Below the pieces are notes generated by a model, which was given only the letters and a program-made list of their open reading frames with translations, was not told where the DNA came from and made no database searches. From contig NZ_BMJQ01000020.1 in the NCBI RefSeq assembly GCF_014643535.1, forward strand, positions 62,001 to 126,000: a stretch of DNA of 64,000 nt. The letters run 5' to 3'. The DNA is from Aliidongia dinghuensis. GTDB taxonomy: Bacteria > Pseudomonadota > Alphaproteobacteria > ATCC43930 > CGMCC-115725. The translations under genes were made by a program, and so were the position numbers. Positions 1 through 64,000 of this stretch are shown piece by piece (positions within the stretch are counted from its first letter, which is position 1; every line of letters begins with the position of its first letter).

Positions 1-73
1 GGTCGCTTTCAGGGGGGGGATCGTCGCCTCTGTGGAGTGGCGCCCGCCAAGGTCCTGACGCGCAGGGACTTCG

Positions 74-1183
74 TCAGGCCACCGGCGATCCGTGTCGAAC
101 GATCGGCTTGATCGTGCAGCCGCTTTCCGAATCCACGACTGCCTGGTTGATGTCGTCGAAATCGTAGAAGCGGACGAGGCGGTCGAACGGAAATTCGCCG
201 CGGCGATGGAGCTCGATCAGATAGGGAATAAACAGGTCCGGCCGGCTGTCGCCCTCGACGATGCCCCGGATATGGCGGCCGCCACTCAGGAGATGGGTGA
301 GATCGGCACTGAGCCGCGCGCCGGCCGGCGACGCGCCGACGATGCCGCAGGCGCCGCGTGGTGCCAGCACGCTCACCGCCTGCTCGATCACGGCCGGCAC
401 GCCGGTCGCGTCGATCGCGAAATCGACGCCGCAGCCGGTGAGTTCGAGGATCCGGGCGGCCGCATCCGAACCGCCGGCAATCAGGTCCGTCGCCCCCAGT
501 TCCTGGGCGAGATCCAGCCGGCCCGGGTGCAGGTCGATCGCGATGATCCGGGCAGCGCCGACGATGCGCGCCGCCATGACGGCGCTGAGGCCGACCGAGC
601 CCAGGCCGAACACGGCAAGGCTCTGCCCCGCCCCGACCTTGAGCGCGTTCATGACCGCGCCGGCGCCGGTCTGCAGGCCGCAGGCAAGCGGCCCCAGGAG
701 CTCGAGCGGCGCCTCCTTCGGCACCGGCACGACATTGCGCTCGTGGCAGAGCGCATGGCTCGCGAAGGATGACTGGCCGAAGATGTTGCCGTGGATCGTC
801 TCGTCCCGGCGCGACAGGCCGCTGCTGCCGTCGGGCCGAGCGCCCAGGAAGTTCCGGCCGAAGAAATCATGGCAATAGGCCTCGGCTTCCGCCTGGCAGC
901 TCGGGCATTCGCCGCACGAATTGAAGCTCATCACGACCGGGTCGCCCGGCGCGACCTTGGTGACGCCGGCACCGACGCGCTCGACGATGCCGGCACCCTC
1001 GTGGCCCAGCACGACCGGCTGCGGCACCGGCAGATGCTGGTCGCGCATCACCATGTCCGTGTGACACACGCCCGTCGCCACCACGCGGACCAGCACCTCG
1101 CCTGGCCGCGGCTCCTCGAGCTCGAGCAGCTCGACCGAAAAGGGAGCACCGGGCTCACGCGCCACCGCTGCCTTGATCCTCAT
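74..1183 (-). CDS. Zinc-dependent aryl-alcohol dehydrogenase (MDR family)
   Basis: This 369-residue protein is a medium-chain zinc alcohol dehydrogenase that interconverts an alcohol and an aldehyde with NAD(P). The catalytic zinc ligands C40, H61-E62 and C168 are visible, as are the four structural-zinc cysteines (C90, C93, C96, C104) and a Rossmann glycine motif GLGSVG at 193-198. Overall it resembles the benzyl/aryl-alcohol dehydrogenase branch. The ATG is preceded by a strong GGGGAGG ribosome site. It is the last gene of the operon ech-ligase-adh, 52 bp after the ligase. I infer that it oxidises coniferyl, vanillyl or similar alcohols, or reduces toxic aromatic aldehydes, alongside the hydroxycinnamate pathway. 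The family call is firm; the substrate is inferred from neighbours only. Confidence 0.85.
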
Positions 1184-1235
1184 CGCACCTCCCCTGGGCG
1201 CCGCGTGGAAACGCGGCTGCTTGTTCCTGTCTCGA

Positions 1236-3368
1236 TTATTCGACGGAGATCAGCGCATCGAGCGCCAGCGCGCCCTCTCCGGCCGGAAGCAGCACCACCG
1301 GATTGATGTCGACTTCGGCAACGGCCGGATTGGCCAGCATGAAGGCGCCGAGCCGGGCCGCGATCCGGGCGGCGGCGTCGACGTCGAGCGGCGGGCTGCC
1401 GCGGAAGCCGCGCAGCAGCGCCCCCGCCTTCAGCCGATGGAGCTCTTGGACGATGGCCTCGTGGCTGAGGTCGGGCGGCAGCAGGCGGACGTCGCCCAGC
1501 GCTTCGGCCAGCACGCCACCCAGGCCCACCAGCAGCACCGGCCCCCAATCAGGATCGTTGCGGGCGCCGACGATCAGTTCCGTGCCCTTGCGTCCCATTG
1601 CTTCGACCAGTACGCCGTCGAGCGCCAGTCCGGGCCGCGCGGCGCCGATTGCCCGATGCAGCCGATCCCAGCCCTCGGCGAGCGCCACCGCCGTGGCGAG
1701 GCCCAGCACGACGCCGCCGACGTCGCTCTTGTGCGAGAGGGCCTGCGACTGCGCCTTCAGCGCCACCGGATATCCCACGCGCTCCGCGATCGCCTGCGCC
1801 TCGGCGAGCGTGCCGGCGAGAGCGCCCTCCGGGACGGGAATCCCGAGCGTCTGCAGGATCGCCTTCGCGCGATATTCCGGAATGACGCCGGGCGAGAGCA
1901 CGAGCGGCACCACGGGTTCGACCGGCACCGCCCGCTCCGCCTGCCCGGCGCGAGCAAGGCAGGCGCGGGCCAGGCAGGCGATCGCGGCGAGCGCCCGTTC
2001 CGCGGTCGGGAAGAATGGCACACCGAGCGCACGCAGTTCGTCGACATAGGCGGACGGCACCTCGGCACCCTCGTCCAGGCCCGCGAAGATCAGCGGTTTC
2101 TCCGGCCGGAGCCGCTGGATCGCCGAGAGGATGGCCGGGAATTTGAGCGCGCAGGTTTCCGGATCGGACAGGATGATGCCCATCAGCACGGCGCCGTAGG
2201 CAGCGTCACCCAGCAGCGCCGGCAGCGTGCGGTTATAGAGATCGGGGTCGACCAGCGCCTGTGCCGTCAGGTCGAGCGGGTTGGTCGGCGGGATGAAATC
2301 GGGCAGCGCCGCGCGGAGCAGGGCGGCGGTCTCGGCACCGATCGGCGGCAGGTCGAGCCCGACCTCCTCTGAGAGATCAAGCGTCACGGCCTTGAAGGCA
2401 CCGGACTCCGTCATCACCGCAGCACCACCCTGCGGCAGGGTCGGGCAGCGCGCCATGATCTCCGCGACGTCGAGCAGCATTTCCAGCCGATCGACGACGA
2501 CGACGCCGGCATGGCCGACCTTGGTGCGCATGACCTGATAGTCGCCGACCATGGCACCGGTGTGGGTCGCGGCCGAGGCGCGGGCGGCACTGCTGCGCCC
2601 CGGATGCAGCAGGACGAGACGCTTGCCTCGGCGCCGCGCCTCCCCCGCAAGATCGAGAAAGCGGCCCGGCTCGCGGAACTGCTCGACGATCATGGCGATG
2701 ACCGGCACCTGCGGATCGTCGAGCAGCTCTTCGAGATAGTCCTCGATGCCGCTCGCCGCCTCGTTGCCGGTCGAGACCGAATAGGCGAGGTTGAGGCCGC
2801 GGTGCCGCAGCCCGACGGTCAGCACCGCCGCCATGGCGCCGCTCTGCGACAGGATCGCGATGCCAGCGCCGTCGGAGGGCCGGTGCTGGGGAATATCGAC
2901 GAAGGTCAGCGGCGCGCCGTCGACGTAATTCACCATGCCGAGGCAGTTCGGCCCTTCGACGGCCATGCCGTGGGTCCGCGCGATCTCGGCGATCCTGGCC
3001 TGATCGGCGCGCCCGCTCTCGCCGGCCTCGGCAAAGCCGGCAGAGAACACGATGGCACCGCCGATGCCCTTGCGGCCGCACGCCGCGAGCACTTCCAGGA
3101 CCGCCGCGCGCGGAATGGCGAGCACGACGCAGTCGACGCCGTCGGGCAGATCGTCGACCGACCTGAGGCAGGGTCGGCCGTACAGCTCGGTATATTTCGG
3201 GTTGATGAGATGGATCTCGCCGGCATAGCCCGCCCGGTCGAGATTGCGCAGCACCGCCGAGCCGAGCGCGGTCGGCGTCGCCGAGACACCCAGGATCGCG
3301 ACGGAGCGCGGCCGCAACAGGCGTCGGATGGCCGTGGGATCGGCCCTCCGCGGATGAACGCGCGTCAT
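1236..3368 (-). CDS. ADP-forming acyl-CoA ligase, probable feruloyl/p-coumaroyl-CoA synthetase (FerA-like)
   Basis: This 710-residue protein is a fused alpha-beta NDP-forming acyl-CoA synthetase. The N-terminal CoA-binding Rossmann domain covers roughly residues 15-140. A succinyl-CoA-ligase-like domain follows (about 165-460), with the expected phospho-histidine motif THTGAMVGD (H269). The C-terminal ATP-grasp domain (about 485-705) contains SHKSDVGGV. It starts 10 bp after the hydratase/lyase gene ech, so the two are almost certainly co-transcribed. In Sphingobium SYK-6 feruloyl-CoA synthetase (FerA) belongs to this superfamily, unlike the AMP-forming Fcs of pseudomonads. I therefore infer activation of ferulate, p-coumarate or caffeate to CoA thioesters. 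The fold is certain; the substrate rests on linkage to ech. Confidence 0.82.
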   Translation of the reverse strand: MTRVHPRRADPTAIRRLLRPRSVAILGVSATPTALGSAVLRNLDRAGYAGEIHLINPKYTELYGRPCLRSVDDLPDGVDCVVLAIPRAAVLEVLAACGRKGIGGAIVFSAGFAEAGESGRADQARIAEIARTHGMAVEGPNCLGMVNYVDGAPLTFVDIPQHRPSDGAGIAILSQSGAMAAVLTVGLRHRGLNLAYSVSTGNEAASGIEDYLEELLDDPQVPVIAMIVEQFREPGRFLDLAGEARRRGKRLVLLHPGRSSAARASAATHTGAMVGDYQVMRTKVGHAGVVVVDRLEMLLDVAEIMARCPTLPQGGAAVMTESGAFKAVTLDLSEEVGLDLPPIGAETAALLRAALPDFIPPTNPLDLTAQALVDPDLYNRTLPALLGDAAYGAVLMGIILSDPETCALKFPAILSAIQRLRPEKPLIFAGLDEGAEVPSAYVDELRALGVPFFPTAERALAAIACLARACLARAGQAERAVPVEPVVPLVLSPGVIPEYRAKAILQTLGIPVPEGALAGTLAEAQAIAERVGYPVALKAQSQALSHKSDVGGVVLGLATAVALAEGWDRLHRAIGAARPGLALDGVLVEAMGRKGTELIVGARNDPDWGPVLLVGLGGVLAEALGDVRLLPPDLSHEAIVQELHRLKAGALLRGFRGSPPLDVDAAARIAARLGAFMLANPAVAEVDINPVVLLPAGEGALALDALISVE

Positions 3369-3378
3369 GGCCGGCCCC

Positions 3379-4209
3379 TCACTTCTTGTAGCTGGCGAGG
3401 CCGGGCTTGAAACTCTTGTCGTCCAGGAACTGCTTCATGCCCTTCTCCCGGCCCCCGTCCGGATCGCGATGGAGCGCCTGGTCGAGCTTGGCATAGAGAT
3501 AATCCTCGTTCTGCTCCCACGTGAGCTCGCGGCAGCGCTTGAAGCCGTTCTTGGCCGCGCGCAGCACGACCGGGTTCTTGTCGAGCAGCTTCAGCGCGAG
3601 CTCGATCGTCTCCTCGCGGAGCGACGCGAGCGGCACGGCCTTGTTGACCAGGCCCATCGCCGCCGCCTCGGCCCCGCTGAACGTGTCGCCGGTCATGATG
3701 TAGTGCAGTGCCGCGCGGTGCCCGATCGTGTCGGCGAGCGCCTTGCTCACCAGATTGCCGGGCGGGATGCCCCAGTTGATCTCGGACAGGCCGAAGACCG
3801 CCTCATCGGCCGCGATCGCGAGGTCGCAGGCGACGAGCGGCGAGAAGGCGCCGCCGAAGCACCAGCCGTTGACCATGGCGATGGTCGGCTTGCTGTAGGT
3901 CCTGAGCACGCGCCATTGCCAGGTCGAAGCGTCGCGTCGCACGCGCTCCTGCATGATTTCCGGCTGCCCGTCAGTCTCGCGGAAATATTCCTTGAGATCC
4001 ATGCCGGCCGACCAGGCAGCCCCCTCGCCGGTCAGCACGACCACGCCGGCGTCACCGTCGAGCTCCAGGTCCTCGAGCGCCTCGAGCATCTCCTTGTTGA
4101 GCGTCGGGCTCATGCAGTTCCGCTTGTCCGGCCGGTTGAAATACAGCCAGGCGATGCCGTCCGCGATTTCGACTTTGACGGTTTTCCATCGGCCTTCGTA
4201 GGACGCCAT
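3379..4209 (-). CDS. ech: Hydroxycinnamoyl-CoA hydratase/lyase (feruloyl-CoA to vanillin plus acetyl-CoA)
   Basis: This 276-residue crotonase-fold enzyme hydrates feruloyl-, p-coumaroyl- or caffeoyl-CoA and cleaves the product to an aromatic aldehyde plus acetyl-CoA. It opens with the family signature ASYEGRWKTVKVEI. It keeps every residue I recall as important in Pseudomonas HCHL: M70 and G120 (oxyanion hole), Y75, S123, E143, W146 and Y239. The ATG at 4209 is chosen over longer starts because CCAAGGAGC lies just upstream and the protein then begins exactly like known HCHLs. It is the first gene of the ech-ligase-adh operon, with a palindromic operator 62 bp before the start. This is one of the most secure functional calls in the window. 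Confidence 0.95.
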   Translation of the reverse strand: MASYEGRWKTVKVEIADGIAWLYFNRPDKRNCMSPTLNKEMLEALEDLELDGDAGVVVLTGEGAAWSAGMDLKEYFRETDGQPEIMQERVRRDASTWQWRVLRTYSKPTIAMVNGWCFGGAFSPLVACDLAIAADEAVFGLSEINWGIPPGNLVSKALADTIGHRAALHYIMTGDTFSGAEAAAMGLVNKAVPLASLREETIELALKLLDKNPVVLRAAKNGFKRCRELTWEQNEDYLYAKLDQALHRDPDGGREKGMKQFLDDKSFKPGLASYKK

Positions 4210-4270
4210 GACATGCTCCTTGGGTGAGATTTTCCCCATGCGACGAGTGTCTTCCATGGGTTCGATTAGT

Positions 4271-4289
4271 TTGTTATGATAGATAACAA
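4271..4289. promoter_or_regulatory. Palindromic operator, ech/marR divergent promoter
   Basis: TTGTTAT, five bases (GATAG), then ATAACAA form a perfect 7-bp inverted repeat. It sits in the 225-bp divergent region between ech (minus) and the MarR gene (plus). The same core occurs upstream of the DUF1302 gene (11883-11901), and one half-site recurs upstream of vdh. The length and symmetry suit a MarR dimer. I infer that the adjacent MarR protein binds here and represses both directions until a hydroxycinnamoyl-CoA ligand releases it. Binding itself is not shown. Confidence 0.75.
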
Positions 4290-4434
4290 TTATGCACGAT
4301 GTCAATTGACGCCGCAGGCTGAACAGCGGCAAATCGCGCGAATGGGATGAACCGAACGCAGTGGCGGAGGGCCGGCAAACTGCGGAAGATGAGGGTGGAA
4401 TTCATTGCCGAACAAACGACTAGAGGAGACGCGC

Positions 4435-4974
4435 GTGCGTCGTGCTGCCGGTGGCCGCAAGTCGGCCGAGACGGCGCCGTCCGTCGAGAACGGCAACCTG
4501 AACACGATCGAAACGGTCGATGTCGGTCCGCTCCCCACGATCCTGGGCTATGCGCTCCGGCGCGCGCAGCTCGCCGTATTCAAGGAGTTCCAGGCGCGGT
4601 TCGAAGCGATCAACATCCGGCCGTCGCAGTTCGGCATCCTGACGGTCATCGCGCGCAATCCGGGCATCAAGCAGACCCAGGTGAGCGAGGCGCTCTACAT
4701 CAAGCGCGCCAATCTCGTCCGGCTGCTCGACGAGCTCGAGGCGCGCGACCTCATCCGCCGCGACGCCTCCGTGCACGACCGGCGCTCCCACTCGCTCAAC
4801 CTGACCGCCTACGGCACGCTCTTCGTCGCCCAGATGGAGGAGATCCATCGTCAGCTCGAAGACCATCTGGCCGACCTGCTGGGCAAGGAGGCGAAGGCCT
4901 CGCTCCTGAAGATGCTGCATCTGCTGATCGCCAGCGCGCCGGGTGCCGACGATCTCGCGGCCGACTACGACTGA
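4435..4974 (+). CDS. MarR-family transcriptional regulator, probable hydroxycinnamate repressor
   Basis: A winged-helix MarR regulator of 179 residues. The central region carries the family wHTH (PSQFGILTVIARNPGIKQTQ, then a recognition helix around RANLVRLLDELEARDLIRR and a wing DASVHDRRSHSLNLT), flanked by dimerisation helices. The GTG start at 4435 is chosen because AGAGGAG (4422-4428) lies six bases upstream. A TTG at 4405 would add ten residues but has no ribosome site. The gene diverges from ech and converges on the RND gene with only four bases between stop codons. By analogy with FerC and CouR, which control hydroxycinnamate genes and respond to the CoA thioesters, it is the likely reader of the palindromes at 4271, 11875 and 14227. 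Assignment of target sites is inference. Confidence 0.88.
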   Translation: MRRAAGGRKSAETAPSVENGNLNTIETVDVGPLPTILGYALRRAQLAVFKEFQARFEAINIRPSQFGILTVIARNPGIKQTQVSEALYIKRANLVRLLDELEARDLIRRDASVHDRRSHSLNLTAYGTLFVAQMEEIHRQLEDHLADLLGKEAKASLLKMLHLLIASAPGADDLAADYD

Positions 4975-4978
4975 CAGC

Positions 4979-7411
4979 TCAGCCATCGATCTCGGCCTGG
5001 CAGACGCCCAGCGGCACGGCGCGGCTGCGCCGGCCGCCGTTCAGGAGGAAGCAGGCGAGCGCTGGCAGCAGGACAAGCGCGCCCAGCATGTTCCAGATGA
5101 ACATGAAGGCGAGCAGGATGCCCATGTCGGCCTGGAACTTGATCGGCGAGAACGCCCAGGTCGCAACCGCGAGGCCGAGCGTGCAGCCGGTCAGCACCAC
5201 GACCCGCCCGGTGAACAGCAGCGCCCGGTAATAGGCTTGGGACAGGGACATGCCCTGGCGCAGATGGGCCTGGGTCACGGTCAGCACATAGAGCGCGTAA
5301 TCGACGCCGATGCCGACGCCGAGGGCGATCACCGGCAGGGTCGCGACCTTGACGCCGATGCCGAGCGAGACCATCAGCGCCTCGCACAGCGTCGAGGTGA
5401 GGATGAGCGGCAGCACCGCGCAGACGACGGCGCGCCAGGAGCGAAACGCGATGAAGGACAGCACGACGACTGCGCCGTAGACCAGCACCAGCATCTCGGA
5501 ATTGGCCTGCTTCACGACGATGTTCGTCGCGGCGTCGATGCCGGCATTACCGGCCGCGCGCAGGAAATGCGCGTCGGCTCTGTCGTTCTTCTGGGCGAAC
5601 TGGCCGACCGCGTCACTGACCGCGGTCAGCGTGTCGGCCTTGTGGTCCTTGAGATAGGCGTAGACCGCAAGGAAGTCGCAATTGACGTTGAACACGTCGC
5701 GCGGCGCCCGGTTGACGACGAAATTGAGCGTGTCCTGGTTGCGCGGCACGTCGTACCAGCGGGCGTTGCCCTCGTTCATGCCCATGCCCATGCGCTTCGC
5801 GACGGTGGCGAGCGATAGGGTGCCCTCGACACCCGGCAGCTGGGCCAGGTCCCATTCGAGCGCATCCACCCGCATGAGCGTGTCGTAGCGCGCGCATTGC
5901 CCGGGCGGCGTCGTGACCATGGTCACGAAGATGTCGCTGCTCGCGGCGTAGTTGGCCGTGATGTAGGCGTCGTCGCGGTTATAGACCGAGTCCTGGCGCA
6001 GCTCCGGGGCACCCTGCTCGAGATCGCCGATCTTCAAGTGATGGCCGACGGCAGCCGCGCCGAGGCCAAGCAGCACGGCGCCCGCGACCGCCGCACCGGC
6101 GACGCGCGGCTCGGTAAAGCGGTCGAGGAAGTGCCAGAACGGGTGCCGCGCCTCATCCGCCGCGAGCGCGCGCTCGGCCGCGGCCAAGCTGCGCCGGGCA
6201 GCCATGGCGCTGACGCCCAGATATGACAGGAGGATCGGCAGCAGCACGAGGTTGGTGAAGATCAGCACGGCAACGCCGATGCTGGCGGCGATCGCCAACT
6301 CCTGGATCACCCGGATCTGGATCAGCATCAGCACGGCGAAGCCCACGGCATCGGCCAGCAGCGCGGTCAGGCCCGCGACGAACAGGCGGCGGAACGTATA
6401 GCGGGCGGCGATAAGCCGGTGCGTGCCGCGGCCGATGTCCTGGGTGATGCCGTTCATCTTCTGCGCGCCATGGCTCATGCCGATGGCGAACACCAGGAAC
6501 GGCACCAGGATCGAATAGGGATCGAGCTCGTAGCCAAGGCTCGGCAGCAGCCCCAGAAGCCACACGACCGCGATTGAGGAGCAGGCCATCACCACGATCG
6601 TGCTGCGCAGGCAGCGCGTATACCAGAACAAGAGGCCCGAGCAGATCAGGATCGCGATCAGGAAGAACGCCAGCACCTCGTGCATGCCGATGATGAGGTC
6701 GCCGACCATCTTGGCGAAGCCATTGATGTGGATGGCGATCTTGTCCGACTGATGGGCCTGCCGCAGCGCCTCCAGGCGCTGGCTGAACGCGCGGTAGTCG
6801 AGCCGCTGGCCGGTCTCGGCATTGCGCTCCATGAGCGGCACCAGCACGATGCTCGACTTGAAGTCGGATGCCACGATCTGGCCGATCTCGCCGGAGCGCT
6901 CGACGTTGCGCCGCACCGCGTCCAAGGCCGCCGGCGAGCCGTCGTAGGTGTCGTCGATGACCGGCCCGCCGTCGAGCCCGTCCTCGGTGACACCGGTCCA
7001 GCGCGTCGCCGGCGTCCAGAGCGACTTCATATACGGCCGCTCGACGCCGGGGATCAGGAACACCTCGTCGTTGATCTGGCGCAGCGTCTCCAGGTAGTCC
7101 TTGTCGAAGATCGTGCCGCTCCGGTTCTCGACCGCGATGCGCACGACGTTGCCGAGCGCCGCCAGATCGTTCTTGTGCTCGAAGTAATTGACGATGAACG
7201 GCTGCTTCGTCGGGATCATCTTCTCGAAGCTGGCCGCGAGCTCGAGCTTCGTCGCCTGGTAGCCGAGGACGAGCGTCGCCAGCACGCAGACAAGAACGAT
7301 CGCCAGGCGATTGTTGAACAGGATGCGTTCGAGCAGGCTGCCGGACGACCGGTCGAAATCCTTGAGATCCCGGATGGCGGGCGGCTCGATCGGCGAGATG
7401 TCTCTATTCAC
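4979..7411 (-). CDS. RND-superfamily (MMPL/HAE3-type) exporter
   Basis: An 810-residue inner-membrane transporter with the RND layout. TM1 is near residues 35-52, followed by a large extracytoplasmic loop (about 55-240), TM2-6 (about 245-400), TM7 (about 437-455), a second large loop, and TM8-12 to the C terminus. GVGIGVDYALYV in the second half is typical of MMPL-type proteins. It starts at GTG (7411), and GTGA overlaps the stop of the YCF48-like gene, so translation is probably coupled. There is no membrane-fusion or TolC gene nearby. Instead it is joined to YCF48-like, DUF1329 and DUF1302 proteins, an association seen with hydrophobic-substrate catabolism in other proteobacteria. Direction and cargo are unknown; a hydroxycinnamate-derived or lipid-like molecule is my inference. 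Confidence 0.85.
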   Translation of the reverse strand: MNRDISPIEPPAIRDLKDFDRSSGSLLERILFNNRLAIVLVCVLATLVLGYQATKLELAASFEKMIPTKQPFIVNYFEHKNDLAALGNVVRIAVENRSGTIFDKDYLETLRQINDEVFLIPGVERPYMKSLWTPATRWTGVTEDGLDGGPVIDDTYDGSPAALDAVRRNVERSGEIGQIVASDFKSSIVLVPLMERNAETGQRLDYRAFSQRLEALRQAHQSDKIAIHINGFAKMVGDLIIGMHEVLAFFLIAILICSGLLFWYTRCLRSTIVVMACSSIAVVWLLGLLPSLGYELDPYSILVPFLVFAIGMSHGAQKMNGITQDIGRGTHRLIAARYTFRRLFVAGLTALLADAVGFAVLMLIQIRVIQELAIAASIGVAVLIFTNLVLLPILLSYLGVSAMAARRSLAAAERALAADEARHPFWHFLDRFTEPRVAGAAVAGAVLLGLGAAAVGHHLKIGDLEQGAPELRQDSVYNRDDAYITANYAASSDIFVTMVTTPPGQCARYDTLMRVDALEWDLAQLPGVEGTLSLATVAKRMGMGMNEGNARWYDVPRNQDTLNFVVNRAPRDVFNVNCDFLAVYAYLKDHKADTLTAVSDAVGQFAQKNDRADAHFLRAAGNAGIDAATNIVVKQANSEMLVLVYGAVVVLSFIAFRSWRAVVCAVLPLILTSTLCEALMVSLGIGVKVATLPVIALGVGIGVDYALYVLTVTQAHLRQGMSLSQAYYRALLFTGRVVVLTGCTLGLAVATWAFSPIKFQADMGILLAFMFIWNMLGALVLLPALACFLLNGGRRSRAVPLGVCQAEIDG

Positions 7412-8520
7412 TGTGCGATTCCCTGTGCGTTAGCCCCGCGGACGAGCGCCGCCGGGACGCGGACATTGCCGCCGGGCCCCGCGACGACGAGCGCGTCGCT
7501 GCCGGCCGCGGCAAGGCCGAAGCAGGGGGTGGGGTCGGGCAGCCGCATATCCTCGAAGCTGCGGCCGTCGTCCCGGCTGCGCGCGAGCGTGCCGGTCTCG
7601 TCTGCCAGCAGGACCGTGCCGTCCGCGAGCACGGCGCCGGCATTGATGCTGGCCGACCGGCTGCCGATGCGTGCCCAGTTCACCCCATCCTCGCTGCGGA
7701 ACAGCGCCCCGCGCAGGCCGAAGGCGACGAGCGCGCCCGATCGGGTGGTCACCGCGCCGAACAGGCTGCCTCGGCCGACCGGCTTTTCGGCCTGGAAGCT
7801 CTGGCCGCCGTCGGTCGAGCGGAACACGGCGCCCTGCTCGCCGACCAGCACGAGAGCATCGGGCGTCGCGGCGATGCCGTAGAGGTGATGGCCCGCCGGA
7901 TTGTCGATCTCGCCCATGATCGAGCGCCAATGCCGGCCGCCGTCGTCGGTCCGGAACGCAAGCCCGTAGGCGCCGACGACCAGCCCCCGGGTCTCGTCGA
8001 GGAAGCGGACGTCGAGCAGCGGCTTGTCCGGGCCGTCGGCGACCAGGCCTTCCGCCTCACGCATCCGACGCTGGACTGCGGCGTCGCCTGGCGCCCGCTC
8101 GAGCGCCGCCTTGGCCGCCGCAAGCTCGATCGCCGCGGCCTCGACGCCGTCGAACGCCTTCGCCCAGGTCTCGCCGCCGTCGCGGGTCTGGAGCAGCACG
8201 CCGCCATTGCCGACGACCCAACCGGTTTGGGGCGCCGGGAACGTCGCCGCCGTCAAGGTCGCGCGGACCGGCGAGCGCACCTGGCGCCAGGATGCCCCCT
8301 GATCGTCCGACAGCAGGATCGTGCCGCGTTCGCCGACGGAGACCAGCCGCTCGCCGGTCCAGGCGACCGCGGTCATCAGCAGGTGGAGGCTGTGCGGCGA
8401 CAGGGCCGACGGGTTCTTCAGCGGATCGGCCGTGCCGCCGGAGAGGTCGGCGAGCGACGCGGCCGAGGCCGTCGCCGCCAGCAGCAGCATGGATGCGCCG
8501 AGGAAGGTTGCTCGCAGCAT
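7408..8520 (-). CDS. Secreted YCF48/BNR-type beta-propeller protein
   Basis: A 370-residue exported protein. The start at 8520 gives a clean signal peptide (MLRATFLGASMLLLAATASA). At least six Asp-box/YCF48 repeats follow, e.g. GTILLSDDQGASW, GVLLQTRDGGETW, GLAFRTDDGGRHW, GAVFRSTDGGQSF, GALFRSEDGVNWA and GTLARSRDDGRSF, so the mature protein should be a six- or seven-bladed periplasmic propeller. YCF48 itself assembles photosystem II, but no photosynthetic genes are present, so that label reflects fold only. It overlaps the RND gene by four bases, and I infer it is a periplasmic partner or assembly factor of the exporter. Upstream, a hairpin with a T-run separates it from the DUF1329 gene. Confidence 0.8.
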   Translation of the reverse strand: MLRATFLGASMLLLAATASAASLADLSGGTADPLKNPSALSPHSLHLLMTAVAWTGERLVSVGERGTILLSDDQGASWRQVRSPVRATLTAATFPAPQTGWVVGNGGVLLQTRDGGETWAKAFDGVEAAAIELAAAKAALERAPGDAAVQRRMREAEGLVADGPDKPLLDVRFLDETRGLVVGAYGLAFRTDDGGRHWRSIMGEIDNPAGHHLYGIAATPDALVLVGEQGAVFRSTDGGQSFQAEKPVGRGSLFGAVTTRSGALVAFGLRGALFRSEDGVNWARIGSRSASINAGAVLADGTVLLADETGTLARSRDDGRSFEDMRLPDPTPCFGLAAAGSDALVVAGPGGNVRVPAALVRGANAQGIAQ

Positions 8521-8564
8521 GGCGACGCCCTGGAAATTGAAAATCTGAAGAAGCCCGAAAAATT

Positions 8565-8592
8565 GGGAGCGGCCTTTCCCCCCGCCGCTCCC
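8565..8592 (-). terminator. Intra-operon hairpin with T-run (attenuator or partial terminator)
   Basis: GGGAGCGGC (8565-8573) and GCCGCTCCC (8584-8592) form a perfect 9-bp GC-rich stem with a 10-base loop. Read on the minus strand, the stem is followed directly by AATTTTTC. It lies in the 87-bp gap between the DUF1329 stop and the YCF48-like start. This is the structure of an intrinsic terminator placed inside an operon. I infer that it makes the two outer-membrane/periplasmic genes more abundant than the propeller and RND genes. Confidence 0.65.
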
Positions 8593-8607
8593 CAAGGCTC
8601 AGGGGAA

Positions 8608-9960
8608 CTAGCGGACGCCTTCCGAGGCGAGCGAGTCGCCGGTGAAGAAGCTGTCGGGACGCGGCGCCACGTTCTTGTAGTAGCCGTCGTTGAAGACCTC
8701 GATCGCGCTGTAGGTGCCGGCCTGCAGGTTGTGGACGATCGTGGTGTCGATGAAATCGTAGCCACCGTCGGCGACGTTGAGCGGCAGCATGTAGGCCGTG
8801 CGCCACAGCTTGCCGTCGGCGTCATAGCCGTCGGTCATGAGCGCCGCATAGCTGTCCTCGTCGAAATAGACCCGCTTCTTCGGCACGACATGGCGCTTGC
8901 CGGACGCGAGCGAGAGCTCGACGACCCAGACCCGGTGCAACTCCCAGCGCAGCTTGTCCGCGTTCGGGAAGTGGGCCGTGAGCGCCTGCGCCGACGGCAG
9001 CTGGAAGAATGCGTTGTCGTTGTAGGGGACGTAGATTTCCTGCTTGCCGATCAGCTTCCAGTCATAGCGGTCGGGCGCACCCCAGAAGCCGAACACTTCG
9101 TCGAAATAATTGGCGCCGGAAGCCACGAAGTCGGGCGTGTCGTACCCCACGGTCGGCGCCCGGCGCACCCGGCGCTGGCCGACCAGGTACTGCCAGGCCT
9201 GGCGCGGCGTCGAAGGATCGACGCTGTCGCGGATCACCAGCATCTCGCCCGCCTTGAACGCCGGCCCCACGTTCTGCAGCCGGCCGAAGGCATATTCGCC
9301 GTCCCATTTGTCGGCCGAGCCGTCCTGCTCGTAATAAGGCGACTGATGATTGTCGATGGCGCTCACCGTCATGGTGACCGAGCCGTCGGAATTGCCGGTG
9401 AAATTCTGGATCCGGTAGCTGTTCGACGGCGACACGTAGCGCAGCGTGTGGTTCCAATAGAGTTCGATGCCGGATTTCGGCATCGGGAACGGCGTACCGC
9501 CGTAGACGCCCTTGACCGACTGGCCGTTGTCGCCAAGCTGGCCGTTCACCGCGTTCTTCAGGTCATTGTCATAGACCCATTGCGGGGCCGCGAACGTCCG
9601 GTGCGACGGATAGACCGTCAGGTGATAGTCCGGATACTTGGCAATCAGCGCCTTCTGGCCTTCGCTGAGCTTGCCGGCATATTGCGCCACGTTCTTCTGA
9701 TCGATGACAAAGAGCGGCTTCTCGTTCGGGTATTGATCGGCCGGCAGCGGGCCCGTGCTGGGGACCAGCGCCTTGGTGAGGCCGCCGTCCCAGGCCGGGA
9801 TGGAGCCGTCCTTGTTGCCGGCCTTCTCGGCGCCGAACGGCGTCAGCTCGTGCCCGAGCTTCGCCGCCTCCTGCGGCGAGATGCCGGCCTCGGCGGCACC
9901 TGCGAGCAGGAGCGTCGCCGTGAGCGCCGCGCCGAGCGCGGCCGTGCTGTTCTTCCTCAT
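8608..9960 (-). CDS. DUF1329 periplasmic (LolA/LolB-like) protein
   Basis: A 450-residue exported protein recognised as the DUF1329 family, whose fold is related to lipoprotein-carrier LolA/LolB. It has a signal peptide ending AGAAEA, with no lipobox cysteine, then the family start GISPQEAAKLGHELTPFGAE and the middle region NHTLRYVSPSNSYRIQNFTG. The ATG at 9960 follows GGGGAGGAAAC. It is 14 bp downstream of the DUF1302 barrel, the usual order for this pair, and presumably moves hydrophobic material between inner and outer membranes together with the barrel and the RND protein. The family call is secure. No member that I can name has an established biochemical role. Confidence 0.85.
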   Translation of the reverse strand: MRKNSTAALGAALTATLLLAGAAEAGISPQEAAKLGHELTPFGAEKAGNKDGSIPAWDGGLTKALVPSTGPLPADQYPNEKPLFVIDQKNVAQYAGKLSEGQKALIAKYPDYHLTVYPSHRTFAAPQWVYDNDLKNAVNGQLGDNGQSVKGVYGGTPFPMPKSGIELYWNHTLRYVSPSNSYRIQNFTGNSDGSVTMTVSAIDNHQSPYYEQDGSADKWDGEYAFGRLQNVGPAFKAGEMLVIRDSVDPSTPRQAWQYLVGQRRVRRAPTVGYDTPDFVASGANYFDEVFGFWGAPDRYDWKLIGKQEIYVPYNDNAFFQLPSAQALTAHFPNADKLRWELHRVWVVELSLASGKRHVVPKKRVYFDEDSYAALMTDGYDADGKLWRTAYMLPLNVADGGYDFIDTTIVHNLQAGTYSAIEVFNDGYYKNVAPRPDSFFTGDSLASEGVR

Positions 9961-9974
9961 GTTTCCTCCCCGGC

Positions 9975-11771
9975 TCAGAACGTGCGCGACAGCGAGAACG
10001 CGATGAAATCGCGGTCATGCAGATCCTGCGCATAGGACAGGTAGCGCGCCGCACCGCCTGCCGTTGGTTGCCCCTTCGGGCCGAAGTAGCTCGTGTAGGT
10101 GAGCGAGACGTTCCAGACGTTGTCGTACTTGCCCTTCACGCCGAGGCTGAGGTCGCCGACGTTCTGGGCGTTGAAGTTGCCGATGTGCGAGCCCAGTGCG
10201 GAACGGCCGTAGAGGCCGTAGCCGAGGCCGATCGGCGTCGTGACGTCGAGGTTCGGCATCACCTGGAAGAACGACGGTTCGAACACCGCCCGAGCTGCCA
10301 ACGCGCTACGGGTGCTGGTCGGGTTCAGCGACATGGTGCTGTCGGCGAAGAGCACGCCGCCTGGCCCCAGCACCGTCGCCTTGTCGCCCTTGTTCAGGAT
10401 GTCGAGCAGATGGTTGAAACCCAGCTCGCCGACGATCGAGGCGCCGTCCCAGATGCCGTTTTCGGTCAGGAGCGAGATGGCCGAGATGTTGGCGTGCAGC
10501 GTGTCGCCGCGCAGGTAGCGGGTGCTCGAGAGATTGTCGCTCGAGCCATTGGCGAAGATGATGCCGCCGTTGCCGCCGGCGCTGTCGGCAGTCGCGAGCG
10601 ACTGGTTGTGGCGGAACGAGATCTCGCCCGAGACATTCGTGTCGCCGACCGCGGTCGCGAAGCTGGCGCCGTAGGTCTGGACGTTCTGGTTATAGGCGGT
10701 GCGGAAATTGCCGATGCGCAGCGCGCTTACGCCGTCGCCGAAGGTGACGGGCGCGACGCCGGTCTCGATCAGATAGTCGGCCGCCGGATCCTTTTCGTGA
10801 TAGTTCGCGAAATAGAGGCCGAACTCCCAGTTCTTGGTCGCCTTCCAGCGCAGCTCGGCGCCGCCCTGCCCCTGGCTGTCGGGCATCAGGTCCTTGCCGT
10901 GGGCGAAATAGAGGCCCGGCACGGCGCCGGCGAATTGCCCGGGCGGCCACAACGTCTCGGCGCCGGCGCCGAACACGTCGGCATCGCTGAAATAGCTGCC
11001 GACGCCCGGCAAGCGGTCCGGCCGATATTCGAACTGGTAATACCCGCCGAGCAGCAGGCCGTGGCCGAGCTCCCAATTGAACGACGCCTGGCCGACCGGC
11101 AGCATGATCTCCTTGAACTGCGAGTTCGGCACGGAGAGTGCCTTGACGACGTCGATCGGCGCCTGGGCGGCGGCGATGCCGTTGGCGCCCATGAACAGCG
11201 TCTCGCCATAGAGCTGGGAGAAGCGCCCGACACGGACGGTGAGCGCCTGCTCGCTCGGCAGCTCGAACGTGTGGAACACCAGCGCGTCGAGCACCTCGAC
11301 GTCCTTGCCGTGCAGCACGCGCGTCCCTTGCGGGAACTGGTTGACACCCTCGAACGCGTTGTTGGTGCTCGTCGGGTCGTGGTTGGTCGTCGACTGGTTG
11401 TAGACCGTGTCGTACCAGGCGGCGGCCGACAGGCGGAAGCCGGTGTGCTCCTGATAGACGGCGTCGAACTCGGACAGGATGTCGACGCGGTTCGAGATCA
11501 GGCCCTTGCGGAAGTTCCGGTCGCCGTCGTTGACGTTGCTGTTGAGCGGCTGGAAATTGCCACCCACGGCCGGATCGAAACTGCCGACGCGGAAGGCGTT
11601 CGAATATTTGAGCGTATTGTCCCAGCGCAGCGACCAGTCGGGATCGCCGGCGTCGATCTGGTCGGCCCATGCCGTGCCCGTGCCCGCCGTGCCCGCCACC
11701 GCCAGTACGCCGAGGGCGATGCCCGACAACAAACGGGCCCTGGATATGCTGCGCCCCGTAAGCGGAACCAT
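9975..11771 (-). CDS. DUF1302 outer-membrane beta-barrel protein
   Basis: A 598-residue protein of the DUF1302 family. The start at 11771 follows TTCGGGAGG and yields a signal peptide ending near GTAWA. The mature part alternates short amphipathic strands rich in Y, W, F and N, and ends in SLSRTF; a terminal phenylalanine is the outer-membrane-protein insertion signal. WSLRWDNTLKYSNAFRVG near the mature N terminus is typical of the family. It heads the operon DUF1302-DUF1329-YCF48-RND, with the strongest palindromic operator in the window 104-138 bp upstream of the start. I infer a porin-like channel or docking barrel for aromatic or hydrophobic substrate, induced with the hydroxycinnamate genes. 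Confidence 0.85.
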   Translation of the reverse strand: MVPLTGRSISRARLLSGIALGVLAVAGTAGTGTAWADQIDAGDPDWSLRWDNTLKYSNAFRVGSFDPAVGGNFQPLNSNVNDGDRNFRKGLISNRVDILSEFDAVYQEHTGFRLSAAAWYDTVYNQSTTNHDPTSTNNAFEGVNQFPQGTRVLHGKDVEVLDALVFHTFELPSEQALTVRVGRFSQLYGETLFMGANGIAAAQAPIDVVKALSVPNSQFKEIMLPVGQASFNWELGHGLLLGGYYQFEYRPDRLPGVGSYFSDADVFGAGAETLWPPGQFAGAVPGLYFAHGKDLMPDSQGQGGAELRWKATKNWEFGLYFANYHEKDPAADYLIETGVAPVTFGDGVSALRIGNFRTAYNQNVQTYGASFATAVGDTNVSGEISFRHNQSLATADSAGGNGGIIFANGSSDNLSSTRYLRGDTLHANISAISLLTENGIWDGASIVGELGFNHLLDILNKGDKATVLGPGGVLFADSTMSLNPTSTRSALAARAVFEPSFFQVMPNLDVTTPIGLGYGLYGRSALGSHIGNFNAQNVGDLSLGVKGKYDNVWNVSLTYTSYFGPKGQPTAGGAARYLSYAQDLHDRDFIAFSLSRTF

Positions 11772-11874
11772 GCTTGCCTCCCGAATTTTCTTTGTCGGCG
11801 CCCCGTCTTGGCGGGCTTGACCGTTGCGCGTCCCGACGGCCGCTCTGGACCGCTGATCGCCGATCTTCAATACC

Positions 11875-11909
11875 ACACATAATTGTTATATTCAATAACA
11901 ATTATGTGT
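11875..11909. promoter_or_regulatory. Extended palindromic operator of the envelope operon
   Basis: ACACATAATTGTTAT, five bases (ATTCA), then ATAACAATTATGTGT form a perfect 15-bp inverted repeat. The inner core TTGTTAT-N5-ATAACAA is identical in arms and spacing to the site before ech. It lies in the gap between the DUF1302 start and the esterase stop, so it most likely controls the envelope operon. This is the clearest sequence evidence that these genes belong to the hydroxycinnamate regulon. Confidence 0.8.
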
Positions 11910-11933
11910 GAAAACTACCGTTGACAGACGATT

Positions 11934-12662
11934 TCAGGGAGCGGCGCTTTCGCCGGCGATCAGGTGGTCGACCAGCCGCTCGGGTGCGGAGAAGAACGGC
12001 GAATGCGATGTCGGCAGCTGGAACACCCGCGCGCAGGGCCAGGCCGCTTGCATGCGGCGCTGGGACGAGAGCGTGATGGCGCGGTCGTCCAGGCATTCGA
12101 TGAAATGCCTCGGTACCTGCCCGAAGCGCTCCGCCGTGACGCGGACCGGCGTGTGGATCGAGAACAGCGGCTCAGGCCTGAGGCGCTGAAAGGTGAAATC
12201 GAGATCCTCGGGCGAGCAATCGCCATAGAAGCCGCCGACCACGACTTCCTTGCGCACGGTCCAGGTGCCGGCGCGCTCGTCCGGCACGAGGTTGGTCGGG
12301 ATCACCGAGGCCGTGTCGGCGACCGCCTCCTGCCACAGGGTCTGGCCGTCCTTGAGCAGGAAGGCGGTGAGATAAACGGCGCGCTTGACCAGTTCCGGCG
12401 CCCGTTCGGCGACAGCGCTCACCAGAATGCCGCCGCGGCTGTGGCCGACGAGGACGACCGGCTCGGGCTGGGCGCGGGCGAGATCGACCAGATGGTCGAC
12501 CCAGAGATCGAGGCTGAGTGCCGCGATCGGCGTCGGGTCGGCGCCCAGGCCCGGCAGGTCGGGCGCCAGCACATGATGGCCGGCGGCCTCCAGCAGCGGC
12601 ACGACCTTGTGCCAGCACCAGCCGCCGTGGGCAGCACCATGGATCAGCATGAAATGCGCCAT
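11934..12662 (-). CDS. Alpha/beta hydrolase, possible hydroxycinnamate ester esterase
   Basis: A 242-residue alpha/beta hydrolase with no signal peptide, so probably cytoplasmic. It opens with the oxyanion motif MAHFMLIHGAAHGGWCW. The nucleophile elbow is GHSRGG (S75), and the triad is completed by an aspartate in ECLDD (192-193) and H220 in LPTSHSPFF. The layout matches the small methylesterase/hydroxynitrile-lyase-like group. The start at 12662 is fixed by GAGGGAGG upstream. The gene lies 11 bp after the vdh-like gene in the same operon. I infer hydrolysis of hydroxycinnamate esters (methyl ferulate, chlorogenate-type) to feed the CoA ligase. The fold is certain; the substrate is a guess from context. 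Confidence 0.8.
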   Translation of the reverse strand: MAHFMLIHGAAHGGWCWHKVVPLLEAAGHHVLAPDLPGLGADPTPIAALSLDLWVDHLVDLARAQPEPVVLVGHSRGGILVSAVAERAPELVKRAVYLTAFLLKDGQTLWQEAVADTASVIPTNLVPDERAGTWTVRKEVVVGGFYGDCSPEDLDFTFQRLRPEPLFSIHTPVRVTAERFGQVPRHFIECLDDRAITLSSQRRMQAAWPCARVFQLPTSHSPFFSAPERLVDHLIAGESAAP

Positions 12663-12673
12663 CGCGGCCTCCC

Positions 12674-14146
12674 TCAGTACGGCTTCCGGGTCGGCCGGCT
12701 CTCGATGGTGATCCAGCGCCATTGGGTGAACAGGTCCCAGTTCGCCGGGCCGCCGATATTGCCGCCGTTGCCGGAGGCACCCCGGCCGCCGAACGGGTTG
12801 GCGACCTCGTCGGCAATCGTCTGGTCGTTGATGTGCAGGAGGCCCGAATTGATCCGCTCGCCCAGTGCCAGCGCACGGCCGATGTCGGGCGAGATAACGG
12901 CGCCCGACAGGCCGTAGTCCGTGTCGTTGGCGATCGCGATCGCCTCGTCGTCCGACCCGAACGGGATGATGCTGGCGACCGGGCCGAACACCTCGTCGCG
13001 ATAGGCGCGCATGCCGCGCTTGACGCCGCTCAGCACGGTCGGGCGGTAGAACAGCCCCTCGTAGGTGCCGCCGGCCGCGAGCACGGCGCCCTCCGCCACC
13101 GTGTCCTGGACGATCTCGTGGATCCGGTTGCGCTGCGCCTCGCTGATGATCGGGCCCAGCGCCACGTTCTCGGTCGCCGGATTGCCGACGGGCAGGTGCC
13201 GGGCCCGTTCGGCCAGCAGCTTCGCGAAGGGCTGTGCGACCTGTTCCTGTACCAGGATGCGGCCCGACGCCATGCAGACCTGGCCCTGGTGGAAATAGGC
13301 GCCGAACGCCGCGTTCGACGCCGCCAGCTCCAGATCGGCATCCTCGAGCACGATCAGCGGGCTCTTGCCGCCCAGTTCGAGCGACATGCGCTTCAAGAGC
13401 CGCCCGCAGGTCTCGCCGATCGCCCGGCCCGCAGCGGTCGAGCCGGTGAAGGCGATGAGCCGTGTGTCGGGATGCTCGACCAGCGCCTGGCCGACCTCGG
13501 CACCGCCCGGCAGCATGTGGAAGACGTCGGTCGGAAAACCGGCCTCATCGAGCGCCCGCGCCATGAGCACGCCGCCGGTGACCGGCGTGCGCGGATCGGG
13601 CTTGAGCACGACCGTGTTGCCGGTGGCGAGCGCCGGCGCCACGGCGCGGGCACCCAGGATCATCGGGAAATTGAACGGCGAGATGACGCCGACGACGCCA
13701 TGCGGCACGCGCTGGCCGTAACTCAGGCGCCCCGCCCGGGACGGCAGCACCGCCCCATGCGCCTCGGTCAGCATGCCGGCCGCCTGGCGGAACAGCGCCA
13801 CCGTCTCCGCGACCTCGACCTGCGCCTTCGGCCGGATGGCGCCGTTCTCGCGCACGATCCACTCGACGAGCTCGTCGCCATGGCTCTCGAGAACGGCGGC
13901 GGCCTTCAGCAGCAGCTTCATGCGCGTCCGGTGGTCGAGCCCGGCCCAGGCCGGCTGCGCCGCCTTGGCGCGCGCAACCGCGACCGCCACGTCGGCCGGC
14001 GTGGCAACGCCGATGAGCGCCAGCTCGGCGCCCGTCGCCGGCTCCCGGACCGCAGCGGTCCCCGCGGTCGGCGACTGCCATCCGCCAAGCCAGAGCCTGC
14101 CGCTCCAGCGCTTCGCATCGAGAAAATGGTAGCTGGACAGATCCAT
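12674..14146 (-). CDS. vdh: Aromatic aldehyde dehydrogenase, probable vanillin dehydrogenase
   Basis: A 490-residue NAD(P)-dependent aldehyde dehydrogenase. It has the catalytic C291 in GQVCMASGR, the general base E257 in LELGGKSP, and N159 in SPFNFP. The sequence style (SYGQRVPHGVVGVISPFNFP, NDQTIADE near the end) matches the benzaldehyde/vanillin dehydrogenase branch. It would convert vanillin or 4-hydroxybenzaldehyde, released by the hydratase/lyase, to the aromatic acid. A ribosome site AAGGGGAGGG precedes the ATG. It is the first gene of a two-gene operon with the esterase, and a TTGTTAT half-site repeat lies about 80-107 bp upstream. The vdh symbol rests on family plus regulon context. 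Confidence 0.85.
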   Translation of the reverse strand: MDLSSYHFLDAKRWSGRLWLGGWQSPTAGTAAVREPATGAELALIGVATPADVAVAVARAKAAQPAWAGLDHRTRMKLLLKAAAVLESHGDELVEWIVRENGAIRPKAQVEVAETVALFRQAAGMLTEAHGAVLPSRAGRLSYGQRVPHGVVGVISPFNFPMILGARAVAPALATGNTVVLKPDPRTPVTGGVLMARALDEAGFPTDVFHMLPGGAEVGQALVEHPDTRLIAFTGSTAAGRAIGETCGRLLKRMSLELGGKSPLIVLEDADLELAASNAAFGAYFHQGQVCMASGRILVQEQVAQPFAKLLAERARHLPVGNPATENVALGPIISEAQRNRIHEIVQDTVAEGAVLAAGGTYEGLFYRPTVLSGVKRGMRAYRDEVFGPVASIIPFGSDDEAIAIANDTDYGLSGAVISPDIGRALALGERINSGLLHINDQTIADEVANPFGGRGASGNGGNIGGPANWDLFTQWRWITIESRPTRKPY

Positions 14147-14226
14147 GACGCACGCCCTCCCCTTCGCGTTCGCTCGCTCCGCGCCATTCCAGTTGCGGGT
14201 GACGCAAATCGATCAGATTGTTCTTC

Positions 14227-14254
14227 ATAATTGTTATTATATATAATTGTTATT
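14227..14254. promoter_or_regulatory. Diverged operator upstream of vdh
   Basis: The 12-mer ATAATTGTTATT occurs twice as a direct repeat (14227-14238 and 14243-14254, 16-bp period). Each copy contains the TTGTTAT half-site of the palindromes at 4271 and 11883. Read as a palindrome, the right arm is only partly conserved (ATAATTG instead of ATAACAA). It sits about 80-107 bp before the vdh start, in a strikingly AT-rich patch. I infer a weaker or differently arranged site for the same regulator. Confidence 0.6.
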
Positions 14255-14496
14255 GGCGCAAGCCATGATGCGCAACGCGGCGCGAGCGGTCGGGTACGAT
14301 CGATTGACGATTGCAAGCCCGAGAGTTACGCGAGAGCCCCGCGGCACGATCCGGATTACGGACGCCCCGGATCACGGATGTCAGGGCATGCAGCCAATAC
14401 GGCTATCTGCCTGAAGCACCGTGCAACTCTGGGCGTGGCCTCTGGCGCGGGACGGCCTTGCGGGGCTGCTGCGGCTCAGTGCGGCTGCGCCAATGC

Positions 14497-14529
14497 AAAA
14501 AACCCGGCGCGCTTTTGGCTGCCGGGTTT
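14497..14529 (-). terminator. Intrinsic terminator of the FAD oxidoreductase-aldolase operon
   Basis: AAACCCGGC (14500-14508) pairs with GCCGGGTTT (14521-14529) around a 12-base loop. On the minus strand the stem is followed by a run of T (six A on the plus strand at 14497-14502). It lies 47 bp beyond the stop of the FAD oxidoreductase gene and ends that operon. The rest of the 430-bp gap up to vdh holds the operator at 14227 and no gene that I can see. Confidence 0.8.
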
Positions 14530-14575
14530 GATGTTGGGCTGCAGAGATCGTTGGTTGCGGCGGCTCACTCCGGGC

Positions 14576-15793
14576 TCAGATGACCGCTTCCTCAAGGAAG
14601 GGCTCGTTGCGCGGAATCCGCTCGTAGCAGAAGGGCGAGAGATCAAGCGTCTGGAAGGCTCCATGAACGATCAGCTCGCTTACGGCCCGGCCCACGGCCG
14701 GCGATTGCTGCAACCCATGCCCCGAGAAGCCGTTGGCGAACATGAAGTTCGTCACTTCCGGGTGGAAGCCGACAATGCCGTTATGATCCAGCGTGTTGTA
14801 TTCATAGTGGCCGGTCCAGCTTTGCTGCACCTTCAGCGCGTCGAAGCAGGGAATCCGGTGCCAGAGTGCCGGCCAGATGCGGTCGTCGAACTCCAAGTAA
14901 TCGGTCTCGAAGTCGTCGTAGTCGGCTGGACCGTCATTGAGCGGCGTGTTTCCAGTCAGGAACAGCTCGCCTTCGGGACGAACGAACGTGCCTGAGAGGT
15001 CGATCACGTTGGGCATCCGACCGGGGATCGGGTTGGCGCTGGAGAAGACGAAGCTGTGCCGCTTGCGCGGCTCCACCGGGATCGACAGGCCTGCCATCGC
15101 CGCCACCTGCTGGGCGCGCGGGCCGGCGGCATTGACGAGTGTTCCACACGAAACAGACTGGCCGGTCGAGAGCTTCGCGCTGATCACGCGGCCGCCTGAA
15201 AGCTCGAGGCCGGTCACGGCATTGTCGATGTACTCGACACCCGAGGCGCGGGCACCGCGGCGGAAACCGTTGAGCAGGCCCATGGAATCGAACCAGCCCT
15301 CTTCGCGGGCACCCCAGGCGCCGCCGCCGAGATCCTCCACATTGAGCCAAGGGAACCGATCCTTAAGTGGCCCCGGCTCGAGGAAGACAGTATGGGCGCC
15401 CAGGCTGCGCTGCAGATCGACGCGGGCGCGCGCCGCCTCCACGCCGTCGACCGAGCAGCAATAGAGGTAGCCATGCTCGCGGAAGCCGAGGTCCGGCGCC
15501 AGCTCGTCCTTGTAGAAGGGCGCCATGCGCTCCTGGAAGCTTTGTATGATCCGGATGCCGAACTGGCTGATCTTCACGTTGATCGGGTTCGAGTATTGCT
15601 GCCGGATCGCGCTGGTCGAAAGCGCGGTCGACGAGAATTCGTAGCTGCTGTCGCGTTCGACCACGAGGATCGATGCGCTCGTGCCGACCGCCTGGCTCAG
15701 CCAATAGGCGGTCGAGGATCCAACGGCCGCGCCACCGACGATGACGATGTCATAGGAGGTACGGCTCGGGGCTTTATACGGGGGAATGGCCAT
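14576..15793 (-). CDS. FAD-dependent amino acid/amine oxidoreductase (DAO family)
   Basis: A 405-residue DAO-family flavoprotein. The N-terminal FAD motif reads IVIVGGAAVGSSTAYWL, i.e. G-G-A-A-x-G rather than the commoner GxGxxG. The C-terminal half has WTGHYEYNTLDHNGIVG and FANGFSGHGLQQSPAVG, typical of the sarcosine/glycine-oxidase and FOXRED1-like group. It would oxidise a secondary or D-amine to an imine, passing electrons to oxygen or a quinone. ATG 15793 has GGAG eight bases upstream. It is 15 bp after the HpcH/HpaI aldolase in one operon, divergent from a reductase/RidA operon. RidA on the other side fits imine chemistry. The exact amine is unknown. Confidence 0.8.
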   Translation of the reverse strand: MAIPPYKAPSRTSYDIVIVGGAAVGSSTAYWLSQAVGTSASILVVERDSSYEFSSTALSTSAIRQQYSNPINVKISQFGIRIIQSFQERMAPFYKDELAPDLGFREHGYLYCCSVDGVEAARARVDLQRSLGAHTVFLEPGPLKDRFPWLNVEDLGGGAWGAREEGWFDSMGLLNGFRRGARASGVEYIDNAVTGLELSGGRVISAKLSTGQSVSCGTLVNAAGPRAQQVAAMAGLSIPVEPRKRHSFVFSSANPIPGRMPNVIDLSGTFVRPEGELFLTGNTPLNDGPADYDDFETDYLEFDDRIWPALWHRIPCFDALKVQQSWTGHYEYNTLDHNGIVGFHPEVTNFMFANGFSGHGLQQSPAVGRAVSELIVHGAFQTLDLSPFCYERIPRNEPFLEEAVI

Positions 15794-15808
15794 CACGAAG
15801 GCTCCGCA

Positions 15809-16573
15809 TCAACGATTGAATGAGGCGATCAACGCATCCGCCCCACGGGCGAGCAGGCCGAGGTCGGATCCCACCGCCACCATGGTGAAGCCGTCTGCGA
15901 GATAGCGGTCCGCGTCAGCTTTCACCGGTGCCAGAATCCCGCTTGCCTTGCCGGCCTTGGCGGCAGCCACACGTACTGCCGAGATCGCCTTCTGCACATG
16001 TTCGGCCGCGGGATTGCCCATGGCCCCCATGTTCGTTGAAAGGTCCCCGGGGCCAACGAAGAGGACGTCGACCCCGTCGACTGCCGCAATTTCCGCCGCA
16101 TTCGCGAGCCCGGTCTCGCACTCGATCTGCGCCACGAGGAGCTGCTGCGCACGAGCATTGGCGTGATAGCCGGCAATGCGGCCAAAGGCATTGGCGCGAT
16201 GCGCCACCGAGAAACCGCGGAAGCCGCGCGGGGCGTAGTTCATCGCCGCCACGATCGCACGCGCCTGATCCGCCGATCGCACATTGGGGATCATCAGGCT
16301 GCGCGCGCCGATATCCATCGCCTGCTTGATGAGCGTCGGATCGTCCGACGGCAGACGGACGACAGGCTCGCTGGTGAAGCCGCCAAGCACCTGAAGCTGA
16401 GCCATCACGCTCCGCAGGTCGTTGGGGCTGTGCTCGCCATCGATCAGAAGCCAGCCCGCCCCTGAGCCGGCGACGACCTCGGTCGTCAAGGCCGAAGCGA
16501 GAGAACACCAGAGACCAACACAGGGACGCCCTGCGGCAATCGCAGCCTTCAGGAGATTTGGACGCTCTTGCAT
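15809..16573 (-). CDS. HpcH/HpaI-family class II aldolase
   Basis: A 254-residue TIM-barrel aldolase of the HpcH/HpaI/GarL family. Residues matching the active site are H48 (DGEHSPND), R73 (VVRLPSDD), E151 and D177 (metal ligands in IECETG and GPGDLS). These enzymes cleave or form bonds between pyruvate and an aldehyde. The start follows GGAGG seven bases upstream. It is first in an operon with the FAD oxidoreductase and diverges from a 3-hydroxyisobutyrate-dehydrogenase-family reductase. The pair resembles GarL plus GarR, which make pyruvate and tartronate semialdehyde and then reduce the latter, but no sugar-acid dehydratase is present, so I leave the substrate open. Confidence 0.85.
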   Translation of the reverse strand: MQERPNLLKAAIAAGRPCVGLWCSLASALTTEVVAGSGAGWLLIDGEHSPNDLRSVMAQLQVLGGFTSEPVVRLPSDDPTLIKQAMDIGARSLMIPNVRSADQARAIVAAMNYAPRGFRGFSVAHRANAFGRIAGYHANARAQQLLVAQIECETGLANAAEIAAVDGVDVLFVGPGDLSTNMGAMGNPAAEHVQKAISAVRVAAAKAGKASGILAPVKADADRYLADGFTMVAVGSDLGLLARGADALIASFNR

Positions 16574-16604
16574 CCCGTCGCCTCCAAAACTTGAGCACTT
16601 GAAA

Positions 16605-16633
16605 TTTGTCTGACATCAGATAGCATATAGCAT
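16605..16633. promoter_or_regulatory. Candidate operator in divergent promoter
   Basis: TTTGTCTGACATC (16605-16617) contains TGTC-T-GACA, matching the GT-N3-AC symmetry common at FadR-type GntR operators. It is followed by a tandem ATAGCAT ATAGCAT (16620-16633). The patch lies in the 99-bp gap between the divergent aldolase and reductase genes. I infer a site for the GntR protein encoded at the end of the plus-strand operon. Confidence 0.45.
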
Positions 16634-16672
16634 ATGTCCATCGCAAGCAGCGTCGTGGCAATGAGGTGCGGG

Positions 16673-17563
16673 ATGCGGATCGGCTTTATCGGGCTGGGCG
16701 TCATGGGGGCGCCGATGGCAAGGCATCTGGCCGATGCCGGGCATCAGATCGTGACAGTCTTGAACCGATCGCCGCTTCCGGCCGGCCTCGACGCCGCAAT
16801 CGTCGGATCCTCGGCCGAGGTCGCGCGTCAGTCGGAAGTCGTGATCACCATGTTGCCAGACACGCCGGATGTCGAACGCGTGCTCGTCGGGCAGCAGGGA
16901 GTGATCGAAGGCATCGCCCCCGGCACCTTGGTCATCGACATGAGCTCGATCAGCCCGATCGCGACGGCCAGGCTCGCTGACACGCTCCGAAAGAGCGGCG
17001 CCGGCTATCTGGACGCACCGGTTTCCGGCGGCGAGGTCGGCGCCAAGGCCGCGAGCCTCACCATCATGGTCGGCGGCCCCAAGGCCGAGTTCGAAGCGGC
17101 GCTTCCGCTGTTCTCGAAACTGGGCAAGAACATCACGCTGATCGGCGAGCGCAATGGTGCCGGTCAAATTTGCAAGATCGCCAATCAGATCATCGTCGCG
17201 CTGAATATCGAGGCTGTCGCCGAGGCACTCGTTTTTGCGAGCAAGGCCGGCTGCGATCCGGCCACCGTTCGAACGGCATTGATGGGCGGGTTCGCCGCGT
17301 CCCGCGTGCTCGAGGTGCATGGCGAGCGGATGATAGCGCGCGCCTTCGCACCCGGCTTCCGCATCCGCCTGCACCAGAAGGATCTCGGCCTCGCGTTGGA
17401 AAGCGCGCGCGCCCTCGGCGTCTCGCTCCCGAACACGGCAACCGCACAGGAACTGATGAACGCCTGCTCGGCAGTGGACGGCGGTGCCGAGGCCGATCAC
17501 TCCAGCCTGGTGCGGGCCTTGGAGCGGTTAAGCGGTCACCAGCTGTCGACTGAAGGGGTATGA
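16673..17563 (+). CDS. 3-hydroxyisobutyrate dehydrogenase-family reductase (GarR/GlxR-like)
   Basis: A 296-residue beta-hydroxyacid dehydrogenase. It has an N-terminal NAD(P) motif (MRIGFIGLGVMGAPMARHL), the substrate-binding signature DAPVSGGEVGAKAASL, and a catalytic lysine in GQICKIANQ. Such enzymes reduce tartronate or methylmalonate semialdehyde or oxidise the corresponding hydroxyacid. I prefer ATG 16673 because GAGG lies six bases upstream and the protein then starts at the Rossmann strand. ATG 16634 would add 13 atypical residues. It heads a plus-strand operon with the shikimate-dehydrogenase-like gene 4 bp downstream. Beside the aldolase it could reduce the aldehyde that the aldolase releases. 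Confidence 0.85.
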   Translation: MRIGFIGLGVMGAPMARHLADAGHQIVTVLNRSPLPAGLDAAIVGSSAEVARQSEVVITMLPDTPDVERVLVGQQGVIEGIAPGTLVIDMSSISPIATARLADTLRKSGAGYLDAPVSGGEVGAKAASLTIMVGGPKAEFEAALPLFSKLGKNITLIGERNGAGQICKIANQIIVALNIEAVAEALVFASKAGCDPATVRTALMGGFAASRVLEVHGERMIARAFAPGFRIRLHQKDLGLALESARALGVSLPNTATAQELMNACSAVDGGAEADHSSLVRALERLSGHQLSTEGV

Positions 17564-17567
17564 ACAG

Positions 17568-18374
17568 ATGCGCGGAACAGGCAAGGCGAACGTATTCGGG
17601 ATGCTGGCCCACCCGATCGAGCACACGAAGAGCCCGGGCATTTTCAACGAGATCTTCGAGCAGAGCGGCCTCGACAGCCTGATGGTGCCGCTGACCTGTC
17701 GGCCAGACGATTTCGATACGTTCTGGGCCGGCATCACGGCCGCCGAGAACATCCGCGGCCTGATCATCTCGGTGCCGTACAAGACGGCGGTCTATCACAA
17801 ATGCTCGGGCGCCCACGACCGTGCCGCGCGCGTGCAAAGCGCCAACTCGGTCAGGCGGCAGGCCGACGGGACCTGGTATGCCGACAATTTCGACGGCGTC
17901 GGCTTCATTGATGCGCTGAAAGCGGGTGCGCACCAGATCGCCGGGCAGCGCATTCTCCAGGTGGGTGCCGGCGGTGCCGGGGCATCGCTCGCCTACTGCC
18001 TCGCGGAAGCAGGCGCCGCGGAAATCCGCTTGACCGACATCGATACCGGCCGTGCGGAGCAGCTGGCGTCCCTGGTCGCAAAGGCGTTCCCCGGAACCCG
18101 CATTGCGGTTGGCGCGCCCGATCCCTCCGGCATGCACATGGCGATCAACGCGACCCCGGTCGGAATGCGGGCGAGCGATCCGCTGCCGATGGACGCGAGC
18201 AAACTGACGCCGGACATGACGGTCGTCGACATCATCATGGAGCCGGCGAAAACGGCGCTTTTGCGCGCGGCGCGGGAGATCGGCTGCCGCGTCCAGCCGG
18301 GCCGCCCCATGATGGACTTCCAGGTCCAGGCAATGTCCGAGTTCTTCAACATCGAGCGGCGGGGAGCGGCATAG
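17568..18374 (+). CDS. Shikimate/quinate dehydrogenase-like protein
   Basis: A 268-residue AroE-family protein. The substrate lid begins HPIEHTKSPGIFNE (T20 and S22 where AroE has two serines), the catalytic pair is K72 (SVPYKTAV) and D109 (NFDG), and the nucleotide motif is GAGGAG. The gene is tucked between catabolic dehydrogenases, separated by 4 bp upstream and 0 bp downstream, so it is unlikely to be the biosynthetic aroE. Catabolic members (YdiB/QuiB-like, or others acting on cyclic hydroxyacids) are better precedents. I infer oxidation of a hydroxylated ring or chain acid in the unknown pathway. Confidence 0.8.
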   Translation: MRGTGKANVFGMLAHPIEHTKSPGIFNEIFEQSGLDSLMVPLTCRPDDFDTFWAGITAAENIRGLIISVPYKTAVYHKCSGAHDRAARVQSANSVRRQADGTWYADNFDGVGFIDALKAGAHQIAGQRILQVGAGGAGASLAYCLAEAGAAEIRLTDIDTGRAEQLASLVAKAFPGTRIAVGAPDPSGMHMAINATPVGMRASDPLPMDASKLTPDMTVVDIIMEPAKTALLRAAREIGCRVQPGRPMMDFQVQAMSEFFNIERRGAA

Positions 18375-19184
18375 ATGTCTGAACCGCAGACGGTGGTCGT
18401 CATCGGCGGCACCGCGGGGATCGGCCGCGCGATCGCGCTGCGCTTTGCCGAGGAAGGAATGCGTGTGGTCGTGGCAGGGCGAGACGTCGTGCGCGGACGC
18501 GCAGCCGCCGCTGCTTGCGAGGCGGCCGGTGCGTCCGCCGCCCGGTTTGTCGAAACCGACGTCGGCAGCGAGAAGTCCGTTCAATCCCTGGGAGGAGAAG
18601 TGACGGTCGCCTTCGGGACGCCGCATGTTGTCGTGAACTGTGCGGGTATCCTGCAGAGCGGCAAGCGCGTGCTCGATCAGGATCTGGACGAGGACGAAAA
18701 GCTTTGGCGGGTGAACTATCGCGGCACGCTGCTCGGCTGCCAGGTCTTCGGCCGGATCATGGCGGCCGCCGGCCGAGGCGCCATCCTCAATGTCGGCTCG
18801 CTGGCGTCCTTCGCGCCGCTGTCGCTGCCGGCCTACACGCCCGGCAAGCACGCTGTCCTCGCCCTGACCCAGATGCTGGCCGCCGAGCTCGGTCCGCAGG
18901 GCGTGCGGGTCAACGCTGTCGCGCCCGGCTATACGCTCTCCGACGGCTTGAAGGCCAAGATCGCGAGCGGCGAGCGCAATCCGGAGGCGATCATTGCGAC
19001 GACCGCCCTTCAGCGTTTCGTCGAGCCGCGCGACGTGGCGGAGGCGGCGCTGTTCCTCTGCTCGGACCGCGCCGCATCAATTACCGGCGTGACGCTGCCG
19101 GTCGACGCCGGCTGGCTCGTCCAGGCGCCCTACGCCCAGTACCTGCAAGGCAACCCGATCCGCCCTCGCCCGGCGCATGACTGA
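18375..19184 (+). CDS. Short-chain dehydrogenase/reductase
   Basis: A 269-residue classical SDR. The cofactor motif is GGTAGIGRA, NCAGI follows the fourth strand, and the catalytic serine and YxxxK are in GSLAS and YTPGKH. It ends in the usual GVTLPVDAGWLVQ. The ATG directly follows the TAG of the shikimate-dehydrogenase-like gene, and the 3' end overlaps the possible upstream start of the RidA gene. It belongs to the operon reductase-AroE-like-SDR-RidA-GntR. The substrate cannot be read from sequence. Confidence 0.82.
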   Translation: MSEPQTVVVIGGTAGIGRAIALRFAEEGMRVVVAGRDVVRGRAAAAACEAAGASAARFVETDVGSEKSVQSLGGEVTVAFGTPHVVVNCAGILQSGKRVLDQDLDEDEKLWRVNYRGTLLGCQVFGRIMAAAGRGAILNVGSLASFAPLSLPAYTPGKHAVLALTQMLAAELGPQGVRVNAVAPGYTLSDGLKAKIASGERNPEAIIATTALQRFVEPRDVAEAALFLCSDRAASITGVTLPVDAGWLVQAPYAQYLQGNPIRPRPAHD

Positions 19185-19194
19185 GGACAAGCGA

Positions 19195-19542
19195 ATGAGC
19201 GATATACGGCGCTTCGATTTCGACACCCGCATCCACCACGGCGTCATCCACAATGGCACGGTATATCTGACCGGTCAGGTCGCTCGCCCTGGGCAGTCGG
19301 CAGGCGACCAGATGCGCGAGGTGCTGGGCAAGATCGACGCCCTCCTCGCGAAGGCGGGCACCGACAAGACGCGGATCCTGCACGTCCAGATGTGGCTCGA
19401 CGACATCCGAGATTTTGACGAGGTCAATGTCGTGTGGGACGCCTGGATGCCGAAGGAACATGCGCCCGCACGGTCTTCGGGCGAAGGCCGCATGGCCAGG
19501 CCCGGCATGCTGGTCGAGCTGATCGTCACAGCCGCGGTTTGA
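19195..19542 (+). CDS. RidA/YjgF-family protein
   Basis: A 115-residue RidA-family protein. RidA enzymes hydrolyse reactive enamines/imines to ketones plus ammonia, protecting PLP and flavin metabolism. Visible signs are YLTGQVA, a conserved internal LAKAGTDKTRILHVQMWL, and an arginine in APARSSGEG followed by VELIVTA. ATG 19195 is preferred (GAGGA seven bases upstream) over ATG 19177, which overlaps the SDR gene. Its presence beside an FAD amine oxidoreductase supports an imine intermediate in this pathway. Confidence 0.85.
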   Translation: MSDIRRFDFDTRIHHGVIHNGTVYLTGQVARPGQSAGDQMREVLGKIDALLAKAGTDKTRILHVQMWLDDIRDFDEVNVVWDAWMPKEHAPARSSGEGRMARPGMLVELIVTAAV

Positions 19543-19602
19543 AAATCCGGCCGGCCGGAGCAATAACCTCTCGAGGACGAAGACCAGGTTGGCAAGAGAC
19601 TG

Positions 19603-20391
19603 ATGACCAAACGCAAGCCGCTTTCCACGATTGTCTACGAAGGCCTGTCCGAAAGGATACGCTCGGGCCAACTGCCGCCGGGGGTTCAGCTGCCGACCGA
19701 AGCGGAGCTCTGCGTTGAATTCGACGTGAGCCGCAGCGTCTTGCGGGAGGCGATGGCGCGGCTGCGGTCCGAGGGCATGGTCATTCCTCAGCAGGGCAAG
19801 GGCATGTTCGTCAGCGAGGCGCCGGCCCCGCGAAACTTTTCGATCGCGGACGAGGCATTGAAGACGCTGCCGGAGACCATTGCCCTTCTCGAACTCCGAT
19901 TGAGCGTCGAAGTCGAGGCAGCCGGGCTCTGTGCCGAGCGTCGGACCGACGCGGAAGCCGATGCCATCCGCGGCTTGATAGAGCAGATCGACGCCCTGCA
20001 TGAGGATCCGACCGCAGTGCAGATCCACTATGACTATGATTTCCACCTGGCCATCGCCAAGGCGACGCGCAACGAATTCATCCACGGGTTCCTCAGCTAC
20101 CTTCGCCCCTTCATTGTGCCGCGCTTCCGGCTCGGTCACGTGGTAGCGCCCGATGTCAAAGAGCCCTACTACGCGAGAATTCACGCCGAACACATGGCTA
20201 TCGTCGGTGCCATCGAGAGGCGGGACAGTCGCGCTGCCCGGGAGGCGATGCGCGCCCACCTCTGCAACAGCCTCGAGCGCGTTCGCGCGCTCGCATTTGC
20301 ATCGGGCGTCGAAATGACGGGCTCGGACCAAACAGTTGCTGCCGCCAAACTCTTCGCCGAACTAAAAGGGCGAGCTACCGCTGGCAAATAA
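19603..20391 (+). CDS. GntR-family regulator, FadR subfamily (FCD domain)
   Basis: A 262-residue regulator with an N-terminal winged helix (about 8-75; LPTEAELCVEFDVSRSVLRE) and a C-terminal all-helical FCD domain. The FCD metal/ligand residues are visible in YDYDFHLAIA, HAEHMAIVGAI and RAHLCNSL. FCD regulators usually sense organic acids. It closes the plus-strand operon that starts at 16673 and is the best candidate to bind the divergent promoter at 16605-16633. It could also act at the promoter 5' of the SDR pair. Confidence 0.88.
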   Translation: MTKRKPLSTIVYEGLSERIRSGQLPPGVQLPTEAELCVEFDVSRSVLREAMARLRSEGMVIPQQGKGMFVSEAPAPRNFSIADEALKTLPETIALLELRLSVEVEAAGLCAERRTDAEADAIRGLIEQIDALHEDPTAVQIHYDYDFHLAIAKATRNEFIHGFLSYLRPFIVPRFRLGHVVAPDVKEPYYARIHAEHMAIVGAIERRDSRAAREAMRAHLCNSLERVRALAFASGVEMTGSDQTVAAAKLFAELKGRATAGK

Positions 20392-20695
20392 AGTGGCAGC
20401 GCAGGCCGCCTCTTCAATAAGTGGAAAACTCCCCGCTTCGGTTGCCGGGCCGCCGTCGCGAAAGCCGGCGTTGTCGCTCGCTTGAGCCACGTTGGGCGAA
20501 CACCGAACATTGCCCGTCGCCGTAGATGCCCGAGCCTTTCTCGGGTTCGGCACGCCCCTGCCTCAGTGAACCGCGCGTTTGGCGGGCTCTTTCGGCGGCC
20601 GGATACAAAAGCTGCACTTTCCTATTTACCGGTTTTCTTGGTTTCCACGCGCCAAATAACGTCACACACTCAATGAAGTAATCAGCGAGGTTGAC
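20392..20695. other. Intergenic region upstream of the SDR pair
   Basis: This 304-bp stretch separates the GntR gene from the next operon. I see no gene in it. Its only recognisable element is the motif at 20616-20643, which recurs upstream of the TPP operon; the 3' part also becomes AT-richer, as expected of a promoter. Confidence 0.6.
20616..20643. promoter_or_regulatory. Shared promoter motif, copy 1
   Basis: ACTTTCC, five bases, then ACCGGTTTTCTTGGTT. The 16-bp right part is identical to 28876-28891 and the left ACTTTCC is also shared, at the same spacing. It lies 52 bp before the GTG of the SDR at 20696. I infer a binding site for a common regulator, the LysR (22250) or GntR (19603) protein. 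Confidence 0.6.
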
Positions 20696-21409
20696 GTGAC
20701 AACAGCCTTCATCACAGGTGCGACGAGCGGCATTGGGCGCGCCATGGCGGTGGAGCTCAGCGCGGCCGGCTATGAGGTCTACGCCGTCGGGCGCAGCAAA
20801 ACGGCGCTCGAGGAATTGCGGGCGCTACGGGCCGAGATCACGCCGATCGCCGTCGATATTACCGACCGCGATGCTCTCGAGGCGATCGTGAGCGATCTGC
20901 AGATCGACGTGCTGATCAACAACGCCGGCATGATGCCGCCGCTCGGCAATTTTGCCGACATGAGAGTGTCGGACATCGACGCCACGCTCGAGGTCAACCT
21001 CAGTGCGGCCATCCTGCTCACCCGGCTGGTCGTGCCCCAGATGCGCGAGCGAGGAGCCGGGCACATCATCTTCACCGGTTCTGCCGCAGCTCATACGGCA
21101 TTTCCGAATATCGCCGTCTATTCCGCGGCCAAGGCAGGCATCGCCGGGTTCGCGGCAGCTCTGCGGGCGGATCTCTCACAGCACGGCATCCGCGTCACGG
21201 AGATCGTGCCCGGTCGCGTCGAGACGCAACTCTACAAGGACATCCTCGACGCCGAGGCGCGCGCCGCCATGTACGCCGGGAACGTCGCGGTGCAGCCGAT
21301 CGACGTGGCCAGGATGGTGGTGGCCGTCCTTGGCTTGCCGGCTTCAGCGGACGTTACCCGCTTCGACATCATGCCAACCCGCCCGACCAGCCCCAGCGGC
21401 ACCAAATGA
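20696..21409 (+). CDS. Short-chain dehydrogenase/reductase
   Basis: A 237-residue classical SDR of the YdfG/short 3-hydroxyacid dehydrogenase type. The NADP motif is TGATSGIGRA, followed by NNAG; the catalytic serine is in FTGSAA and YSAAK is intact. GTG start 20696 is supported by GAGG five bases upstream. It is the first gene of a new transcription unit and is followed after 10 bp by a second SDR. The sequence ends in an unusual proline/threonine-rich tail (MPTRPTSPSGTK). Members oxidise small hydroxyacids, which fits the neighbours, but the substrate is not known. Confidence 0.82.
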   Translation: MTTAFITGATSGIGRAMAVELSAAGYEVYAVGRSKTALEELRALRAEITPIAVDITDRDALEAIVSDLQIDVLINNAGMMPPLGNFADMRVSDIDATLEVNLSAAILLTRLVVPQMRERGAGHIIFTGSAAAHTAFPNIAVYSAAKAGIAGFAAALRADLSQHGIRVTEIVPGRVETQLYKDILDAEARAAMYAGNVAVQPIDVARMVVAVLGLPASADVTRFDIMPTRPTSPSGTK

Positions 21410-21419
21410 GGAGTGAGCC

Positions 21420-22169
21420 ATGAAGGATCTTTCGGTTCTGATCGTCGGCGGTGGCGCCGGGCTTGGTGCGCTTTTGGCCCGCATGGCCGTTGAAAACGGC
21501 GCGTCGAAGCTCGGCATCATCGACATCAACCAGGAGGCGGCCGAAGCGGCGCTCGAGCCGGCGCGGACCAAGGGGCTGCCGACGGCCGCTGCCAGATGCG
21601 ACATCCAGGTGGGCCCCCAGTGCCACGCGGCTTTTGACGCGGTGGCGGCAGAGCTCGGCCGGGTCGACACGCTGATCAATTGCGCCGCGATCTATCCGCG
21701 CCGCCCGCTGCTCGAAATCACCGATGCCGAATGGGATGCCTCCAACGGCATCAACATCAAGGGCACGTACCACATGATGGTCGCCGCCGTTCGGCACATG
21801 CAGGACCAGGCGCCGAAAGGCGAGGTGCGCGGGCGCATCGTGAACCTGACCTCGGTCGATGCCTTCAAGGCACATCCGCAGAATGCCCACTACGCGGCAA
21901 CGAAGGCTGCGGTGGTCAGCCTGACGCGGTCTTTTGCCCATCATGTGGCGAAGGACGGCATCCTGGTGAATTCCGTGGCACCCGCCGGCATGGCCACCGA
22001 GCGTGCGAAGGCCCTCGGATTTCTCGAAGAACTCGCCAAAGCGAGCCCGCTCGGCCGCGGCGCGAAGCCGACCGAAATCGCCGAATGGGTCCTGATGGCC
22101 GGCAGCGAGAAGAATACCTACATGACCGGCGAAAACATCATCGTTTCAGGCGGTTACATCTATGCGTGA
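21420..22169 (+). CDS. Short-chain dehydrogenase/reductase
   Basis: A 249-residue SDR. The glycine motif is [12 protein letters not shown], with D35-I-N after the second strand suggesting NAD preference. NCAA replaces NNAG; the catalytic S is in LTSVDA and YAATK is intact. It closes with the usual [16 protein letters not shown]. It lies 10 bp after the preceding SDR, with ribosome site GAGGAGTGAGCC. The two sequential SDRs could carry out an epimerisation-like oxidation/reduction pair, but that is speculation. Confidence 0.82.
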
Positions 22170-22249
22170 GGTCTGAGGAGCGGTCGTCCGGCGGCCGGGA
22201 AGGCGATGTGCGGGTCAGTCCATGAGGGCCAATTTTCGAGGGAGCGGCA

Positions 22250-23200
22250 GTGACGATGTCTCGTGAGCCGCGCCTTCCCCCTCTGAACGCCTTGCGCGTC
22301 TTTCACGCGGTCGCACGGCACAAGAGCTTTCGGCAGGCAGCCGACGAACTGCTGGTAACACCGCAGGCCGTCGGCCAGCAGATCAAGCTGCTGGAGGACA
22401 CGCTCCAGGTCACGTTGTTCGAGCGCAAGGGGCGGTCCATCGAGTTGACGGAGTCGGCGATCCTGCTCTCGCACTATGTGAAGGCAGGATTTGACGAGTT
22501 CGCGGAGGGTGTCCGACGGGTCACGAAATCAACCTATCGCGACCGGATCAATCTGAATGCGAGCCCGTATTTCGCGACCCACTACCTGATGCCGCGCCTC
22601 TCGCTGTTCCGCGAGATGCTGCCGGGTGTCGACCTTCGGCTGACGACCATCGTCGACTTGCCGGACTTCGGTCGCGACGACATCGATATGGCGGTCCAAT
22701 GGGGCTACGGAAACTGGGGTGACTACGAGACAGCACTCCTTGTTCGCGACCCAAAGATTATTTGCTGCACGCCGGCGATCGCCGAGAAGATTGCATCGGC
22801 CCAAGACTTGACGAGCTTTACGTTGCTCGACTTGGTCAAGTCGAAGCACCTGTGGTCCAACATCTTGCGGCATCTTGGTGTTGAGCAGTCCGACGGCGAC
22901 CGCAGCATTGGTTTCGACGATGCCGCCACGATGCGACGCGCCACGCTGCAAGGGATCGGTGTCGGCCTGGTCTCGGTCATTGATGCCGAGGAAGACTTTC
23001 GGTCCGGCGCGCTCGTCGCTCCGCTCGGCCGTGACGCCCTTGTCGAGATGAAGCCGGAGGAAATTCCCGGCTTCTACTTGATCGTACCGCGCGGCCATTT
23101 GCGCGTGAAAGCCGTAGCCGCGTTCCATCGCTGGCTGATCCAACAGGATTGGGCACGCGACCTGAAATTTGCCGAGTTACCAAAGCCAATGCCTCTTTGA
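22250..23200 (+). CDS. LysR-family regulator, GcvA-like
   Basis: A 316-residue LysR regulator. The N-terminal HTH (about 8-66) reads like GcvA: LPPLNALRVFHAVARHKSFR, with AADELLVTPQAVGQQIKLLE following. The C-terminal part is a two-lobed effector domain. GTG 22250 is favoured since GGAG lies five bases before it; ATG 22256 would also work. It sits between the SDR pair and the amino-acid ABC transporter and probably controls these and the TPP operon, which share a motif. The effector is likely an amino acid or a pathway intermediate. Confidence 0.88.
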   Translation: MTMSREPRLPPLNALRVFHAVARHKSFRQAADELLVTPQAVGQQIKLLEDTLQVTLFERKGRSIELTESAILLSHYVKAGFDEFAEGVRRVTKSTYRDRINLNASPYFATHYLMPRLSLFREMLPGVDLRLTTIVDLPDFGRDDIDMAVQWGYGNWGDYETALLVRDPKIICCTPAIAEKIASAQDLTSFTLLDLVKSKHLWSNILRHLGVEQSDGDRSIGFDDAATMRRATLQGIGVGLVSVIDAEEDFRSGALVAPLGRDALVEMKPEEIPGFYLIVPRGHLRVKAVAAFHRWLIQQDWARDLKFAELPKPMPL

Positions 23201-23273
23201 AGGCTGCTTTGCAAGGAGGGCATCAATAGCCCCCAAGAACAAAACCAAACAACTTCAACAGTGGAGAAAGAAC

Positions 23274-24308
23274 ATGAAGCTTCTCAAATGGGGCGCTGCT
23301 GTGTTGGCGCTCAGCCTGACGCATTTTTCGTCGCCCGCGGCAGCGGCCGGCGGAAAAACACTCGACGCCGTCAAGTCACGCGGCGTGCTCCAATGCACCG
23401 GCCACGACGGCTCGTACCTGGGCTTTGCCGAGGTTGACGCCAAGGGCAACTGGAAGGGCATGGACATCGACCTTTGCCGGGCGATGGCCACCGCCGTATT
23501 CGGCGACCCTTCGAAGCTGAAGATCGTCCCCATCAGCTGGGCGCAACGGTGGCCGGCGCTCCAGTCCAGTGAGGTCGACATCGTCATCAAGGCATCCGGC
23601 GGCACGCTCAGCCGCAATACTGAACTGAACCTCCAGTTCTCGGACTCCTACTACCTCGGCACGACGAAGGTAATGGCGCATAAGAAGCTCGGCCTGAAGT
23701 CGCTCAAGGACGCGGCGGGCGGCACGATCTGCATTCCGGCGGGGACCACCCAGGAGCAGCAGGTCGCAGCCTATACCCAGAAAATCGGCATCAAGCTCGA
23801 GCCGGTCGTGATCGAGAAGACGGAGGAGCTCGAGCAGGCTTACTTCTCCGGCCGCTGCGATCTCTATGCGCAATGGGGCCCGGTGCTGGCCATCGCGCGC
23901 GCCGCGAAGGGCAATGTCAACGACGAGGTCATCCTGCCCGACGTGCTCGCCGTCGAACCTGAAGTCATGATCGTGCGCCAGGGTGACGACAACTGGCTCA
24001 ACATTGCGAATTGGATGCTGACCACGCTGCTCTTTGCCGAGCAGGAGGGCATCAACTCCAAGAACGTCGATGAGATCCATGCCAAGCCCACGTCGCCCCA
24101 GGTCGCGAAGTTCCTCGGCGTCACGCCCGGCATGGGCAAGGGCCTCGGCCTGTCCGACGACTGGGCCTACAACGTGATCAAGAAGGTCGGGAACTACTCG
24201 GAAATCTTCGAGCGCAATCTCGGCAAGGAGTCGCCCTACAAGATGGATCGAGAGCTCACCGCTCTCTGGAACGCGGGCGGCGTCCTGTTCCCGCTGGTGA
24301 TCGACTGA
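23274..24308 (+). CDS. Amino-acid ABC transporter substrate-binding protein (AapJ-like)
   Basis: A 344-residue periplasmic binding protein. ATG 23274 follows GTGGAG and gives a signal peptide ending near PAAAAGG. The mature part starts TLDAVKSRGVLQCTGHDGSY and continues with WKGMDIDLCRAMATAVFGD, as in AapJ/BztA of the general L-amino-acid transporters. It is the first of four genes for a complete importer. A stem-loop after it may favour high-level expression of the binding protein. The ligand is presumably an amino acid or amino-acid-like compound that feeds the surrounding catabolic genes. Confidence 0.88.
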   Translation: MKLLKWGAAVLALSLTHFSSPAAAAGGKTLDAVKSRGVLQCTGHDGSYLGFAEVDAKGNWKGMDIDLCRAMATAVFGDPSKLKIVPISWAQRWPALQSSEVDIVIKASGGTLSRNTELNLQFSDSYYLGTTKVMAHKKLGLKSLKDAAGGTICIPAGTTQEQQVAAYTQKIGIKLEPVVIEKTEELEQAYFSGRCDLYAQWGPVLAIARAAKGNVNDEVILPDVLAVEPEVMIVRQGDDNWLNIANWMLTTLLFAEQEGINSKNVDEIHAKPTSPQVAKFLGVTPGMGKGLGLSDDWAYNVIKKVGNYSEIFERNLGKESPYKMDRELTALWNAGGVLFPLVID

Positions 24309-24314
24309 GGCGTA

Positions 24315-24348
24315 GGGGCTCCACCAGGCGCCTACCCGGCGGAGCCCC
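24315..24348 (+). other. Stem-loop between binding protein and permease genes
   Basis: GGGGCTCC (24315-24322) pairs with GGAGCCCC (24341-24348), a perfect 8-bp stem with an 18-base loop and no T-run after it. Such structures downstream of binding-protein genes often stabilise the upstream mRNA. Confidence 0.5.
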
Positions 24349-24374
24349 ACCTCGCTCTCGCGAAAGGCCGGACG

Positions 24375-25538
24375 ATGCTTAGTCTGCTGAGAAATCAGAA
24401 GGTCCGAGACGCACTGTTGCAAGCGCTCTACGTCGGCACGCTTGGGGCAATCGTCATCAGTGGCGCCCTGATCGCCCGACAGAATCTCGCGGCGCAGGGC
24501 ATTACCTCCGGATTCGACTTTCTCTTCAAGTCGACCGGCTGGGATGTGAACTTCTCGCTGCTGCCGAGCTCGGCGAACGATCCCTATTGGTGGTTTTTCG
24601 TCATCGGCATCGCCAACACACTGTTCCTCGGCTCCTTCGGCCTCTTCTTTGCGACCGTCGTCGGAACCATCATTGGCCTCGCCCGAACCTCGTCAAACCT
24701 GATGGCTCAGCTGCTCGGGCGGGCCTACGTCGACTTCTTTCGAAACATTCCGCTGATTCTTCAGGTTTTTTTCTGGTACGCGGTCATTACGCATTTGCCG
24801 ACGCCGCGCAATGCCCAGGAATTCCTGGGCGCGACGCTGACCAATCGCGGCTTCTACGTCCCCGCCTTGAACGTCGGGGCCTGGCCGCTGGCAGCCGCTG
24901 TGCTGGCCGCGATCGGCGCCATCGTGGCGCCGCTCTGGCTGGGGCGAACGGCCTATCTCGACCGTCCCGTGGGCGAACGGCGCACATTCCAACTGCTTGC
25001 CTTGGCCGCAGGCCTCGCGCTCGTCCTGCTGTTCCTGCTTGTGGGTCGCGCGCCGAATGCACCGATGCTCGACATCCCAACCTTGCAGGGGCTGAACCTG
25101 CGCGGCGGCCTTCGCGTTTCATCGGAATTCTCAGCACTCGTCATAGCGATTGCCATCTATGGCGGCGCCTACATCGGCGAAATCGTTCGAGGCGGGTTCA
25201 AGGCCGTCGGGCGCGGCCAGCTCGAGGCGGCCCAATCGCTGGGCCTCGCCCCATTGAAGATCTTCGTGCTCGTGAGACTGCCGCTGGCGCTCCGAGCGAT
25301 GCTGCCGATCCTCGCCAACCAGTATGTCTGGCTGATCAAGGCGACGACGATGGGCATCGCCGTCGGCTTCTCCGACTTTTTCATGATCGTGGCGCTCGCG
25401 ATCAACCATTCGGGCCAGACGCTGGAAGCGATCGGCATTCTGATGGCCGGGTTCCTGACGATCAACCTGAGCCTGGCGGCGATCTTCAACCGGATCAACA
25501 AGGCGATTGCGCTCAAAGGCAATCAACTTCGGGGCTGA
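24375..25538 (+). CDS. Amino-acid ABC transporter permease (AapQ-like)
   Basis: A 387-residue inner-membrane permease of the His/Glu/Gln/Arg/opine family. Its length and the long insert between the first and later membrane helices fit AapQ. Hydrophobic segments are obvious (e.g. ANTLFLGSFGLFFATVVGTI and LALAAGLALVLLFLLVG). The EAA loop reads EAAQSLGLAPLKIFVLVRLP. It pairs with the permease starting 3 bp downstream to form the heterodimeric channel. Confidence 0.88.
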   Translation: MLSLLRNQKVRDALLQALYVGTLGAIVISGALIARQNLAAQGITSGFDFLFKSTGWDVNFSLLPSSANDPYWWFFVIGIANTLFLGSFGLFFATVVGTIIGLARTSSNLMAQLLGRAYVDFFRNIPLILQVFFWYAVITHLPTPRNAQEFLGATLTNRGFYVPALNVGAWPLAAAVLAAIGAIVAPLWLGRTAYLDRPVGERRTFQLLALAAGLALVLLFLLVGRAPNAPMLDIPTLQGLNLRGGLRVSSEFSALVIAIAIYGGAYIGEIVRGGFKAVGRGQLEAAQSLGLAPLKIFVLVRLPLALRAMLPILANQYVWLIKATTMGIAVGFSDFFMIVALAINHSGQTLEAIGILMAGFLTINLSLAAIFNRINKAIALKGNQLRG

Positions 25539-25541
25539 GTC

Positions 25542-26615
25542 ATGGCGATATCCGCACCATCCTATCCCGAAAAGCCGCCGGCATTGGAATTGCGCTTCTC
25601 TGCGACGCCAGTCCAAGCGGTCGTGTCTCTGTGCTGCCTGGCGATCCTCGTCTTCGTCGCCTGGAAGCTTTTGAACTGGGCGGTCTTCTCGGCAGTCTTC
25701 GGCACAAGCGGCGGCCCCGCTGCTTGCAAGGCAGCGGCAGGCGCCTGCTGGTCGGTGATTACGGCGCGCTGGCGCATCATCCTCTTCGGATTGTATCCCT
25801 ACGACGAGCAGTGGCGGTCGGCGCTCGCCTGCCTGACGGTCGTCGTCATCACGGTGTTGAGCTGTATGCCGACCTTCTGGACCGGGCGACGCATCGCGAC
25901 CGTGTGGGTCGTCGGCGCCACGCTTTACTACGGGCTGATGAAGGGCGGGATCCTCGGTCTTCCCCGCGTGGGCGAAGAGGCCTGGGGCGGCCTGGCGCTG
26001 ACGTTGTTCATCTTCGTTGCAACCTGCCTCATCGGCTTTCCGCTGGCGCTTTGCCTTTGCCTGTTGCGGCGGTCGAAGCTGCCGTGGATCTCGCGCACGA
26101 CCGGCCTCATCATTGACACCGTCCGATCCCTCCCGCTCATTTCGATCCTCTTCACCTTCGCCGTCGTCCTGCCGTTTGCGCTGCCTCAATGGCTCCAGGG
26201 AGACAAGCTCTACCGAGTCATGCTGGGTTCAGCGCTCTTCTTCTCGGCCTATCAGGCTGAGATCATCCGGGGTGGCATGCAGGGCGTGCCCGCCGGCCAG
26301 GAAGAGGCGGCCCTGGCCCTCGGCCTCAGCTATCGGCAGCGGATCGGCCATATCCTGCTGCCTCAGGCGATGCGCAATGCTCTGCCGGCAACGATCAATC
26401 AGTTCGTGATTTCCTTCAAGGAAACCTCGCTGGTCATCATTGTCGGACTCTTTGAAATCCTGGCCTCAGGCAATGCTGCCTACGGGACCGGCGAGTGGAC
26501 CTTCGCCTATGTCGAAGTCTACGCGTTCATCGCCTTCATCTACTTTGTTTTCGTCTTCAGCCTGTCGCGATATGGCGCGTATCTCGAACGACGCACGTCG
26601 ATAGGCCCTCGGTAA
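25542..26615 (+). CDS. Amino-acid ABC transporter permease (AapM-like)
   Basis: A 357-residue permease and partner of the preceding AapQ-like subunit. It has several membrane helices (e.g. [37 protein letters not shown]) and the EAA loop [21 protein letters not shown], which docks the ATPase. The residues [14 protein letters not shown] are typical of AapM/BztC. It begins 3 bp after its partner and ends 10 bp before the ATPase gene. Confidence 0.88.
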
Positions 26616-26625
26616 GGAGCCGCCT

Positions 26626-27390
26626 ATGACCACCCAGACCCCGGCGACATCTTGCGCAACGGCCATCCAAATCGAGGGCATGAACAAGTTTTACGGGAGC
26701 TTTCAGGCGCTCCGGAATATCAACCTGGCGGTTTCCCGAGGCGAGAGGATCGTCGTCTGCGGCCCGTCCGGTTCGGGAAAGTCGACGATGATCCGGTGTG
26801 TCAATCGGCTCGAGAGCCATAGCACCGGCAAGATCGTGGTCCTCGGGACGGAGCTCAATGACGACGTGCGCGGGATCGACGAAATCCGCCGGGAAGTCGG
26901 CATGGTCTTCCAGCATTTCAATCTGTTCCCGCACAAGACAGTGCTCGAGAACTGCATGCTGGCACCGATGCTCGTACGCAAAATTTCCCGCGCGGAAGCA
27001 GAAGCGACCGCCCGGCAGTATCTGGAAAAGGTCCGTATTCCGGACCAAGCCGCGAAATACCCGGGCCAGCTCTCGGGCGGTCAGCAGCAGCGCGTTGCCA
27101 TCGCGCGCTCCCTCTGCATGCGGCCGCAGATCCTGCTGTTCGACGAGCCGACGTCGGCGCTCGATCCGGAAATGATCGCAGAAGTGCTCGACGTCATGGT
27201 GACGCTCGCGTCCGAAGGCATGACGATGATCTGCGTCACCCACGAGATGGGGTTCGCCCGACGCGTGGCGGACCGGGTGATCTTCATGGATCAGGGAGAA
27301 ATCGTCGAAGAGGCGTCGCCGGAGCGCTTCTTCACGTCTCCCCGGAACGAGCGCACCCGGCTGTTCTTGTCCCAGGTGCTCCATCACTGA
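26626..27390 (+). CDS. Amino-acid ABC transporter ATP-binding protein (AapP-like)
   Basis: A 254-residue ABC ATPase with every motif intact: Walker [11 protein letters not shown]-loop [12 protein letters not shown], signature [15 protein letters not shown], Walker [13 protein letters not shown] and switch histidine [14 protein letters not shown] lies upstream of the ATG. It completes the AapJQMP-type importer. A GTG directly after its stop could begin the FAD oxidase gene, suggesting co-transcription with catabolic genes. Confidence 0.92.
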
Positions 27391-28854
27391 GTGACGCACT
27401 CGAGCCCGAACCCCATTGAAAGCGACACCTATTCCCGCGCAGGCCAAGTCATGATTGATCCTTCCGCGTCGCTGTTCCAGCTGCTGGGAGCGAAAGGCTG
27501 GCTTTCTGGAGACGACACCAAGCCGTATCGGCGCGATTGGCTCGATCGATACGGTATCGCGCCGTTGGGCGTCGCGCGGCCGGCGAATACCGCGGAGGTC
27601 GCAGGCATCCTCAGGCTCTGTTCCGGCGCCGGCCTGGCCGTCGTGCCGCAAGGCGGCAATACGAGCCTGTGCGGTGGCGCGGTCTCCGACCAACCTCGGG
27701 CCGTCATCCTTTCTCTCGCCCGGATGGCGGCAATCGGACAGCCGGACCGAGACAGCGGAACGATCCTTGTGGAGGCCGGTGTCGTTCTGGCCGCACTCCA
27801 CGAGGCGTTGGAGCCGCACGGTCTGATCTTCCCGATGCATCTCGGCGCCGAGGGCAGCGCCTGCATCGGCGGTCTCATCGGGACGAACGCGGGCGGAAGC
27901 CAGGCTTTTCGCTATGGCATGATGCAGGATCTCGTCCAAGGGCTGGAGGTCGTGACCGCCGACGGGACGGTCTGGAACGGCCTCAGGGCCGTACAGAAGG
28001 ACAACGCGGGCTATCAGTTGCGCAAGCTCTTCTGCGGGTCCGAGGGCTCGCTGGGCGTCATCACCCGTGCGGTGCTGAGGCTCTATCCGGCACCCAAGCA
28101 GCGCGGAAGTGCTCTCGTCGCGGTACCTGATTTCGCAGCGGCCGTTGCACTCGGCACTTACTTACGCGAGGAGGCCGGCGAATTCCTGTCCGGCCTCGAG
28201 TTCTTCTCGGAACTGGGGTTGGCCCTCACCCTCAAACACCTGCCGGACCTCAGTTTTCCCCTGGCGGCCCGCGCACCGTTGTACCTTTTGATCGAGCTCG
28301 GGTCCGGTTCGCGACAAGTACCCCTTGACGATATTCTTGCCGGCGCGCTCGAGCAGGGCATGGAGCGGGGGCTGATCATCGATGGCGCTCTCGCGAGCTC
28401 CGATGCGCAACGAGCCCACTTCTGGCGCTTGCGGGAGGAACAGCCGGAGGGACAACGCCTCGAGGGCGCCCAGTTGAAGCATGACTTGTCCGTGCCCCCA
28501 GGAAAAATCGCGCACTTCATCGAGGCGGCTGCCAGAATTTGCGACGAGATTCTTCCTGGCGTGCGCGTCAATCCCTTCGGCCATCTCGCCGATGGCAATA
28601 TCCACTACAATCTTTCTCCCCCTGTGGGCGCTATGGACTTCAGCGACAAGGCTCCGGTCCTCGCGCAGGCATTGGCGTCGCTCGCTGGCGAGATGGGTGG
28701 GAGCTTCGCAGCCGAACATGGGCTTGGCCGCGCCAAGATTGCTCTCGCGGAGAGGAACAGAAGCGCCGCCGAGCGAACGTTGATGGCCCGACTGAAGGCG
28801 GCGTTCGACCCAAAGGGGACAATGAATCCGGGCGTCTTGATTCACGCGCCATAG
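27391..28854 (+). CDS. FAD-binding 2-hydroxyacid oxidase/dehydrogenase (GlcD/D-lactate dehydrogenase-like)
   Basis: An FAD-linked oxidase of the vanillyl-alcohol-oxidase fold. The PP-loop region reads VVPQGGNTSLCGGAV, followed by GAEGSACIGGLIGTNAGGSQ and GSEGSLGVITRAVLRLYP. The C-terminal cap domain ends NPFGHLADGNIHYNL and AEHGLGRAKI. Members oxidise D-lactate, D-2-hydroxyglutarate, glycolate or similar 2-hydroxyacids. The GTG at 27391 gives 487 residues but has no ribosome site. ATG 27451, giving 467 residues, is the more usual family length, so the start is uncertain. It lies directly after the ABC transporter and probably handles a hydroxyacid intermediate. Confidence 0.85.
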   Translation: MTHSSPNPIESDTYSRAGQVMIDPSASLFQLLGAKGWLSGDDTKPYRRDWLDRYGIAPLGVARPANTAEVAGILRLCSGAGLAVVPQGGNTSLCGGAVSDQPRAVILSLARMAAIGQPDRDSGTILVEAGVVLAALHEALEPHGLIFPMHLGAEGSACIGGLIGTNAGGSQAFRYGMMQDLVQGLEVVTADGTVWNGLRAVQKDNAGYQLRKLFCGSEGSLGVITRAVLRLYPAPKQRGSALVAVPDFAAAVALGTYLREEAGEFLSGLEFFSELGLALTLKHLPDLSFPLAARAPLYLLIELGSGSRQVPLDDILAGALEQGMERGLIIDGALASSDAQRAHFWRLREEQPEGQRLEGAQLKHDLSVPPGKIAHFIEAAARICDEILPGVRVNPFGHLADGNIHYNLSPPVGAMDFSDKAPVLAQALASLAGEMGGSFAAEHGLGRAKIALAERNRSAAERTLMARLKAAFDPKGTMNPGVLIHAP

Positions 28855-28863
28855 CAAAGAAGA

Positions 28864-28891
28864 ACTTTCCAATAGACCGGTTTTCTTGGTT
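28864..28891. promoter_or_regulatory. Shared promoter motif, copy 2
   Basis: The same arrangement as at 20616: ACTTTCC, five bases, then ACCGGTTTTCTTGGTT (28876-28891). It lies just 10 bp past the FAD oxidase stop and 184 bp before the TPP gene, in a 220-bp gap with no gene. It is the likely control element of the TPP-Hyu operon and links it to the SDR operon. Confidence 0.6.
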
Positions 28892-29074
28892 ACGCCTCGG
28901 CTCGCCAACGGGCATCTTGGATCAGGAAAGAAGAGATGCGACAACGCGCGATTAGAAGCCAGTGCTTGCGAATATGCCGACCGAGCTAACGTTGTTCGCA
29001 GCTCCGCTTACGCAGATCTTCCATCAACGATAAATCACGTCGATTCGACTTTAGCTTGAGGGTGTCGACCGTTT

Positions 29075-30742
29075 ATGCGTACCGGAGGAAAACTTCTTGT
29101 CGAATGCCTGATCGCGCTAGGCGCGACCAAGAGCTTCGGTGTTCCGGGCGAGAGCTACCTCGCGGTGCTCGACGCGCTCCACGATACCGCTGGCCGCCTC
29201 GACTACATCCTGTGCCGCAACGAGGGCGGTGCCGCGTTCATGGCGTCGGCCTACGGCAAGCTCACAGGCACGCCCGGCATCTGCTTTGTTACCCGTGGCC
29301 CCGGCGTCGCCAACGCCACGATCGGCGTGCATACGGCGATGCAGGACAGCTCGCCCATGATCCTGTTCGTGGGTCAGGTCGGCACCGACATGAAGGGACG
29401 CGAAGCGTTTCAGGAGGTCGACTACCGGGCCGCATTTGGGACGCTCGCGAAATGGGCGGTCGAGATCGACGACGTTTCGCGTCTGCCCGAAATCGTCGCC
29501 AGGGCATGGACCACGGCGCTGACCGGCCGTGCCGGGCCCGTCGTCGTGGCACTGCCTGAGGACATGCTTGCCAGCGTCACGACCGCCTCCCCTCTTCGCG
29601 GGCCGGCGACGACCTTCGAGCCTGCCGCCGACGCAAAGGCCGTTGCCGCCACCCGCGCAATGCTCGCCGCGGCGCAAAGGCCGGTCATCCTCGTCGGCGG
29701 GACGAACTGGTCCGAAGAGGGGCGCACGGCGCTTCAGGCGTTCGCCGAGGCGTCGGACATTCCGGTGGTCGCAGCTTTCCGGTTCCAGGATCAGTTCGAC
29801 AACCACTCGTCGGTATTCGCCGGCGAGGCCGGCGTCGGCATGGCGCCTCACGTCAAGGCCCTGATCCGGAACGCTGATGTGATCCTGGCCATCAACGTGC
29901 GGTTCGGCGAGATGACGACCGACGGATACAGCTTGCTGGCCGTGCCCGAACCGATCCAGAAGCTGATCCACGTCCACGGGTCGGATCGCGAAATCGGCAA
30001 GATCTATGTGCCCTGGATTGGTATCCACGCCGGCCCGAATGCATTTGCCGCGGCACTGACACCGGTCGCGGGCAACTGGGCCGAATGGCGGGCCCAGGCG
30101 CGCCAGGACTATGCGGCGACGTTCAACGCCCCGGTCCAGCCGGGGCCGGTCGACATGGTCGCGGTCACGGCGTGGCTCCGGGAACACCTGCCGGAGGACG
30201 TCATCCTCACCAACGGCGCCGGCAATTTCACGGTCTGGCCGAACAAGTTCTTTCAATTCGGCCCCAAGGCGCGGCTGCTGGCGCCGCAGTCGGGCGCCAT
30301 GGGCTACGGCCTGCCCGCGGCCATTGCCGCCAAGGTGGCCTTCCCCGACCGCACCGTCGTCTGCTTCGCCGGAGACGGCGACTTTCAGATGACCTGCCAG
30401 GAACTCGGGACCGCGATGCAGGCCGGCGCCCAGCCGATCGTGCTCATCCTCAACAACGGCATTTACGGCACGATCCGCGCGCATCAGGAGCGGACATATC
30501 CCGGCCGAGTGTCGGGGACTGCGCTCGAAAACCCCGACTTCGTGGCCATCGCCCAGGCCTATGGCTTCCATGCCGAGCGGATCGCTTCGACTGAAGACTT
30601 CGCCGCGGCATTTCGGCGGGCGCTCGCATCGGCGACCGGCGCCGTGCTCGACCTCGACATTTCCCCGGAGGCTTTGACGCCTCGCCAAACCCTTTCCCAG
30701 ATGCGTGATGCCGCGCTCGCCTCGCAGAGGGCCAAGTCATGA
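29075..30742 (+). CDS. Thiamine-diphosphate-dependent enzyme (acetolactate synthase/carboligase superfamily)
   Basis: A 555-residue TPP enzyme with the three-domain decarboxylase/carboligase layout. The cofactor-activating glutamate is E50 (CRNEGGAAF), and the diphosphate/Mg motif starts at about residue 432 with GDGDFQM and ends NNGIYG. It is not obviously acetolactate synthase: there is no partner small subunit and the setting is catabolic. Glyoxylate carboligase, sulfoacetaldehyde acetyltransferase and 2-oxoacid decarboxylases share this fold. Its stop overlaps the HyuA start (ATGA), so it is translationally coupled to the hydantoinase-type genes. I infer decarboxylation or carboligation of a 2-oxoacid formed by the aminotransferase or by the FAD oxidase. 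Confidence 0.82.
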   Translation: MRTGGKLLVECLIALGATKSFGVPGESYLAVLDALHDTAGRLDYILCRNEGGAAFMASAYGKLTGTPGICFVTRGPGVANATIGVHTAMQDSSPMILFVGQVGTDMKGREAFQEVDYRAAFGTLAKWAVEIDDVSRLPEIVARAWTTALTGRAGPVVVALPEDMLASVTTASPLRGPATTFEPAADAKAVAATRAMLAAAQRPVILVGGTNWSEEGRTALQAFAEASDIPVVAAFRFQDQFDNHSSVFAGEAGVGMAPHVKALIRNADVILAINVRFGEMTTDGYSLLAVPEPIQKLIHVHGSDREIGKIYVPWIGIHAGPNAFAAALTPVAGNWAEWRAQARQDYAATFNAPVQPGPVDMVAVTAWLREHLPEDVILTNGAGNFTVWPNKFFQFGPKARLLAPQSGAMGYGLPAAIAAKVAFPDRTVVCFAGDGDFQMTCQELGTAMQAGAQPIVLILNNGIYGTIRAHQERTYPGRVSGTALENPDFVAIAQAYGFHAERIASTEDFAAAFRRALASATGAVLDLDISPEALTPRQTLSQMRDAALASQRAKS

Positions 30743-32835
30743 GCTTCAACAAGGACACTATTCGTCTGGGTGCAGACATTGGTGGCACGTTCACCGACAT
30801 CGCCCTGGACCTGCGTGGAAAGATCTTCTCGACCAAGGTCTTGACCAACTATTCCGCCCCCGAGCAGGCGATCCTCGACGGCATCGCGATCGTGGCCCGC
30901 GATGCCGGGATCTCGCCGGCGGACATCGACATCGTCATTCACGGCACGACGCTCGCGACCAACGCGCTGATCGAGCGTCGCGGCGCCAAGACCGCGCTGG
31001 TGACGACTGAAGGGTTCCGCGACGTCATCGAGATGCGAACCGAGAACCGGTTCGAGCAATATGATCTGAACCTGCAGCTGCCGACCCCGCTGATCCCGCG
31101 AGAGCACCGCTTCGCCGTCAAGGGCCGGATCGGCGCCGAGGGACAGGAGCTGCAGCCGCTGGACGAGGCGGCACTCGAGGAGATTGCCGACACGATCGCC
31201 GCCGGCGGCTTCGGCGCCATCGCGATCGGCTTCATCCACTCCTATGTGAACCCGTCGCATGAACGGCGGGCCCGCGAGATTCTCCGCAAGAAGCTGAACA
31301 TTCCCATTTCCATCAGTGCGGAGGTCTCTCCGCAGATGCGGGAGTTCGAGCGCTTCAACACGGTCTGTGCGAACGCCTATGTTCGCCCGCAAATGGCGAC
31401 TTACCTCGCCCGGTTCGAGACGCGCCTGAAGGAGCTGGGTGCCGACTGCCCGATCTTCATGATCCATTCCGGCGGCGGCATCATCTCGGTTGAAACGGCG
31501 TCGGAATTTCCGGTCCGGCTGGTGGAGTCCGGGCCCGCCGGCGGTGCCATCTTCGCGGCCGACATCGCCCAGCGCTTCGGCCTCGACAAGGTCGTGTCGT
31601 ACGACATGGGCGGCACGACCGCGAAGATCTGCCTCATCGAAGACTATGCGCCGCGCACGGCCAGAACCTTCGAGGTCGCGCGGACCTATCGGTTCTGCAA
31701 GGGCTCCGGCATGCCGATCTCCATCCCGGTGATCGAGATGATCGAGATCGGCGCGGGCGGCGGCTCCATCGCATGGGTCGATGCGATGGGCCGCATCCAG
31801 ACGGGCCCGGAAAGCGCCGGGTCCGAGCCAGGGCCGGCTTGCTACGGACGCGGCGGCAAACGACCGGCCATTACCGATGCCGATCTGATGCTGGGCAAGC
31901 TTGATCCGCATAATTTTGCCGGGGGCGCGATCACGCTCGACACATCCGCCGCCAAAGAGGCCATCCTGAACGATGTCGGCGAGCGCCTTTCGCTCGATGC
32001 GATGTCCACCGCCTTCGGCATCTGCGAGGTCGTGGACGAGAACATGGCGAACGCCGCCCGCGTCCATGCGGTCGAGAACGGCAAGAACATCTCCGACAAC
32101 ATCATGATCGCCTTCGGTGGTGCGGCTCCTCTTCATGCTGCCCGCCTTTGCGAGAAGCTCAGCATCGATCGGTGCCTCGTGCCGCAGGGCGCCGGTGTCG
32201 GATCGGCGATCGGTTTCCTCAAGGCGCCGTTCGGCTACGAGGCGGTCGCGTCCCGGCTCACGCGCCTGTCGCAATTCAACGCCGCGGAAGTGAACGCTCT
32301 TCTCGACGACCTGACGGCTTCGGCAGAGCGCTTCGTGCGAGCGGGGACCAGCGGCGCCATCGTCCGCGAGATCACCGCGTTCATGCGCTATTCCGGCCAA
32401 GGTTGGGAGATCCCCGTGCCCTTGCCCGACGAGCCGTTCGGCGACGATGCCGCCGGCAAGCTCACGGACTGGTTCCAAACCCACTACCAGCGCTTTTTTG
32501 GTCGCGCCATCGACGGGCTCGACGGGCTGGAGATCGAGGTCGTTACCTGGTCCGTGAAGGCCAGAGACAATCGGCCGGCGCCTGCACATCACGAGCTCTG
32601 TGCGGGGACCACGACCCTTCCCGCGGATTTGTGCCGCGCGGTGTTCGACCCGGCCAAGGGCTCGCTGCAGACCTACGCAATCTTCGAGCGCGATGCGCTC
32701 TCGACCGGCGACCGCGTCAGCGGCCCGGCGGTGATCGTGGAGCGCGAGACCTCGACGGTCGTCACCACCTCCTTCGATGCCGCCATCCAGAGCGACGGCG
32801 CTATTCTTCTGATCCGCAAGGGCAGCCAGGCATGA
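30739..32835 (+). CDS. hyuA: Hydantoinase/oxoprolinase A-type subunit
   Basis: A 698-residue HyuA-family protein, the ATP-binding subunit of ATP-dependent amidohydrolases. The actin/hexokinase-like nucleotide motifs are present: RLGADIGGTFTDIALDL at the N terminus, HGTTLATNALIERRGAKTAL, and VVSYDMGGTTAKICLIEDY in the middle. The family includes 5-oxoprolinase, N-methylhydantoinase, caprolactamase and the acetone/acetophenone carboxylases. The start codon overlaps the TPP gene and the stop overlaps HyuB, so a stoichiometric complex is expected. Which ring or amide it opens is unknown; the absence of a gamma subunit argues against acetone carboxylase. Confidence 0.88.
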   Translation: MSFNKDTIRLGADIGGTFTDIALDLRGKIFSTKVLTNYSAPEQAILDGIAIVARDAGISPADIDIVIHGTTLATNALIERRGAKTALVTTEGFRDVIEMRTENRFEQYDLNLQLPTPLIPREHRFAVKGRIGAEGQELQPLDEAALEEIADTIAAGGFGAIAIGFIHSYVNPSHERRAREILRKKLNIPISISAEVSPQMREFERFNTVCANAYVRPQMATYLARFETRLKELGADCPIFMIHSGGGIISVETASEFPVRLVESGPAGGAIFAADIAQRFGLDKVVSYDMGGTTAKICLIEDYAPRTARTFEVARTYRFCKGSGMPISIPVIEMIEIGAGGGSIAWVDAMGRIQTGPESAGSEPGPACYGRGGKRPAITDADLMLGKLDPHNFAGGAITLDTSAAKEAILNDVGERLSLDAMSTAFGICEVVDENMANAARVHAVENGKNISDNIMIAFGGAAPLHAARLCEKLSIDRCLVPQGAGVGSAIGFLKAPFGYEAVASRLTRLSQFNAAEVNALLDDLTASAERFVRAGTSGAIVREITAFMRYSGQGWEIPVPLPDEPFGDDAAGKLTDWFQTHYQRFFGRAIDGLDGLEIEVVTWSVKARDNRPAPAHHELCAGTTTLPADLCRAVFDPAKGSLQTYAIFERDALSTGDRVSGPAVIVERETSTVVTTSFDAAIQSDGAILLIRKGSQA

Positions 32836-34451
32836 GCGACATTGGCGAAATCCGCATGCAGGTCATGTGGAACCGGTTGATCTCGGTTGTCGAGGAACAG
32901 GCACTCACCCTGTTGCGCACGGCCTTCTCGACCTCGGTGCGCGAGTCCGGCGACCTCTCGGCCGGCGTCTTCGACACCCGGGGCCAGATGCTGGCGCAGG
33001 CGGTGACCGGCACGCCCGGCCACGTGAACACCATGGCCGAGGCCGTGCTGCAGTTCATGCGCGAGATCCCGCGCGAGAACATGTTCGAGGGCGACACCTA
33101 CGTCACCAACGATCCCTGGCAAGGCACCGGTCACCTGCACGACATCACGATGGTGTCGCCGTCGTTCCTTGACGGCGAGCTCGTGGCCTTCTTTGCCTGC
33201 ACCGCCCACGTGGTGGATGTCGGCGGGCGCGGCTTCGGCGCCGACGGCAAGTCGGTGTACGAGGAAGGCCTCCAGATCCCGATCATGAAGTTCGCGGAGA
33301 AGGGTAAGGTCAATCTCGACCTTGTGAAGATCCTGCGCTGCAACGTCCGCGAGCCCAACCAGGTCGTCGGCGACTTCTATTCTCTGGCCGCCTGCAATGA
33401 CGTCGGCCATCGCCGGCTCGTCGACATGATGACGGAGATCGGGCTGACATCGCTCGATGGCCTCGGCGAGTTCATCTTCTCACGCACACGCGCGGCGATG
33501 CTCGAGCGGATCCAGGCCCTGCCGAAGGGCAGCTGGTCCAACGAGCTCGTCACGGACGGCTATGACGAGCCGGTAAAACTCGTGGCGACCGTCTCTGCCC
33601 GCGACGACCACGTGCATGTCGATTTCTCAGGCAGCGCGCCCATGAGCCGCTGGGGCATCAACGTGCCCATCATCTACAGCAAGGCCTACGCCTGCTTCGC
33701 GCTCAAATGCGTCGTGGCACCCGACATCCCGAACAACGCCGCCTCGTTGGACTTCTTCACGGTATCGTCGCCGACGAACATCGTTAACGCGGTGCGCCCG
33801 GCGCCGGTGGCGCTCAGGCATGTCATCGGTCACATGGTCCCCGACCTCGTGCTGGGGGCGATGGCCAAGGCACTGCCCGGGAAAATCCTGGCGGAGGGAG
33901 CGGCGGCACTCTGGAACATCCACATCTCGGCCCGACCGGTGGACGGTGCCGCGGGACGCCGCGCCGAGGTGCTGATGTTCAATTCGGGCGGCATGGGCGC
34001 GCGACCGGGGCTCGACGGGCTCTCCGCCACGGCCTTCCCATCGGGCGTCCACACGATGCCGATCGAGGCGACGGAGCATACCGGCCCGATCGTGATCTGG
34101 CGCAAGGAGCTGCGCCCGGATTCCGGCGGCGACGGCGAGTTCCGCGGCGGCCTCGGACAGGTTCTCGAAATCGCAGCAACGGACGGCCACGAGTTCGATT
34201 TCTCGGCGATGTTCGATCGGGTCGGCCATCCGGCCAAGGGACGGCTCGGCGGCAAGGATGGCGCGCCAGGCGTCGTGAGGCTCGACGACGGCACACGCAT
34301 GCGGCCCAAGGGCTGGCAACACGTCCCCGCCGGCCGCCGGTTGGTTCTGGAACTGCCGGGCGGTGGCGGCTATGGCGATCCGTCGAAGCGCGACCCCGCC
34401 GCCAGAGCCCATGACAATTCCAAAGGCTACGTTTCGGAGACACAGTCATGA
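32832..34451 (+). CDS. hyuB: Hydantoinase B/oxoprolinase B-type subunit
   Basis: A 539-residue HyuB-family protein, the partner of HyuA in ATP-dependent ring opening. Family features are SVRESGDLSAGVFDTRGQML, TPGHVNTMAEA, NDPWQGTGHLHDITMVSP and the C-terminal GLGQVLEIAATDGHEFDFSA. The reading frame stays open far upstream inside hyuA, but the true start is the ATG at 32832, which overlaps the hyuA stop as ATGA. The downstream aminotransferase gene again overlaps by ATGA. The protein carries the metal-binding hydrolytic centre. Confidence 0.88.
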   Translation: MSDIGEIRMQVMWNRLISVVEEQALTLLRTAFSTSVRESGDLSAGVFDTRGQMLAQAVTGTPGHVNTMAEAVLQFMREIPRENMFEGDTYVTNDPWQGTGHLHDITMVSPSFLDGELVAFFACTAHVVDVGGRGFGADGKSVYEEGLQIPIMKFAEKGKVNLDLVKILRCNVREPNQVVGDFYSLAACNDVGHRRLVDMMTEIGLTSLDGLGEFIFSRTRAAMLERIQALPKGSWSNELVTDGYDEPVKLVATVSARDDHVHVDFSGSAPMSRWGINVPIIYSKAYACFALKCVVAPDIPNNAASLDFFTVSSPTNIVNAVRPAPVALRHVIGHMVPDLVLGAMAKALPGKILAEGAAALWNIHISARPVDGAAGRRAEVLMFNSGGMGARPGLDGLSATAFPSGVHTMPIEATEHTGPIVIWRKELRPDSGGDGEFRGGLGQVLEIAATDGHEFDFSAMFDRVGHPAKGRLGGKDGAPGVVRLDDGTRMRPKGWQHVPAGRRLVLELPGGGGYGDPSKRDPAARAHDNSKGYVSETQS

Positions 34452-35650
34452 GCTATCTCGCGTCCCGCCTCTCGGCGGTGAAGCCTTCAGCCTCCATGGC
34501 GGCGTCACAGGCTGCCAAGGCACTGCGGGCGAAGGGCGCCGACGTCATCGACCTCGGCCTCGGCGAGCCAGACTTCCCGACACCGGAACATATCGTCGAA
34601 GCCGCCCATGCCGCCGCGAAGACTGGCCTGACCCTCTATACCGGTGCTGCGGGCACGCCCGAGGTGCGCGAGGCCGTGGCCGGCAAGTTCAGGCGCGAAA
34701 ACGGGCTGGACTACACGGCTGACGAGACCATCGTCGCCAACGGCGCGAAGCAGATCATCTTCAACGCGTTGATGGCGACGCTGGAACCCGGCGACGAAGT
34801 CATCCTGCCCGCCCCCTATTTCGTCTCTTATCCAGAGATGGCAAAGCTGCTGGGGGGCACGCCGGTCGTCGTTGAATGCCTGGAAACGACAGGGTTCAGG
34901 CTCACGCCCGAGCGGCTCGAGCAGGCGATCACGCCGAAAACCAAGTGGCTGTTTCTGAACACGCCCGGCAATCCGTCCGGCGCCGTCTATTCCGAGGCGG
35001 ACCTGCGGGCGCTCGGCACGATCCTGGCCAAACACCCCCAAGTGCTCGTGCTCTCTGACGAGATCTATGAGCACATCATTTTCGACGGCCGCGAATTCGT
35101 ATCCTTCGGCAAGGCATGTCCTGAGCTCCGGGATCGGAGCCTGATCGTCAACGGCGCTTCCAAGGCCTATGCGATGACGGGCTGGCGCGTCGGCTATGCC
35201 GCGGGCCCGCTGCCGCTCATCAAGGCCATGGCGACGATTCAGAGCCAGTCGGTCACGTCGGTCTGTTCGATCGCGCAGGCGGCCGCCCTCGCTGCATTGA
35301 ACGGCCCGCAAGACAACGTGGCCCGGTTCAGGAAAGCCTTCGAAGATCGCAGAAATCTCGTCGTCGACGGCATCAGGCGGGCAAACGACCTGACGCTCGC
35401 ACCCCCTGAAGGTGCCTTCTACGCGTATATCGGCTGCGCCAACCTGATCGGCCGCAGGACGTCCAAAGGTGTCGAGCTCACGGACGATGCCACCGTCGCG
35501 ACATATCTCCTGACCGAGGGCCGCGTGGCGTCGGTGCCGGGTGTCGCCTACGGTCTATCGCCCTATTTCCGCATCTCCACGGCCGCCAGTGCGGAGGTGC
35601 TTACCGAGGCCGTCGCACGGATCAATGCCGCCGTGGCGCAAGTGGAGTAG
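34448..35650 (+). CDS. PLP-dependent aminotransferase (fold type I, aspartate aminotransferase-like)
   Basis: A 400-residue class I aminotransferase. The PLP lysine is K239 in NGASKAYAMTGWRVGY, the cofactor aspartate and tyrosine are in VLSDEIYEHI, and NTPGNPSGAVY plus an arginine in PYFRISTAAS bind the carboxylate. It transfers an amino group between an amino acid and a 2-oxoacid. It is coupled to hyuB by a four-base overlap, so it probably deaminates the amino acid released by HyuAB, and the TPP enzyme may act on the resulting oxoacid. That order of steps is inference. Confidence 0.88.
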   Translation: MSYLASRLSAVKPSASMAASQAAKALRAKGADVIDLGLGEPDFPTPEHIVEAAHAAAKTGLTLYTGAAGTPEVREAVAGKFRRENGLDYTADETIVANGAKQIIFNALMATLEPGDEVILPAPYFVSYPEMAKLLGGTPVVVECLETTGFRLTPERLEQAITPKTKWLFLNTPGNPSGAVYSEADLRALGTILAKHPQVLVLSDEIYEHIIFDGREFVSFGKACPELRDRSLIVNGASKAYAMTGWRVGYAAGPLPLIKAMATIQSQSVTSVCSIAQAAALAALNGPQDNVARFRKAFEDRRNLVVDGIRRANDLTLAPPEGAFYAYIGCANLIGRRTSKGVELTDDATVATYLLTEGRVASVPGVAYGLSPYFRISTAASAEVLTEAVARINAAVAQVE

Positions 35651-35653
35651 ATC

Positions 35654-36463
35654 ATGCCGCACTACGAACGCATCCTGATCACTGGTGCCGCTGGCCGCTT
35701 AGGGTCGGAGCTGCGAAAGGGCCTGGCGCCGCTGACCAAGACGGTCCGCCTCGCCGGTCGCACGCCCTTCGGGGAACTGGCACCGCACGAGGAAGAAGCG
35801 GTCTTCGACCTCGCCGACATGGATGCGACGATCGCCGCCACTGAGGGCTGCGACGCCATCGTCCACTTCGGCGGTGCTGCCCTTGAATCCCCTTGGCAGG
35901 CCGTCCTCGATTCCAATATCCGCGGCTCGTACCACATCTACGAAGGTGCCAGGAAACATGGGGTCAGGCGGGTCATCTACGCCTCCTCGGTTCACGCGAT
36001 CGGCTTTCACGGGATCGAAGACCATATCGGCGTCGACGCGCCGGTTCGCCCTGACAGCCTCTACGGGGTCTCCAAGAACTTCGTCGAGAGCCTGAGCCGG
36101 CTCTATTGGGACAAGTTCGGCATCGAGTCGGTTTGTCTTCGGATCTTCTCGTCCTTCCCGGAACCGAAGGACCGGCGCATGCTGTGGTCCTATCTTTCGT
36201 TTGCCGACTGCGTGCGGCTGGTCGAGGCGTCGCTGACGGCACCATGGGTGGGGCACACCATTTCCTTCGGCCTGTCCGACAACAAGGTCAAAACCGTCGA
36301 CAACAGCGGTGCCGACCACCTCGGCTACATTCCCCGAGATAGCTCCGAGCCGTTTCGTGCCGCGGTCGAGGCGAACACGCCTACGCCCGATCCCAAATCG
36401 CCGTCGGTCAAATACCTGGGCGGATGGTTCTGCGAACTCGGCCACCCCGACGACCCGAAGTAG
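35654..36463 (+). CDS. udh: Uronate dehydrogenase-like NAD-dependent oxidoreductase
   Basis: A 269-residue extended-SDR protein resembling Agrobacterium uronate dehydrogenase. NAD motif TGAAGRLG; NIRGSYHIYEGARKHG; catalytic S111/S112, Y137 and K141 (ASSVHAIGF, YGVSK); and a tail TPTPDPKSPSVKYLGGWF like that of Udh. Udh oxidises glucuronate or galacturonate to the aldarolactone. Here it ends the TPP-hyuA-hyuB-aminotransferase operon (3-bp gap) and no aldarate dehydratase is nearby, so it may act on another cyclic hemiacetal. The gene symbol marks family, not proven substrate. Confidence 0.8.
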   Translation: MPHYERILITGAAGRLGSELRKGLAPLTKTVRLAGRTPFGELAPHEEEAVFDLADMDATIAATEGCDAIVHFGGAALESPWQAVLDSNIRGSYHIYEGARKHGVRRVIYASSVHAIGFHGIEDHIGVDAPVRPDSLYGVSKNFVESLSRLYWDKFGIESVCLRIFSSFPEPKDRRMLWSYLSFADCVRLVEASLTAPWVGHTISFGLSDNKVKTVDNSGADHLGYIPRDSSEPFRAAVEANTPTPDPKSPSVKYLGGWFCELGHPDDPK

Positions 36464-36563
36464 GCGGCCCGAACGTCCAAAACGGAGGGACGATACAAGG
36501 TGGCCGTGACCAGTCTCCATTCGGAGCCCTGAAGCACAGCCACACTTCGCTCCGGATCAAATC

Positions 36564-36648
36564 ATCGCACTCTAGCTATTTGATTAGAGACGGATTCACG
36601 GAATGAGCGGATCGCCAAGCGATTCCACTCATTCCGATCCGGCTCTAG
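36564..36648. repeat. Dispersed hairpin repeat, copy A
   Basis: This 85-bp sequence matches the reverse complement of 49148-49232 at 81 of 85 positions. Within it AATGAGCGG-ATCGC and GCGAT-T-CCACTCATT form a stem-loop. It fills most of the 213-bp gap between two converging genes (udh-like and the aldehyde dehydrogenase) and could serve as a two-way terminator. It looks like a REP/MITE-type intergenic element. Confidence 0.85.
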
Positions 36649-36676
36649 TGGCGGCGACTGGCCTGCAGGCCCCGGC

Positions 36677-38110
36677 CTAAAGTGCCGCGGCCGACACCAT
36701 CTTGGTGTTCAGGTAGGCCTCGATCGCCTCGGTACCGCCCTCTGAGCCATAGCCGCTGTCCTTGACGCCGCCGAACGGCACTTCGGGCAGGGCGATGCCA
36801 TGATGATTGACCGACAGCATGCCGACCTCGACCCGGCTCGTCAGCGTCTGAAGCGTCTTCTGCGACGAGGTGTAAGCGTAGGCCGCCAGGCCGTAATCGA
36901 GCCGGTTGGCCTCGGCAATCACCTCGTCGATGGTCGAGAACCGGCCGACGAGCGCCAACGGACCGAACGGCTCCTCGTTCATCGCGCGCATGTCGGTGGT
37001 CATGCCGGTCAGCACGGTCGGCTCGAAGAAATTGCCGACATTGCCGATCCGCTTGCCGCCGGCGGCAATGGTCGCACCCTTGGCAACAGCATCGTTGATC
37101 AGCGTCTCCATCGCCGGGATGCGCCGGGCGTTGGCGAGTGGGCCCATTGTGGTGCCTTGCTCGAGGCCGTTGCCGACCTTGATCTTCTTGGCATGGGCGA
37201 CAAGCTTCTCGACGAATTCGTCATGGACCGCGTCCTGCACGAGGAAGCGGGTCGGAGCGACGCAGACCTGGCCGGCATTGCGGAACTTGTTGGTGCCCAG
37301 AATGGTGGCTGCGGTGTCGATATTGGCGTCGTCGAACACCATCGACGGCGCATGGCCGCCGAGCTCCATTGTCACCCGCTTCATGTGGGCGCCGGCGAGG
37401 GCGGCCAGATGTTTGCCGACCGGGGTCGAGCCGGTGAACGAGATCTTCTTGATGATCGGATGCGGGATCAGATACTCGCTGATCGTCGCCGGCACGCCGA
37501 AGACAAGGTTGATGACGCCCGCCGGCAAGCCGGCATCAAGCCAGCACTGGGCATAGGCCGCGAGTGAACCCGGCGTCTCTTCCGGACCCTTGACGATGAT
37601 GGAGCAGCCGGCCGCAAGCGCGCCGCAGATCTTGCGGTTGGCCTGGTTGATCGGGAAATTCCACGGCGTGAAGGCGGCGACCGGGCCGACCGGCTCCTTG
37701 ATCACCAGCTGCATCACGTTCTCGGCCCGGCTCGGCACGACGCGGCCGTATGCGCGTCGGGCTTCCTCGGCGAACCATTCGATGATGTCGGCCGAGAACG
37801 CCGTCTCGATCTTCGCCTCGCCGAAGGGCTTGCCCTGCTCGAGCGTCATGATACGGGCGATCTCGTCGACGCGGGTGCGCAGGGTCTCGGCCGCCTTGCG
37901 CATGATCTTGCTGCGATCGTAAGCCGACATGCGGCGCCAGGTCTCGAACCCCTTTTGCGCGGCCGCGAGCGCCCGGTCGAGGTCGGGGATGTCGGCATGG
38001 GCCACGGTGCCGTTCACCTCCCCGGTCGCGGGGTTCAGAACGTCGAGGGTCTTGCCCGATTGACTCGGCCCCCAATTGCCGTCGATGAGAAGCTGGACGG
38101 TTGGATACAT
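36677..38110 (-). CDS. gabD: NAD(P)-dependent succinate-semialdehyde-type dehydrogenase (GabD-like)
   Basis: A 477-residue aldehyde dehydrogenase of the succinate/glutarate semialdehyde group. The catalytic residues are C283 ([12 protein letters not shown]), E249 (TMELGGHAP) and N151 (FTPWNFP); the sequence begins [13 protein letters not shown] and ends VSAAAL. A ribosome site GGAAGG precedes the ATG. It is transcribed toward the repeat, with the GntR gene behind it on the same strand. In the polyamine setting it would oxidise succinate semialdehyde or 4-aminobutanal-derived semialdehyde to the acid, the last step before the TCA cycle. Confidence 0.85.
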
Positions 38111-38290
38111 GACACCTTCCTTGAGTTGTAAAGCTGCGTTATCGAGCGATCGTCGGGCGACGGCCGTGCCGACACATGGGCACGACGCGATGGAAACCCA
38201 ATGACGCAGGCATCCGGGGGCGGCCGCGGCATTTTGGTCGACAACAGACCGTACGGGTGAAGAGCGCCATCCCTGATACAGATCTCCGGC

Positions 38291-39019
38291 TCAACTTTCG
38301 GCGAAGCCGAGCATCTTGGTGCGCACTTTCAGCAGGTGGTCCCGGATGGCGTGGGCTGCGGCACTTGCATCCCGCGAAGCGATCGCATCAACGATCCGGC
38401 GATGCTGCGCCTGGTAGTATTGCCAGAGCACGGTATCGGTGTGGCCTTGTTTGATATGTAGCCAAGGACGCTCATGGCGAATGCTGATGACAGCATCGTA
38501 AACGCCGATTGCGAGGCGATTGTGGGTCGCAGCGACCAGGCTGAGGTGGAAGGAACGATCCCATCGCTCCCACTCCTCCCAGCCGTCGGCTCCATCGCCG
38601 CCGTCAAGGCAGTCCCGGATTGCCTGAATGTCGCGCTCACTCGCATTCAGCACGATTGCCTCAGCCAGACTGGGCTCCAGGGCGACACGAAATTCCATCA
38701 GCTCGGCCGGACTCGTGTCGAGCAGCGAGGCCGACAGCGGCGCCCCCTGCCGATCGTTCGCGGCCCGCACGATCGTACCATGTCCAACCCGACGCTCGAT
38801 CTTGCCCGCCTCGTGCAACAACGCCAGCGCCCGGCGCACGACAGTACGCGACGCGCCGAATTGAGCGGCGAGCTCGCGCTCCGTCGCGATCTTCTCGCCG
38901 GGCTTCAGACGCCCCTGATCGATATGCCGTTCGATCGTCGCGTGCAGATCTGCGGCCTGCCGCCGCGCCTTCTCCCTGCTGCTGCGGCTCACAACGAGCG
39001 CGTCGACCTGTTTTTTCAT
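38291..39019 (-). CDS. GntR-family regulator, FadR subfamily (FCD domain)
   Basis: A 242-residue regulator with an N-terminal winged helix (GEKIATERELAAQFGASRTV and following) and a C-terminal FCD domain showing WDRSFHLSLVAATHN, QAQHRRIVDAI and IRDHLLKV (metal/ligand histidines). I use ATG 39019; a GTG three bases upstream is equally possible, with GGAAGG upstream of both. It diverges from the PotABCD importer and is followed by gabD, so it is the likely regulator of the polyamine cluster. Confidence 0.87.
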   Translation of the reverse strand: MKKQVDALVVSRSSREKARRQAADLHATIERHIDQGRLKPGEKIATERELAAQFGASRTVVRRALALLHEAGKIERRVGHGTIVRAANDRQGAPLSASLLDTSPAELMEFRVALEPSLAEAIVLNASERDIQAIRDCLDGGDGADGWEEWERWDRSFHLSLVAATHNRLAIGVYDAVISIRHERPWLHIKQGHTDTVLWQYYQAQHRRIVDAIASRDASAAAHAIRDHLLKVRTKMLGFAES

Positions 39020-39271
39020 CACACGAAACCTTCCACCGCTCAGCGCGACCGAGCTTACAGCACCAAGCAATAATTCATTTTAAGAACCAATTCAATACCA
39101 ATATAGCCGCAGCCTGCCGCATCATATTGCCTTTATGTGCACGAATTTTCCGCAGCATTGCTCAATCACAGTCTTCCAGCAACCAAGATTCCGCTTTCAT
39201 CATTCTGACGCCTGTGCCACCATCAGAACCATTAAAAGCCATTTTCCACCAAAATACCCCCGGGGGAAGCA
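39020..39271. promoter_or_regulatory. AT-rich divergent promoter region, gntR/potA
   Basis: This 252-bp gap is markedly more AT-rich than its surroundings (e.g. around 39066-39110 and 39215-39255) and separates two divergent transcription units. TTCTGA (39203-39208) and TCAGAA (39223-39228) form a 6-bp inverted repeat. I infer promoters in both directions and an operator for the GntR protein, but cannot fix -35/-10 boxes. Confidence 0.45.
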
Positions 39272-40408
39272 TTGAGGCCAGCGCAGCCGATCGCCATCGA
39301 GCCCCTTGTCGCAGGCCAGCTGGCTGCGCGTTCCAGCAGCGCGGCGGCCCCGAGCGAGGGCGTGGCGGTCAGCTGCCGAAACCTCCTGAAGACCTACGGC
39401 ACCCTGGCGGCACTCAATGACGTCTCGCTGGCGATCCGGCCCAACGAGTTCTTCACGCTGCTGGGTCCGTCGGGCTGCGGCAAGACCACGCTGCTGCGCG
39501 CGATCGCCGGGTTCGTCAGCCTGGACGGCGGCAGCATCACCGTCCATGGCCAGCGGCTGGACGGGCTGCCACCGCACAAGCGCCCGGTCAATACCGTGTT
39601 CCAGAGCTACGCCGTATTCCCGCACATGACGGTCGCCGACAACATCGCATTCGGGCTCGAGATGGAGCGCTGGCCGAAGCGCAGGATCACCACTCGCGTT
39701 GAAGAAATGCTGCGGCTCGTGCAGCTCGACGGCATGGCCGCGCGCAAGCCGGCGCAGCTTTCGGGCGGCCAGCAACAGCGCGTCGCCGTCGCCCGGGCGC
39801 TTGCCAAAGGCCCGCGCGTCCTGCTGCTCGACGAGCCGCTCTCGGCACTGGACCAGAAGCTGCGCACTGGAATGCAGCTCGAGCTGAAGCGCCTGCAGCG
39901 CGAGACCGGCATCACGTTCGTCTTCGTCACGCACGACCAGCGCGAAGCGCTCACCATGTCGGACCGCATCGCGGTCATGAACGCCGGCAACGTGCTGCAG
40001 ATCGGCTCTCCGGAGGAGATTTACGAGCGACCGGCCGCGCGGTTCGTCGCCGACTTCATCGGCGAGATGAATTTCATTCCGGCCGAGGCGGCGGGCGGCT
40101 GCCGCTACCGCCTCGCAACAGGCCTGGAACTGGACGCGTCGGAGCCGGCGTCGACCGGGACACCCGTGACGTTGGCCATCCGCCCCGAACGGTTGAGGCT
40201 CGGACCGATTTCCGCCGACAGCTTGGCCGCGACGGTCCAGGAAACCGTCTACGAAGGCACGGATACGATCTATTACCTGGCCATGACCAATGGTGACCGG
40301 CTTCGGGCGCGCGAGCAGAATCGCAGCGGCTCGCTGCCGCAGTTCGGCGTCGGTGACAAGGTCGGCCTTACGCTGCCGGCCTGCTCCATCCGGGTATTGA
40401 CCGCATGA
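39272..40408 (+). CDS. potA: Spermidine/putrescine ABC transporter ATP-binding protein
   Basis: A 378-residue ABC ATPase with Walker A LGPSGCGKTT, Q-loop FQSYAVFPHMT, signature [15 protein letters not shown], Walker B VLLLDEPLSALD and a C-terminal TOBE domain (IRPERLRLGP). The start is a rare TTG at 39272, supported by CGGGGGAAG a few bases upstream; no ATG is placed suitably before the ABC domain. It couples to two permeases and a PotD-type binding protein. Together they import putrescine or spermidine. Confidence 0.9.
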   Translation: MRPAQPIAIEPLVAGQLAARSSSAAAPSEGVAVSCRNLLKTYGTLAALNDVSLAIRPNEFFTLLGPSGCGKTTLLRAIAGFVSLDGGSITVHGQRLDGLPPHKRPVNTVFQSYAVFPHMTVADNIAFGLEMERWPKRRITTRVEEMLRLVQLDGMAARKPAQLSGGQQQRVAVARALAKGPRVLLLDEPLSALDQKLRTGMQLELKRLQRETGITFVFVTHDQREALTMSDRIAVMNAGNVLQIGSPEEIYERPAARFVADFIGEMNFIPAEAAGGCRYRLATGLELDASEPASTGTPVTLAIRPERLRLGPISADSLAATVQETVYEGTDTIYYLAMTNGDRLRAREQNRSGSLPQFGVGDKVGLTLPACSIRVLTA

Positions 40409-41289
40409 TCGCGGCAGGGCGTCGCCTTTCCCTCATCGGGCCGGCAATCCTGGTGATCGGCGTGCTTCTGGTCGTGCCGCTGGCTCTCATGGCCTACGTC
40501 TCGACCCTGCAGCGCGGCGACGACGGTGGCGTGATCTGGAACCTGCACACCGCCGACGCCTACGTGCAGTTCCTTTACGAGCGCGACCTGTTCGACCAGT
40601 TGGCGCTCAATTCCGACTACATTCGGATCTTCCTGCGCTCAATCACGCTATCCGCCGTCACGGCTGTGGTGACCTTGGCGCTCGCCTTCCCGACGGCCCT
40701 CTGGATGGCGTTTCAGCCCGAGAACCGCCGACCGCTTCTGCTCCTGGTCGTAACCGTGCCGTTCTGGACCAACCTGCTGGTCCGCAACTACGCCTGGGTG
40801 CTGATGCTGCGCAACGGCGGGTTCGTCGACTGGGTCTGCCAGCATGTCGGCCTGGCCAGCGCACCGATCGACATTCTCTATACGCCCGTCGCGACCGGCA
40901 TCGGCCTCGTCTATTCGTTCCTGCCCTTCATGATCCTGCCGATCTACGTCAGCATGGAGAAGATCGACCGGCGCTATATCGAGGCGGCCTACGATCTCGG
41001 GGCCGACCGCTGGCGTGCGATCCGCCGGGTGATCCTGCCGCTCTCGATTCCAGGTATCGTAGGCGGCCTCATCCTTGTGTTCGTGCCATGCCTCGGGGCC
41101 TTCGTCAGTCCCGAACTGCTCGGTGGCGCCAAGTCCATGATGATTGGCAGCCTGATCCAGCAGCAGTTCGGCCAAGCCCGCAACTGGCCGTTCGGCTCGG
41201 CACTCGCCTTCGTGCTGCTGGGCCTCATCCTGGTCGCCCTTTGGCTTCATGCGGTGCGCTTCCGTCGTGCCTCGAGTGCGCAACCGTGA
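40405..41289 (+). CDS. potB: Spermidine/putrescine ABC transporter permease
   Basis: A 294-residue PotB/PotH-type permease with six predicted membrane segments (e.g. IGPAILVIGVLLVVPLALMA and LVFVPCLGAFVSPELLGG). The docking loop reads YIEAAYDLGADRWRAIRRVILP. ATG 40405 overlaps the potA stop (ATGA), and its own stop overlaps the GTG of potC. It forms half of the membrane channel. Confidence 0.9.
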   Translation: MIAAGRRLSLIGPAILVIGVLLVVPLALMAYVSTLQRGDDGGVIWNLHTADAYVQFLYERDLFDQLALNSDYIRIFLRSITLSAVTAVVTLALAFPTALWMAFQPENRRPLLLLVVTVPFWTNLLVRNYAWVLMLRNGGFVDWVCQHVGLASAPIDILYTPVATGIGLVYSFLPFMILPIYVSMEKIDRRYIEAAYDLGADRWRAIRRVILPLSIPGIVGGLILVFVPCLGAFVSPELLGGAKSMMIGSLIQQQFGQARNWPFGSALAFVLLGLILVALWLHAVRFRRASSAQP

Positions 41290-42077
41290 GCCGGGACCTC
41301 AGCCTCTTCCGCTTCCCGCTCGTCGGGCCGGCCGCCTGGGCAGTCATCACCTATCTCTACCTGCCGATCGTGGTGCTCGTGGCCTTGTCGTTCAACGCGG
41401 GCGATTCGGCCCTGTCGGGGTGGAACGGCTTCAGCCTCCGCTGGTACGCCGCCGTCGCCGAAGACCACGATATGCTGCGCGCGCTCGCCAATTCGCTGAT
41501 CGTCGCCTCCGTTGCGACGACGGCCGGCACGGCTGTCGCGGTGCTGGCGGCACTTGGCACGTCGGGCGCCCGCTTTCGCCGGCAGAGTGCGTTCGAGGCG
41601 ATGATCGGCCTCCCGCTCATCGTGCCGGATGTGGTGGCTGCCATCGCCATGCTGCTGTTGTTCGTGGCGCTCGGCCTGCCGCTCGGCCTCGCGAGCCTGA
41701 TGCTGGCGCACACGGTCTTTGCCGTGCCGGTCGCCTATCTGCCGATCCAGGCCCGCCTCCAGGGGCTCGACCCGTCGCTCGGCGAGGCCGCGGCAGACCT
41801 TGGTGCCGGCCCCGCGACGAGCTTCCGGCGGATCGTGCTGCCGCTGATCTGGCCGGGCATCGTCGCGGGCGCGATGCTCGCCTTCATCGGGTCTCTGGGC
41901 GACGTGGTCGTCAGCTACTTCGTGTCAGGACCGGGTGCCACGACCCTGCCCGTCTATGTCTTCAGCATGGTCCGCATGGGCATCACGCCCGCCGTCAACG
42001 CCGTTTCGACGCTGCTGGTCGCGGTCTCGGTGACGCTGCTTCTGATTTCGTACCTGCTCGGCCGCCGTTTCCGGTAG
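41286..42077 (+). CDS. potC: Spermidine/putrescine ABC transporter permease
   Basis: A 263-residue PotC/PotI-type permease. I place the start at GTG 41286, which overlaps the potB stop (GTGA), although the frame is open further upstream; this gives the normal N terminus before the first membrane segment (AVITYLYLPIVVLVALSFN). The docking loop is LGEAAADLGAGPATSFRRIVLP. It completes the channel with PotB. Confidence 0.9.
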   Translation: MSRDLSLFRFPLVGPAAWAVITYLYLPIVVLVALSFNAGDSALSGWNGFSLRWYAAVAEDHDMLRALANSLIVASVATTAGTAVAVLAALGTSGARFRRQSAFEAMIGLPLIVPDVVAAIAMLLLFVALGLPLGLASLMLAHTVFAVPVAYLPIQARLQGLDPSLGEAAADLGAGPATSFRRIVLPLIWPGIVAGAMLAFIGSLGDVVVSYFVSGPGATTLPVYVFSMVRMGITPAVNAVSTLLVAVSVTLLLISYLLGRRFR

Positions 42078-42101
42078 CCGGGCGCAAACCAGGGGGATGG
42101 G

Positions 42102-43154
42102 ATGAAAAGCCGGGCTCTCGCGGGATTGGTCTCTGTACTTTCCATCGTCGTCGCGGCGGCGCCGGCTCATGCCGAGACGAAGGAGCTCTTCCTCTACAAT
42201 TGGTCCAACTACATGCCGCCGGACCTCTTGAAGCGCTTCGAGGCCGAGACCGGCATCAAGGTCACGCTCGACACCTATGATTCGAACGAGACCATGCTGG
42301 CCAAGATCCAGGCCGGCGGTGGCGGCTACGACGTGGTCGTGCCGTCCGGCCCGACACTCCAGACCATGATCCGCGACAAGCTGCTGATCGAGATCGACGC
42401 AAGCAAGCTCGCGAACTTCAAGAACGTGCGCGAGCCGTTCAACCACCCCGACTACGACCCGGCCCGCGCCTATTCCGTGCCCTACATGTGGGGCATCACG
42501 GCAATCGCCTACGACACCGCCAAGGTCGCGGGCGGCGCCAAGCTCGAGAACAGCTGGAAGGAGCTGTTCGAGCCGCGGCCGGAATTCGTCGGCAAAATCG
42601 GCATGCTGAAGGACGTGGGCGAGGTGATCGGCGCCGCGGCGCACTACCTCGGCTACGACTATTGCACCGCCAAGCCGGAGGAAGGCCAGAAGATCCTGGA
42701 ACTGCTGGAAAAGCAGAAGCCGGCGGTGAAGCTCTACAATTCCGAAGGCACGGTCGACCGCGTCGCGAGCGGCGAAGTCGCCATGGAGCTGATGTGGAAC
42801 GGCTCGTTTCACCGCGCCCACAAGAAGCTCGCGACCACCGCCTACATCTTCCCCAAGGAGGGCATGAACCTGTGGGGCGACAGTCTGGCCGTGCCGAAGG
42901 GCGCCAAGAACGTCGAGAACGCCAAGATCTTCATCAACTGGATGATGGACCCGAAGAACGCGGCCGAGGCTTCGAATTTCACCGGCTACAACAACGCGAT
43001 CACTGGCGCAGACGCCTATCTCACGCCCGAGCTCAAGGCCGACCCGGCGATCAATGTCTCGCCGGAAGTGACGGCGCTGTTCCGGCCGACCAAGGACTGT
43101 CCGAAGGCAGCGCTCGACATGGACGACAAGATCTGGACGCGGCTGCTGCGCTGA
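42102..43154 (+). CDS. potD: Putrescine/spermidine-binding periplasmic protein
   Basis: A 350-residue extracellular solute-binding protein of the PotD/PotF family. The signal peptide ends near APAHA, and the mature chain begins ETKELFLYNWSNYMPPDLLK as in PotF. Aromatic and acidic residues lining the polyamine pocket are plausible in YDVVVPSGP and YSVPYMWGITAIAY. It follows potC by 24 bp with an AGGGGGATGGG ribosome site. The family is clear; PotD versus PotF specificity cannot be decided here. Confidence 0.9.
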   Translation: MKSRALAGLVSVLSIVVAAAPAHAETKELFLYNWSNYMPPDLLKRFEAETGIKVTLDTYDSNETMLAKIQAGGGGYDVVVPSGPTLQTMIRDKLLIEIDASKLANFKNVREPFNHPDYDPARAYSVPYMWGITAIAYDTAKVAGGAKLENSWKELFEPRPEFVGKIGMLKDVGEVIGAAAHYLGYDYCTAKPEEGQKILELLEKQKPAVKLYNSEGTVDRVASGEVAMELMWNGSFHRAHKKLATTAYIFPKEGMNLWGDSLAVPKGAKNVENAKIFINWMMDPKNAAEASNFTGYNNAITGADAYLTPELKADPAINVSPEVTALFRPTKDCPKAALDMDDKIWTRLLR

Positions 43155-43177
43155 AGCCTTTCATCCCCGGAGGAACC

Positions 43178-43531
43178 ATGTCTCAGACACCCCCTGCGAC
43201 CACAACGGTCGTGAAGACCATTCGTTTCGACCCGGCGAGCGCTGCCGACCCGTCGATGCCGACCACGACACGCGAATGGTATGCCGACCCGACCGGCTGC
43301 TTTAAGAGCGGCTTTTGGGCGAGCGCACCCGGCCGCGCCGAGATCCGCTACGACAAGGACGAGCTCTGCGTCATTCTCGAAGGCGTGGTGCGCCTGACAG
43401 ACGGTGCCGGCGACAGCCAGACCTATCGCGCCGGCGACACGTTCGTGATCCCACGCGGGTTCACCGGCATCTGGGAAACCATTGAACCGACGCGTAAATT
43501 CTACGCGATCCATCGCAACGGCGGGAATTGA
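43178..43531 (+). CDS. Small cupin-domain protein
   Basis: A 117-residue single-domain cupin of the Cupin_3/DUF861 type. The start at 43178 follows CCGGAGGAACC; the open frame extends upstream into potD but that part is not translated. Cupin motifs are ELCVILEGVVRL and YRAGDTFVIPRGFTGIWE. It lies between the Pot importer and two FAD oxidoreductases, a position where small cupins recur in polyamine clusters. E. coli PuuR carries a related domain fused to its DNA-binding part. A metal-binding sensor or small enzyme is possible; the function is unknown. Confidence 0.82.
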   Translation: MSQTPPATTTVVKTIRFDPASAADPSMPTTTREWYADPTGCFKSGFWASAPGRAEIRYDKDELCVILEGVVRLTDGAGDSQTYRAGDTFVIPRGFTGIWETIEPTRKFYAIHRNGGN

Positions 43532-43559
43532 GCCGGCCGACGGCCGGTGGAATGCCGCG

Positions 43560-44840
43560 ATGGATTACATCGACAGCTACTATGCACGAACGCTCGAGGA
43601 GCGATCGGACTACCCGATCCTCTCGAGCGGCCTCGACGTCGAAACCCTGGTGGTCGGCGGCGGTCTTGCCGGGACCGCCACGGCTCTCGACCTGGCGGAG
43701 CGCGGTCGCAACGTCGCGCTCGTCGAGGCCAACCGGATCGGCTGGGGCGCTTCCGGCCGCAACGGCGGCTTCGCCTCGGAGGGCTTCCCTCAGGGCTACA
43801 TGGCGCTGGTCAAACGCGTCGGCCGCGAACGGGCACGTGAGATCCATCAGGTCGCACGCATGGGCCTCAAGCTGGTACGCGACCGCATCGACGCCTATGG
43901 GATCGCCTGCGGGCCACTCCAGCAGGGCGCCCTCCGCTGCAACATCGCGGGGCATGGCGACGACCTTCTCACCTTCCGCGACTTCATGGCCGGCACATTT
44001 GACACCGTCATGGAGTACTGGCCGCGAGCGCGCGTGGAAGACGCGCTATCAACGACCCGCTACGCCGACGCGCTTTTCGTGCCGAGCACGATTGCCGTTC
44101 ATCCGCTCAATCTCAACCTGGGCCTGGCCCGCGCCTGTACCGAACGCGGCGGCAAGGTCTTCCAGGAAACGCCGGCGCTGTCGATAGACCGGCGTGGCGA
44201 TCGCGTGGTCGTGCGCACGCCCGGTGGCCGCATCACTGCCAATCAGCTGGTTCTGACCTGCGGCGGCTACATCGATGGGCTGCACGGTCCGCTGTCCCGC
44301 GCGACCATCCCGATCGCGACCTTCGTAATGGCGACGGAACCGCTCGGCGATCGGCTGGCACGGGCCATCCGCGTGCCCTACGCGATCTTCGACAATCAGG
44401 TCGGTGTCAACTACTACCGCCCGCTTGCCGACGGGCGCGTGCTCTGGGGCGGGCGGGTGCTCGCCTGGGAACCGCCGGTCGACCGTATCGCCGCCTTGCT
44501 GAAGCATGACATTGCCAGCTTCTATCCGGACCTGGCCGACGCACGGGTCGAGGTCGCCTGGGGCGGCGCCATGCCGATGACCCGTCATAAGCTCCCCGTC
44601 ATCGGCCGGACCGCGCCGAATGTCTGGTACGCGACCGGCTTCGGCGGCCTCGGGGTCACGCTCACCTCGGCATTTGGTCGCCTCATCGGACAGGCGATCG
44701 CCGAGGGCGACGAAACCTGGCGCCTGTTCGAGGCATTTGGCCTGCCCTTCGCCGGCGGCAAGCTCGGCCGCATCCCGGCCCAACTCGTCTACTGGTCGCA
44801 CAAACTGCGCGCCAGGCTCGGCCCGGCGGGCGCGCACTGA
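43560..44840 (+). CDS. FAD-dependent oxidoreductase, gamma-glutamylputrescine oxidase-like (PuuB family)
   Basis: A 426-residue DAO-family flavoprotein. The FAD motif is VVGGGLAGTATALDLAERG, followed by the PuuB-type IGWGASGRNGG. The C-terminal part has VEVAWGGAMPMTRHKLPVIG and YATGFGGLGVTLTSAFG. ATG 43560 is chosen because it gives the usual N terminus (MDYIDSYYARTLEERSDYP). The gene ends one base into the next FAD gene (TGATG). PuuB oxidises gamma-glutamylputrescine to an aminoaldehyde. No PuuA-type ligase is nearby, so a free polyamine or another N-substituted amine is possible. Confidence 0.85.
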   Translation: MDYIDSYYARTLEERSDYPILSSGLDVETLVVGGGLAGTATALDLAERGRNVALVEANRIGWGASGRNGGFASEGFPQGYMALVKRVGRERAREIHQVARMGLKLVRDRIDAYGIACGPLQQGALRCNIAGHGDDLLTFRDFMAGTFDTVMEYWPRARVEDALSTTRYADALFVPSTIAVHPLNLNLGLARACTERGGKVFQETPALSIDRRGDRVVVRTPGGRITANQLVLTCGGYIDGLHGPLSRATIPIATFVMATEPLGDRLARAIRVPYAIFDNQVGVNYYRPLADGRVLWGGRVLAWEPPVDRIAALLKHDIASFYPDLADARVEVAWGGAMPMTRHKLPVIGRTAPNVWYATGFGGLGVTLTSAFGRLIGQAIAEGDETWRLFEAFGLPFAGGKLGRIPAQLVYWSHKLRARLGPAGAH

Positions 44841-46153
44841 TGGCGCCCGTGCTGGACCAAGCATCGCCGCCCCAGGGCCTGTGGGCCGCGACCGGCCTTG
44901 CGGCCCGTCCGGCCGAAGCGGCGCGCTCGGACATCTCGACCGAGGTCGCCATCATCGGCGGCGGCTTCTGCGGGCTCTCGGCCGCCCTTCACCTTGCGGA
45001 ACGCGGCATCGAGGCGACGGTCCTCGAAGCCGAGGCGGCGGGCTGGGGTGCGTCGGGCCGAAACGGCGGCCAGGTCATTGCCGGCCTGAAGCTTGATCCG
45101 CGGGAGATGGTCGCGAAGTTCGGGCGGGAGCAGGGCCAAGCGCTGCACCGCTTCGGCGCCGCCACCGCCGACCTTGTGTTCTCAATCGTCGAGCGGTTCC
45201 AGATCCGCTGCGAGGCTCATCGCGACGGCTGGATTCAGGCGGCCCGCTCTGAGCCCGTGCTGGCGGCGATCCAGGCGCGCGCCGCCGACCTTGCGCACCA
45301 AGGCGAGGCGGTCGAGCTCATCGGGGCCGAACAAATCGCCGATCTGACCGGGACGCGTTTCTTCGCCGGCGGCATGCTCGACCGTCGGTCCGGCACCGTG
45401 CAGCCGCTGAGCTACGCCCGCGGCCTCGCCGCCGGCGCCGTCGCCACGGGCGCGCGCCTCGTGCACGGCTGCCGGGTCACGGGCCTCGCGCGCGAAGGCG
45501 GTCGCTGGCGGCTGGAGACCAGCGGCCCGAAAGCCAATGGCCCCACGGTGCGCGCCCGCCACGTGCTGATCGCGACCAACGCCTACCTGGGCGACCTCTA
45601 TCCCGTGCTCAAAACCGCAATGATTGTGGTCGAGAGCATCCAGATCGCGACCGAGCCGCTCTCCGCCGCACTCGACCGGGCAGTTCTGCCGAGCCGCCTG
45701 CCGGTGTCTGACCTCATGGATCTTGGCGTCTATTTTCGCCGCGATGACGCAGGCCGCTTCGTGATCGGCGGCAGCGGCAGCCTGACCGGCCGGACTTCGC
45801 CCGCGCTTTTCACCGCCCTTGCCCGCTCAGCCGGCGTGCTTTATCCGGCGCTCCGGCCCGAGCATTTCACCAGCCGCTGGGGCGGCAAACTGACGCTGAC
45901 ACCCGACCATCTGCCGCGCCTTGTCTCGCCCGAGCCCGGCCTCCATGTCGCCTACGGCTGCAACGGGCGCGGCGTGGCACTCATGACCATGATGGGCAAG
46001 CTCGCAGCCGCACGAATCGCCGGCGATGTTTCAGACGACCTGCCGATCGCGACCCTGCCGCCGGCCCGCTACCCGCTCCACACTCTGCGCCTGCCCGTGA
46101 TGATGGCCGTGCGGCGTGTCCGACGCCTGCGCCGCACCTTCGCCCGCGGCTAG
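44840..46153 (+). CDS. FAD-dependent oxidoreductase, PuuB-like paralogue
   Basis: A 437-residue DAO-family flavoprotein, paralogous to the gene just upstream and overlapping it by one base. The FAD motif is IIGGGFCGLSAALHLAERG and the PuuB-like motif GWGASGRNGGQVIAGLK. The C-terminal part reads WGGKLTLTPDHLPRL and YGCNGRGVALMTMMGKL. Two adjacent PuuB-type oxidases may split the work between putrescine- and spermidine-derived substrates or form a heteromer. Operon position and the aminotransferase 21 bp downstream support a polyamine role. Confidence 0.85.
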   Translation: MAPVLDQASPPQGLWAATGLAARPAEAARSDISTEVAIIGGGFCGLSAALHLAERGIEATVLEAEAAGWGASGRNGGQVIAGLKLDPREMVAKFGREQGQALHRFGAATADLVFSIVERFQIRCEAHRDGWIQAARSEPVLAAIQARAADLAHQGEAVELIGAEQIADLTGTRFFAGGMLDRRSGTVQPLSYARGLAAGAVATGARLVHGCRVTGLAREGGRWRLETSGPKANGPTVRARHVLIATNAYLGDLYPVLKTAMIVVESIQIATEPLSAALDRAVLPSRLPVSDLMDLGVYFRRDDAGRFVIGGSGSLTGRTSPALFTALARSAGVLYPALRPEHFTSRWGGKLTLTPDHLPRLVSPEPGLHVAYGCNGRGVALMTMMGKLAAARIAGDVSDDLPIATLPPARYPLHTLRLPVMMAVRRVRRLRRTFARG

Positions 46154-46174
46154 TGCCGCCCGAGGAGATCTTGA

Positions 46175-47554
46175 ATGGACCTGCCGAACTCGCTTCACGC
46201 CCGCGACATCGCGCACGTGCTGCATCCCTATACCAATCTCAGCCTGCATCGGACCGAAGGGCCGCTCATCATCGAGCGCGGCGACGGCATCCATGTCGTA
46301 GACGACCAGGGCAACCGCTACATCGAGGCGATGAGCGGCCTGTTTTGCGCCTCGCTGGGCTTTAGCGAGCAGCGCCTCGTCGAGGCAGCGGTCCGGCAGA
46401 TGAGCGCACTGCCGTTCTACCATTCGTTCGGGCACAAATCGAACCAGCCGGTCGTCGAGTTGGCCGAACGGCTGCTCGCAATGGCGCCGGTGCCGATGTC
46501 CAAGGTGTTCTTCGCCAATTCCGGCTCGGAGGCGAACGACACGGCGGTCAAGCTCGTCTGGTACTATCACAACGCCATCGGCAAGCCCGACAAGAAGAAG
46601 ATCATCTCGCGCATCAAGGCCTATCACGGCGTCACGGTCGCAACCGCGAGCCTGACGGGCCTTCCGAACAATCATCGCGACTTCGACCTGCCGATCGCGC
46701 GCATCCTGCACACGGACTGCCCCGGCTATTATCGATTTGGCCGGCCGGGCGAGAGCGAAGAGGAGTTCGCGACCCGCTGCGCCCAGTCGCTGGAGGATCT
46801 CATCCTGCGCGAAGGGCCGGACACGGTCGGTGCCTTCATCGCCGAGCCGGTGATGGTGTCCGGCGGCTGCATCGTGCCACCGGCAACGTATTTCGCGAAG
46901 GTCCAGGCCGTCCTGAAGAAATACGACGTGCTGCTGATCGCCGACGAGGTCATCTGCGGCTTCGGCCGGACCGGCAACATGTTCGGCAGCGAGACCTTCG
47001 GGCTCGAGCCCGACATGATGACGATGGCGAAGCAGCTCTCGGCCGCCTATCAGCCGATCTCGGCGCTCATGGTCAACGCCAGGATCTTCGAGGCGATGGT
47101 GGCGGAAAGCGAGAAGATCGGCACGTTCGGCCACGGCTTCACCTATAGCGGCCACCCGGTCGCCGCGGCGGTGGCACTCGAGACGCTCAAGATCTATGAG
47201 GAGCGCGACATCCTCGGCCATGTGCGCGCCATAGCGCCTCGCTTCCAGGCGGCGCTCCGGCGGCTCGGCGAACATCCACTGGTCGGCGAGGCACGCGGCG
47301 TCGGGCTCGTCGGCACGCTCGAGCTGGTGCAGGACAAGCAGACCCGCGAGAATTTCCCGCCAGCCATGGCGGTCGCAGCCCAAGCCGGCAAGCTCGCCCA
47401 AGCCCACGGCGTCATCACCCGTGGCATGGGCGACAATTTCAATCTTTGTCCGCCGCTCATCATCACCGAGCGGGAACTCGACGACCTGATGGTCCGTGTC
47501 GAGCGGACGCTTGACGATACAGCCCGTTGGCTCGACGCCAGCGCGCACCGGTAA
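46175..47554 (+). CDS. Class III aminotransferase, probable putrescine/GABA-pyruvate transaminase
   Basis: A 459-residue class III omega-aminotransferase, close in style to SpuC-type putrescine-pyruvate aminotransferases. Features are FANSGSEANDTAVKLVWYY, AYHGVTVATASLTGL, cofactor aspartate in IADEVICGFGRTG, PLP lysine in TMAKQLSAAYQPISA, and GHGFTYSGHPVAAAVALET. It would convert putrescine or GABA to the corresponding semialdehyde, which GabD then oxidises. The ribosome site GAGGAG precedes the ATG. Confidence 0.87.
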   Translation: MDLPNSLHARDIAHVLHPYTNLSLHRTEGPLIIERGDGIHVVDDQGNRYIEAMSGLFCASLGFSEQRLVEAAVRQMSALPFYHSFGHKSNQPVVELAERLLAMAPVPMSKVFFANSGSEANDTAVKLVWYYHNAIGKPDKKKIISRIKAYHGVTVATASLTGLPNNHRDFDLPIARILHTDCPGYYRFGRPGESEEEFATRCAQSLEDLILREGPDTVGAFIAEPVMVSGGCIVPPATYFAKVQAVLKKYDVLLIADEVICGFGRTGNMFGSETFGLEPDMMTMAKQLSAAYQPISALMVNARIFEAMVAESEKIGTFGHGFTYSGHPVAAAVALETLKIYEERDILGHVRAIAPRFQAALRRLGEHPLVGEARGVGLVGTLELVQDKQTRENFPPAMAVAAQAGKLAQAHGVITRGMGDNFNLCPPLIITERELDDLMVRVERTLDDTARWLDASAHR

Positions 47555-47567
47555 GAGGTCGCGCACC

Positions 47568-49151
47568 ATGCGAAATTTCGAGAACTCGGGACGGTCGCTC
47601 GCGGCGGGCCGGCACGGAATGGCGGCGACCTCTCATCCAACGGCGACCCTGGCGGCACTCGATATTCTTCGCGACGGCGGGAACGCGATGGACGCCGCCG
47701 TCGCTGCCTGCGCCGTGCAATCGGTCGTCGAAGCCGGGTCGACGGGCATTGGCGGGGACTGCTTCGTCCTGCTGTCCAGAGAGGGTTCGGAGGATATCGT
47801 CGCCTACAACGGCTCCGGCCGCAGTCCAGCAGCGGCAACGGCAGCCTGGTATCGCGACCGAGGGATGACCGCGCTGCCCCGTCAGTCGCCACATGCCGTG
47901 ACCGTGCCGGGCGCGGTCGAGGCCTGGGCTCGGCTCGTTCATGACCATGGACGCTTGGACCTGGGCCGGCTTCTGAAGCCGGCCATTGAGCTCGCCCGTG
48001 ACGGATATGTCCTGACACCGCGCGTCGCGCGCGATCTCTCGCTGCAGGCGGAACTGCTGTCACGCAATCCGGCGGCGGCCGCTACATTCCTGGCCGGGGA
48101 AAGCGCGCCCGAAATGGGCAGCACCCAGCGCCAACCGGCGCTTGCCGAGACTTTGACTGCGATCAGCCGCCATGGACCGAGCGCGTTCTACACAGGTGCC
48201 GTGGCCGAGGACATGGTCGAAACCCTGCGGGATCTGGGCGGGCTCCACACCCTGGCAGACTTCGCCGCCGCCGCGGGAGAATATGTAACGCCGATCTCCG
48301 CCGACTACCGCGGCCACACGGTCTACGAATGCCCGCCGAACGGCCAGGGCGTCGTGGCGCTGATGATCCTCAAGATCCTGTCACGCTTCCGGCCGTCGGG
48401 CGATCCACTCGCCGTCGAAAACCTCCACCGCGAGATCGAGGCGACCCGGCTTGCCTATGCCGCCCGGGATGCCTTTGTTGCCGATGGCACGGTTCCGGTC
48501 CAGCACCTGCTGTCGGACAGATTTGCCGCGGATCTCGCGGACCGCATCGATCCGGAGCGGGCGCTCGACCCGTTGCCGGCTTTCGACACGGTCGAGCACA
48601 AGGACACGGTCTACATCGCCGTGGTCGACAAGGACCGAAACGCGGTCAGCTTCATCAACTCGATCTTCCACCCGTACGGTAGCGGGATCATGAGCCGACG
48701 CTCGGGCGTGCTATTCCACAACCGAGGCCAGAGTTTCTCGCTTGAGAGAGGTCATCCGAACGAACTCGCGCCGAGGAAGCGCCCCATGCATACGATCATC
48801 CCTGGGATGGTCGCGAAGAATGGCCGCGTCGTCATGCCGTTCGGCGTCATGGGCGGCCACTACCAAGCTATGGGCCATGCCCATCTGCTGTCGAAGATCT
48901 TTGATTTCGGCATGGATTTGCAGAGCGCCATTGAATTGCCGCGGCTCTTTCCCCTGCCCGGAGGCAAGAGCGTCGAAGCGGAGGAGCGGCTGCGCAACAG
49001 CATCGGTGGCGAATTGGAGCGTCGGGGATTCAAGGTCCAGCCGCCAAATTGGGCCATTGGCGGCGCGCAGGCGATCTGGATTGACTGGGAGCGCGGCACA
49101 TTGCTCGGCGGCTCCGACCCGAGGAAGGATGGTTGTGCACTGGGCCTCTAG
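47568..49151 (+). CDS. Gamma-glutamyltransferase family protein (YwrD-like)
   Basis: A 527-residue Ntn-hydrolase of the gamma-glutamyltransferase family, which self-cleaves so that a threonine becomes the N-terminal nucleophile. The likely nucleophile is T347 in EHKDTVYIAVVDKD. The usual TTHYSVVD is replaced by TVYIAVVD, as in YwrD-like members. There is no signal peptide, so it should be cytoplasmic. ATG 47568 is preferred over an earlier in-frame start inside the aminotransferase gene. In a polyamine cluster without PuuD it may hydrolyse gamma-glutamyl intermediates. Its stop codon lies inside the dispersed repeat at 49148. Confidence 0.85.
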   Translation: MRNFENSGRSLAAGRHGMAATSHPTATLAALDILRDGGNAMDAAVAACAVQSVVEAGSTGIGGDCFVLLSREGSEDIVAYNGSGRSPAAATAAWYRDRGMTALPRQSPHAVTVPGAVEAWARLVHDHGRLDLGRLLKPAIELARDGYVLTPRVARDLSLQAELLSRNPAAAATFLAGESAPEMGSTQRQPALAETLTAISRHGPSAFYTGAVAEDMVETLRDLGGLHTLADFAAAAGEYVTPISADYRGHTVYECPPNGQGVVALMILKILSRFRPSGDPLAVENLHREIEATRLAYAARDAFVADGTVPVQHLLSDRFAADLADRIDPERALDPLPAFDTVEHKDTVYIAVVDKDRNAVSFINSIFHPYGSGIMSRRSGVLFHNRGQSFSLERGHPNELAPRKRPMHTIIPGMVAKNGRVVMPFGVMGGHYQAMGHAHLLSKIFDFGMDLQSAIELPRLFPLPGGKSVEAEERLRNSIGGELERRGFKVQPPNWAIGGAQAIWIDWERGTLLGGSDPRKDGCALGL

Positions 49152-49232
49152 AGCCGGATCGGAATGAGTGGAATCGCTTGGCGATCCACTCATTTCGTGA
49201 ATCCGTCTCTAATCAAATAGTTAGAGCGCGAT
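49148..49232. repeat. Dispersed hairpin repeat, copy B (inverted relative to copy A)
   Basis: The 85-bp partner of 36564-36648 in opposite orientation, 81 of 85 bases identical. AATGAGTGG (49163-49171) and CCACTCATT (49186-49194), with inner ATCGC/GCGAT arms, form a near-perfect hairpin. It overlaps the last codons of the gamma-glutamyltransferase gene and supplies its TAG stop. Confidence 0.85.
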
Positions 49233-49272
49233 TCACGCATTGGCTGGTTCCAGCCAATGCGACCGCGCTCTA
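49222..49272. repeat. Long hairpin adjoining repeat copy B
   Basis: Outer arms TAGAGCGCG (49222-49230) and CGCGCTCTA (49264-49272) enclose inner arms CGCATTGGCTGG (49236-49247) and CCAGCCAATGCG (49250-49261) with a two-base loop. This is a second palindromic unit abutting the shared repeat and has no counterpart at copy A. The remaining ~110 bp up to the molybdoenzyme gene show nothing recognisable. Confidence 0.75.
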
Positions 49273-49383
49273 GCCCAAAGGGAGCGTTCACGCGGCGCGA
49301 AGCAGCGAGCTGATGGAATACTCTCGGCGCCGCTCGTGCCCGCTCCCGTTTGTTCAGGGATGACCGCCCAATCGGCCGCGGGA

Positions 49384-51702
49384 TCAGAGCGGATCGAAGG
49401 CGCGGATCGGCGGCAGGTTGCCGGTGAACCGCTCCACCTCGACTGTCGTGAGCTGCCCGGTGCAGCCCTGGGCCAGGTTTGATGTGCCGACGTCCTGCGT
49501 CAGGACATTCGGATTGCCGTGCACGCACATGGGCTTGCCCTCGACGGGATCGACCGGGTCATACCATGCCCCCGTCGGGAGCTGGATCACGCCCTGCCGG
49601 ATATCCTCGGTCAGATGCACGCCAGCGAGGCAGGCGCCGCGCTCGTTGAACAGGCGAATGATGTCGCCGTCCGCGATCCCGCGTACCGCCGCATCAGCCG
49701 GATGCATCCGGGCCACTTCCCGGTCCCGGTGCTTCGCGTCCATGCTGTGCCCGCCGAAATCGAGCTGGCTGTGCAGGCGCGTGGCCGGCTGATTGGCAAC
49801 CAGGTGCAACGGCGCCGGGGCGCTCGGGCAGTTGGCCGGGCCAAGCCAGGCCGCATGGCCCGGGCAGGTGGCCTCGCCGAAGCTTGCGATGGTCTCGGAG
49901 AAGATTTCGATCCGCCCGCTCGGCGTCACCAGCGGGGCCTGGTCCGGATCTGCCCTGAACGCACGCAGCCGGCCGCCGTCATCTGCCTGCTGCGGCAGGT
50001 CGAAGCCATCCCCCGCCCAGAAAGTCTCGAAATCCGGTGCGGGAAGGCCTTGTTCTTTCAGGGCCGCGCGGGTCGGCTCGTAGAGATGCTCGAGCCATTG
50101 GCGCGTCGTGCGGCCCTCCGTGAAGGCTTCCCGCCTGCCGAGCCGTTCTGCCAGATCGGCAAAGATGGCGTAGTCGTCGCGGGCCTCTCCGAACGGTTCC
50201 GCGACCGGCCGCATCGGCACGAGCAGCGGGTCGTGCGTGTTGCCGCCGATATCTTCCCGCTCCAGGGTCATGGTGCAGGGCAGGATGAAATCCGCGTGTC
50301 GTGCCGTCGCGGTCAGGCCGAGCTCATGCACCACCAGCGTATCGACGCGCGCGAACGCCTGGCGCAACCGGTCCAGGTCCTGGTGATGATGGAAGGGATT
50401 GCCGCCGGCCCAATAGACCAGCCGGATGTCCGGGTAAGTCCGGGTCTCGCCGTTGTAGCGATACGGGGCACCGGGGTGGAGCAGCATATCGGCGATGCGG
50501 GCGACCGGGATGTAGTCGCGGATGCCGTTTCGCCCCTGCGGCAAGGTCGGCATCGGCACCGCATTGGTGCGCCGCCCATAATAGGCGATGGCACCGAGCG
50601 CATAGCCGAAGCCGCCGCCCGGCAGCCCGATCTGGCCGAGTGCCGAGGCGAGCACCGCGCCCATCCAGACCGGCTGTTCGCCGAACCGTGCCCGCTGCAG
50701 GGAATGCGACACGACGACCAGGACGCGCTTCCCAGCCAACCGCCGGGCCAGGTCGACGATGGTTTCGGCCGGCACGCCGGTCAGCGGTGCTGCCCAGGCG
50801 GCATCCTTGGGCTGGTTGTCGGTCTCGCCGAGGAGGTAGCGCTCGAACATTGCCCAGCCGACGGTGTAGCGGTCGAGGAACGCCCGGTCATGCAGCCCCT
50901 CGGCGACCAGCGTATGGACCAGGGCCAGCATCAGTGCCGTGTCCGTGCCCGGCTCGCTGCTGATCCATTCCGCACCCGCCTCGTCCGGCAAATCGGCCCG
51001 CAGCGGGCCGACGAGGACAAACTCGCACCCGCGCGCCCGGGCGCGCGCCATCGCACCGCGCTCGACATGGCGGCTGATGCCGCCGCCCGCGATCATGCTG
51101 TTCTTGAGCGCCATGCCGCCGAAGGCGAGGACGAGGTCGCTGTGCTCGGCGACCTGCTCCCAGGACACGTTGCGCTTGGTCAGGTCCTCATAGTCACCGA
51201 TGATATGCGGCACCAGGACGGAGGATGCGCCGGAGCTGTAGCTGTTGACCGAGCGGACATAGCCGCCCATGGCGGTGTTGAGGAAACGATGCACCTGGCT
51301 CTGGGCGTGATGGAACCGCCCGGCGCTCGACCAGCCGTAGGAGCCGCCGAACACGGCGCCCGGTCCGTGCCCGTCGCGCACCCGGGCGAGTTCGCCGCCC
51401 AGGAGATCGAGCGCTTTTCCCCACGACACGGGGACGAACTCGTCGCGCCCCCGGCGCGGGTCGGGCCCGGGCCCTTGCTCCAGCCAGCCGCGGCGGATCA
51501 TGGGCTGGGCGACCCTCGCCCGATGCCTGAGGGCTGCGGGAAAATTCTGCAGGATGCCGTTCGGGTCGGGATCGGCCGGATGCGGCCGCACTTCGAGCCG
51601 CCCTTCCTTCCAGCGCGCCGAGAAGGCGCCCCAGTGCGAGTTGTGCGGCACGAAATCGGTCTCGGGTCCAGTGTCGTCTCGAGAAAACAGCGTGGTCGAC
51701 AT
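49384..51702 (-). CDS. Cytoplasmic molybdopterin oxidoreductase, biotin/methionine-sulfoxide reductase-like (BisC)
   Basis: A 772-residue DMSO-reductase-family molybdoenzyme. It lacks both a twin-arginine signal and an N-terminal Fe-S cysteine motif, as in BisC. Y122 and W124 in GGSYGWSSAGR match the DMSO-reductase active-site pair, and S156 in NSYSSGAS is the probable molybdenum ligand. Molybdopterin-guanine-dinucleotide contacts are plausible in WAGGNPFHHHQDL and the C-terminal domain. AAGGA precedes the ATG. It would reduce S- or N-oxides such as methionine or biotin sulfoxide. It stands alone on the minus strand, with an IS remnant immediately upstream of its start. Confidence 0.85.
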   Translation of the reverse strand: MSTTLFSRDDTGPETDFVPHNSHWGAFSARWKEGRLEVRPHPADPDPNGILQNFPAALRHRARVAQPMIRRGWLEQGPGPDPRRGRDEFVPVSWGKALDLLGGELARVRDGHGPGAVFGGSYGWSSAGRFHHAQSQVHRFLNTAMGGYVRSVNSYSSGASSVLVPHIIGDYEDLTKRNVSWEQVAEHSDLVLAFGGMALKNSMIAGGGISRHVERGAMARARARGCEFVLVGPLRADLPDEAGAEWISSEPGTDTALMLALVHTLVAEGLHDRAFLDRYTVGWAMFERYLLGETDNQPKDAAWAAPLTGVPAETIVDLARRLAGKRVLVVVSHSLQRARFGEQPVWMGAVLASALGQIGLPGGGFGYALGAIAYYGRRTNAVPMPTLPQGRNGIRDYIPVARIADMLLHPGAPYRYNGETRTYPDIRLVYWAGGNPFHHHQDLDRLRQAFARVDTLVVHELGLTATARHADFILPCTMTLEREDIGGNTHDPLLVPMRPVAEPFGEARDDYAIFADLAERLGRREAFTEGRTTRQWLEHLYEPTRAALKEQGLPAPDFETFWAGDGFDLPQQADDGGRLRAFRADPDQAPLVTPSGRIEIFSETIASFGEATCPGHAAWLGPANCPSAPAPLHLVANQPATRLHSQLDFGGHSMDAKHRDREVARMHPADAAVRGIADGDIIRLFNERGACLAGVHLTEDIRQGVIQLPTGAWYDPVDPVEGKPMCVHGNPNVLTQDVGTSNLAQGCTGQLTTVEVERFTGNLPPIRAFDPL

Positions 51703-51729
51703 GGGGAGATCCTTATCCGTTGCCTGGTA

Positions 51730-51894
51730 CGCCGGTGCCGGGCGTGCCCATCGAGCGTCTCAAGCTCATTGTGCAGATCCCCAAGCACCGCATTGGCAAT
51801 CTCAAAGATCGGCCGTAGCGGATGATCCTGCCGCAACCGTGCCCGAAGGCCATATAGGGAAGCAAGGCCCCGACCGCACGTCAGCCCCGCGCAT
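51730..51894 (-). pseudogene. Frameshifted N-terminal remnant of an insertion-sequence transposase
   Basis: On the minus strand an ATG at 51894, preceded by GGGAGG, reads MRGADVRSG. After a one-base frame change near the G-run at about 51867 it continues SLYGLRARLRQDHPLRPI and FEIANAVLGDL. This resembles the N terminus of IS5/IS1182-type transposases (MRG.D.RSG..F.Y...RV..DHPLR.I...), which normally run for 350-500 residues. Here the similarity stops near 51730, just before the molybdoenzyme start. I read it as the scar of a deleted insertion sequence. The rest of 51703-52087 shows no convincing gene. Confidence 0.5.
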
Positions 51895-52087
51895 CCCGTC
51901 CTCCCTCCGAAGCTCGCGCCACAAAGGGAATCACGTTCGGCCCCACGGTACCACCTTCTTGTTCGACAGCCTGCCAGGCCCGACACATCTGCTCCAGGAG
52001 GCCGTCAGCGACAAGGCGCGGCACGCCCTCATGGCGGCCGATGCCGCCGAACGCATCGCGTCGCCGCTGCCCGAGAGGTATGGAGCC

Positions 52088-55000
52088 CTAAAGAGAGCCG
52101 GGTTGACTGGTAACGCGATCCAGCCCCTGCCTTTCCTGCTCCGTCAGTGCGCTTTTCTGCTGCTCTGTCAGCTTGCCATTGCCAAGCATATGGACAGCGC
52201 TATCGGGATCGTAGCTCTGCACATCTTGCTTCCGCCGACGGCTGTCGTTCCGCTGTTCCCGGGCCGGCGAACTTTCGCCGCCGCCATAGCCGATGACCTC
52301 GACGGTAATGATCGAGGGCAGGTCCTGCGCCGGTGAGCGGTTGCTTTGCCTGGCCGCGTCGGCGGCGGCATTGGCCGCGGCGCCGGCCGCGTTGGACGCG
52401 GAGCTTAGCGCGCCGACATCGATGGTGGCCGCCTTCGGCACGCCGATCGTCTGGCCCTGGACTTGGGCGTTGGCGGCGTTGGCGACGAACTGGGCGGCGA
52501 CGATCAGGTTGCCCGACGAGCGGATGCCGGCGGCACCGAAGTCGACCGTGCCGCGCGGCGCGATGGTCTCGACATTGGCCGAGGGCGCTCCGGGGATGGT
52601 CTGCAGCGTGGCGATGCCGGCGCCGGTTACCGCACCCCGCGCGTCGCGCGTGCAGTAGAAGTCGCTGTCGCAGACATAGATCGGGGGCGGCACGTCGGCG
52701 AGGGTCTTCGAGCCCTTGCCGGCATTAATATCGCCGTTCGACGACCAGATGGTGATGGCACCGCCCTGCTCGGTGAAGATCCGGCTCTGCGCCAGGAGCA
52801 CGCTCCGGTCGGTGAAGATGTCGATCGCCCCCTGCTCGAGCGTGAGCACGCCCTGGGTGGCGGCCGACTTGCCGGTCGCGGGCGGTGCCGAGCTGCCGCC
52901 GATAAGCGCCTCGCCGCCAGGGCCCAGGAGCGCGATGTTGCCGCCCTGCTGGGTCTGGATGGTGGTGTTGCGGATGTCGAGATCGCCGGTCGAGACCAGG
53001 GTCTCGGCACCCTGCTTGCCGCCGTACAGGCTGTTGGCGGTGTAGCCCATCGCCGCCGGGAACAGCGTGTTGATGGCCTGATAGCCGCGCGCGTACTGGT
53101 GATAATAGGAGCTCGACGGATCGTTGTAGTCGACGCCGACCTGGGTCAGCACGGTGAACAGCGCCTGCCGGTTGAAGCGCTGCTGTGCCGCTTCAGGCAG
53201 GGCCTGGAACTCGGCCCAGGCCTGGTTCAGCGTCAGCGTCACCGACGGCTTGTCCTTCTTGAGCCCGGTATCGATGCCGGTCCCCTCGTCCCAGGTCTCC
53301 ATGAAGGCGACGAGCGCCTGCTCGACCGCCGGTGTCGCGACCGCCGGATCGACATAGGCCTTGATGAAGGCGGCGTTGGCGACGCCCTTGCCCACGCCGA
53401 ACAGCACGTCGATATCGGCGCTCTCGTGCGGCAGGTAGGGGTCGATGGCGTTGCCGACGGCAACGATACCGGTAGCAACGCCGGTGGTCCCGTTGGCGGC
53501 GTTCGTGGTCGTGTAGGACGGCGTGAGCGGGCCGATATTGCGACCGGCCTCGACGTCGAAGCTGCCCGGCCCACCCGTTTGCAAGCTCGGAACCGGCGCA
53601 TTCGTGTCCGCGGCAAGGTTGGGGCTGTCCCAGATGTCCCGGCCGGCGATGATGCGGGTGATGTCGTCCTGGCGCAGGTTCTGGCCGCGGAAGTCGAGGT
53701 TGGTGATGTCCTGCCCGGCCCGGATCTCGGCCGGCTTGTCGACCGAGAGGGTGATGAGGCGGTCATACAAGCCGCTCCCGTCGGACGCCACCATGCCGTC
53801 GGTGATGCTGCCGGTGAGGCTGTAGATGCGCACGGGCTGGCTGTCGCCGGCATGGAGTGCCGTCGGCGAGTGATCGACCAGCGCGGGCGACAGGAGATTG
53901 AAGTCGAACACGCCGGAGCTGGTGTTCATGTTGATCGGCATAGGGTTGAGCGGCGACGGCAGGGCCGCGGGCGAGGCGTCGATCATGCCGAACTGCAGGT
54001 CGGCGTAGTTGGAGTTGGGCGTCCGCTGGAAGGAGATCGACTGGTCGGCGATCAGGCTGAGCTGGCCGGTCGCGGACGGATAGAGCTGGCCGGCGCGATC
54101 GATCGAGAGAGCGCCGTTGAACGCCGTGAACGTCACCGTCGCGGGCAGTATGTTGCTGTCGTCGTTGACGGTCGCACCGGGGGTGCCGGCGTCGATCGGC
54201 GAAAGGTCGGTCAGCGAGTTCAGCGCCACGGCGCCGGTGGTCGAGACCACGTTGACGGCCGAGCGCGCCGAATAGCTCTGCGCGTCGGCGAGCCAGGTGG
54301 CGGTCTGCGCGCTATAGCCGTTCTGCAGCGTGGTTCCCTGGATGTAGGACGGATTGACGATCGCGCCGATATCCGCGCCCTGACGGGCGGTGACATCGAG
54401 CACCCCGTCCTGCACGGCGAGAATGGTCGAGACGCCCTCGGTCGTCCCGAATAAGACATTGAGGATGTGCGTCAGCCCGCCGGACGCGATCTGGCCACCG
54501 GCGGTGATCGTGCCGGTGCCCTTGGCGACGAAATAGTCGCCGGCGAGGATGTTGCCGCCGGCTGTCACCGTCAGGTCGCCGCCGCCGACCGTGTTGACCG
54601 TCGCGCCGCCGTTCGGGAGATACCAGCTGGTCGGCAGCGACACGGCCAGGTTCTGGATATTGCCGCCGGCGGAGATCGCGACATCGCCGCCGACGCTCAT
54701 GACGCCCTGGTCGAACGCGCCGAAGTTGATCGAGGCCTGGGTGACCTGGCCGTTGGACGACCGGACGTTGCCGGTCTGCATCCAGGGCCACCAGAACTGG
54801 CTGATGGCGTCCCCCGAGCCCGTGACGCTCTCGACGCCGGTGATGTCGTTGCCGGCGTGGATCGAGATATTGCCCGCCGCATCCGGATTGACGGCGCTGG
54901 TCGCGAGCACATCGTAGGCACCGAAACCGCTCTTTCCGGGGACGATGCTCGCACTGATCCCGAGGGGCGCACCCGCCGCCGGCGCCCCGGCCGTGTAGAT

Positions 55001-58000
55001 GACGCCCGGCGCAACCGGATCGAGCAGGCTCACATTGTTCGCGGCCGCAAGGTCGATCGACCCGGTGCCCGTCCGGATCGTGGTCGGATCGAACAGCGGC
55101 TGGCCGTTGCCGTCGAGATAGCTGAAGTGGCCGTTGAGAGACAGGTTCCCGGAGCCCCTGGCCGCCGCAGTTGCGGCCGGTTCGACGCCGAGCGGATCGG
55201 CGCTGCCCAGGTCCGCGCCGGCGACGATCCGGTAGGACGAACTCTGGCCGCCCAGCAGGGTCGCGAAGCTGACCGGCAGCGGATTGCTCGGGCTCGCCAC
55301 GCTCGCCGGAGAATTGCCCGGCAGATTGCCGATGTTGACGCCCGTATAGGGAATGGAGAGCGGCGCCAGCGGCGCGTACCAGACGCTATAGGCATTGGCC
55401 GGCTTGGTGGGCAAAATGCTGTGCGTCTCGGTCAGCTGATAGAGATACCCGTCATACACTTGAATATATTTAGGATAATCCGCTGGGTTTCTCGACAATT
55501 CCGGCGGCGTCGGCGTCCCGAATTTCTTGAAGGGCCCAAGTCCACCCGAGACTGTATACCGGGAGTATCCAAAGAGCCACCCGCCGGGATTTGAAGCCGA
55601 CGCCGTTAAATTGGGGCCGTAATAGGCGATGAGATAGTCCTGATAAGAGGAATAGTTGGCAAGGACCGGAGCAGGCGTTCTGAGGGCGCTCACAGCCAGA
55701 ATATGCCCCGCATACTGTGCGCCTCCCCATGCACTGATATCGGTGCCCCAGGCGTTGGCGTAGGAGACATAGTCGCTGTAATACGCCGACGCCTGACCCG
55801 TGAGCGGGGCGCTCAAGGCGAGGTTCGGGTCGAGCGCCGTGAGCGGCTGGGTCGAGCCGTCGACGTACTGCACCGTCACCGACGCCGGGTCGTCCGCCGC
55901 CATCAGCTGCTGGTAGAGCGACAGGGCGGCGGCATAGGTCCCGCCGGCAGCGCCGCCGCCGGCGGCGCCCAGGACGCTGGCGATCTGGCTCTGGAAGAAA
56001 CCGTCGGTGATGCTGGCGTCGGCAATGAAATTCCCGGCGGCCCGGAACGTGATACGCGGCGCGATCGTCCCCTGATAGCGGTAGGCCGGGATGATCGTGC
56101 CGACGTTGTTCGGCTGGCCGGCGCCCAGGTTCCAGTTGGTGAGGACCGTGATATTGCCGCCATTGACGGCGGGGTTCGGATTGACCAGATCCACGCCGGG
56201 TGCGGCCTGGAAGCTGGCGATGCCGGCGAACCGGCCGGCGAACGCCGGGGTCGCGCCCAGGCCGTTCTCGATGAAGCCCATGAGCGTGCCGGGCACGGCC
56301 GCTTTGGCGTCTTCGTTCACATAGCCGTAGAAATTCTGGTGATCGGCGTTCGCCGTGGTCGGCGTGAAGTAGGCGTTCTGCAGGTAGTAGCCGAGATTGT
56401 TCGTCGTGCCGTCGCTGTTGGTGAGCGTGCTGCCGTCCCAGGTGGCGAGCGTGTGGCCGCTCTGGTCGGCGAAACTGCCGGCAACGAGCGCCGGTTGGCC
56501 GGCGCTCGGCACGCTGTCACCGTACCAGCCGGCCGGATCGATGATGCCGTTGAAATGCTTGGCGCCGGTCGAAGGATCGATCGTGCTCCAGGTGGCGAAG
56601 GCCTCGAGCGTGGTGGCGCGCGCGCCCTTGATCTGGGCGCCGGACGCGATCGCCACATTGACGTCGCCACCGACCAGCAAGGGGGCGCGGAAGGTGACCG
56701 TGCCGCCGGAGAGCCCGCCAGCCATGCCGCCCGAGACGTCGATCACGGCATTGGGCCCAAGCGTGATGCGCCCCGAGTTCGCCGCCGAGACCAGCTCGTA
56801 GCCGTAGGTCGGATCGAGCTGGACGACACCGCCCACCGTGTCGGGCGTGCCGACCGTGCCGAGGATGACCGTGCCGCCGCGCGTCGTGGCGCTGGAGCCG
56901 GTTGCCAGCAGCGAGCCCTCGAGGTCGACGCCACTCTTGCCGTAGAGTGCGATCGTGCCGCCCTTGATGCCCGAGGCGTCGATCGTGCCGAGGATGGTGA
57001 TCAGGCCGCCCGAGGGGTCCTGCCCACCGACGCCGCCATCGGCGGTGAGCGCGACCGCCTGCGCCTTCAGCGTATTGCCGGCCGAGAGCGTGAGGTTGCC
57101 CGCGCGGCTATGGACCGTGATGGCGCCGTCGACGCCGCTCGTGGCGAGGCGGATCGCCAGATTGTCGAGATCGACCGCGCCGCCGGTGTCGAGCGTGAGC
57201 GCGCCGCCGGCATAGCCGGGCGCCGCGTTGCCCTTGATCGTGCCGGCGAGTTCGACGGTCCGGACCGGTGCGGAGAGCACGAGGCTGCCGGCGGCACCAC
57301 CGCCGGGCGCGCCCGAGAAGTCGAGCGTGGCGCCGGCCTGAAGCACGACGCTCCCCTGGTCGGCAGTCAGCGCGATCGCACCGGCAGGGGCATATTGGGC
57401 GACGTCGAAGAACGGCTTGGCGACGCCGGTGGCGCTCACGGTCGAGCCGGCGCCGAGGGTAAGGTCGCCCGAAGTCGCCTCGAGCGTCACATTGCCGGCC
57501 GGAGCGGAGATCGTGGCGCCGTTGACCGCGATCGAGCCGCCCTTGAGCGAGAGCGCGCCGCCGACCGGCGTCAGAGCGAGCGCCGTCCCGTTGCTGCCGC
57601 TGAGCACAAGCGCGCCGGTGGTGGTGAGCGCGGTCGCCGAACCGGTGCCGGCGATGAACACGGGGGCCGCGAGGTTCACGGCCGCGCCGCCCAGGTCGAA
57701 CGAGCCCGAGCCCTGCCCGACGATGCCGTTCGTCGCATTGAACGCGACCGTGCCGAAGCCCGAGAACGCCTTGGCGCCAGTGCCGAGGTCGAGCTCGCCG
57801 GCATTGACCGTGAGGCTGCCCGGGCCGGCGCTCGCCGTGCCGACCGGCGCCCCTGCCTCGTTCGTGAAGGCGAGCTTCGGCGCCGTCAGGACGACATGGC
57901 CGTCGCCGATGAAGGCACCGGCCGACAGATCGACCGTCTGGCCGAAGCTCAGGTCCAGGTCGCCGTCGAACAGCATGGCGCCGTAGCTTCTGAGTGCCAC

Positions 58001-61000
58001 CTGCTGGGCGCTGGCGAACTGGGTGAGGCCGTTCGGCCCGACCACGAAGCCGAAGAGACCGGTGGGTTGGGCAGCGCTGGTGAAGGTGACCTGCGGCGCG
58101 TCGACCGCGATCGCCGTGCCGGCGAAGCGGGCGGCCGGATCGAACGAGAGGTTGCCCGAGGAGTCGAGCAGCAGCGCCACCCCACCGTCGATGCTGGCGC
58201 CCGCCGCCACTGTCAGCAGACCTTGCGGGTTCGAACCGACATTGCTGCGCGCGACCGTGACCTGGCCGCCGTTCGAGACGCGCAGCAGCGCACCGTCGCC
58301 CGAACTCGTGGTGCTGCCGATGGTGATCGGCAGCACCGAACCGCCGAGGCTGCCTCGGGCGGCGATGACGCTGCCCGACTGGACCCACAGCCCGTTCGCC
58401 GCATTGGCATCGGCGCCGGTCGGATCGGTCTTGGTGACGAGCAGGATCTCCGGCCCGGTCAGCGGGTCGGCGGCGTCGTTCGACACGACGACGCTGTTGG
58501 CGAGCGGCGTGATCGCGACCCCGCTCGCCGTCTGGCTGCGCGTGCCGCCGACGAGCAGGCTGCCGGCGCCGAGCGCATCGAGGCCGCCGGCCGAGAGCTG
58601 CAGATAGCCCGGACGCGCCGGCTCGCCCGTGCCCGTGATCTGGATGTCTTGCGAAGCGATATCGACCTGCGCCGCGGCCCCGCCGGGGGCGGCGGCCGCC
58701 TTCAGGGTCGTGTCGAGCACCAGGCTGCTCGTCGCCGCGAGCACGAGCCGGCCCGCGTCGCGCGGCAGCACCGGCGCCGGCTTGCCCGCCCGCTGCGCCG
58801 GCGTCGCGAAGTCGAAGCCGTTGGCGCTGGTCCGCGTGTATTGCGAATATTGCCCCCAGGCGGCAGCCGACTGCACGGTGAACTGGACCGGCGTCGCTTG
58901 CCGGGCGCCGGTCAGCGCATCGACCGAGTAGCCGGAGACGACGTTCGTACCGTCCGGCAGGATCGCGGCCTGGCCGGGGATCACGGTCGCGGCGCCGGTG
59001 TTTTGCACGACCCGGAAGGCCCCGGGGAGCGTCGCGTACTTGGCCGGCAGCAGCGTGTAGGTGCCGGCCGGCAGGCCCGGCACGCCCGCGAGATAGACCG
59101 CCTTACCGACAAGGTCGCCCGAGCCCGCCTGGCCGACGCCGAGGCTGGTGGTGCGGCCCTGGTTCGCCGGGTCGGGCTGCTGGGCATAGACCGGATCGTA
59201 GGCCGCGACCGGCGCCTGATAGCCCGGCACAATCGCATAGACGTTGCGCGCGTCGGCGTAGAGCGGCACGGTCGTGCCGCTGGCGCTGGTCGCGTAGCTG
59301 ATGTTGTACTGGGACAGCAGGTTGCGCGAGCCGCCGGTGCCCGGCACCCATTCGATCGCCTGCAGGTCGCCGCCGCCGGCGAGGTCGACCGTTGCGCCAT
59401 GGTCGAGCGCGACACTGGCGCCGTTGACCGTGATCACCTTGGCCGGCGCCGTCGTCAGGTCGGGCACGCTCGTCTGGTTCGGCACGGCGGCATATTGCCA
59501 TTCCTTGCCGTCGATGGTGACGCCGTAGGGCACGGTGGCCCCGTCGAGCGAGACGGAGGTGACGCTGCCGGTCGCGAGCGCCACGCTCTGCGTGCTGGTG
59601 AGCGGCAGGCTGTCGAACAGCGTCTCGGTCGCGCCATCGCCCGCGTTGCCGACGCCGAGCACGATGGCACCCGACGGCGCGCGGATCGTGCCGGCCTGCA
59701 CGATGTCGGTGGCGTCGACCAGCAGCGTGCCGCCGGCCGAGAGCGGCGTCGAGGACGCGCCGTTATTCAAGAATGTGATCGTGGTCGGCGTCGGCCCGAC
59801 CGCGTCGAGGATGAAGCTCTCGCCGCTCACCGGGTAGAGGTCGGCCGCCTTGAGCGTGAGATTGCCCGGCGTGAATAGGACGCCTGGCGCGAGGATGTCG
59901 GTGCTGGGCAGCAGCCCGGCCGACGACAGGCGGATGTCGCCACTGCTGGCGAGGCTCGCCTGCCCGAAATTGCCGAGTGCCACCTGGTTCTGGAGGTCGA
60001 TGAAGCCGGCGTCGATCGCGAGCGTCGCATCGCCCGCGGCGGCGGCGGTGTTGACCAGCGAGGCGGCATGGCTGTCGGTCCGGCCGACGAGCGCGACATA
60101 GGGTGCGGTGATCGAGACGGCAGCGCCGCCGGTATCGGTCGTCCCGGCAGCGAGCGTCGGGATCGACGTGGCAGCCGACGGCAGCGCCAGAATCTCGGAT
60201 GCGTTGATCACGACCGCCCGGCCGAGCGTGAGCGCGACATTGCCGGCGAAGGCAATTGGCGGACTGGCGTCGCGATTGGCCGATTTTCCACCCAGCACCA
60301 GGGTCGTGATCCCCGAGCCGTCAAGGCGGTCAGCCGAGAACAGGATCGTGCCCGGATTTGCGTTCGGAACATTCTGGCCTGGTATCAGGCCCGCCGGCAT
60401 CAGGCTGCCGCTCTGCTGCAGGACTAGGCCGGTGGCACCCGCCAGACCGCCGCCGCCCGCAAAGGCGCCGGCGTGGCCATTCGAGACGGTTTCGGGCAGC
60501 AGGGTGAGCGAGCCGCCCTCGGCTTGCGCCGCGCCGGACAGAGCCTTGAGCGTACCGTCGAACAGGAGGCCGCTGCCGGCACCGAGCGTGATCGACCCGG
60601 CATCGCTCCAGGCCAGTTGCGGTGCGTAGGACGCGCCTGCGATCCTGCCGGGCACTGCCGCCTGCGGCTGGTCGAACGTCGCCAAACTGCCCGACACGTC
60701 GATGATCGATCCCGCTTCCGCCACCACATAGCCCGTGTCGTCGGACAAAGTGACCGTGCCGCCGGCCAGCACCTTGCCCACGGTCGGGACCTGCAGGCGG
60801 CCGCCGATATTGACGGGTGCGGCAGAAGGGTTGGCGAGTGTCGTGCCGGAGACGTCGAGCACGGCATTGGCCCCGAGCCACACCGATTTGTCGGGTGTCG
60901 TGAAGGGCTGGTTGCCCGCCATGCCGGCGGCGCTGGCATAGTCGGTGTCGCCGGTCAACGTGATCGCGCCGCCGGGTGCCCGGATGGTTCCCAGCACGGT

Positions 61001-64000
61001 GACACCGTCCGTGCCGCCGAGCGTCACGGACGCGCCGGCATCGGCCTCGATCGCCGCACCCGCGCCGACCGTGGCGCGATTAGCGACGCCGTCATAGTGA
61101 TCGAGCGCGCCGCCGAGGCCGCCGGTCCAGCCGACGTCGCCACCGGCGGTCAGCGTCAGGTTGGTCGCCTGACGGTGATAGGCGTCGATCGTGCCGAGCG
61201 TGGTGAGGCCGCCTTGGGCGATGCTGGTCCCGCTCGGCGCTTGGGCGAGCGCGGTGAGATTGGGAATCAGGTTCTGCTGGGTGAGATGCACCTCGGTGCC
61301 GTCGGCGATGGTCGCGTCGTACAGCGCGTTGAGCTGGTAGGACCCGAAGCCCTGGGTGGCGAAGAAATCGGCCGGCAGCACCATGGCCCAGGCGGGCGCC
61401 GCAGCCGGGTCGCCGCCGATCTGGAAGCCCAGCGCCTGCAGCGTGAGCTTGCCGCCGCCCGAGAAGCCGGCGCTTCTGATCGTCCCGTCCAGCACGAGCG
61501 TGCCGGTCGTCGGCTGCGTCGCCGGGTGAAAAGAAGAGAAGCTGTCTGTCGAATGGAAATTCCAGGTGGTGAGGGAGACGCTGCCGCCCTGGCCCACCGG
61601 CACGCCGTTCTTCGAGAGCAGGCCGTTCGCCAGCAGCACGCCGCCGCTCGACACGTCGATCAGGCTGCCCTGGTCGAGGATGATCGAGGCGCCCAGACCG
61701 CCCGACAGGCTGATCGCACCGCCGTTGACGAAATTGGCGGCACCGGGCGCGCTCGTGAGAGCGCCGTCGTTGACCCAGAGGCCGGCGGTGCTGAGCACGC
61801 CCTTGGGCCCGACGGTGATATCGCCGCCGGCGACGCCGGGTACCCCGGCGATCCCGTTGATACCGTCGCTCTCAAGCGAGATGGCGCCCGAGGGAATGAC
61901 GATGCTGCCCAGCACGGTGATCGGGCCGCCGGCCGCCGCCTTGTAATTGAATGAGCCCCCCGGCTGGAGGGTGAGCACCGTGCCCCCGGCCACGGTCAGC
62001 CCGTAGCCGGCCTGCGTGCCGCTGCCCGGGTTGATCGTCACGTTGGCGAAGCCGCCTTGGCTCAGCGCGTCGGCCGGAACGGTGCGCCAGAGGAGCACAT
62101 TTTCCGGATCGTTCGGGTCGAGCGCCTTAAGCGCCGCCGCATCGAACGGCGTCGAGGCGCCGAAGTTCGGATCGAAGCTCGCGAGCGCGGGCGCCTGGCT
62201 CTGGATGATGAAATGGCCAGGCTCGCTGGTGTCGACAAAGGCTTGATTGATCGCTGTGAGACCGCCGCCGTCGCCGAGGTCGAATGTGCCGCCCGTGGGC
62301 AGGAACGAGTTGCCGGCCGCGGTGCCCGACGGCGCGCGGCCGGCCGCAACCTGCTTCAGCCCGGCGAGTGCCTGGGCCGACAGGGTACCGTCCAGCACCA
62401 CCGCACCCCGGCCGTAGACCGTCAAAGTGCCGGCATTGCCGCCCTGGATATAGTCGGCCTCGTAGGTGCCGCCGGCGATGAGGCCGCTGGTGAAGGTCTC
62501 GGAGACCTTCCAGCGGTTGTGGTCGACCGTGAACTGCCCGGCAAAGCCGAGATAGGTATCGTTCGGATCGGCCTTGCCGATATCGACCCGGTGGCCGCTG
62601 GCATCCAGCAGCTGGGCCGTGTTGATCGTGCCGCCGAGATAATGCACATAGCCGCCGTCAAGGTTGAGCGACGAGCCCGACGCCGTGATCACCTCGTTGC
62701 CGGCGAGCGTAATCGAGCCGGCATTGGTCAGGAGTTGGTCGATCTTGCGCGGCATCAGCTGGGCATAGCCCGTGGCGTTGAGGATCGGGCTGCCGGCCCA
62801 GGCGAGCCCGTCCGCCGTGGTGCCGGCGACCGTGCTGTCGAGCACGAGGTTCTTCACCGGGTGCAGCGGATCCAGCAGGAAGCTGTTGCGCTGCAGCGGC
62901 GAGTCGGCGAGCTCGTTCTGCGTGATGATCGGAATGGTGAACAGCGTGGCCGAGACCGGCAGCTCGACGTCCGACAGGCCGGCGACGTCGATCGTGGCGC
63001 CATTGTCGATGTAGATGCGGCCGGGGATTGCCGTGTCGCCCACGGGTGGGACCGCAATTCCGGTGGGATTGCCCGGCTGTGCCGCCTGGCCGCCAGTGCC
63101 GTTCTCGATCTGCGTCGCGACGGTCACCTTACCGCCCGGCGCCTCGAGCAGCGAGCCGTTGCGGAACATGATCGAGCCGCCGTTGATGGTGACGCTGCCC
63201 GGCGTGAAGCTCGCGGTCGGCGACGAGGTCGCCGTCTCGCCATCCTCCTCGGGCAGGTTGGCGGTGACCGAGCCGGCCCCGAACGACACCAGGCCGGCAC
63301 GATGATAGGTTTGGCTGCCCGAATCGGTCGTGACGATCCGCCCGTCGAGCGCGCTGATCGTGATGCTGCCCGGGTAGCTGACGCCGGTCGTCGCCACGAC
63401 CACGCCGTTCTGGGCGACATTGGTGCCGAGCAGGTTGATCGTGCCGCGCTGCGCCTGGACGAAGCCCGTGTTGGTCAGCACCGAGACCGGCGTCGCGTCC
63501 AGGCCGCTTTCGTTGCTGATCAGCTGTCCGGTGAGTACCGGCGCAAGTTTGGCCGATGCGCTGCTGTTGGTTCCAACAGGATCGAAGCTGACGCCGATGC
63601 CGGCCGCGAGGATCGCTTGGCCGTCGGGTGTCGAGACCGTACCGGCATTCGAGACATTGGTGCCGGCGATCAGGACATAGCCGCCATTGCCCTGAGCGCC
63701 ATTGCCATGGGTCGTGATGCTGGCACCCGCCTCGATCGTGATGTCGCCCGGCGCGTGATAGGCATCGGTGAAAATATCGGCCTGGATGCCTTGCCCGAGC
63801 ACGAGATTGAGCGAAATGCCGCCGCCGCTGCTCGACTCCGGCCCCGCAATGCCGGCGTTGAGGAAAGTTGCGTTGCTGGCCGCGACCGCCTTGTCGTAGG
63901 CGACCGAGCCTGGCGTCAGACCGGCGATGGTCTCGCCCAGGAACGCGAGCGACGAGGCGATGAGCGTGTGGGTATCGACTTGGGCACCCCCGCCGAAGAT
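52088..64000 (-). CDS. Giant filamentous haemagglutinin (FhaB-like) exoprotein, 5' end outside the window
   Basis: The frame is open from the TAG at 52088 to the right edge, at least 3,970 codons, and no true start lies inside; GTG 63802 is an internal codon, since the preceding 66 codons read on smoothly (e.g. AGPESSSGGGISLNL). Most of the chain is a repetitive beta-helix pattern (G-x-hydrophobic-T/S-hydrophobic, e.g. GDITVGPKGVLSTAGL), as in two-partner-secretion exoproteins. The C-terminal ~900 residues (52300-54900) resemble the DUF3739 tail of large FhaB-like proteins (AGQDITNLDFRGQNLRQDD). The chain ends in a charged, probably disordered tail. The secretion domain and any TpsB transporter should lie to the right. 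A surface adhesin role is inferred. Confidence 0.85.
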   Translation of the reverse strand: MFGGGAQVDTHTLIASSLAFLGETIAGLTPGSVAYDKAVAASNATFLNAGIAGPESSSGGGISLNLVLGQGIQADIFTDAYHAPGDITIEAGASITTHGNGAQGNGGYVLIAGTNVSNAGTVSTPDGQAILAAGIGVSFDPVGTNSSASAKLAPVLTGQLISNESGLDATPVSVLTNTGFVQAQRGTINLLGTNVAQNGVVVATTGVSYPGSITISALDGRIVTTDSGSQTYHRAGLVSFGAGSVTANLPEEDGETATSSPTASFTPGSVTINGGSIMFRNGSLLEAPGGKVTVATQIENGTGGQAAQPGNPTGIAVPPVGDTAIPGRIYIDNGATIDVAGLSDVELPVSATLFTIPIITQNELADSPLQRNSFLLDPLHPVKNLVLDSTVAGTTADGLAWAGSPILNATGYAQLMPRKIDQLLTNAGSITLAGNEVITASGSSLNLDGGYVHYLGGTINTAQLLDASGHRVDIGKADPNDTYLGFAGQFTVDHNRWKVSETFTSGLIAGGTYEADYIQGGNAGTLTVYGRGAVVLDGTLSAQALAGLKQVAAGRAPSGTAAGNSFLPTGGTFDLGDGGGLTAINQAFVDTSEPGHFIIQSQAPALASFDPNFGASTPFDAAALKALDPNDPENVLLWRTVPADALSQGGFANVTINPGSGTQAGYGLTVAGGTVLTLQPGGSFNYKAAAGGPITVLGSIVIPSGAISLESDGINGIAGVPGVAGGDITVGPKGVLSTAGLWVNDGALTSAPGAANFVNGGAISLSGGLGASIILDQGSLIDVSSGGVLLANGLLSKNGVPVGQGGSVSLTTWNFHSTDSFSSFHPATQPTTGTLVLDGTIRSAGFSGGGKLTLQALGFQIGGDPAAAPAWAMVLPADFFATQGFGSYQLNALYDATIADGTEVHLTQQNLIPNLTALAQAPSGTSIAQGGLTTLGTIDAYHRQATNLTLTAGGDVGWTGGLGGALDHYDGVANRATVGAGAAIEADAGASVTLGGTDGVTVLGTIRAPGGAITLTGDTDYASAAGMAGNQPFTTPDKSVWLGANAVLDVSGTTLANPSAAPVNIGGRLQVPTVGKVLAGGTVTLSDDTGYVVAEAGSIIDVSGSLATFDQPQAAVPGRIAGASYAPQLAWSDAGSITLGAGSGLLFDGTLKALSGAAQAEGGSLTLLPETVSNGHAGAFAGGGGLAGATGLVLQQSGSLMPAGLIPGQNVPNANPGTILFSADRLDGSGITTLVLGGKSANRDASPPIAFAGNVALTLGRAVVINASEILALPSAATSIPTLAAGTTDTGGAAVSITAPYVALVGRTDSHAASLVNTAAAAGDATLAIDAGFIDLQNQVALGNFGQASLASSGDIRLSSAGLLPSTDILAPGVLFTPGNLTLKAADLYPVSGESFILDAVGPTPTTITFLNNGASSTPLSAGGTLLVDATDIVQAGTIRAPSGAIVLGVGNAGDGATETLFDSLPLTSTQSVALATGSVTSVSLDGATVPYGVTIDGKEWQYAAVPNQTSVPDLTTAPAKVITVNGASVALDHGATVDLAGGGDLQAIEWVPGTGGSRNLLSQYNISYATSASGTTVPLYADARNVYAIVPGYQAPVAAYDPVYAQQPDPANQGRTTSLGVGQAGSGDLVGKAVYLAGVPGLPAGTYTLLPAKYATLPGAFRVVQNTGAATVIPGQAAILPDGTNVVSGYSVDALTGARQATPVQFTVQSAAAWGQYSQYTRTSANGFDFATPAQRAGKPAPVLPRDAGRLVLAATSSLVLDTTLKAAAAPGGAAAQVDIASQDIQITGTGEPARPGYLQLSAGGLDALGAGSLLVGGTRSQTASGVAITPLANSVVVSNDAADPLTGPEILLVTKTDPTGADANAANGLWVQSGSVIAARGSLGGSVLPITIGSTTSSGDGALLRVSNGGQVTVARSNVGSNPQGLLTVAAGASIDGGVALLLDSSGNLSFDPAARFAGTAIAVDAPQVTFTSAAQPTGLFGFVVGPNGLTQFASAQQVALRSYGAMLFDGDLDLSFGQTVDLSAGAFIGDGHVVLTAPKLAFTNEAGAPVGTASAGPGSLTVNAGELDLGTGAKAFSGFGTVAFNATNGIVGQGSGSFDLGGAAVNLAAPVFIAGTGSATALTTTGALVLSGSNGTALALTPVGGALSLKGGSIAVNGATISAPAGNVTLEATSGDLTLGAGSTVSATGVAKPFFDVAQYAPAGAIALTADQGSVVLQAGATLDFSGAPGGGAAGSLVLSAPVRTVELAGTIKGNAAPGYAGGALTLDTGGAVDLDNLAIRLATSGVDGAITVHSRAGNLTLSAGNTLKAQAVALTADGGVGGQDPSGGLITILGTIDASGIKGGTIALYGKSGVDLEGSLLATGSSATTRGGTVILGTVGTPDTVGGVVQLDPTYGYELVSAANSGRITLGPNAVIDVSGGMAGGLSGGTVTFRAPLLVGGDVNVAIASGAQIKGARATTLEAFATWSTIDPSTGAKHFNGIIDPAGWYGDSVPSAGQPALVAGSFADQSGHTLATWDGSTLTNSDGTTNNLGYYLQNAYFTPTTANADHQNFYGYVNEDAKAAVPGTLMGFIENGLGATPAFAGRFAGIASFQAAPGVDLVNPNPAVNGGNITVLTNWNLGAGQPNNVGTIIPAYRYQGTIAPRITFRAAGNFIADASITDGFFQSQIASVLGAAGGGAAGGTYAAALSLYQQLMAADDPASVTVQYVDGSTQPLTALDPNLALSAPLTGQASAYYSDYVSYANAWGTDISAWGGAQYAGHILAVSALRTPAPVLANYSSYQDYLIAYYGPNLTASASNPGGWLFGYSRYTVSGGLGPFKKFGTPTPPELSRNPADYPKYIQVYDGYLYQLTETHSILPTKPANAYSVWYAPLAPLSIPYTGVNIGNLPGNSPASVASPSNPLPVSFATLLGGQSSSYRIVAGADLGSADPLGVEPAATAAARGSGNLSLNGHFSYLDGNGQPLFDPTTIRTGTGSIDLAAANNVSLLDPVAPGVIYTAGAPAAGAPLGISASIVPGKSGFGAYDVLATSAVNPDAAGNISIHAGNDITGVESVTGSGDAISQFWWPWMQTGNVRSSNGQVTQASINFGAFDQGVMSVGGDVAISAGGNIQNLAVSLPTSWYLPNGGATVNTVGGGDLTVTAGGNILAGDYFVAKGTGTITAGGQIASGGLTHILNVLFGTTEGVSTILAVQDGVLDVTARQGADIGAIVNPSYIQGTTLQNGYSAQTATWLADAQSYSARSAVNVVSTTGAVALNSLTDLSPIDAGTPGATVNDDSNILPATVTFTAFNGALSIDRAGQLYPSATGQLSLIADQSISFQRTPNSNYADLQFGMIDASPAALPSPLNPMPINMNTSSGVFDFNLLSPALVDHSPTALHAGDSQPVRIYSLTGSITDGMVASDGSGLYDRLITLSVDKPAEIRAGQDITNLDFRGQNLRQDDITRIIAGRDIWDSPNLAADTNAPVPSLQTGGPGSFDVEAGRNIGPLTPSYTTTNAANGTTGVATGIVAVGNAIDPYLPHESADIDVLFGVGKGVANAAFIKAYVDPAVATPAVEQALVAFMETWDEGTGIDTGLKKDKPSVTLTLNQAWAEFQALPEAAQQRFNRQALFTVLTQVGVDYNDPSSSYYHQYARGYQAINTLFPAAMGYTANSLYGGKQGAETLVSTGDLDIRNTTIQTQQGGNIALLGPGGEALIGGSSAPPATGKSAATQGVLTLEQGAIDIFTDRSVLLAQSRIFTEQGGAITIWSSNGDINAGKGSKTLADVPPPIYVCDSDFYCTRDARGAVTGAGIATLQTIPGAPSANVETIAPRGTVDFGAAGIRSSGNLIVAAQFVANAANAQVQGQTIGVPKAATIDVGALSSASNAAGAAANAAADAARQSNRSPAQDLPSIITVEVIGYGGGESSPAREQRNDSRRRKQDVQSYDPDSAVHMLGNGKLTEQQKSALTEQERQGLDRVTSQPGSL
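55440..55740 (-). other. Lower-GC, aromatic-rich insert within the FhaB-like gene
   Basis: These ~300 bp are visibly less GC-rich than the flanks and encode a tyrosine-rich stretch (LANYSSYQDYLIAYYGPN, then YSRYTVSGG, YPKYIQVYDGYLYQL) that breaks the small-residue beta-helix pattern. The reading frame is uninterrupted. It could be a separate domain acquired by recombination or a loop exposed on the helix. Confidence 0.55.

Follow-up and report, generated by a model that had tools for sequence, protein, structure and literature searches.

A predicted AmeABCD-type envelope transporter cassette in a putative hydroxycinnamate locus of Aliidongia dinghuensis

Introduction

How oily aromatic compounds transit the envelope of the Gram-negative bacteria that degrade them is poorly known. 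A widespread cassette of four envelope proteins is found in such degraders, and one copy lies in a 64,000 bp stretch of contig NZ_BMJQ01000020.1 of Aliidongia dinghuensis (hereafter the window). What do its four products move, and which way? The window is a clean test case for this question, with one CouR-like repressor, three promoters with operator-like sites, a defined pathway and one cassette. The answer is also relevant to lignin-valorising strains, whose yield is limited by tolerance to aldehydes and phenolics.

Results and Discussion

Gene content and organization of the cassette

The cassette is composed of four adjacent genes on the minus strand, in the order DUF1302-DUF1329-YCF48-RND that defines an AmeABCD-type cassette. 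They encode a DUF1302 outer-membrane beta-barrel (AmeA-like; 9975..11771; 598 aa from the ATG at 11771; PF06980, 401 bits; AlphaFold2 pLDDT 85.3), a periplasmic DUF1329 protein (AmeB-like; 8608..9960; 450 aa; PF07044, 401 bits), a secreted YCF48/BNR propeller (AmeC-like; 7408..8520; PF14870, 69 bits; likely start ATG at 8520), and an RND/MMPL pump (AmeD-like; 4979..7411; 810 aa; PF03176, 66.2 bits; AlphaFold2 pLDDT 88.8). ORF coordinates and Pfam agree with the families and the spacing (14 bp, 87 bp and a 4-bp overlap) of the original prediction, and its six-Asp-box propeller is recovered as six Asp-box-like motifs, of which one lacks a residue. The LolA/LolB likeness proposed for the DUF1329 protein is borderline, its LolA_like match of 29.9 bits falling marginally below the Pfam cut-off of 30 bits. 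By eye, the N-termini of the DUF1302, DUF1329 and YCF48 proteins resemble signal peptides.

As had been predicted, no classical partner was seen beside the cassette: among the proteins scanned, which cover part of the window, there was no membrane-fusion protein or TolC family. A HAE1 tripartite efflux system of the AcrAB-TolC kind, or a TolC-like tunnel, is not supported, as no membrane-fusion or outer-membrane-factor family occurs among these proteins and the barrel model is porin-like.

Conservation in other genomes

The cassette was compared with two sets of loci. The named set holds the best 80 of 582 relatives by RND similarity, retrieved with RND motifs, and for both reasons leans to close kin. 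The gene order is intact in 74 of these 80 loci, a recurrence that led us to reject a chance neighbourhood. The six exceptions comprise three loci with the RND gene close to a contig end (L123, L126 and L127), one in which 3.7 kb of contig precede YCF48 (L139), and two YCF48-RND pairs with neither DUF gene within 22 kb (L109 and L122). Among eight plasmid loci examined, seven keep the order, and the neighbours of the plasmid cassettes are of aromatic type (benzaldehyde dehydrogenase, hydroxyquinol dioxygenases, VOC proteins, and 2-hydroxychromene-2-carboxylate isomerase). The stretch of locus L169 contains rfbC.

The class set consists of 40 loci picked by hand from the listed rows, with genomes G027 and G097 left out. 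Nine are canonical, three have the order YCF48-RND-DUF1302-DUF1329, eight are partial, one (L039) has DUF1302 and a gap of ~6 kb from DUF1329 to YCF48, and 19 have the RND gene alone in the stretch, three of them (L047, L050 and L065) ending at contig ends. At the genome level, 24 of 190 class genomes carry the RND protein, 23 of these 24 with a strong DUF1329 match and 22 with DUF1302. The DUF1302 matches of G091 and G130 are weak. DUF1329 was found in 37 of the 190 genomes at E <= 0.001, and the threshold used, E < 1e-20, leaves out 12 genomes whose matches are all weak. Fisher p-values, which treat the genomes as independent despite their kinship, are ~3e-26 (RND with DUF1329) and ~1e-22. 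This survey of co-occurrence, which the original prediction had proposed, and the constant gene order uphold its view that the four genes belong together. Homologous loci with the genes separate and independent would refute it; separation of neighbourhood is seen in part of the family, in the 19 class loci that lack the other three genes within the stretch. Split genes do not amount to independence, since 10 of the 12 genomes behind these loci carry both DUF1329 and DUF1302 elsewhere; of the remaining two, G018 has DUF1329 only and G052 neither.

Predicted folds of the pump and the barrel

In the AlphaFold model of the RND protein there are 12 long helices of membrane type, together with two domains in the periplasm. 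Its best NCBIfam match, HAE3 (TIGR00921), reaches 125.3 bits, so far under the cut-off of 351.9 that we call the protein MmpL/HAE3-like and not a HAE3 member. Foldseek ranks MmpL4, MmpL5 and MmpL3 nearest to the model; HpnN, NPC1, NPC1L1 and NCR1 are also matched, with AcrB and SecDF on a par with MmpL and NCR1. The MmpL/HpnN branch shares the 12 transmembrane helices and the two periplasmic domains, and the Asp704-Tyr705 pair in TM10 is as in MmpL proteins, whereas TM4 of the window protein has Ser313-His314 instead of a second Asp-Tyr. In HpnN the asymmetry is reversed in the alignment, with Asp in the first half and Ala in the second. The TM4 Ser-His is present in 42 of 44 class-set rows and 79 of 80 named rows, and the TM10 Asp-Tyr in 42 of 44 and 80 of 80, the class set being the fairer sample because the patterns that retrieved the named rows contain either the TM10 Asp-Tyr or the residues that immediately precede the TM4 Ser-His. 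The exceptions are the second RND proteins of L058 and L059, which are distant, and L126, masked at TM4. The Ser-His/Asp-Tyr pair is a concrete entry point for a mutational study of coupling in this RND branch.

The DUF1302 model is a large beta-barrel with its nearest fold among the OprD/Occ porins (Z 18.4, rmsd 3.8, 304 aligned), and includes OpdK and a BenF-like porin among its matches (Z ~17.6); the exporter AlgE is likewise matched (Z 16.6). There is no sequence match to the OprD/Occ family PF03573, Pfam giving no family but DUF1302 at E <= 0.001. FadL is absent among the matches listed for the barrel, an absence that does not speak against a FadL-like fold.

The surrounding hydroxycinnamate locus

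To judge from the genes around it, which encode a hydratase-lyase, an ADP-forming CoA ligase, an aldehyde dehydrogenase and a CouR-like MarR, the cassette belongs to a hydroxycinnamate locus, a context that is new here. On one side lie, on the minus strand, a zinc alcohol dehydrogenase gene (74..1183; PF08240, PF00107), a gene for an ADP-forming acyl-CoA synthetase, the presumed hydroxycinnamoyl-CoA ligase (1236..3368; ATP-grasp_5, Succ_CoA_lig, CoA_binding_2), and a gene for p-hydroxycinnamoyl-CoA hydratase/lyase (HCHL; 3379..4209), which passes the equivalog cut-off of NF006588 (481.8 bits, cut-off 276) and matches PDB 2j5i with 490 bits. They are followed on the plus strand by a MarR regulator gene of uncertain start (4405..4974; PF12802, 51.9 bits), nearest to CouR in the PDB (6c28, 96.8 bits; next match 38.3). 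On the other side, again on the minus strand, are genes for an alpha/beta hydrolase of the methylesterase/hydroxynitrile-lyase/pyrethroid-hydrolase family (11934..12722; start uncertain, 12722, 12662 or 12650), in which inspection of the sequence revealed no visible signal peptide, and for an aldehyde dehydrogenase (12674..14146; PF00171, 522 bits), assigned to the vanillin- or coniferyl-aldehyde type solely from its context, no NCBIfam equivalog cut-off being reached among the matches listed. Only 2 of the 80 named loci have an HCHL gene close to the cassette, so that the assignment of a hydroxycinnamate cargo rests mainly on the window. At one locus, L117, a eugenol pathway was considered and rejected, as the gene before HCHL encodes an OprD porin and not a flavin hydroxylase.

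The promoters of the HCHL, aldehyde dehydrogenase and DUF1302 genes have an exact 11-mer in common, ATAACAATTAT. Upstream of DUF1302 it forms part of a perfect, operator-like inverted repeat (11875..11909; 15-bp arms, 5-bp spacer), with copies at 11879-11889 and 11895-11905; two copies in the same direction with a 16-bp period precede the aldehyde dehydrogenase gene (14227..14253); and one lies between the MarR and HCHL genes (4283..4293, plus strand), 5 bp away from a TTGTTAT half-site. These five are the only exact copies in the 7.37-Mb genome, all of them at the three promoters of the locus, and the reversed control gives 0; with one mismatch allowed, six more sites compare with seven control hits, which is background. 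The word, described here for the first time, appears, judged by sequence, to tie the transporter set to genes for the degradation of lignin-type acids, and backs the predicted placement in an aromatic regulon. The HCHL regions of R. leguminosarum and S. meliloti lack it, as do the 80 named loci and 13 further ones, and it hence has no phylogenetic footprint. The promoters in L103 and L117 were searched for 10-mers in common; the only one was a GC-rich word in L103.

Relation to known systems

By its composition, the four-gene set is an already described type of transporter and not a new system. The original prediction had taken it to be undescribed and without a demonstrated mechanism; AmeABCD of Castellaniella defragrans 65Phen, which agrees with it in composition and order and has a known deletion phenotype (PMC6394551), operons reported from aromatic regulons in 2019 (PMC6449761), and a like system modelled in Pseudomonas putida in 2024 (PMC10866462) leave both statements unsupported. 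AmeABCD and the window cassette have identical families and order (DUF1302, DUF1329, COG4447/YCF48, COG1033 RND), similar protein lengths (605/451/316/787 aa against 598/450/370/810 aa) and a catabolic context, which is a monoterpene island in the former and a hydroxycinnamate locus in the latter; in contrast to the operator-like sites of the window, the accessible part of that report mentions no MarR operators (PMC6394551). The system is described there as substrate-inducible, and its deletion as lowering the tolerance to apolar monoterpenes; followed in real time, the mutant hardly differed from the wild type in Nile Red efflux, and the difference in accumulation was slight (PMC6394551). The COG4447-COG1033-PF07044-DUF1302 operons of the AphR/AphS/AphT regulons of Betaproteobacteria, with a proposed role in aromatic or solvent stress, bring the same four families under regulators of phenol-type pathways, where the window has a CouR-like MarR and hydroxycinnamates (PMC6449761). 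In the benzene-degrading ORM2a, a highly expressed 'Nanopod' cluster is described with a porin-like protein, DUF1329, a YCF48-related protein and an MMPL transporter; it differs in its anaerobic setting and in having genes in between, one for a universal stress protein and one hypothetical, and its DUF1329 is distant from that of Delftia, with 21% identity (PMC13101534). The likeness to AmeABCD was judged by families, order and lengths; no Castellaniella locus is among the best 80 of the 582 relatives, and the RND trees were built with other cassettes.

For the system of P. putida, PP_0765/PP_0766 and PP_2018/PP_2019, we assume that PP_2019 is the RND protein and PP_2018 the YCF48 propeller. 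It was proposed as a novel transport system, and joins DUF1302, DUF1329, a periplasmic protein and an efflux transporter through shared mutant phenotypes; unlike the window genes, these lie, by their locus tags, in two separate loci, and the phenotype given is growth on Tween 20 (PMC10866462). In the modelling, the efflux transporter PP_2019 makes a strong contact with PP_2018, a periplasmic protein, whereas the contacts that DUF1329 makes, one to PP_2019 and one to DUF1302, are weak (PMC10866462).

Proposed function and alternative explanations

From the observed gene content, order, conservation and operator-like words and the predicted folds, we favour, with moderate confidence, a proton-driven exporter of AmeABCD type that was recruited into a hydroxycinnamate (ferulate/p-coumarate) regulon and, induced together with the pathway, clears hydrophobic phenolics. 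Cargo, direction and operator occupancy are what we infer; the tolerance phenotype and the modelled contacts are carried over from other species. Hydroxycinnamoyl-CoA would relieve the CouR-like MarR repressor from the ATAACAATTAT operators before the HCHL, aldehyde dehydrogenase and DUF1302 genes, and so switch on pathway and transporter jointly. The MmpL-like RND protein, driven by the proton gradient, would take hydrophobic phenolics out of the inner membrane or the periplasm, be they the substrate itself, aldehydes of vanillin type or neutral esters; the YCF48 propeller would dock on the pump, DUF1329 would hold the molecule in a cavity like that of a lipid carrier and bring it across the periplasm, and the porin-like DUF1302 barrel would be the exit. 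The contact pattern from P. putida fits such a relay (PMC10866462).

Export has its main rival in an inward, NPC-like route, which we hold to be doubtful: the barrel would take up hydrophobic neutral phenylpropanoids (e.g. methyl or alkyl ferulates), DUF1329 would act as a soluble, NPC2-like carrier, the RND protein would load the inner membrane, and the cytosolic esterase encoded in the same operon would free the acid for HCHL. Hydroxycinnamate anions are not very hydrophobic, which counts against export, as does the nearly unchanged Nile Red efflux of the AmeABCD mutant (PMC6394551), and the hydrolase encoded before the cassette is of a methylesterase family and has no visible signal peptide, so that an ester may need to enter intact. 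The barrel resembles OpdK and BenF-like porins, Occ porins that serve aromatic acid uptake, and the RND fold NPC1, NPC1L1 and NCR1, but fold likeness gives no direction, given the AlgE match and the tie with AcrB and SecDF; RND proteins, moreover, generally export. Import would also fit the impaired growth of homologue mutants on Tween 20 (PMC10866462) and, for a Delftia DUF1329 deletion as told in PMC13101534, on phenanthrene. In the same direction points AupAB, another outer/inner membrane pair, which imports alkanes; AupA is FadL-like, and the available part of its description revealed no family link with the cassette. By contrast, with acetate supplied and limonene at 5 mM or less, growth of the AmeABCD mutant is like that of the wild type, as expected of toxicity rather than of a failure of uptake (PMC6394551). 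It is unlikely that the cassette is a bacterial counterpart of the NPC2-NPC1 route. Such an inward relay of barrel, soluble carrier and RND protein would serve neutral phenylpropanoid esters of hydrophobic character; the RND protein, with its unusual Ser-His (TM4)/Asp-Tyr (TM10) pair, would be energised for uptake and not for export, and would be under the control of the CoA product to which its own cargo gives rise.

Two further readings are less probable than the exporter that we favour: remodelling of envelope lipids, and the lack of any joint function. In the first, which seems quite unlikely to us, the cassette would bring a membrane lipid to the outside and thereby make the outer membrane more resistant to phenolic stress. 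In its favour, HpnN, which moves hopanoids, and the top-ranked MmpL proteins are matched by the RND model, DUF1329 is weakly LolA-like, a second cassette of the genome, on contig C24, adjoins a glycosyltransferase and a GDP-mannose-dehydratase-type gene, and rfbC occurs in the L169 stretch; against it, other copies have catabolic regulons and, for the most part, catabolic genes among their annotated neighbours, and the two cassettes of the genome lie beside different regulator genes, MarR in the window and TetR on C24. It is highly improbable that the four proteins have no joint function and are hitchhikers of catabolic islands, as the class loci with a solitary RND gene and a DUF1302-DUF1329 pair without RND on contig C6 might suggest, in view of the single order in most named loci, the genome-level co-occurrence, and the mutant phenotypes shared in P. 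putida (PMC10866462).

Possible later gain of the window cassette

The position of the window's RND in a tree and the RND content of a genome of the same genus suggest that the window cassette was gained later; this stays a suggestion because GC3 is no different from that of the neighbours. In an RND tree of 63 rows, which covers 56 of the 80 named loci (18 near-copies were removed by hand, others by a length filter), the window protein is placed among beta- and gammaproteobacterial rows, joined to L078 with 91% SH-aLRT in a grouping that is not starred. The one genome of the same genus searched, G190, carries the C24-type RND only.

The four-gene cassette and its locus

Four genes of the window, all on the minus strand, encode a DUF1302 protein (9975-11771), a DUF1329 protein (8608-9960), a YCF48 propeller with six Asp-box-like motifs (7408-8520) and an RND/MMPL protein (4979-7411), spaced by 14 bp, 87 bp and a 4-bp overlap, respectively; the frames, spacing and six-Asp-box propeller of the original prediction are thus borne out. 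An alpha/beta hydrolase gene, 162 bp from DUF1302, and an aldehyde dehydrogenase gene lie upstream on the same strand. The other flank carries a MarR gene (plus strand), followed on the minus strand by genes for p-hydroxycinnamoyl-CoA hydratase/lyase (HCHL), an ADP-forming acyl-CoA synthetase and a zinc alcohol dehydrogenase. Because HCHL scores 481.8 bits against a curated equivalog cut-off of 276, and 490 bits against the solved structure of such an enzyme, the locus very likely, as judged from sequence, degrades hydroxycinnamates by the HCHL route.

The cassette matches AmeABCD of Castellaniella defragrans 65Phen in families and order (PMC6394551), and we identify it with high confidence as AmeABCD-like, an assignment much surer than the direction of transport. 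In that system the deletion mutant reportedly grew less well on apolar monoterpenes and tolerated them less, and it accumulated slightly more Nile Red with real-time efflux nearly unchanged (PMC6394551). The four families are also described together under AphS, AphR and AphT in Betaproteobacteria, where a part in countering toxic aromatics is proposed for them (PMC6449761); P. putida homologues reportedly share a Tween 20 phenotype and have modelled contacts (PMC10866462); and a benzene cluster is of similar make-up, its source leaving the transport direction open (PMC13101534). Since these systems describe its kind, the proposal that the cassette is an undescribed system falls, although the underlying observation is confirmed and its interpretation partly supported.

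Gene order and co-occurrence

The order DUF1302-DUF1329-YCF48-RND was intact in 74 of 80 named loci, the best 80 of 582 relatives in a named-genome scan with the RND alignment (A1), a selection biased toward close kin. RND relatives (E <= 1e-20) were present in 24 of 190 class-wide genomes, and the 40 class loci fetched comprised nine canonical cassettes, one interrupted by a gap of some 6 kb, three rearranged, eight partial and 19 whose stretch holds the RND but none of the other three genes. In the class-set RND tree a single group of 21 rows (support 99/100) unites the 19 lone RNDs with two that have only DUF1329 nearby, and the canonical-cassette rows form no single clade. The co-occurrence survey proposed with the original prediction supports its view that the genes belong together: strong DUF1329 matches (E < 1e-20) were found in 23 of the 24 RND genomes versus 2 of the 166 others, and DUF1302 (E <= 1e-3) in 22 versus 4; at the looser default limit, DUF1329 matched 37 of the 190 genomes, 12 of them weakly. 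Separation of the genes at homologous loci, named there as counter-evidence, holds for the 19 of 40 class loci with RND alone, but 10 of the 12 genomes holding such loci carry DUF1329 as well as DUF1302 at other sites; the genes are therefore separable yet still co-occurring, as in P. putida.

Eight plasmid loci were read and scanned with our own profiles. In seven of them all four genes are present in the usual order, and the eighth (Comamonas pBHB) retains a short YCF48 remnant and RND between transposase genes. Their neighbours include genes for fumarylacetoacetate hydrolases together with VOC proteins, for benzaldehyde dehydrogenase along with alcohol dehydrogenase and a sigma-54 regulator, for hydroxyquinol dioxygenases plus an FAD monooxygenase, and for 2-hydroxychromene-2-carboxylate isomerase; non-aromatic neighbours include rfbC (L169) and a biotin carboxylase set (L170). 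Among the proteins encoded in the flanks of a scanned selection of named loci are FAD monooxygenases, a phenol hydroxylase, acyl-CoA dehydrogenases and MobR-like sigma-54 regulators, the last below the model cut-off. HCHL lies near the cassette in 2 of the 80 named loci, from Massilia (L103) and P. frederiksbergensis (L117); because their RNDs occupy a branch other than that of the window RND, the cassette seems to have been taken up by hydroxycinnamate loci on more than one occasion. The full cassette of Pseudomonas sp. TH41 is followed, about 7 kb further on, by another DUF1329-DUF1302 pair.

Copies within the Aliidongia genome

The genome has three DUF1329 loci: the window and contigs C24 and C6. 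The C24 copy is complete and keeps the gene order, adjoining a TetR regulator gene as well as glycosyltransferase and nucleotide-sugar genes on the opposite strand; its RND shares 90% identity with the RND of a same-genus genome, so this copy is shared within the genus. C6 holds a divergent DUF1302/DUF1329 pair (L006, 8182-11282) with neither RND nor YCF48 within 19 kb. A sigma-54 activator gene and a gene for a 777-aa alpha/beta hydrolase protein lie nearby, and the same divergent arrangement occurs in two sampled genomes (G014 and G147) with no RND match. The window RND has no counterpart in the one same-genus genome searched and groups with beta- and gammaproteobacterial rows, which suggests that the window cassette was gained later; its GC3 lends this no support.

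A putative operator

The word ATAACAATTAT, spotted while reading intergenic DNA, occurs in five exact copies in the window, against a shuffle mean of 0.06 with one mismatch permitted. One copy (4283-4293) lies between the MarR and HCHL genes, two (11879-11889 and 11895-11905) within a perfect inverted repeat (11875-11909; arms of 15 bp) that lies about 0.1 kb ahead of the start of DUF1302, and two (14227-14237 and 14243-14253) ahead of the aldehyde dehydrogenase gene. These are the only exact copies in the 7.37-Mb genome (reversed control, 0); one mismatch adds six sites versus seven for the control, that is, background. Among solved structures the MarR protein is closest to CouR (6c28, from Rhodopseudomonas; 96.8 bits; next, 38.3), and it may bind these copies. 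Rhodococcus CouR is described as responding to p-coumaroyl-CoA (PMC4737184). The word does not occur in the HCHL regions of Rhizobium and Sinorhizobium, in the 80 named loci or in 13 other loci; it therefore has no cross-species footprint, which counts against MarR binding, and belongs to the window locus, not to the cassette as such. The regulatory link between cassette and catabolic genes would be new, and is testable.

Predicted structures

The DUF1302 model (pLDDT 85.3) is a large barrel; among solved folds it matches OprD/Occ porins best (OccK3, Z 18.4, rmsd 3.8, 304 aligned), with maltoporin and AlgE ranked lower. For the RND model (pLDDT 88.8) Foldseek ranked MmpL5, MmpL4 and MmpL3, then HpnN and NPC1-type proteins; a second aligner tied MmpL5 with AcrB, AdeB and SecDF at Z of about 40, MmpL5 aligning over 686 residues at rmsd 3.8 versus 625 at 6.4 for AcrB. 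In alignments TM10 carries Asp-Tyr (residues 704-705), like MmpL proteins, and TM4 has Ser-His (313-314) instead. This TM4 motif recurs in 79 of 80 named rows and, paired with the TM10 Asp-Tyr, in 42 of 44 class rows; in the aligned HpnN the asymmetry is reversed. The TM4 His may belong to the proton path.

Export or import

We lean towards export, in which MarR would induce the cassette together with the pathway, RND would pump the cargo, YCF48 and DUF1329 would hand it over, and it would leave through DUF1302; this direction is favoured by the tolerance phenotype of AmeABCD, by the stress regulons and by the way RND proteins generally behave. The main rival, import of neutral esters, is less likely; in its favour are the operon hydrolase, an apparently cytosolic member of the methylesterase/hydroxynitrile-lyase family, the resemblance of the DUF1302 barrel to uptake porins, and the impaired growth described for homologue mutants on Tween 20 (PMC10866462) or phenanthrene (PMC13101534).

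Other features of the window

A 3,904-aa open frame (52088-63802, minus strand), Gly/Ala/Thr-rich and almost without Cys, resembles by eye a filamentous-haemagglutinin-type exoprotein; its repeats are short tandem ones only. A second catabolic-looking block (20696-36463, plus strand) encodes SDRs, a LysR regulator, an ABC importer, an FAD oxidase, a TPP enzyme, hydantoinase A and B, and an aminotransferase.
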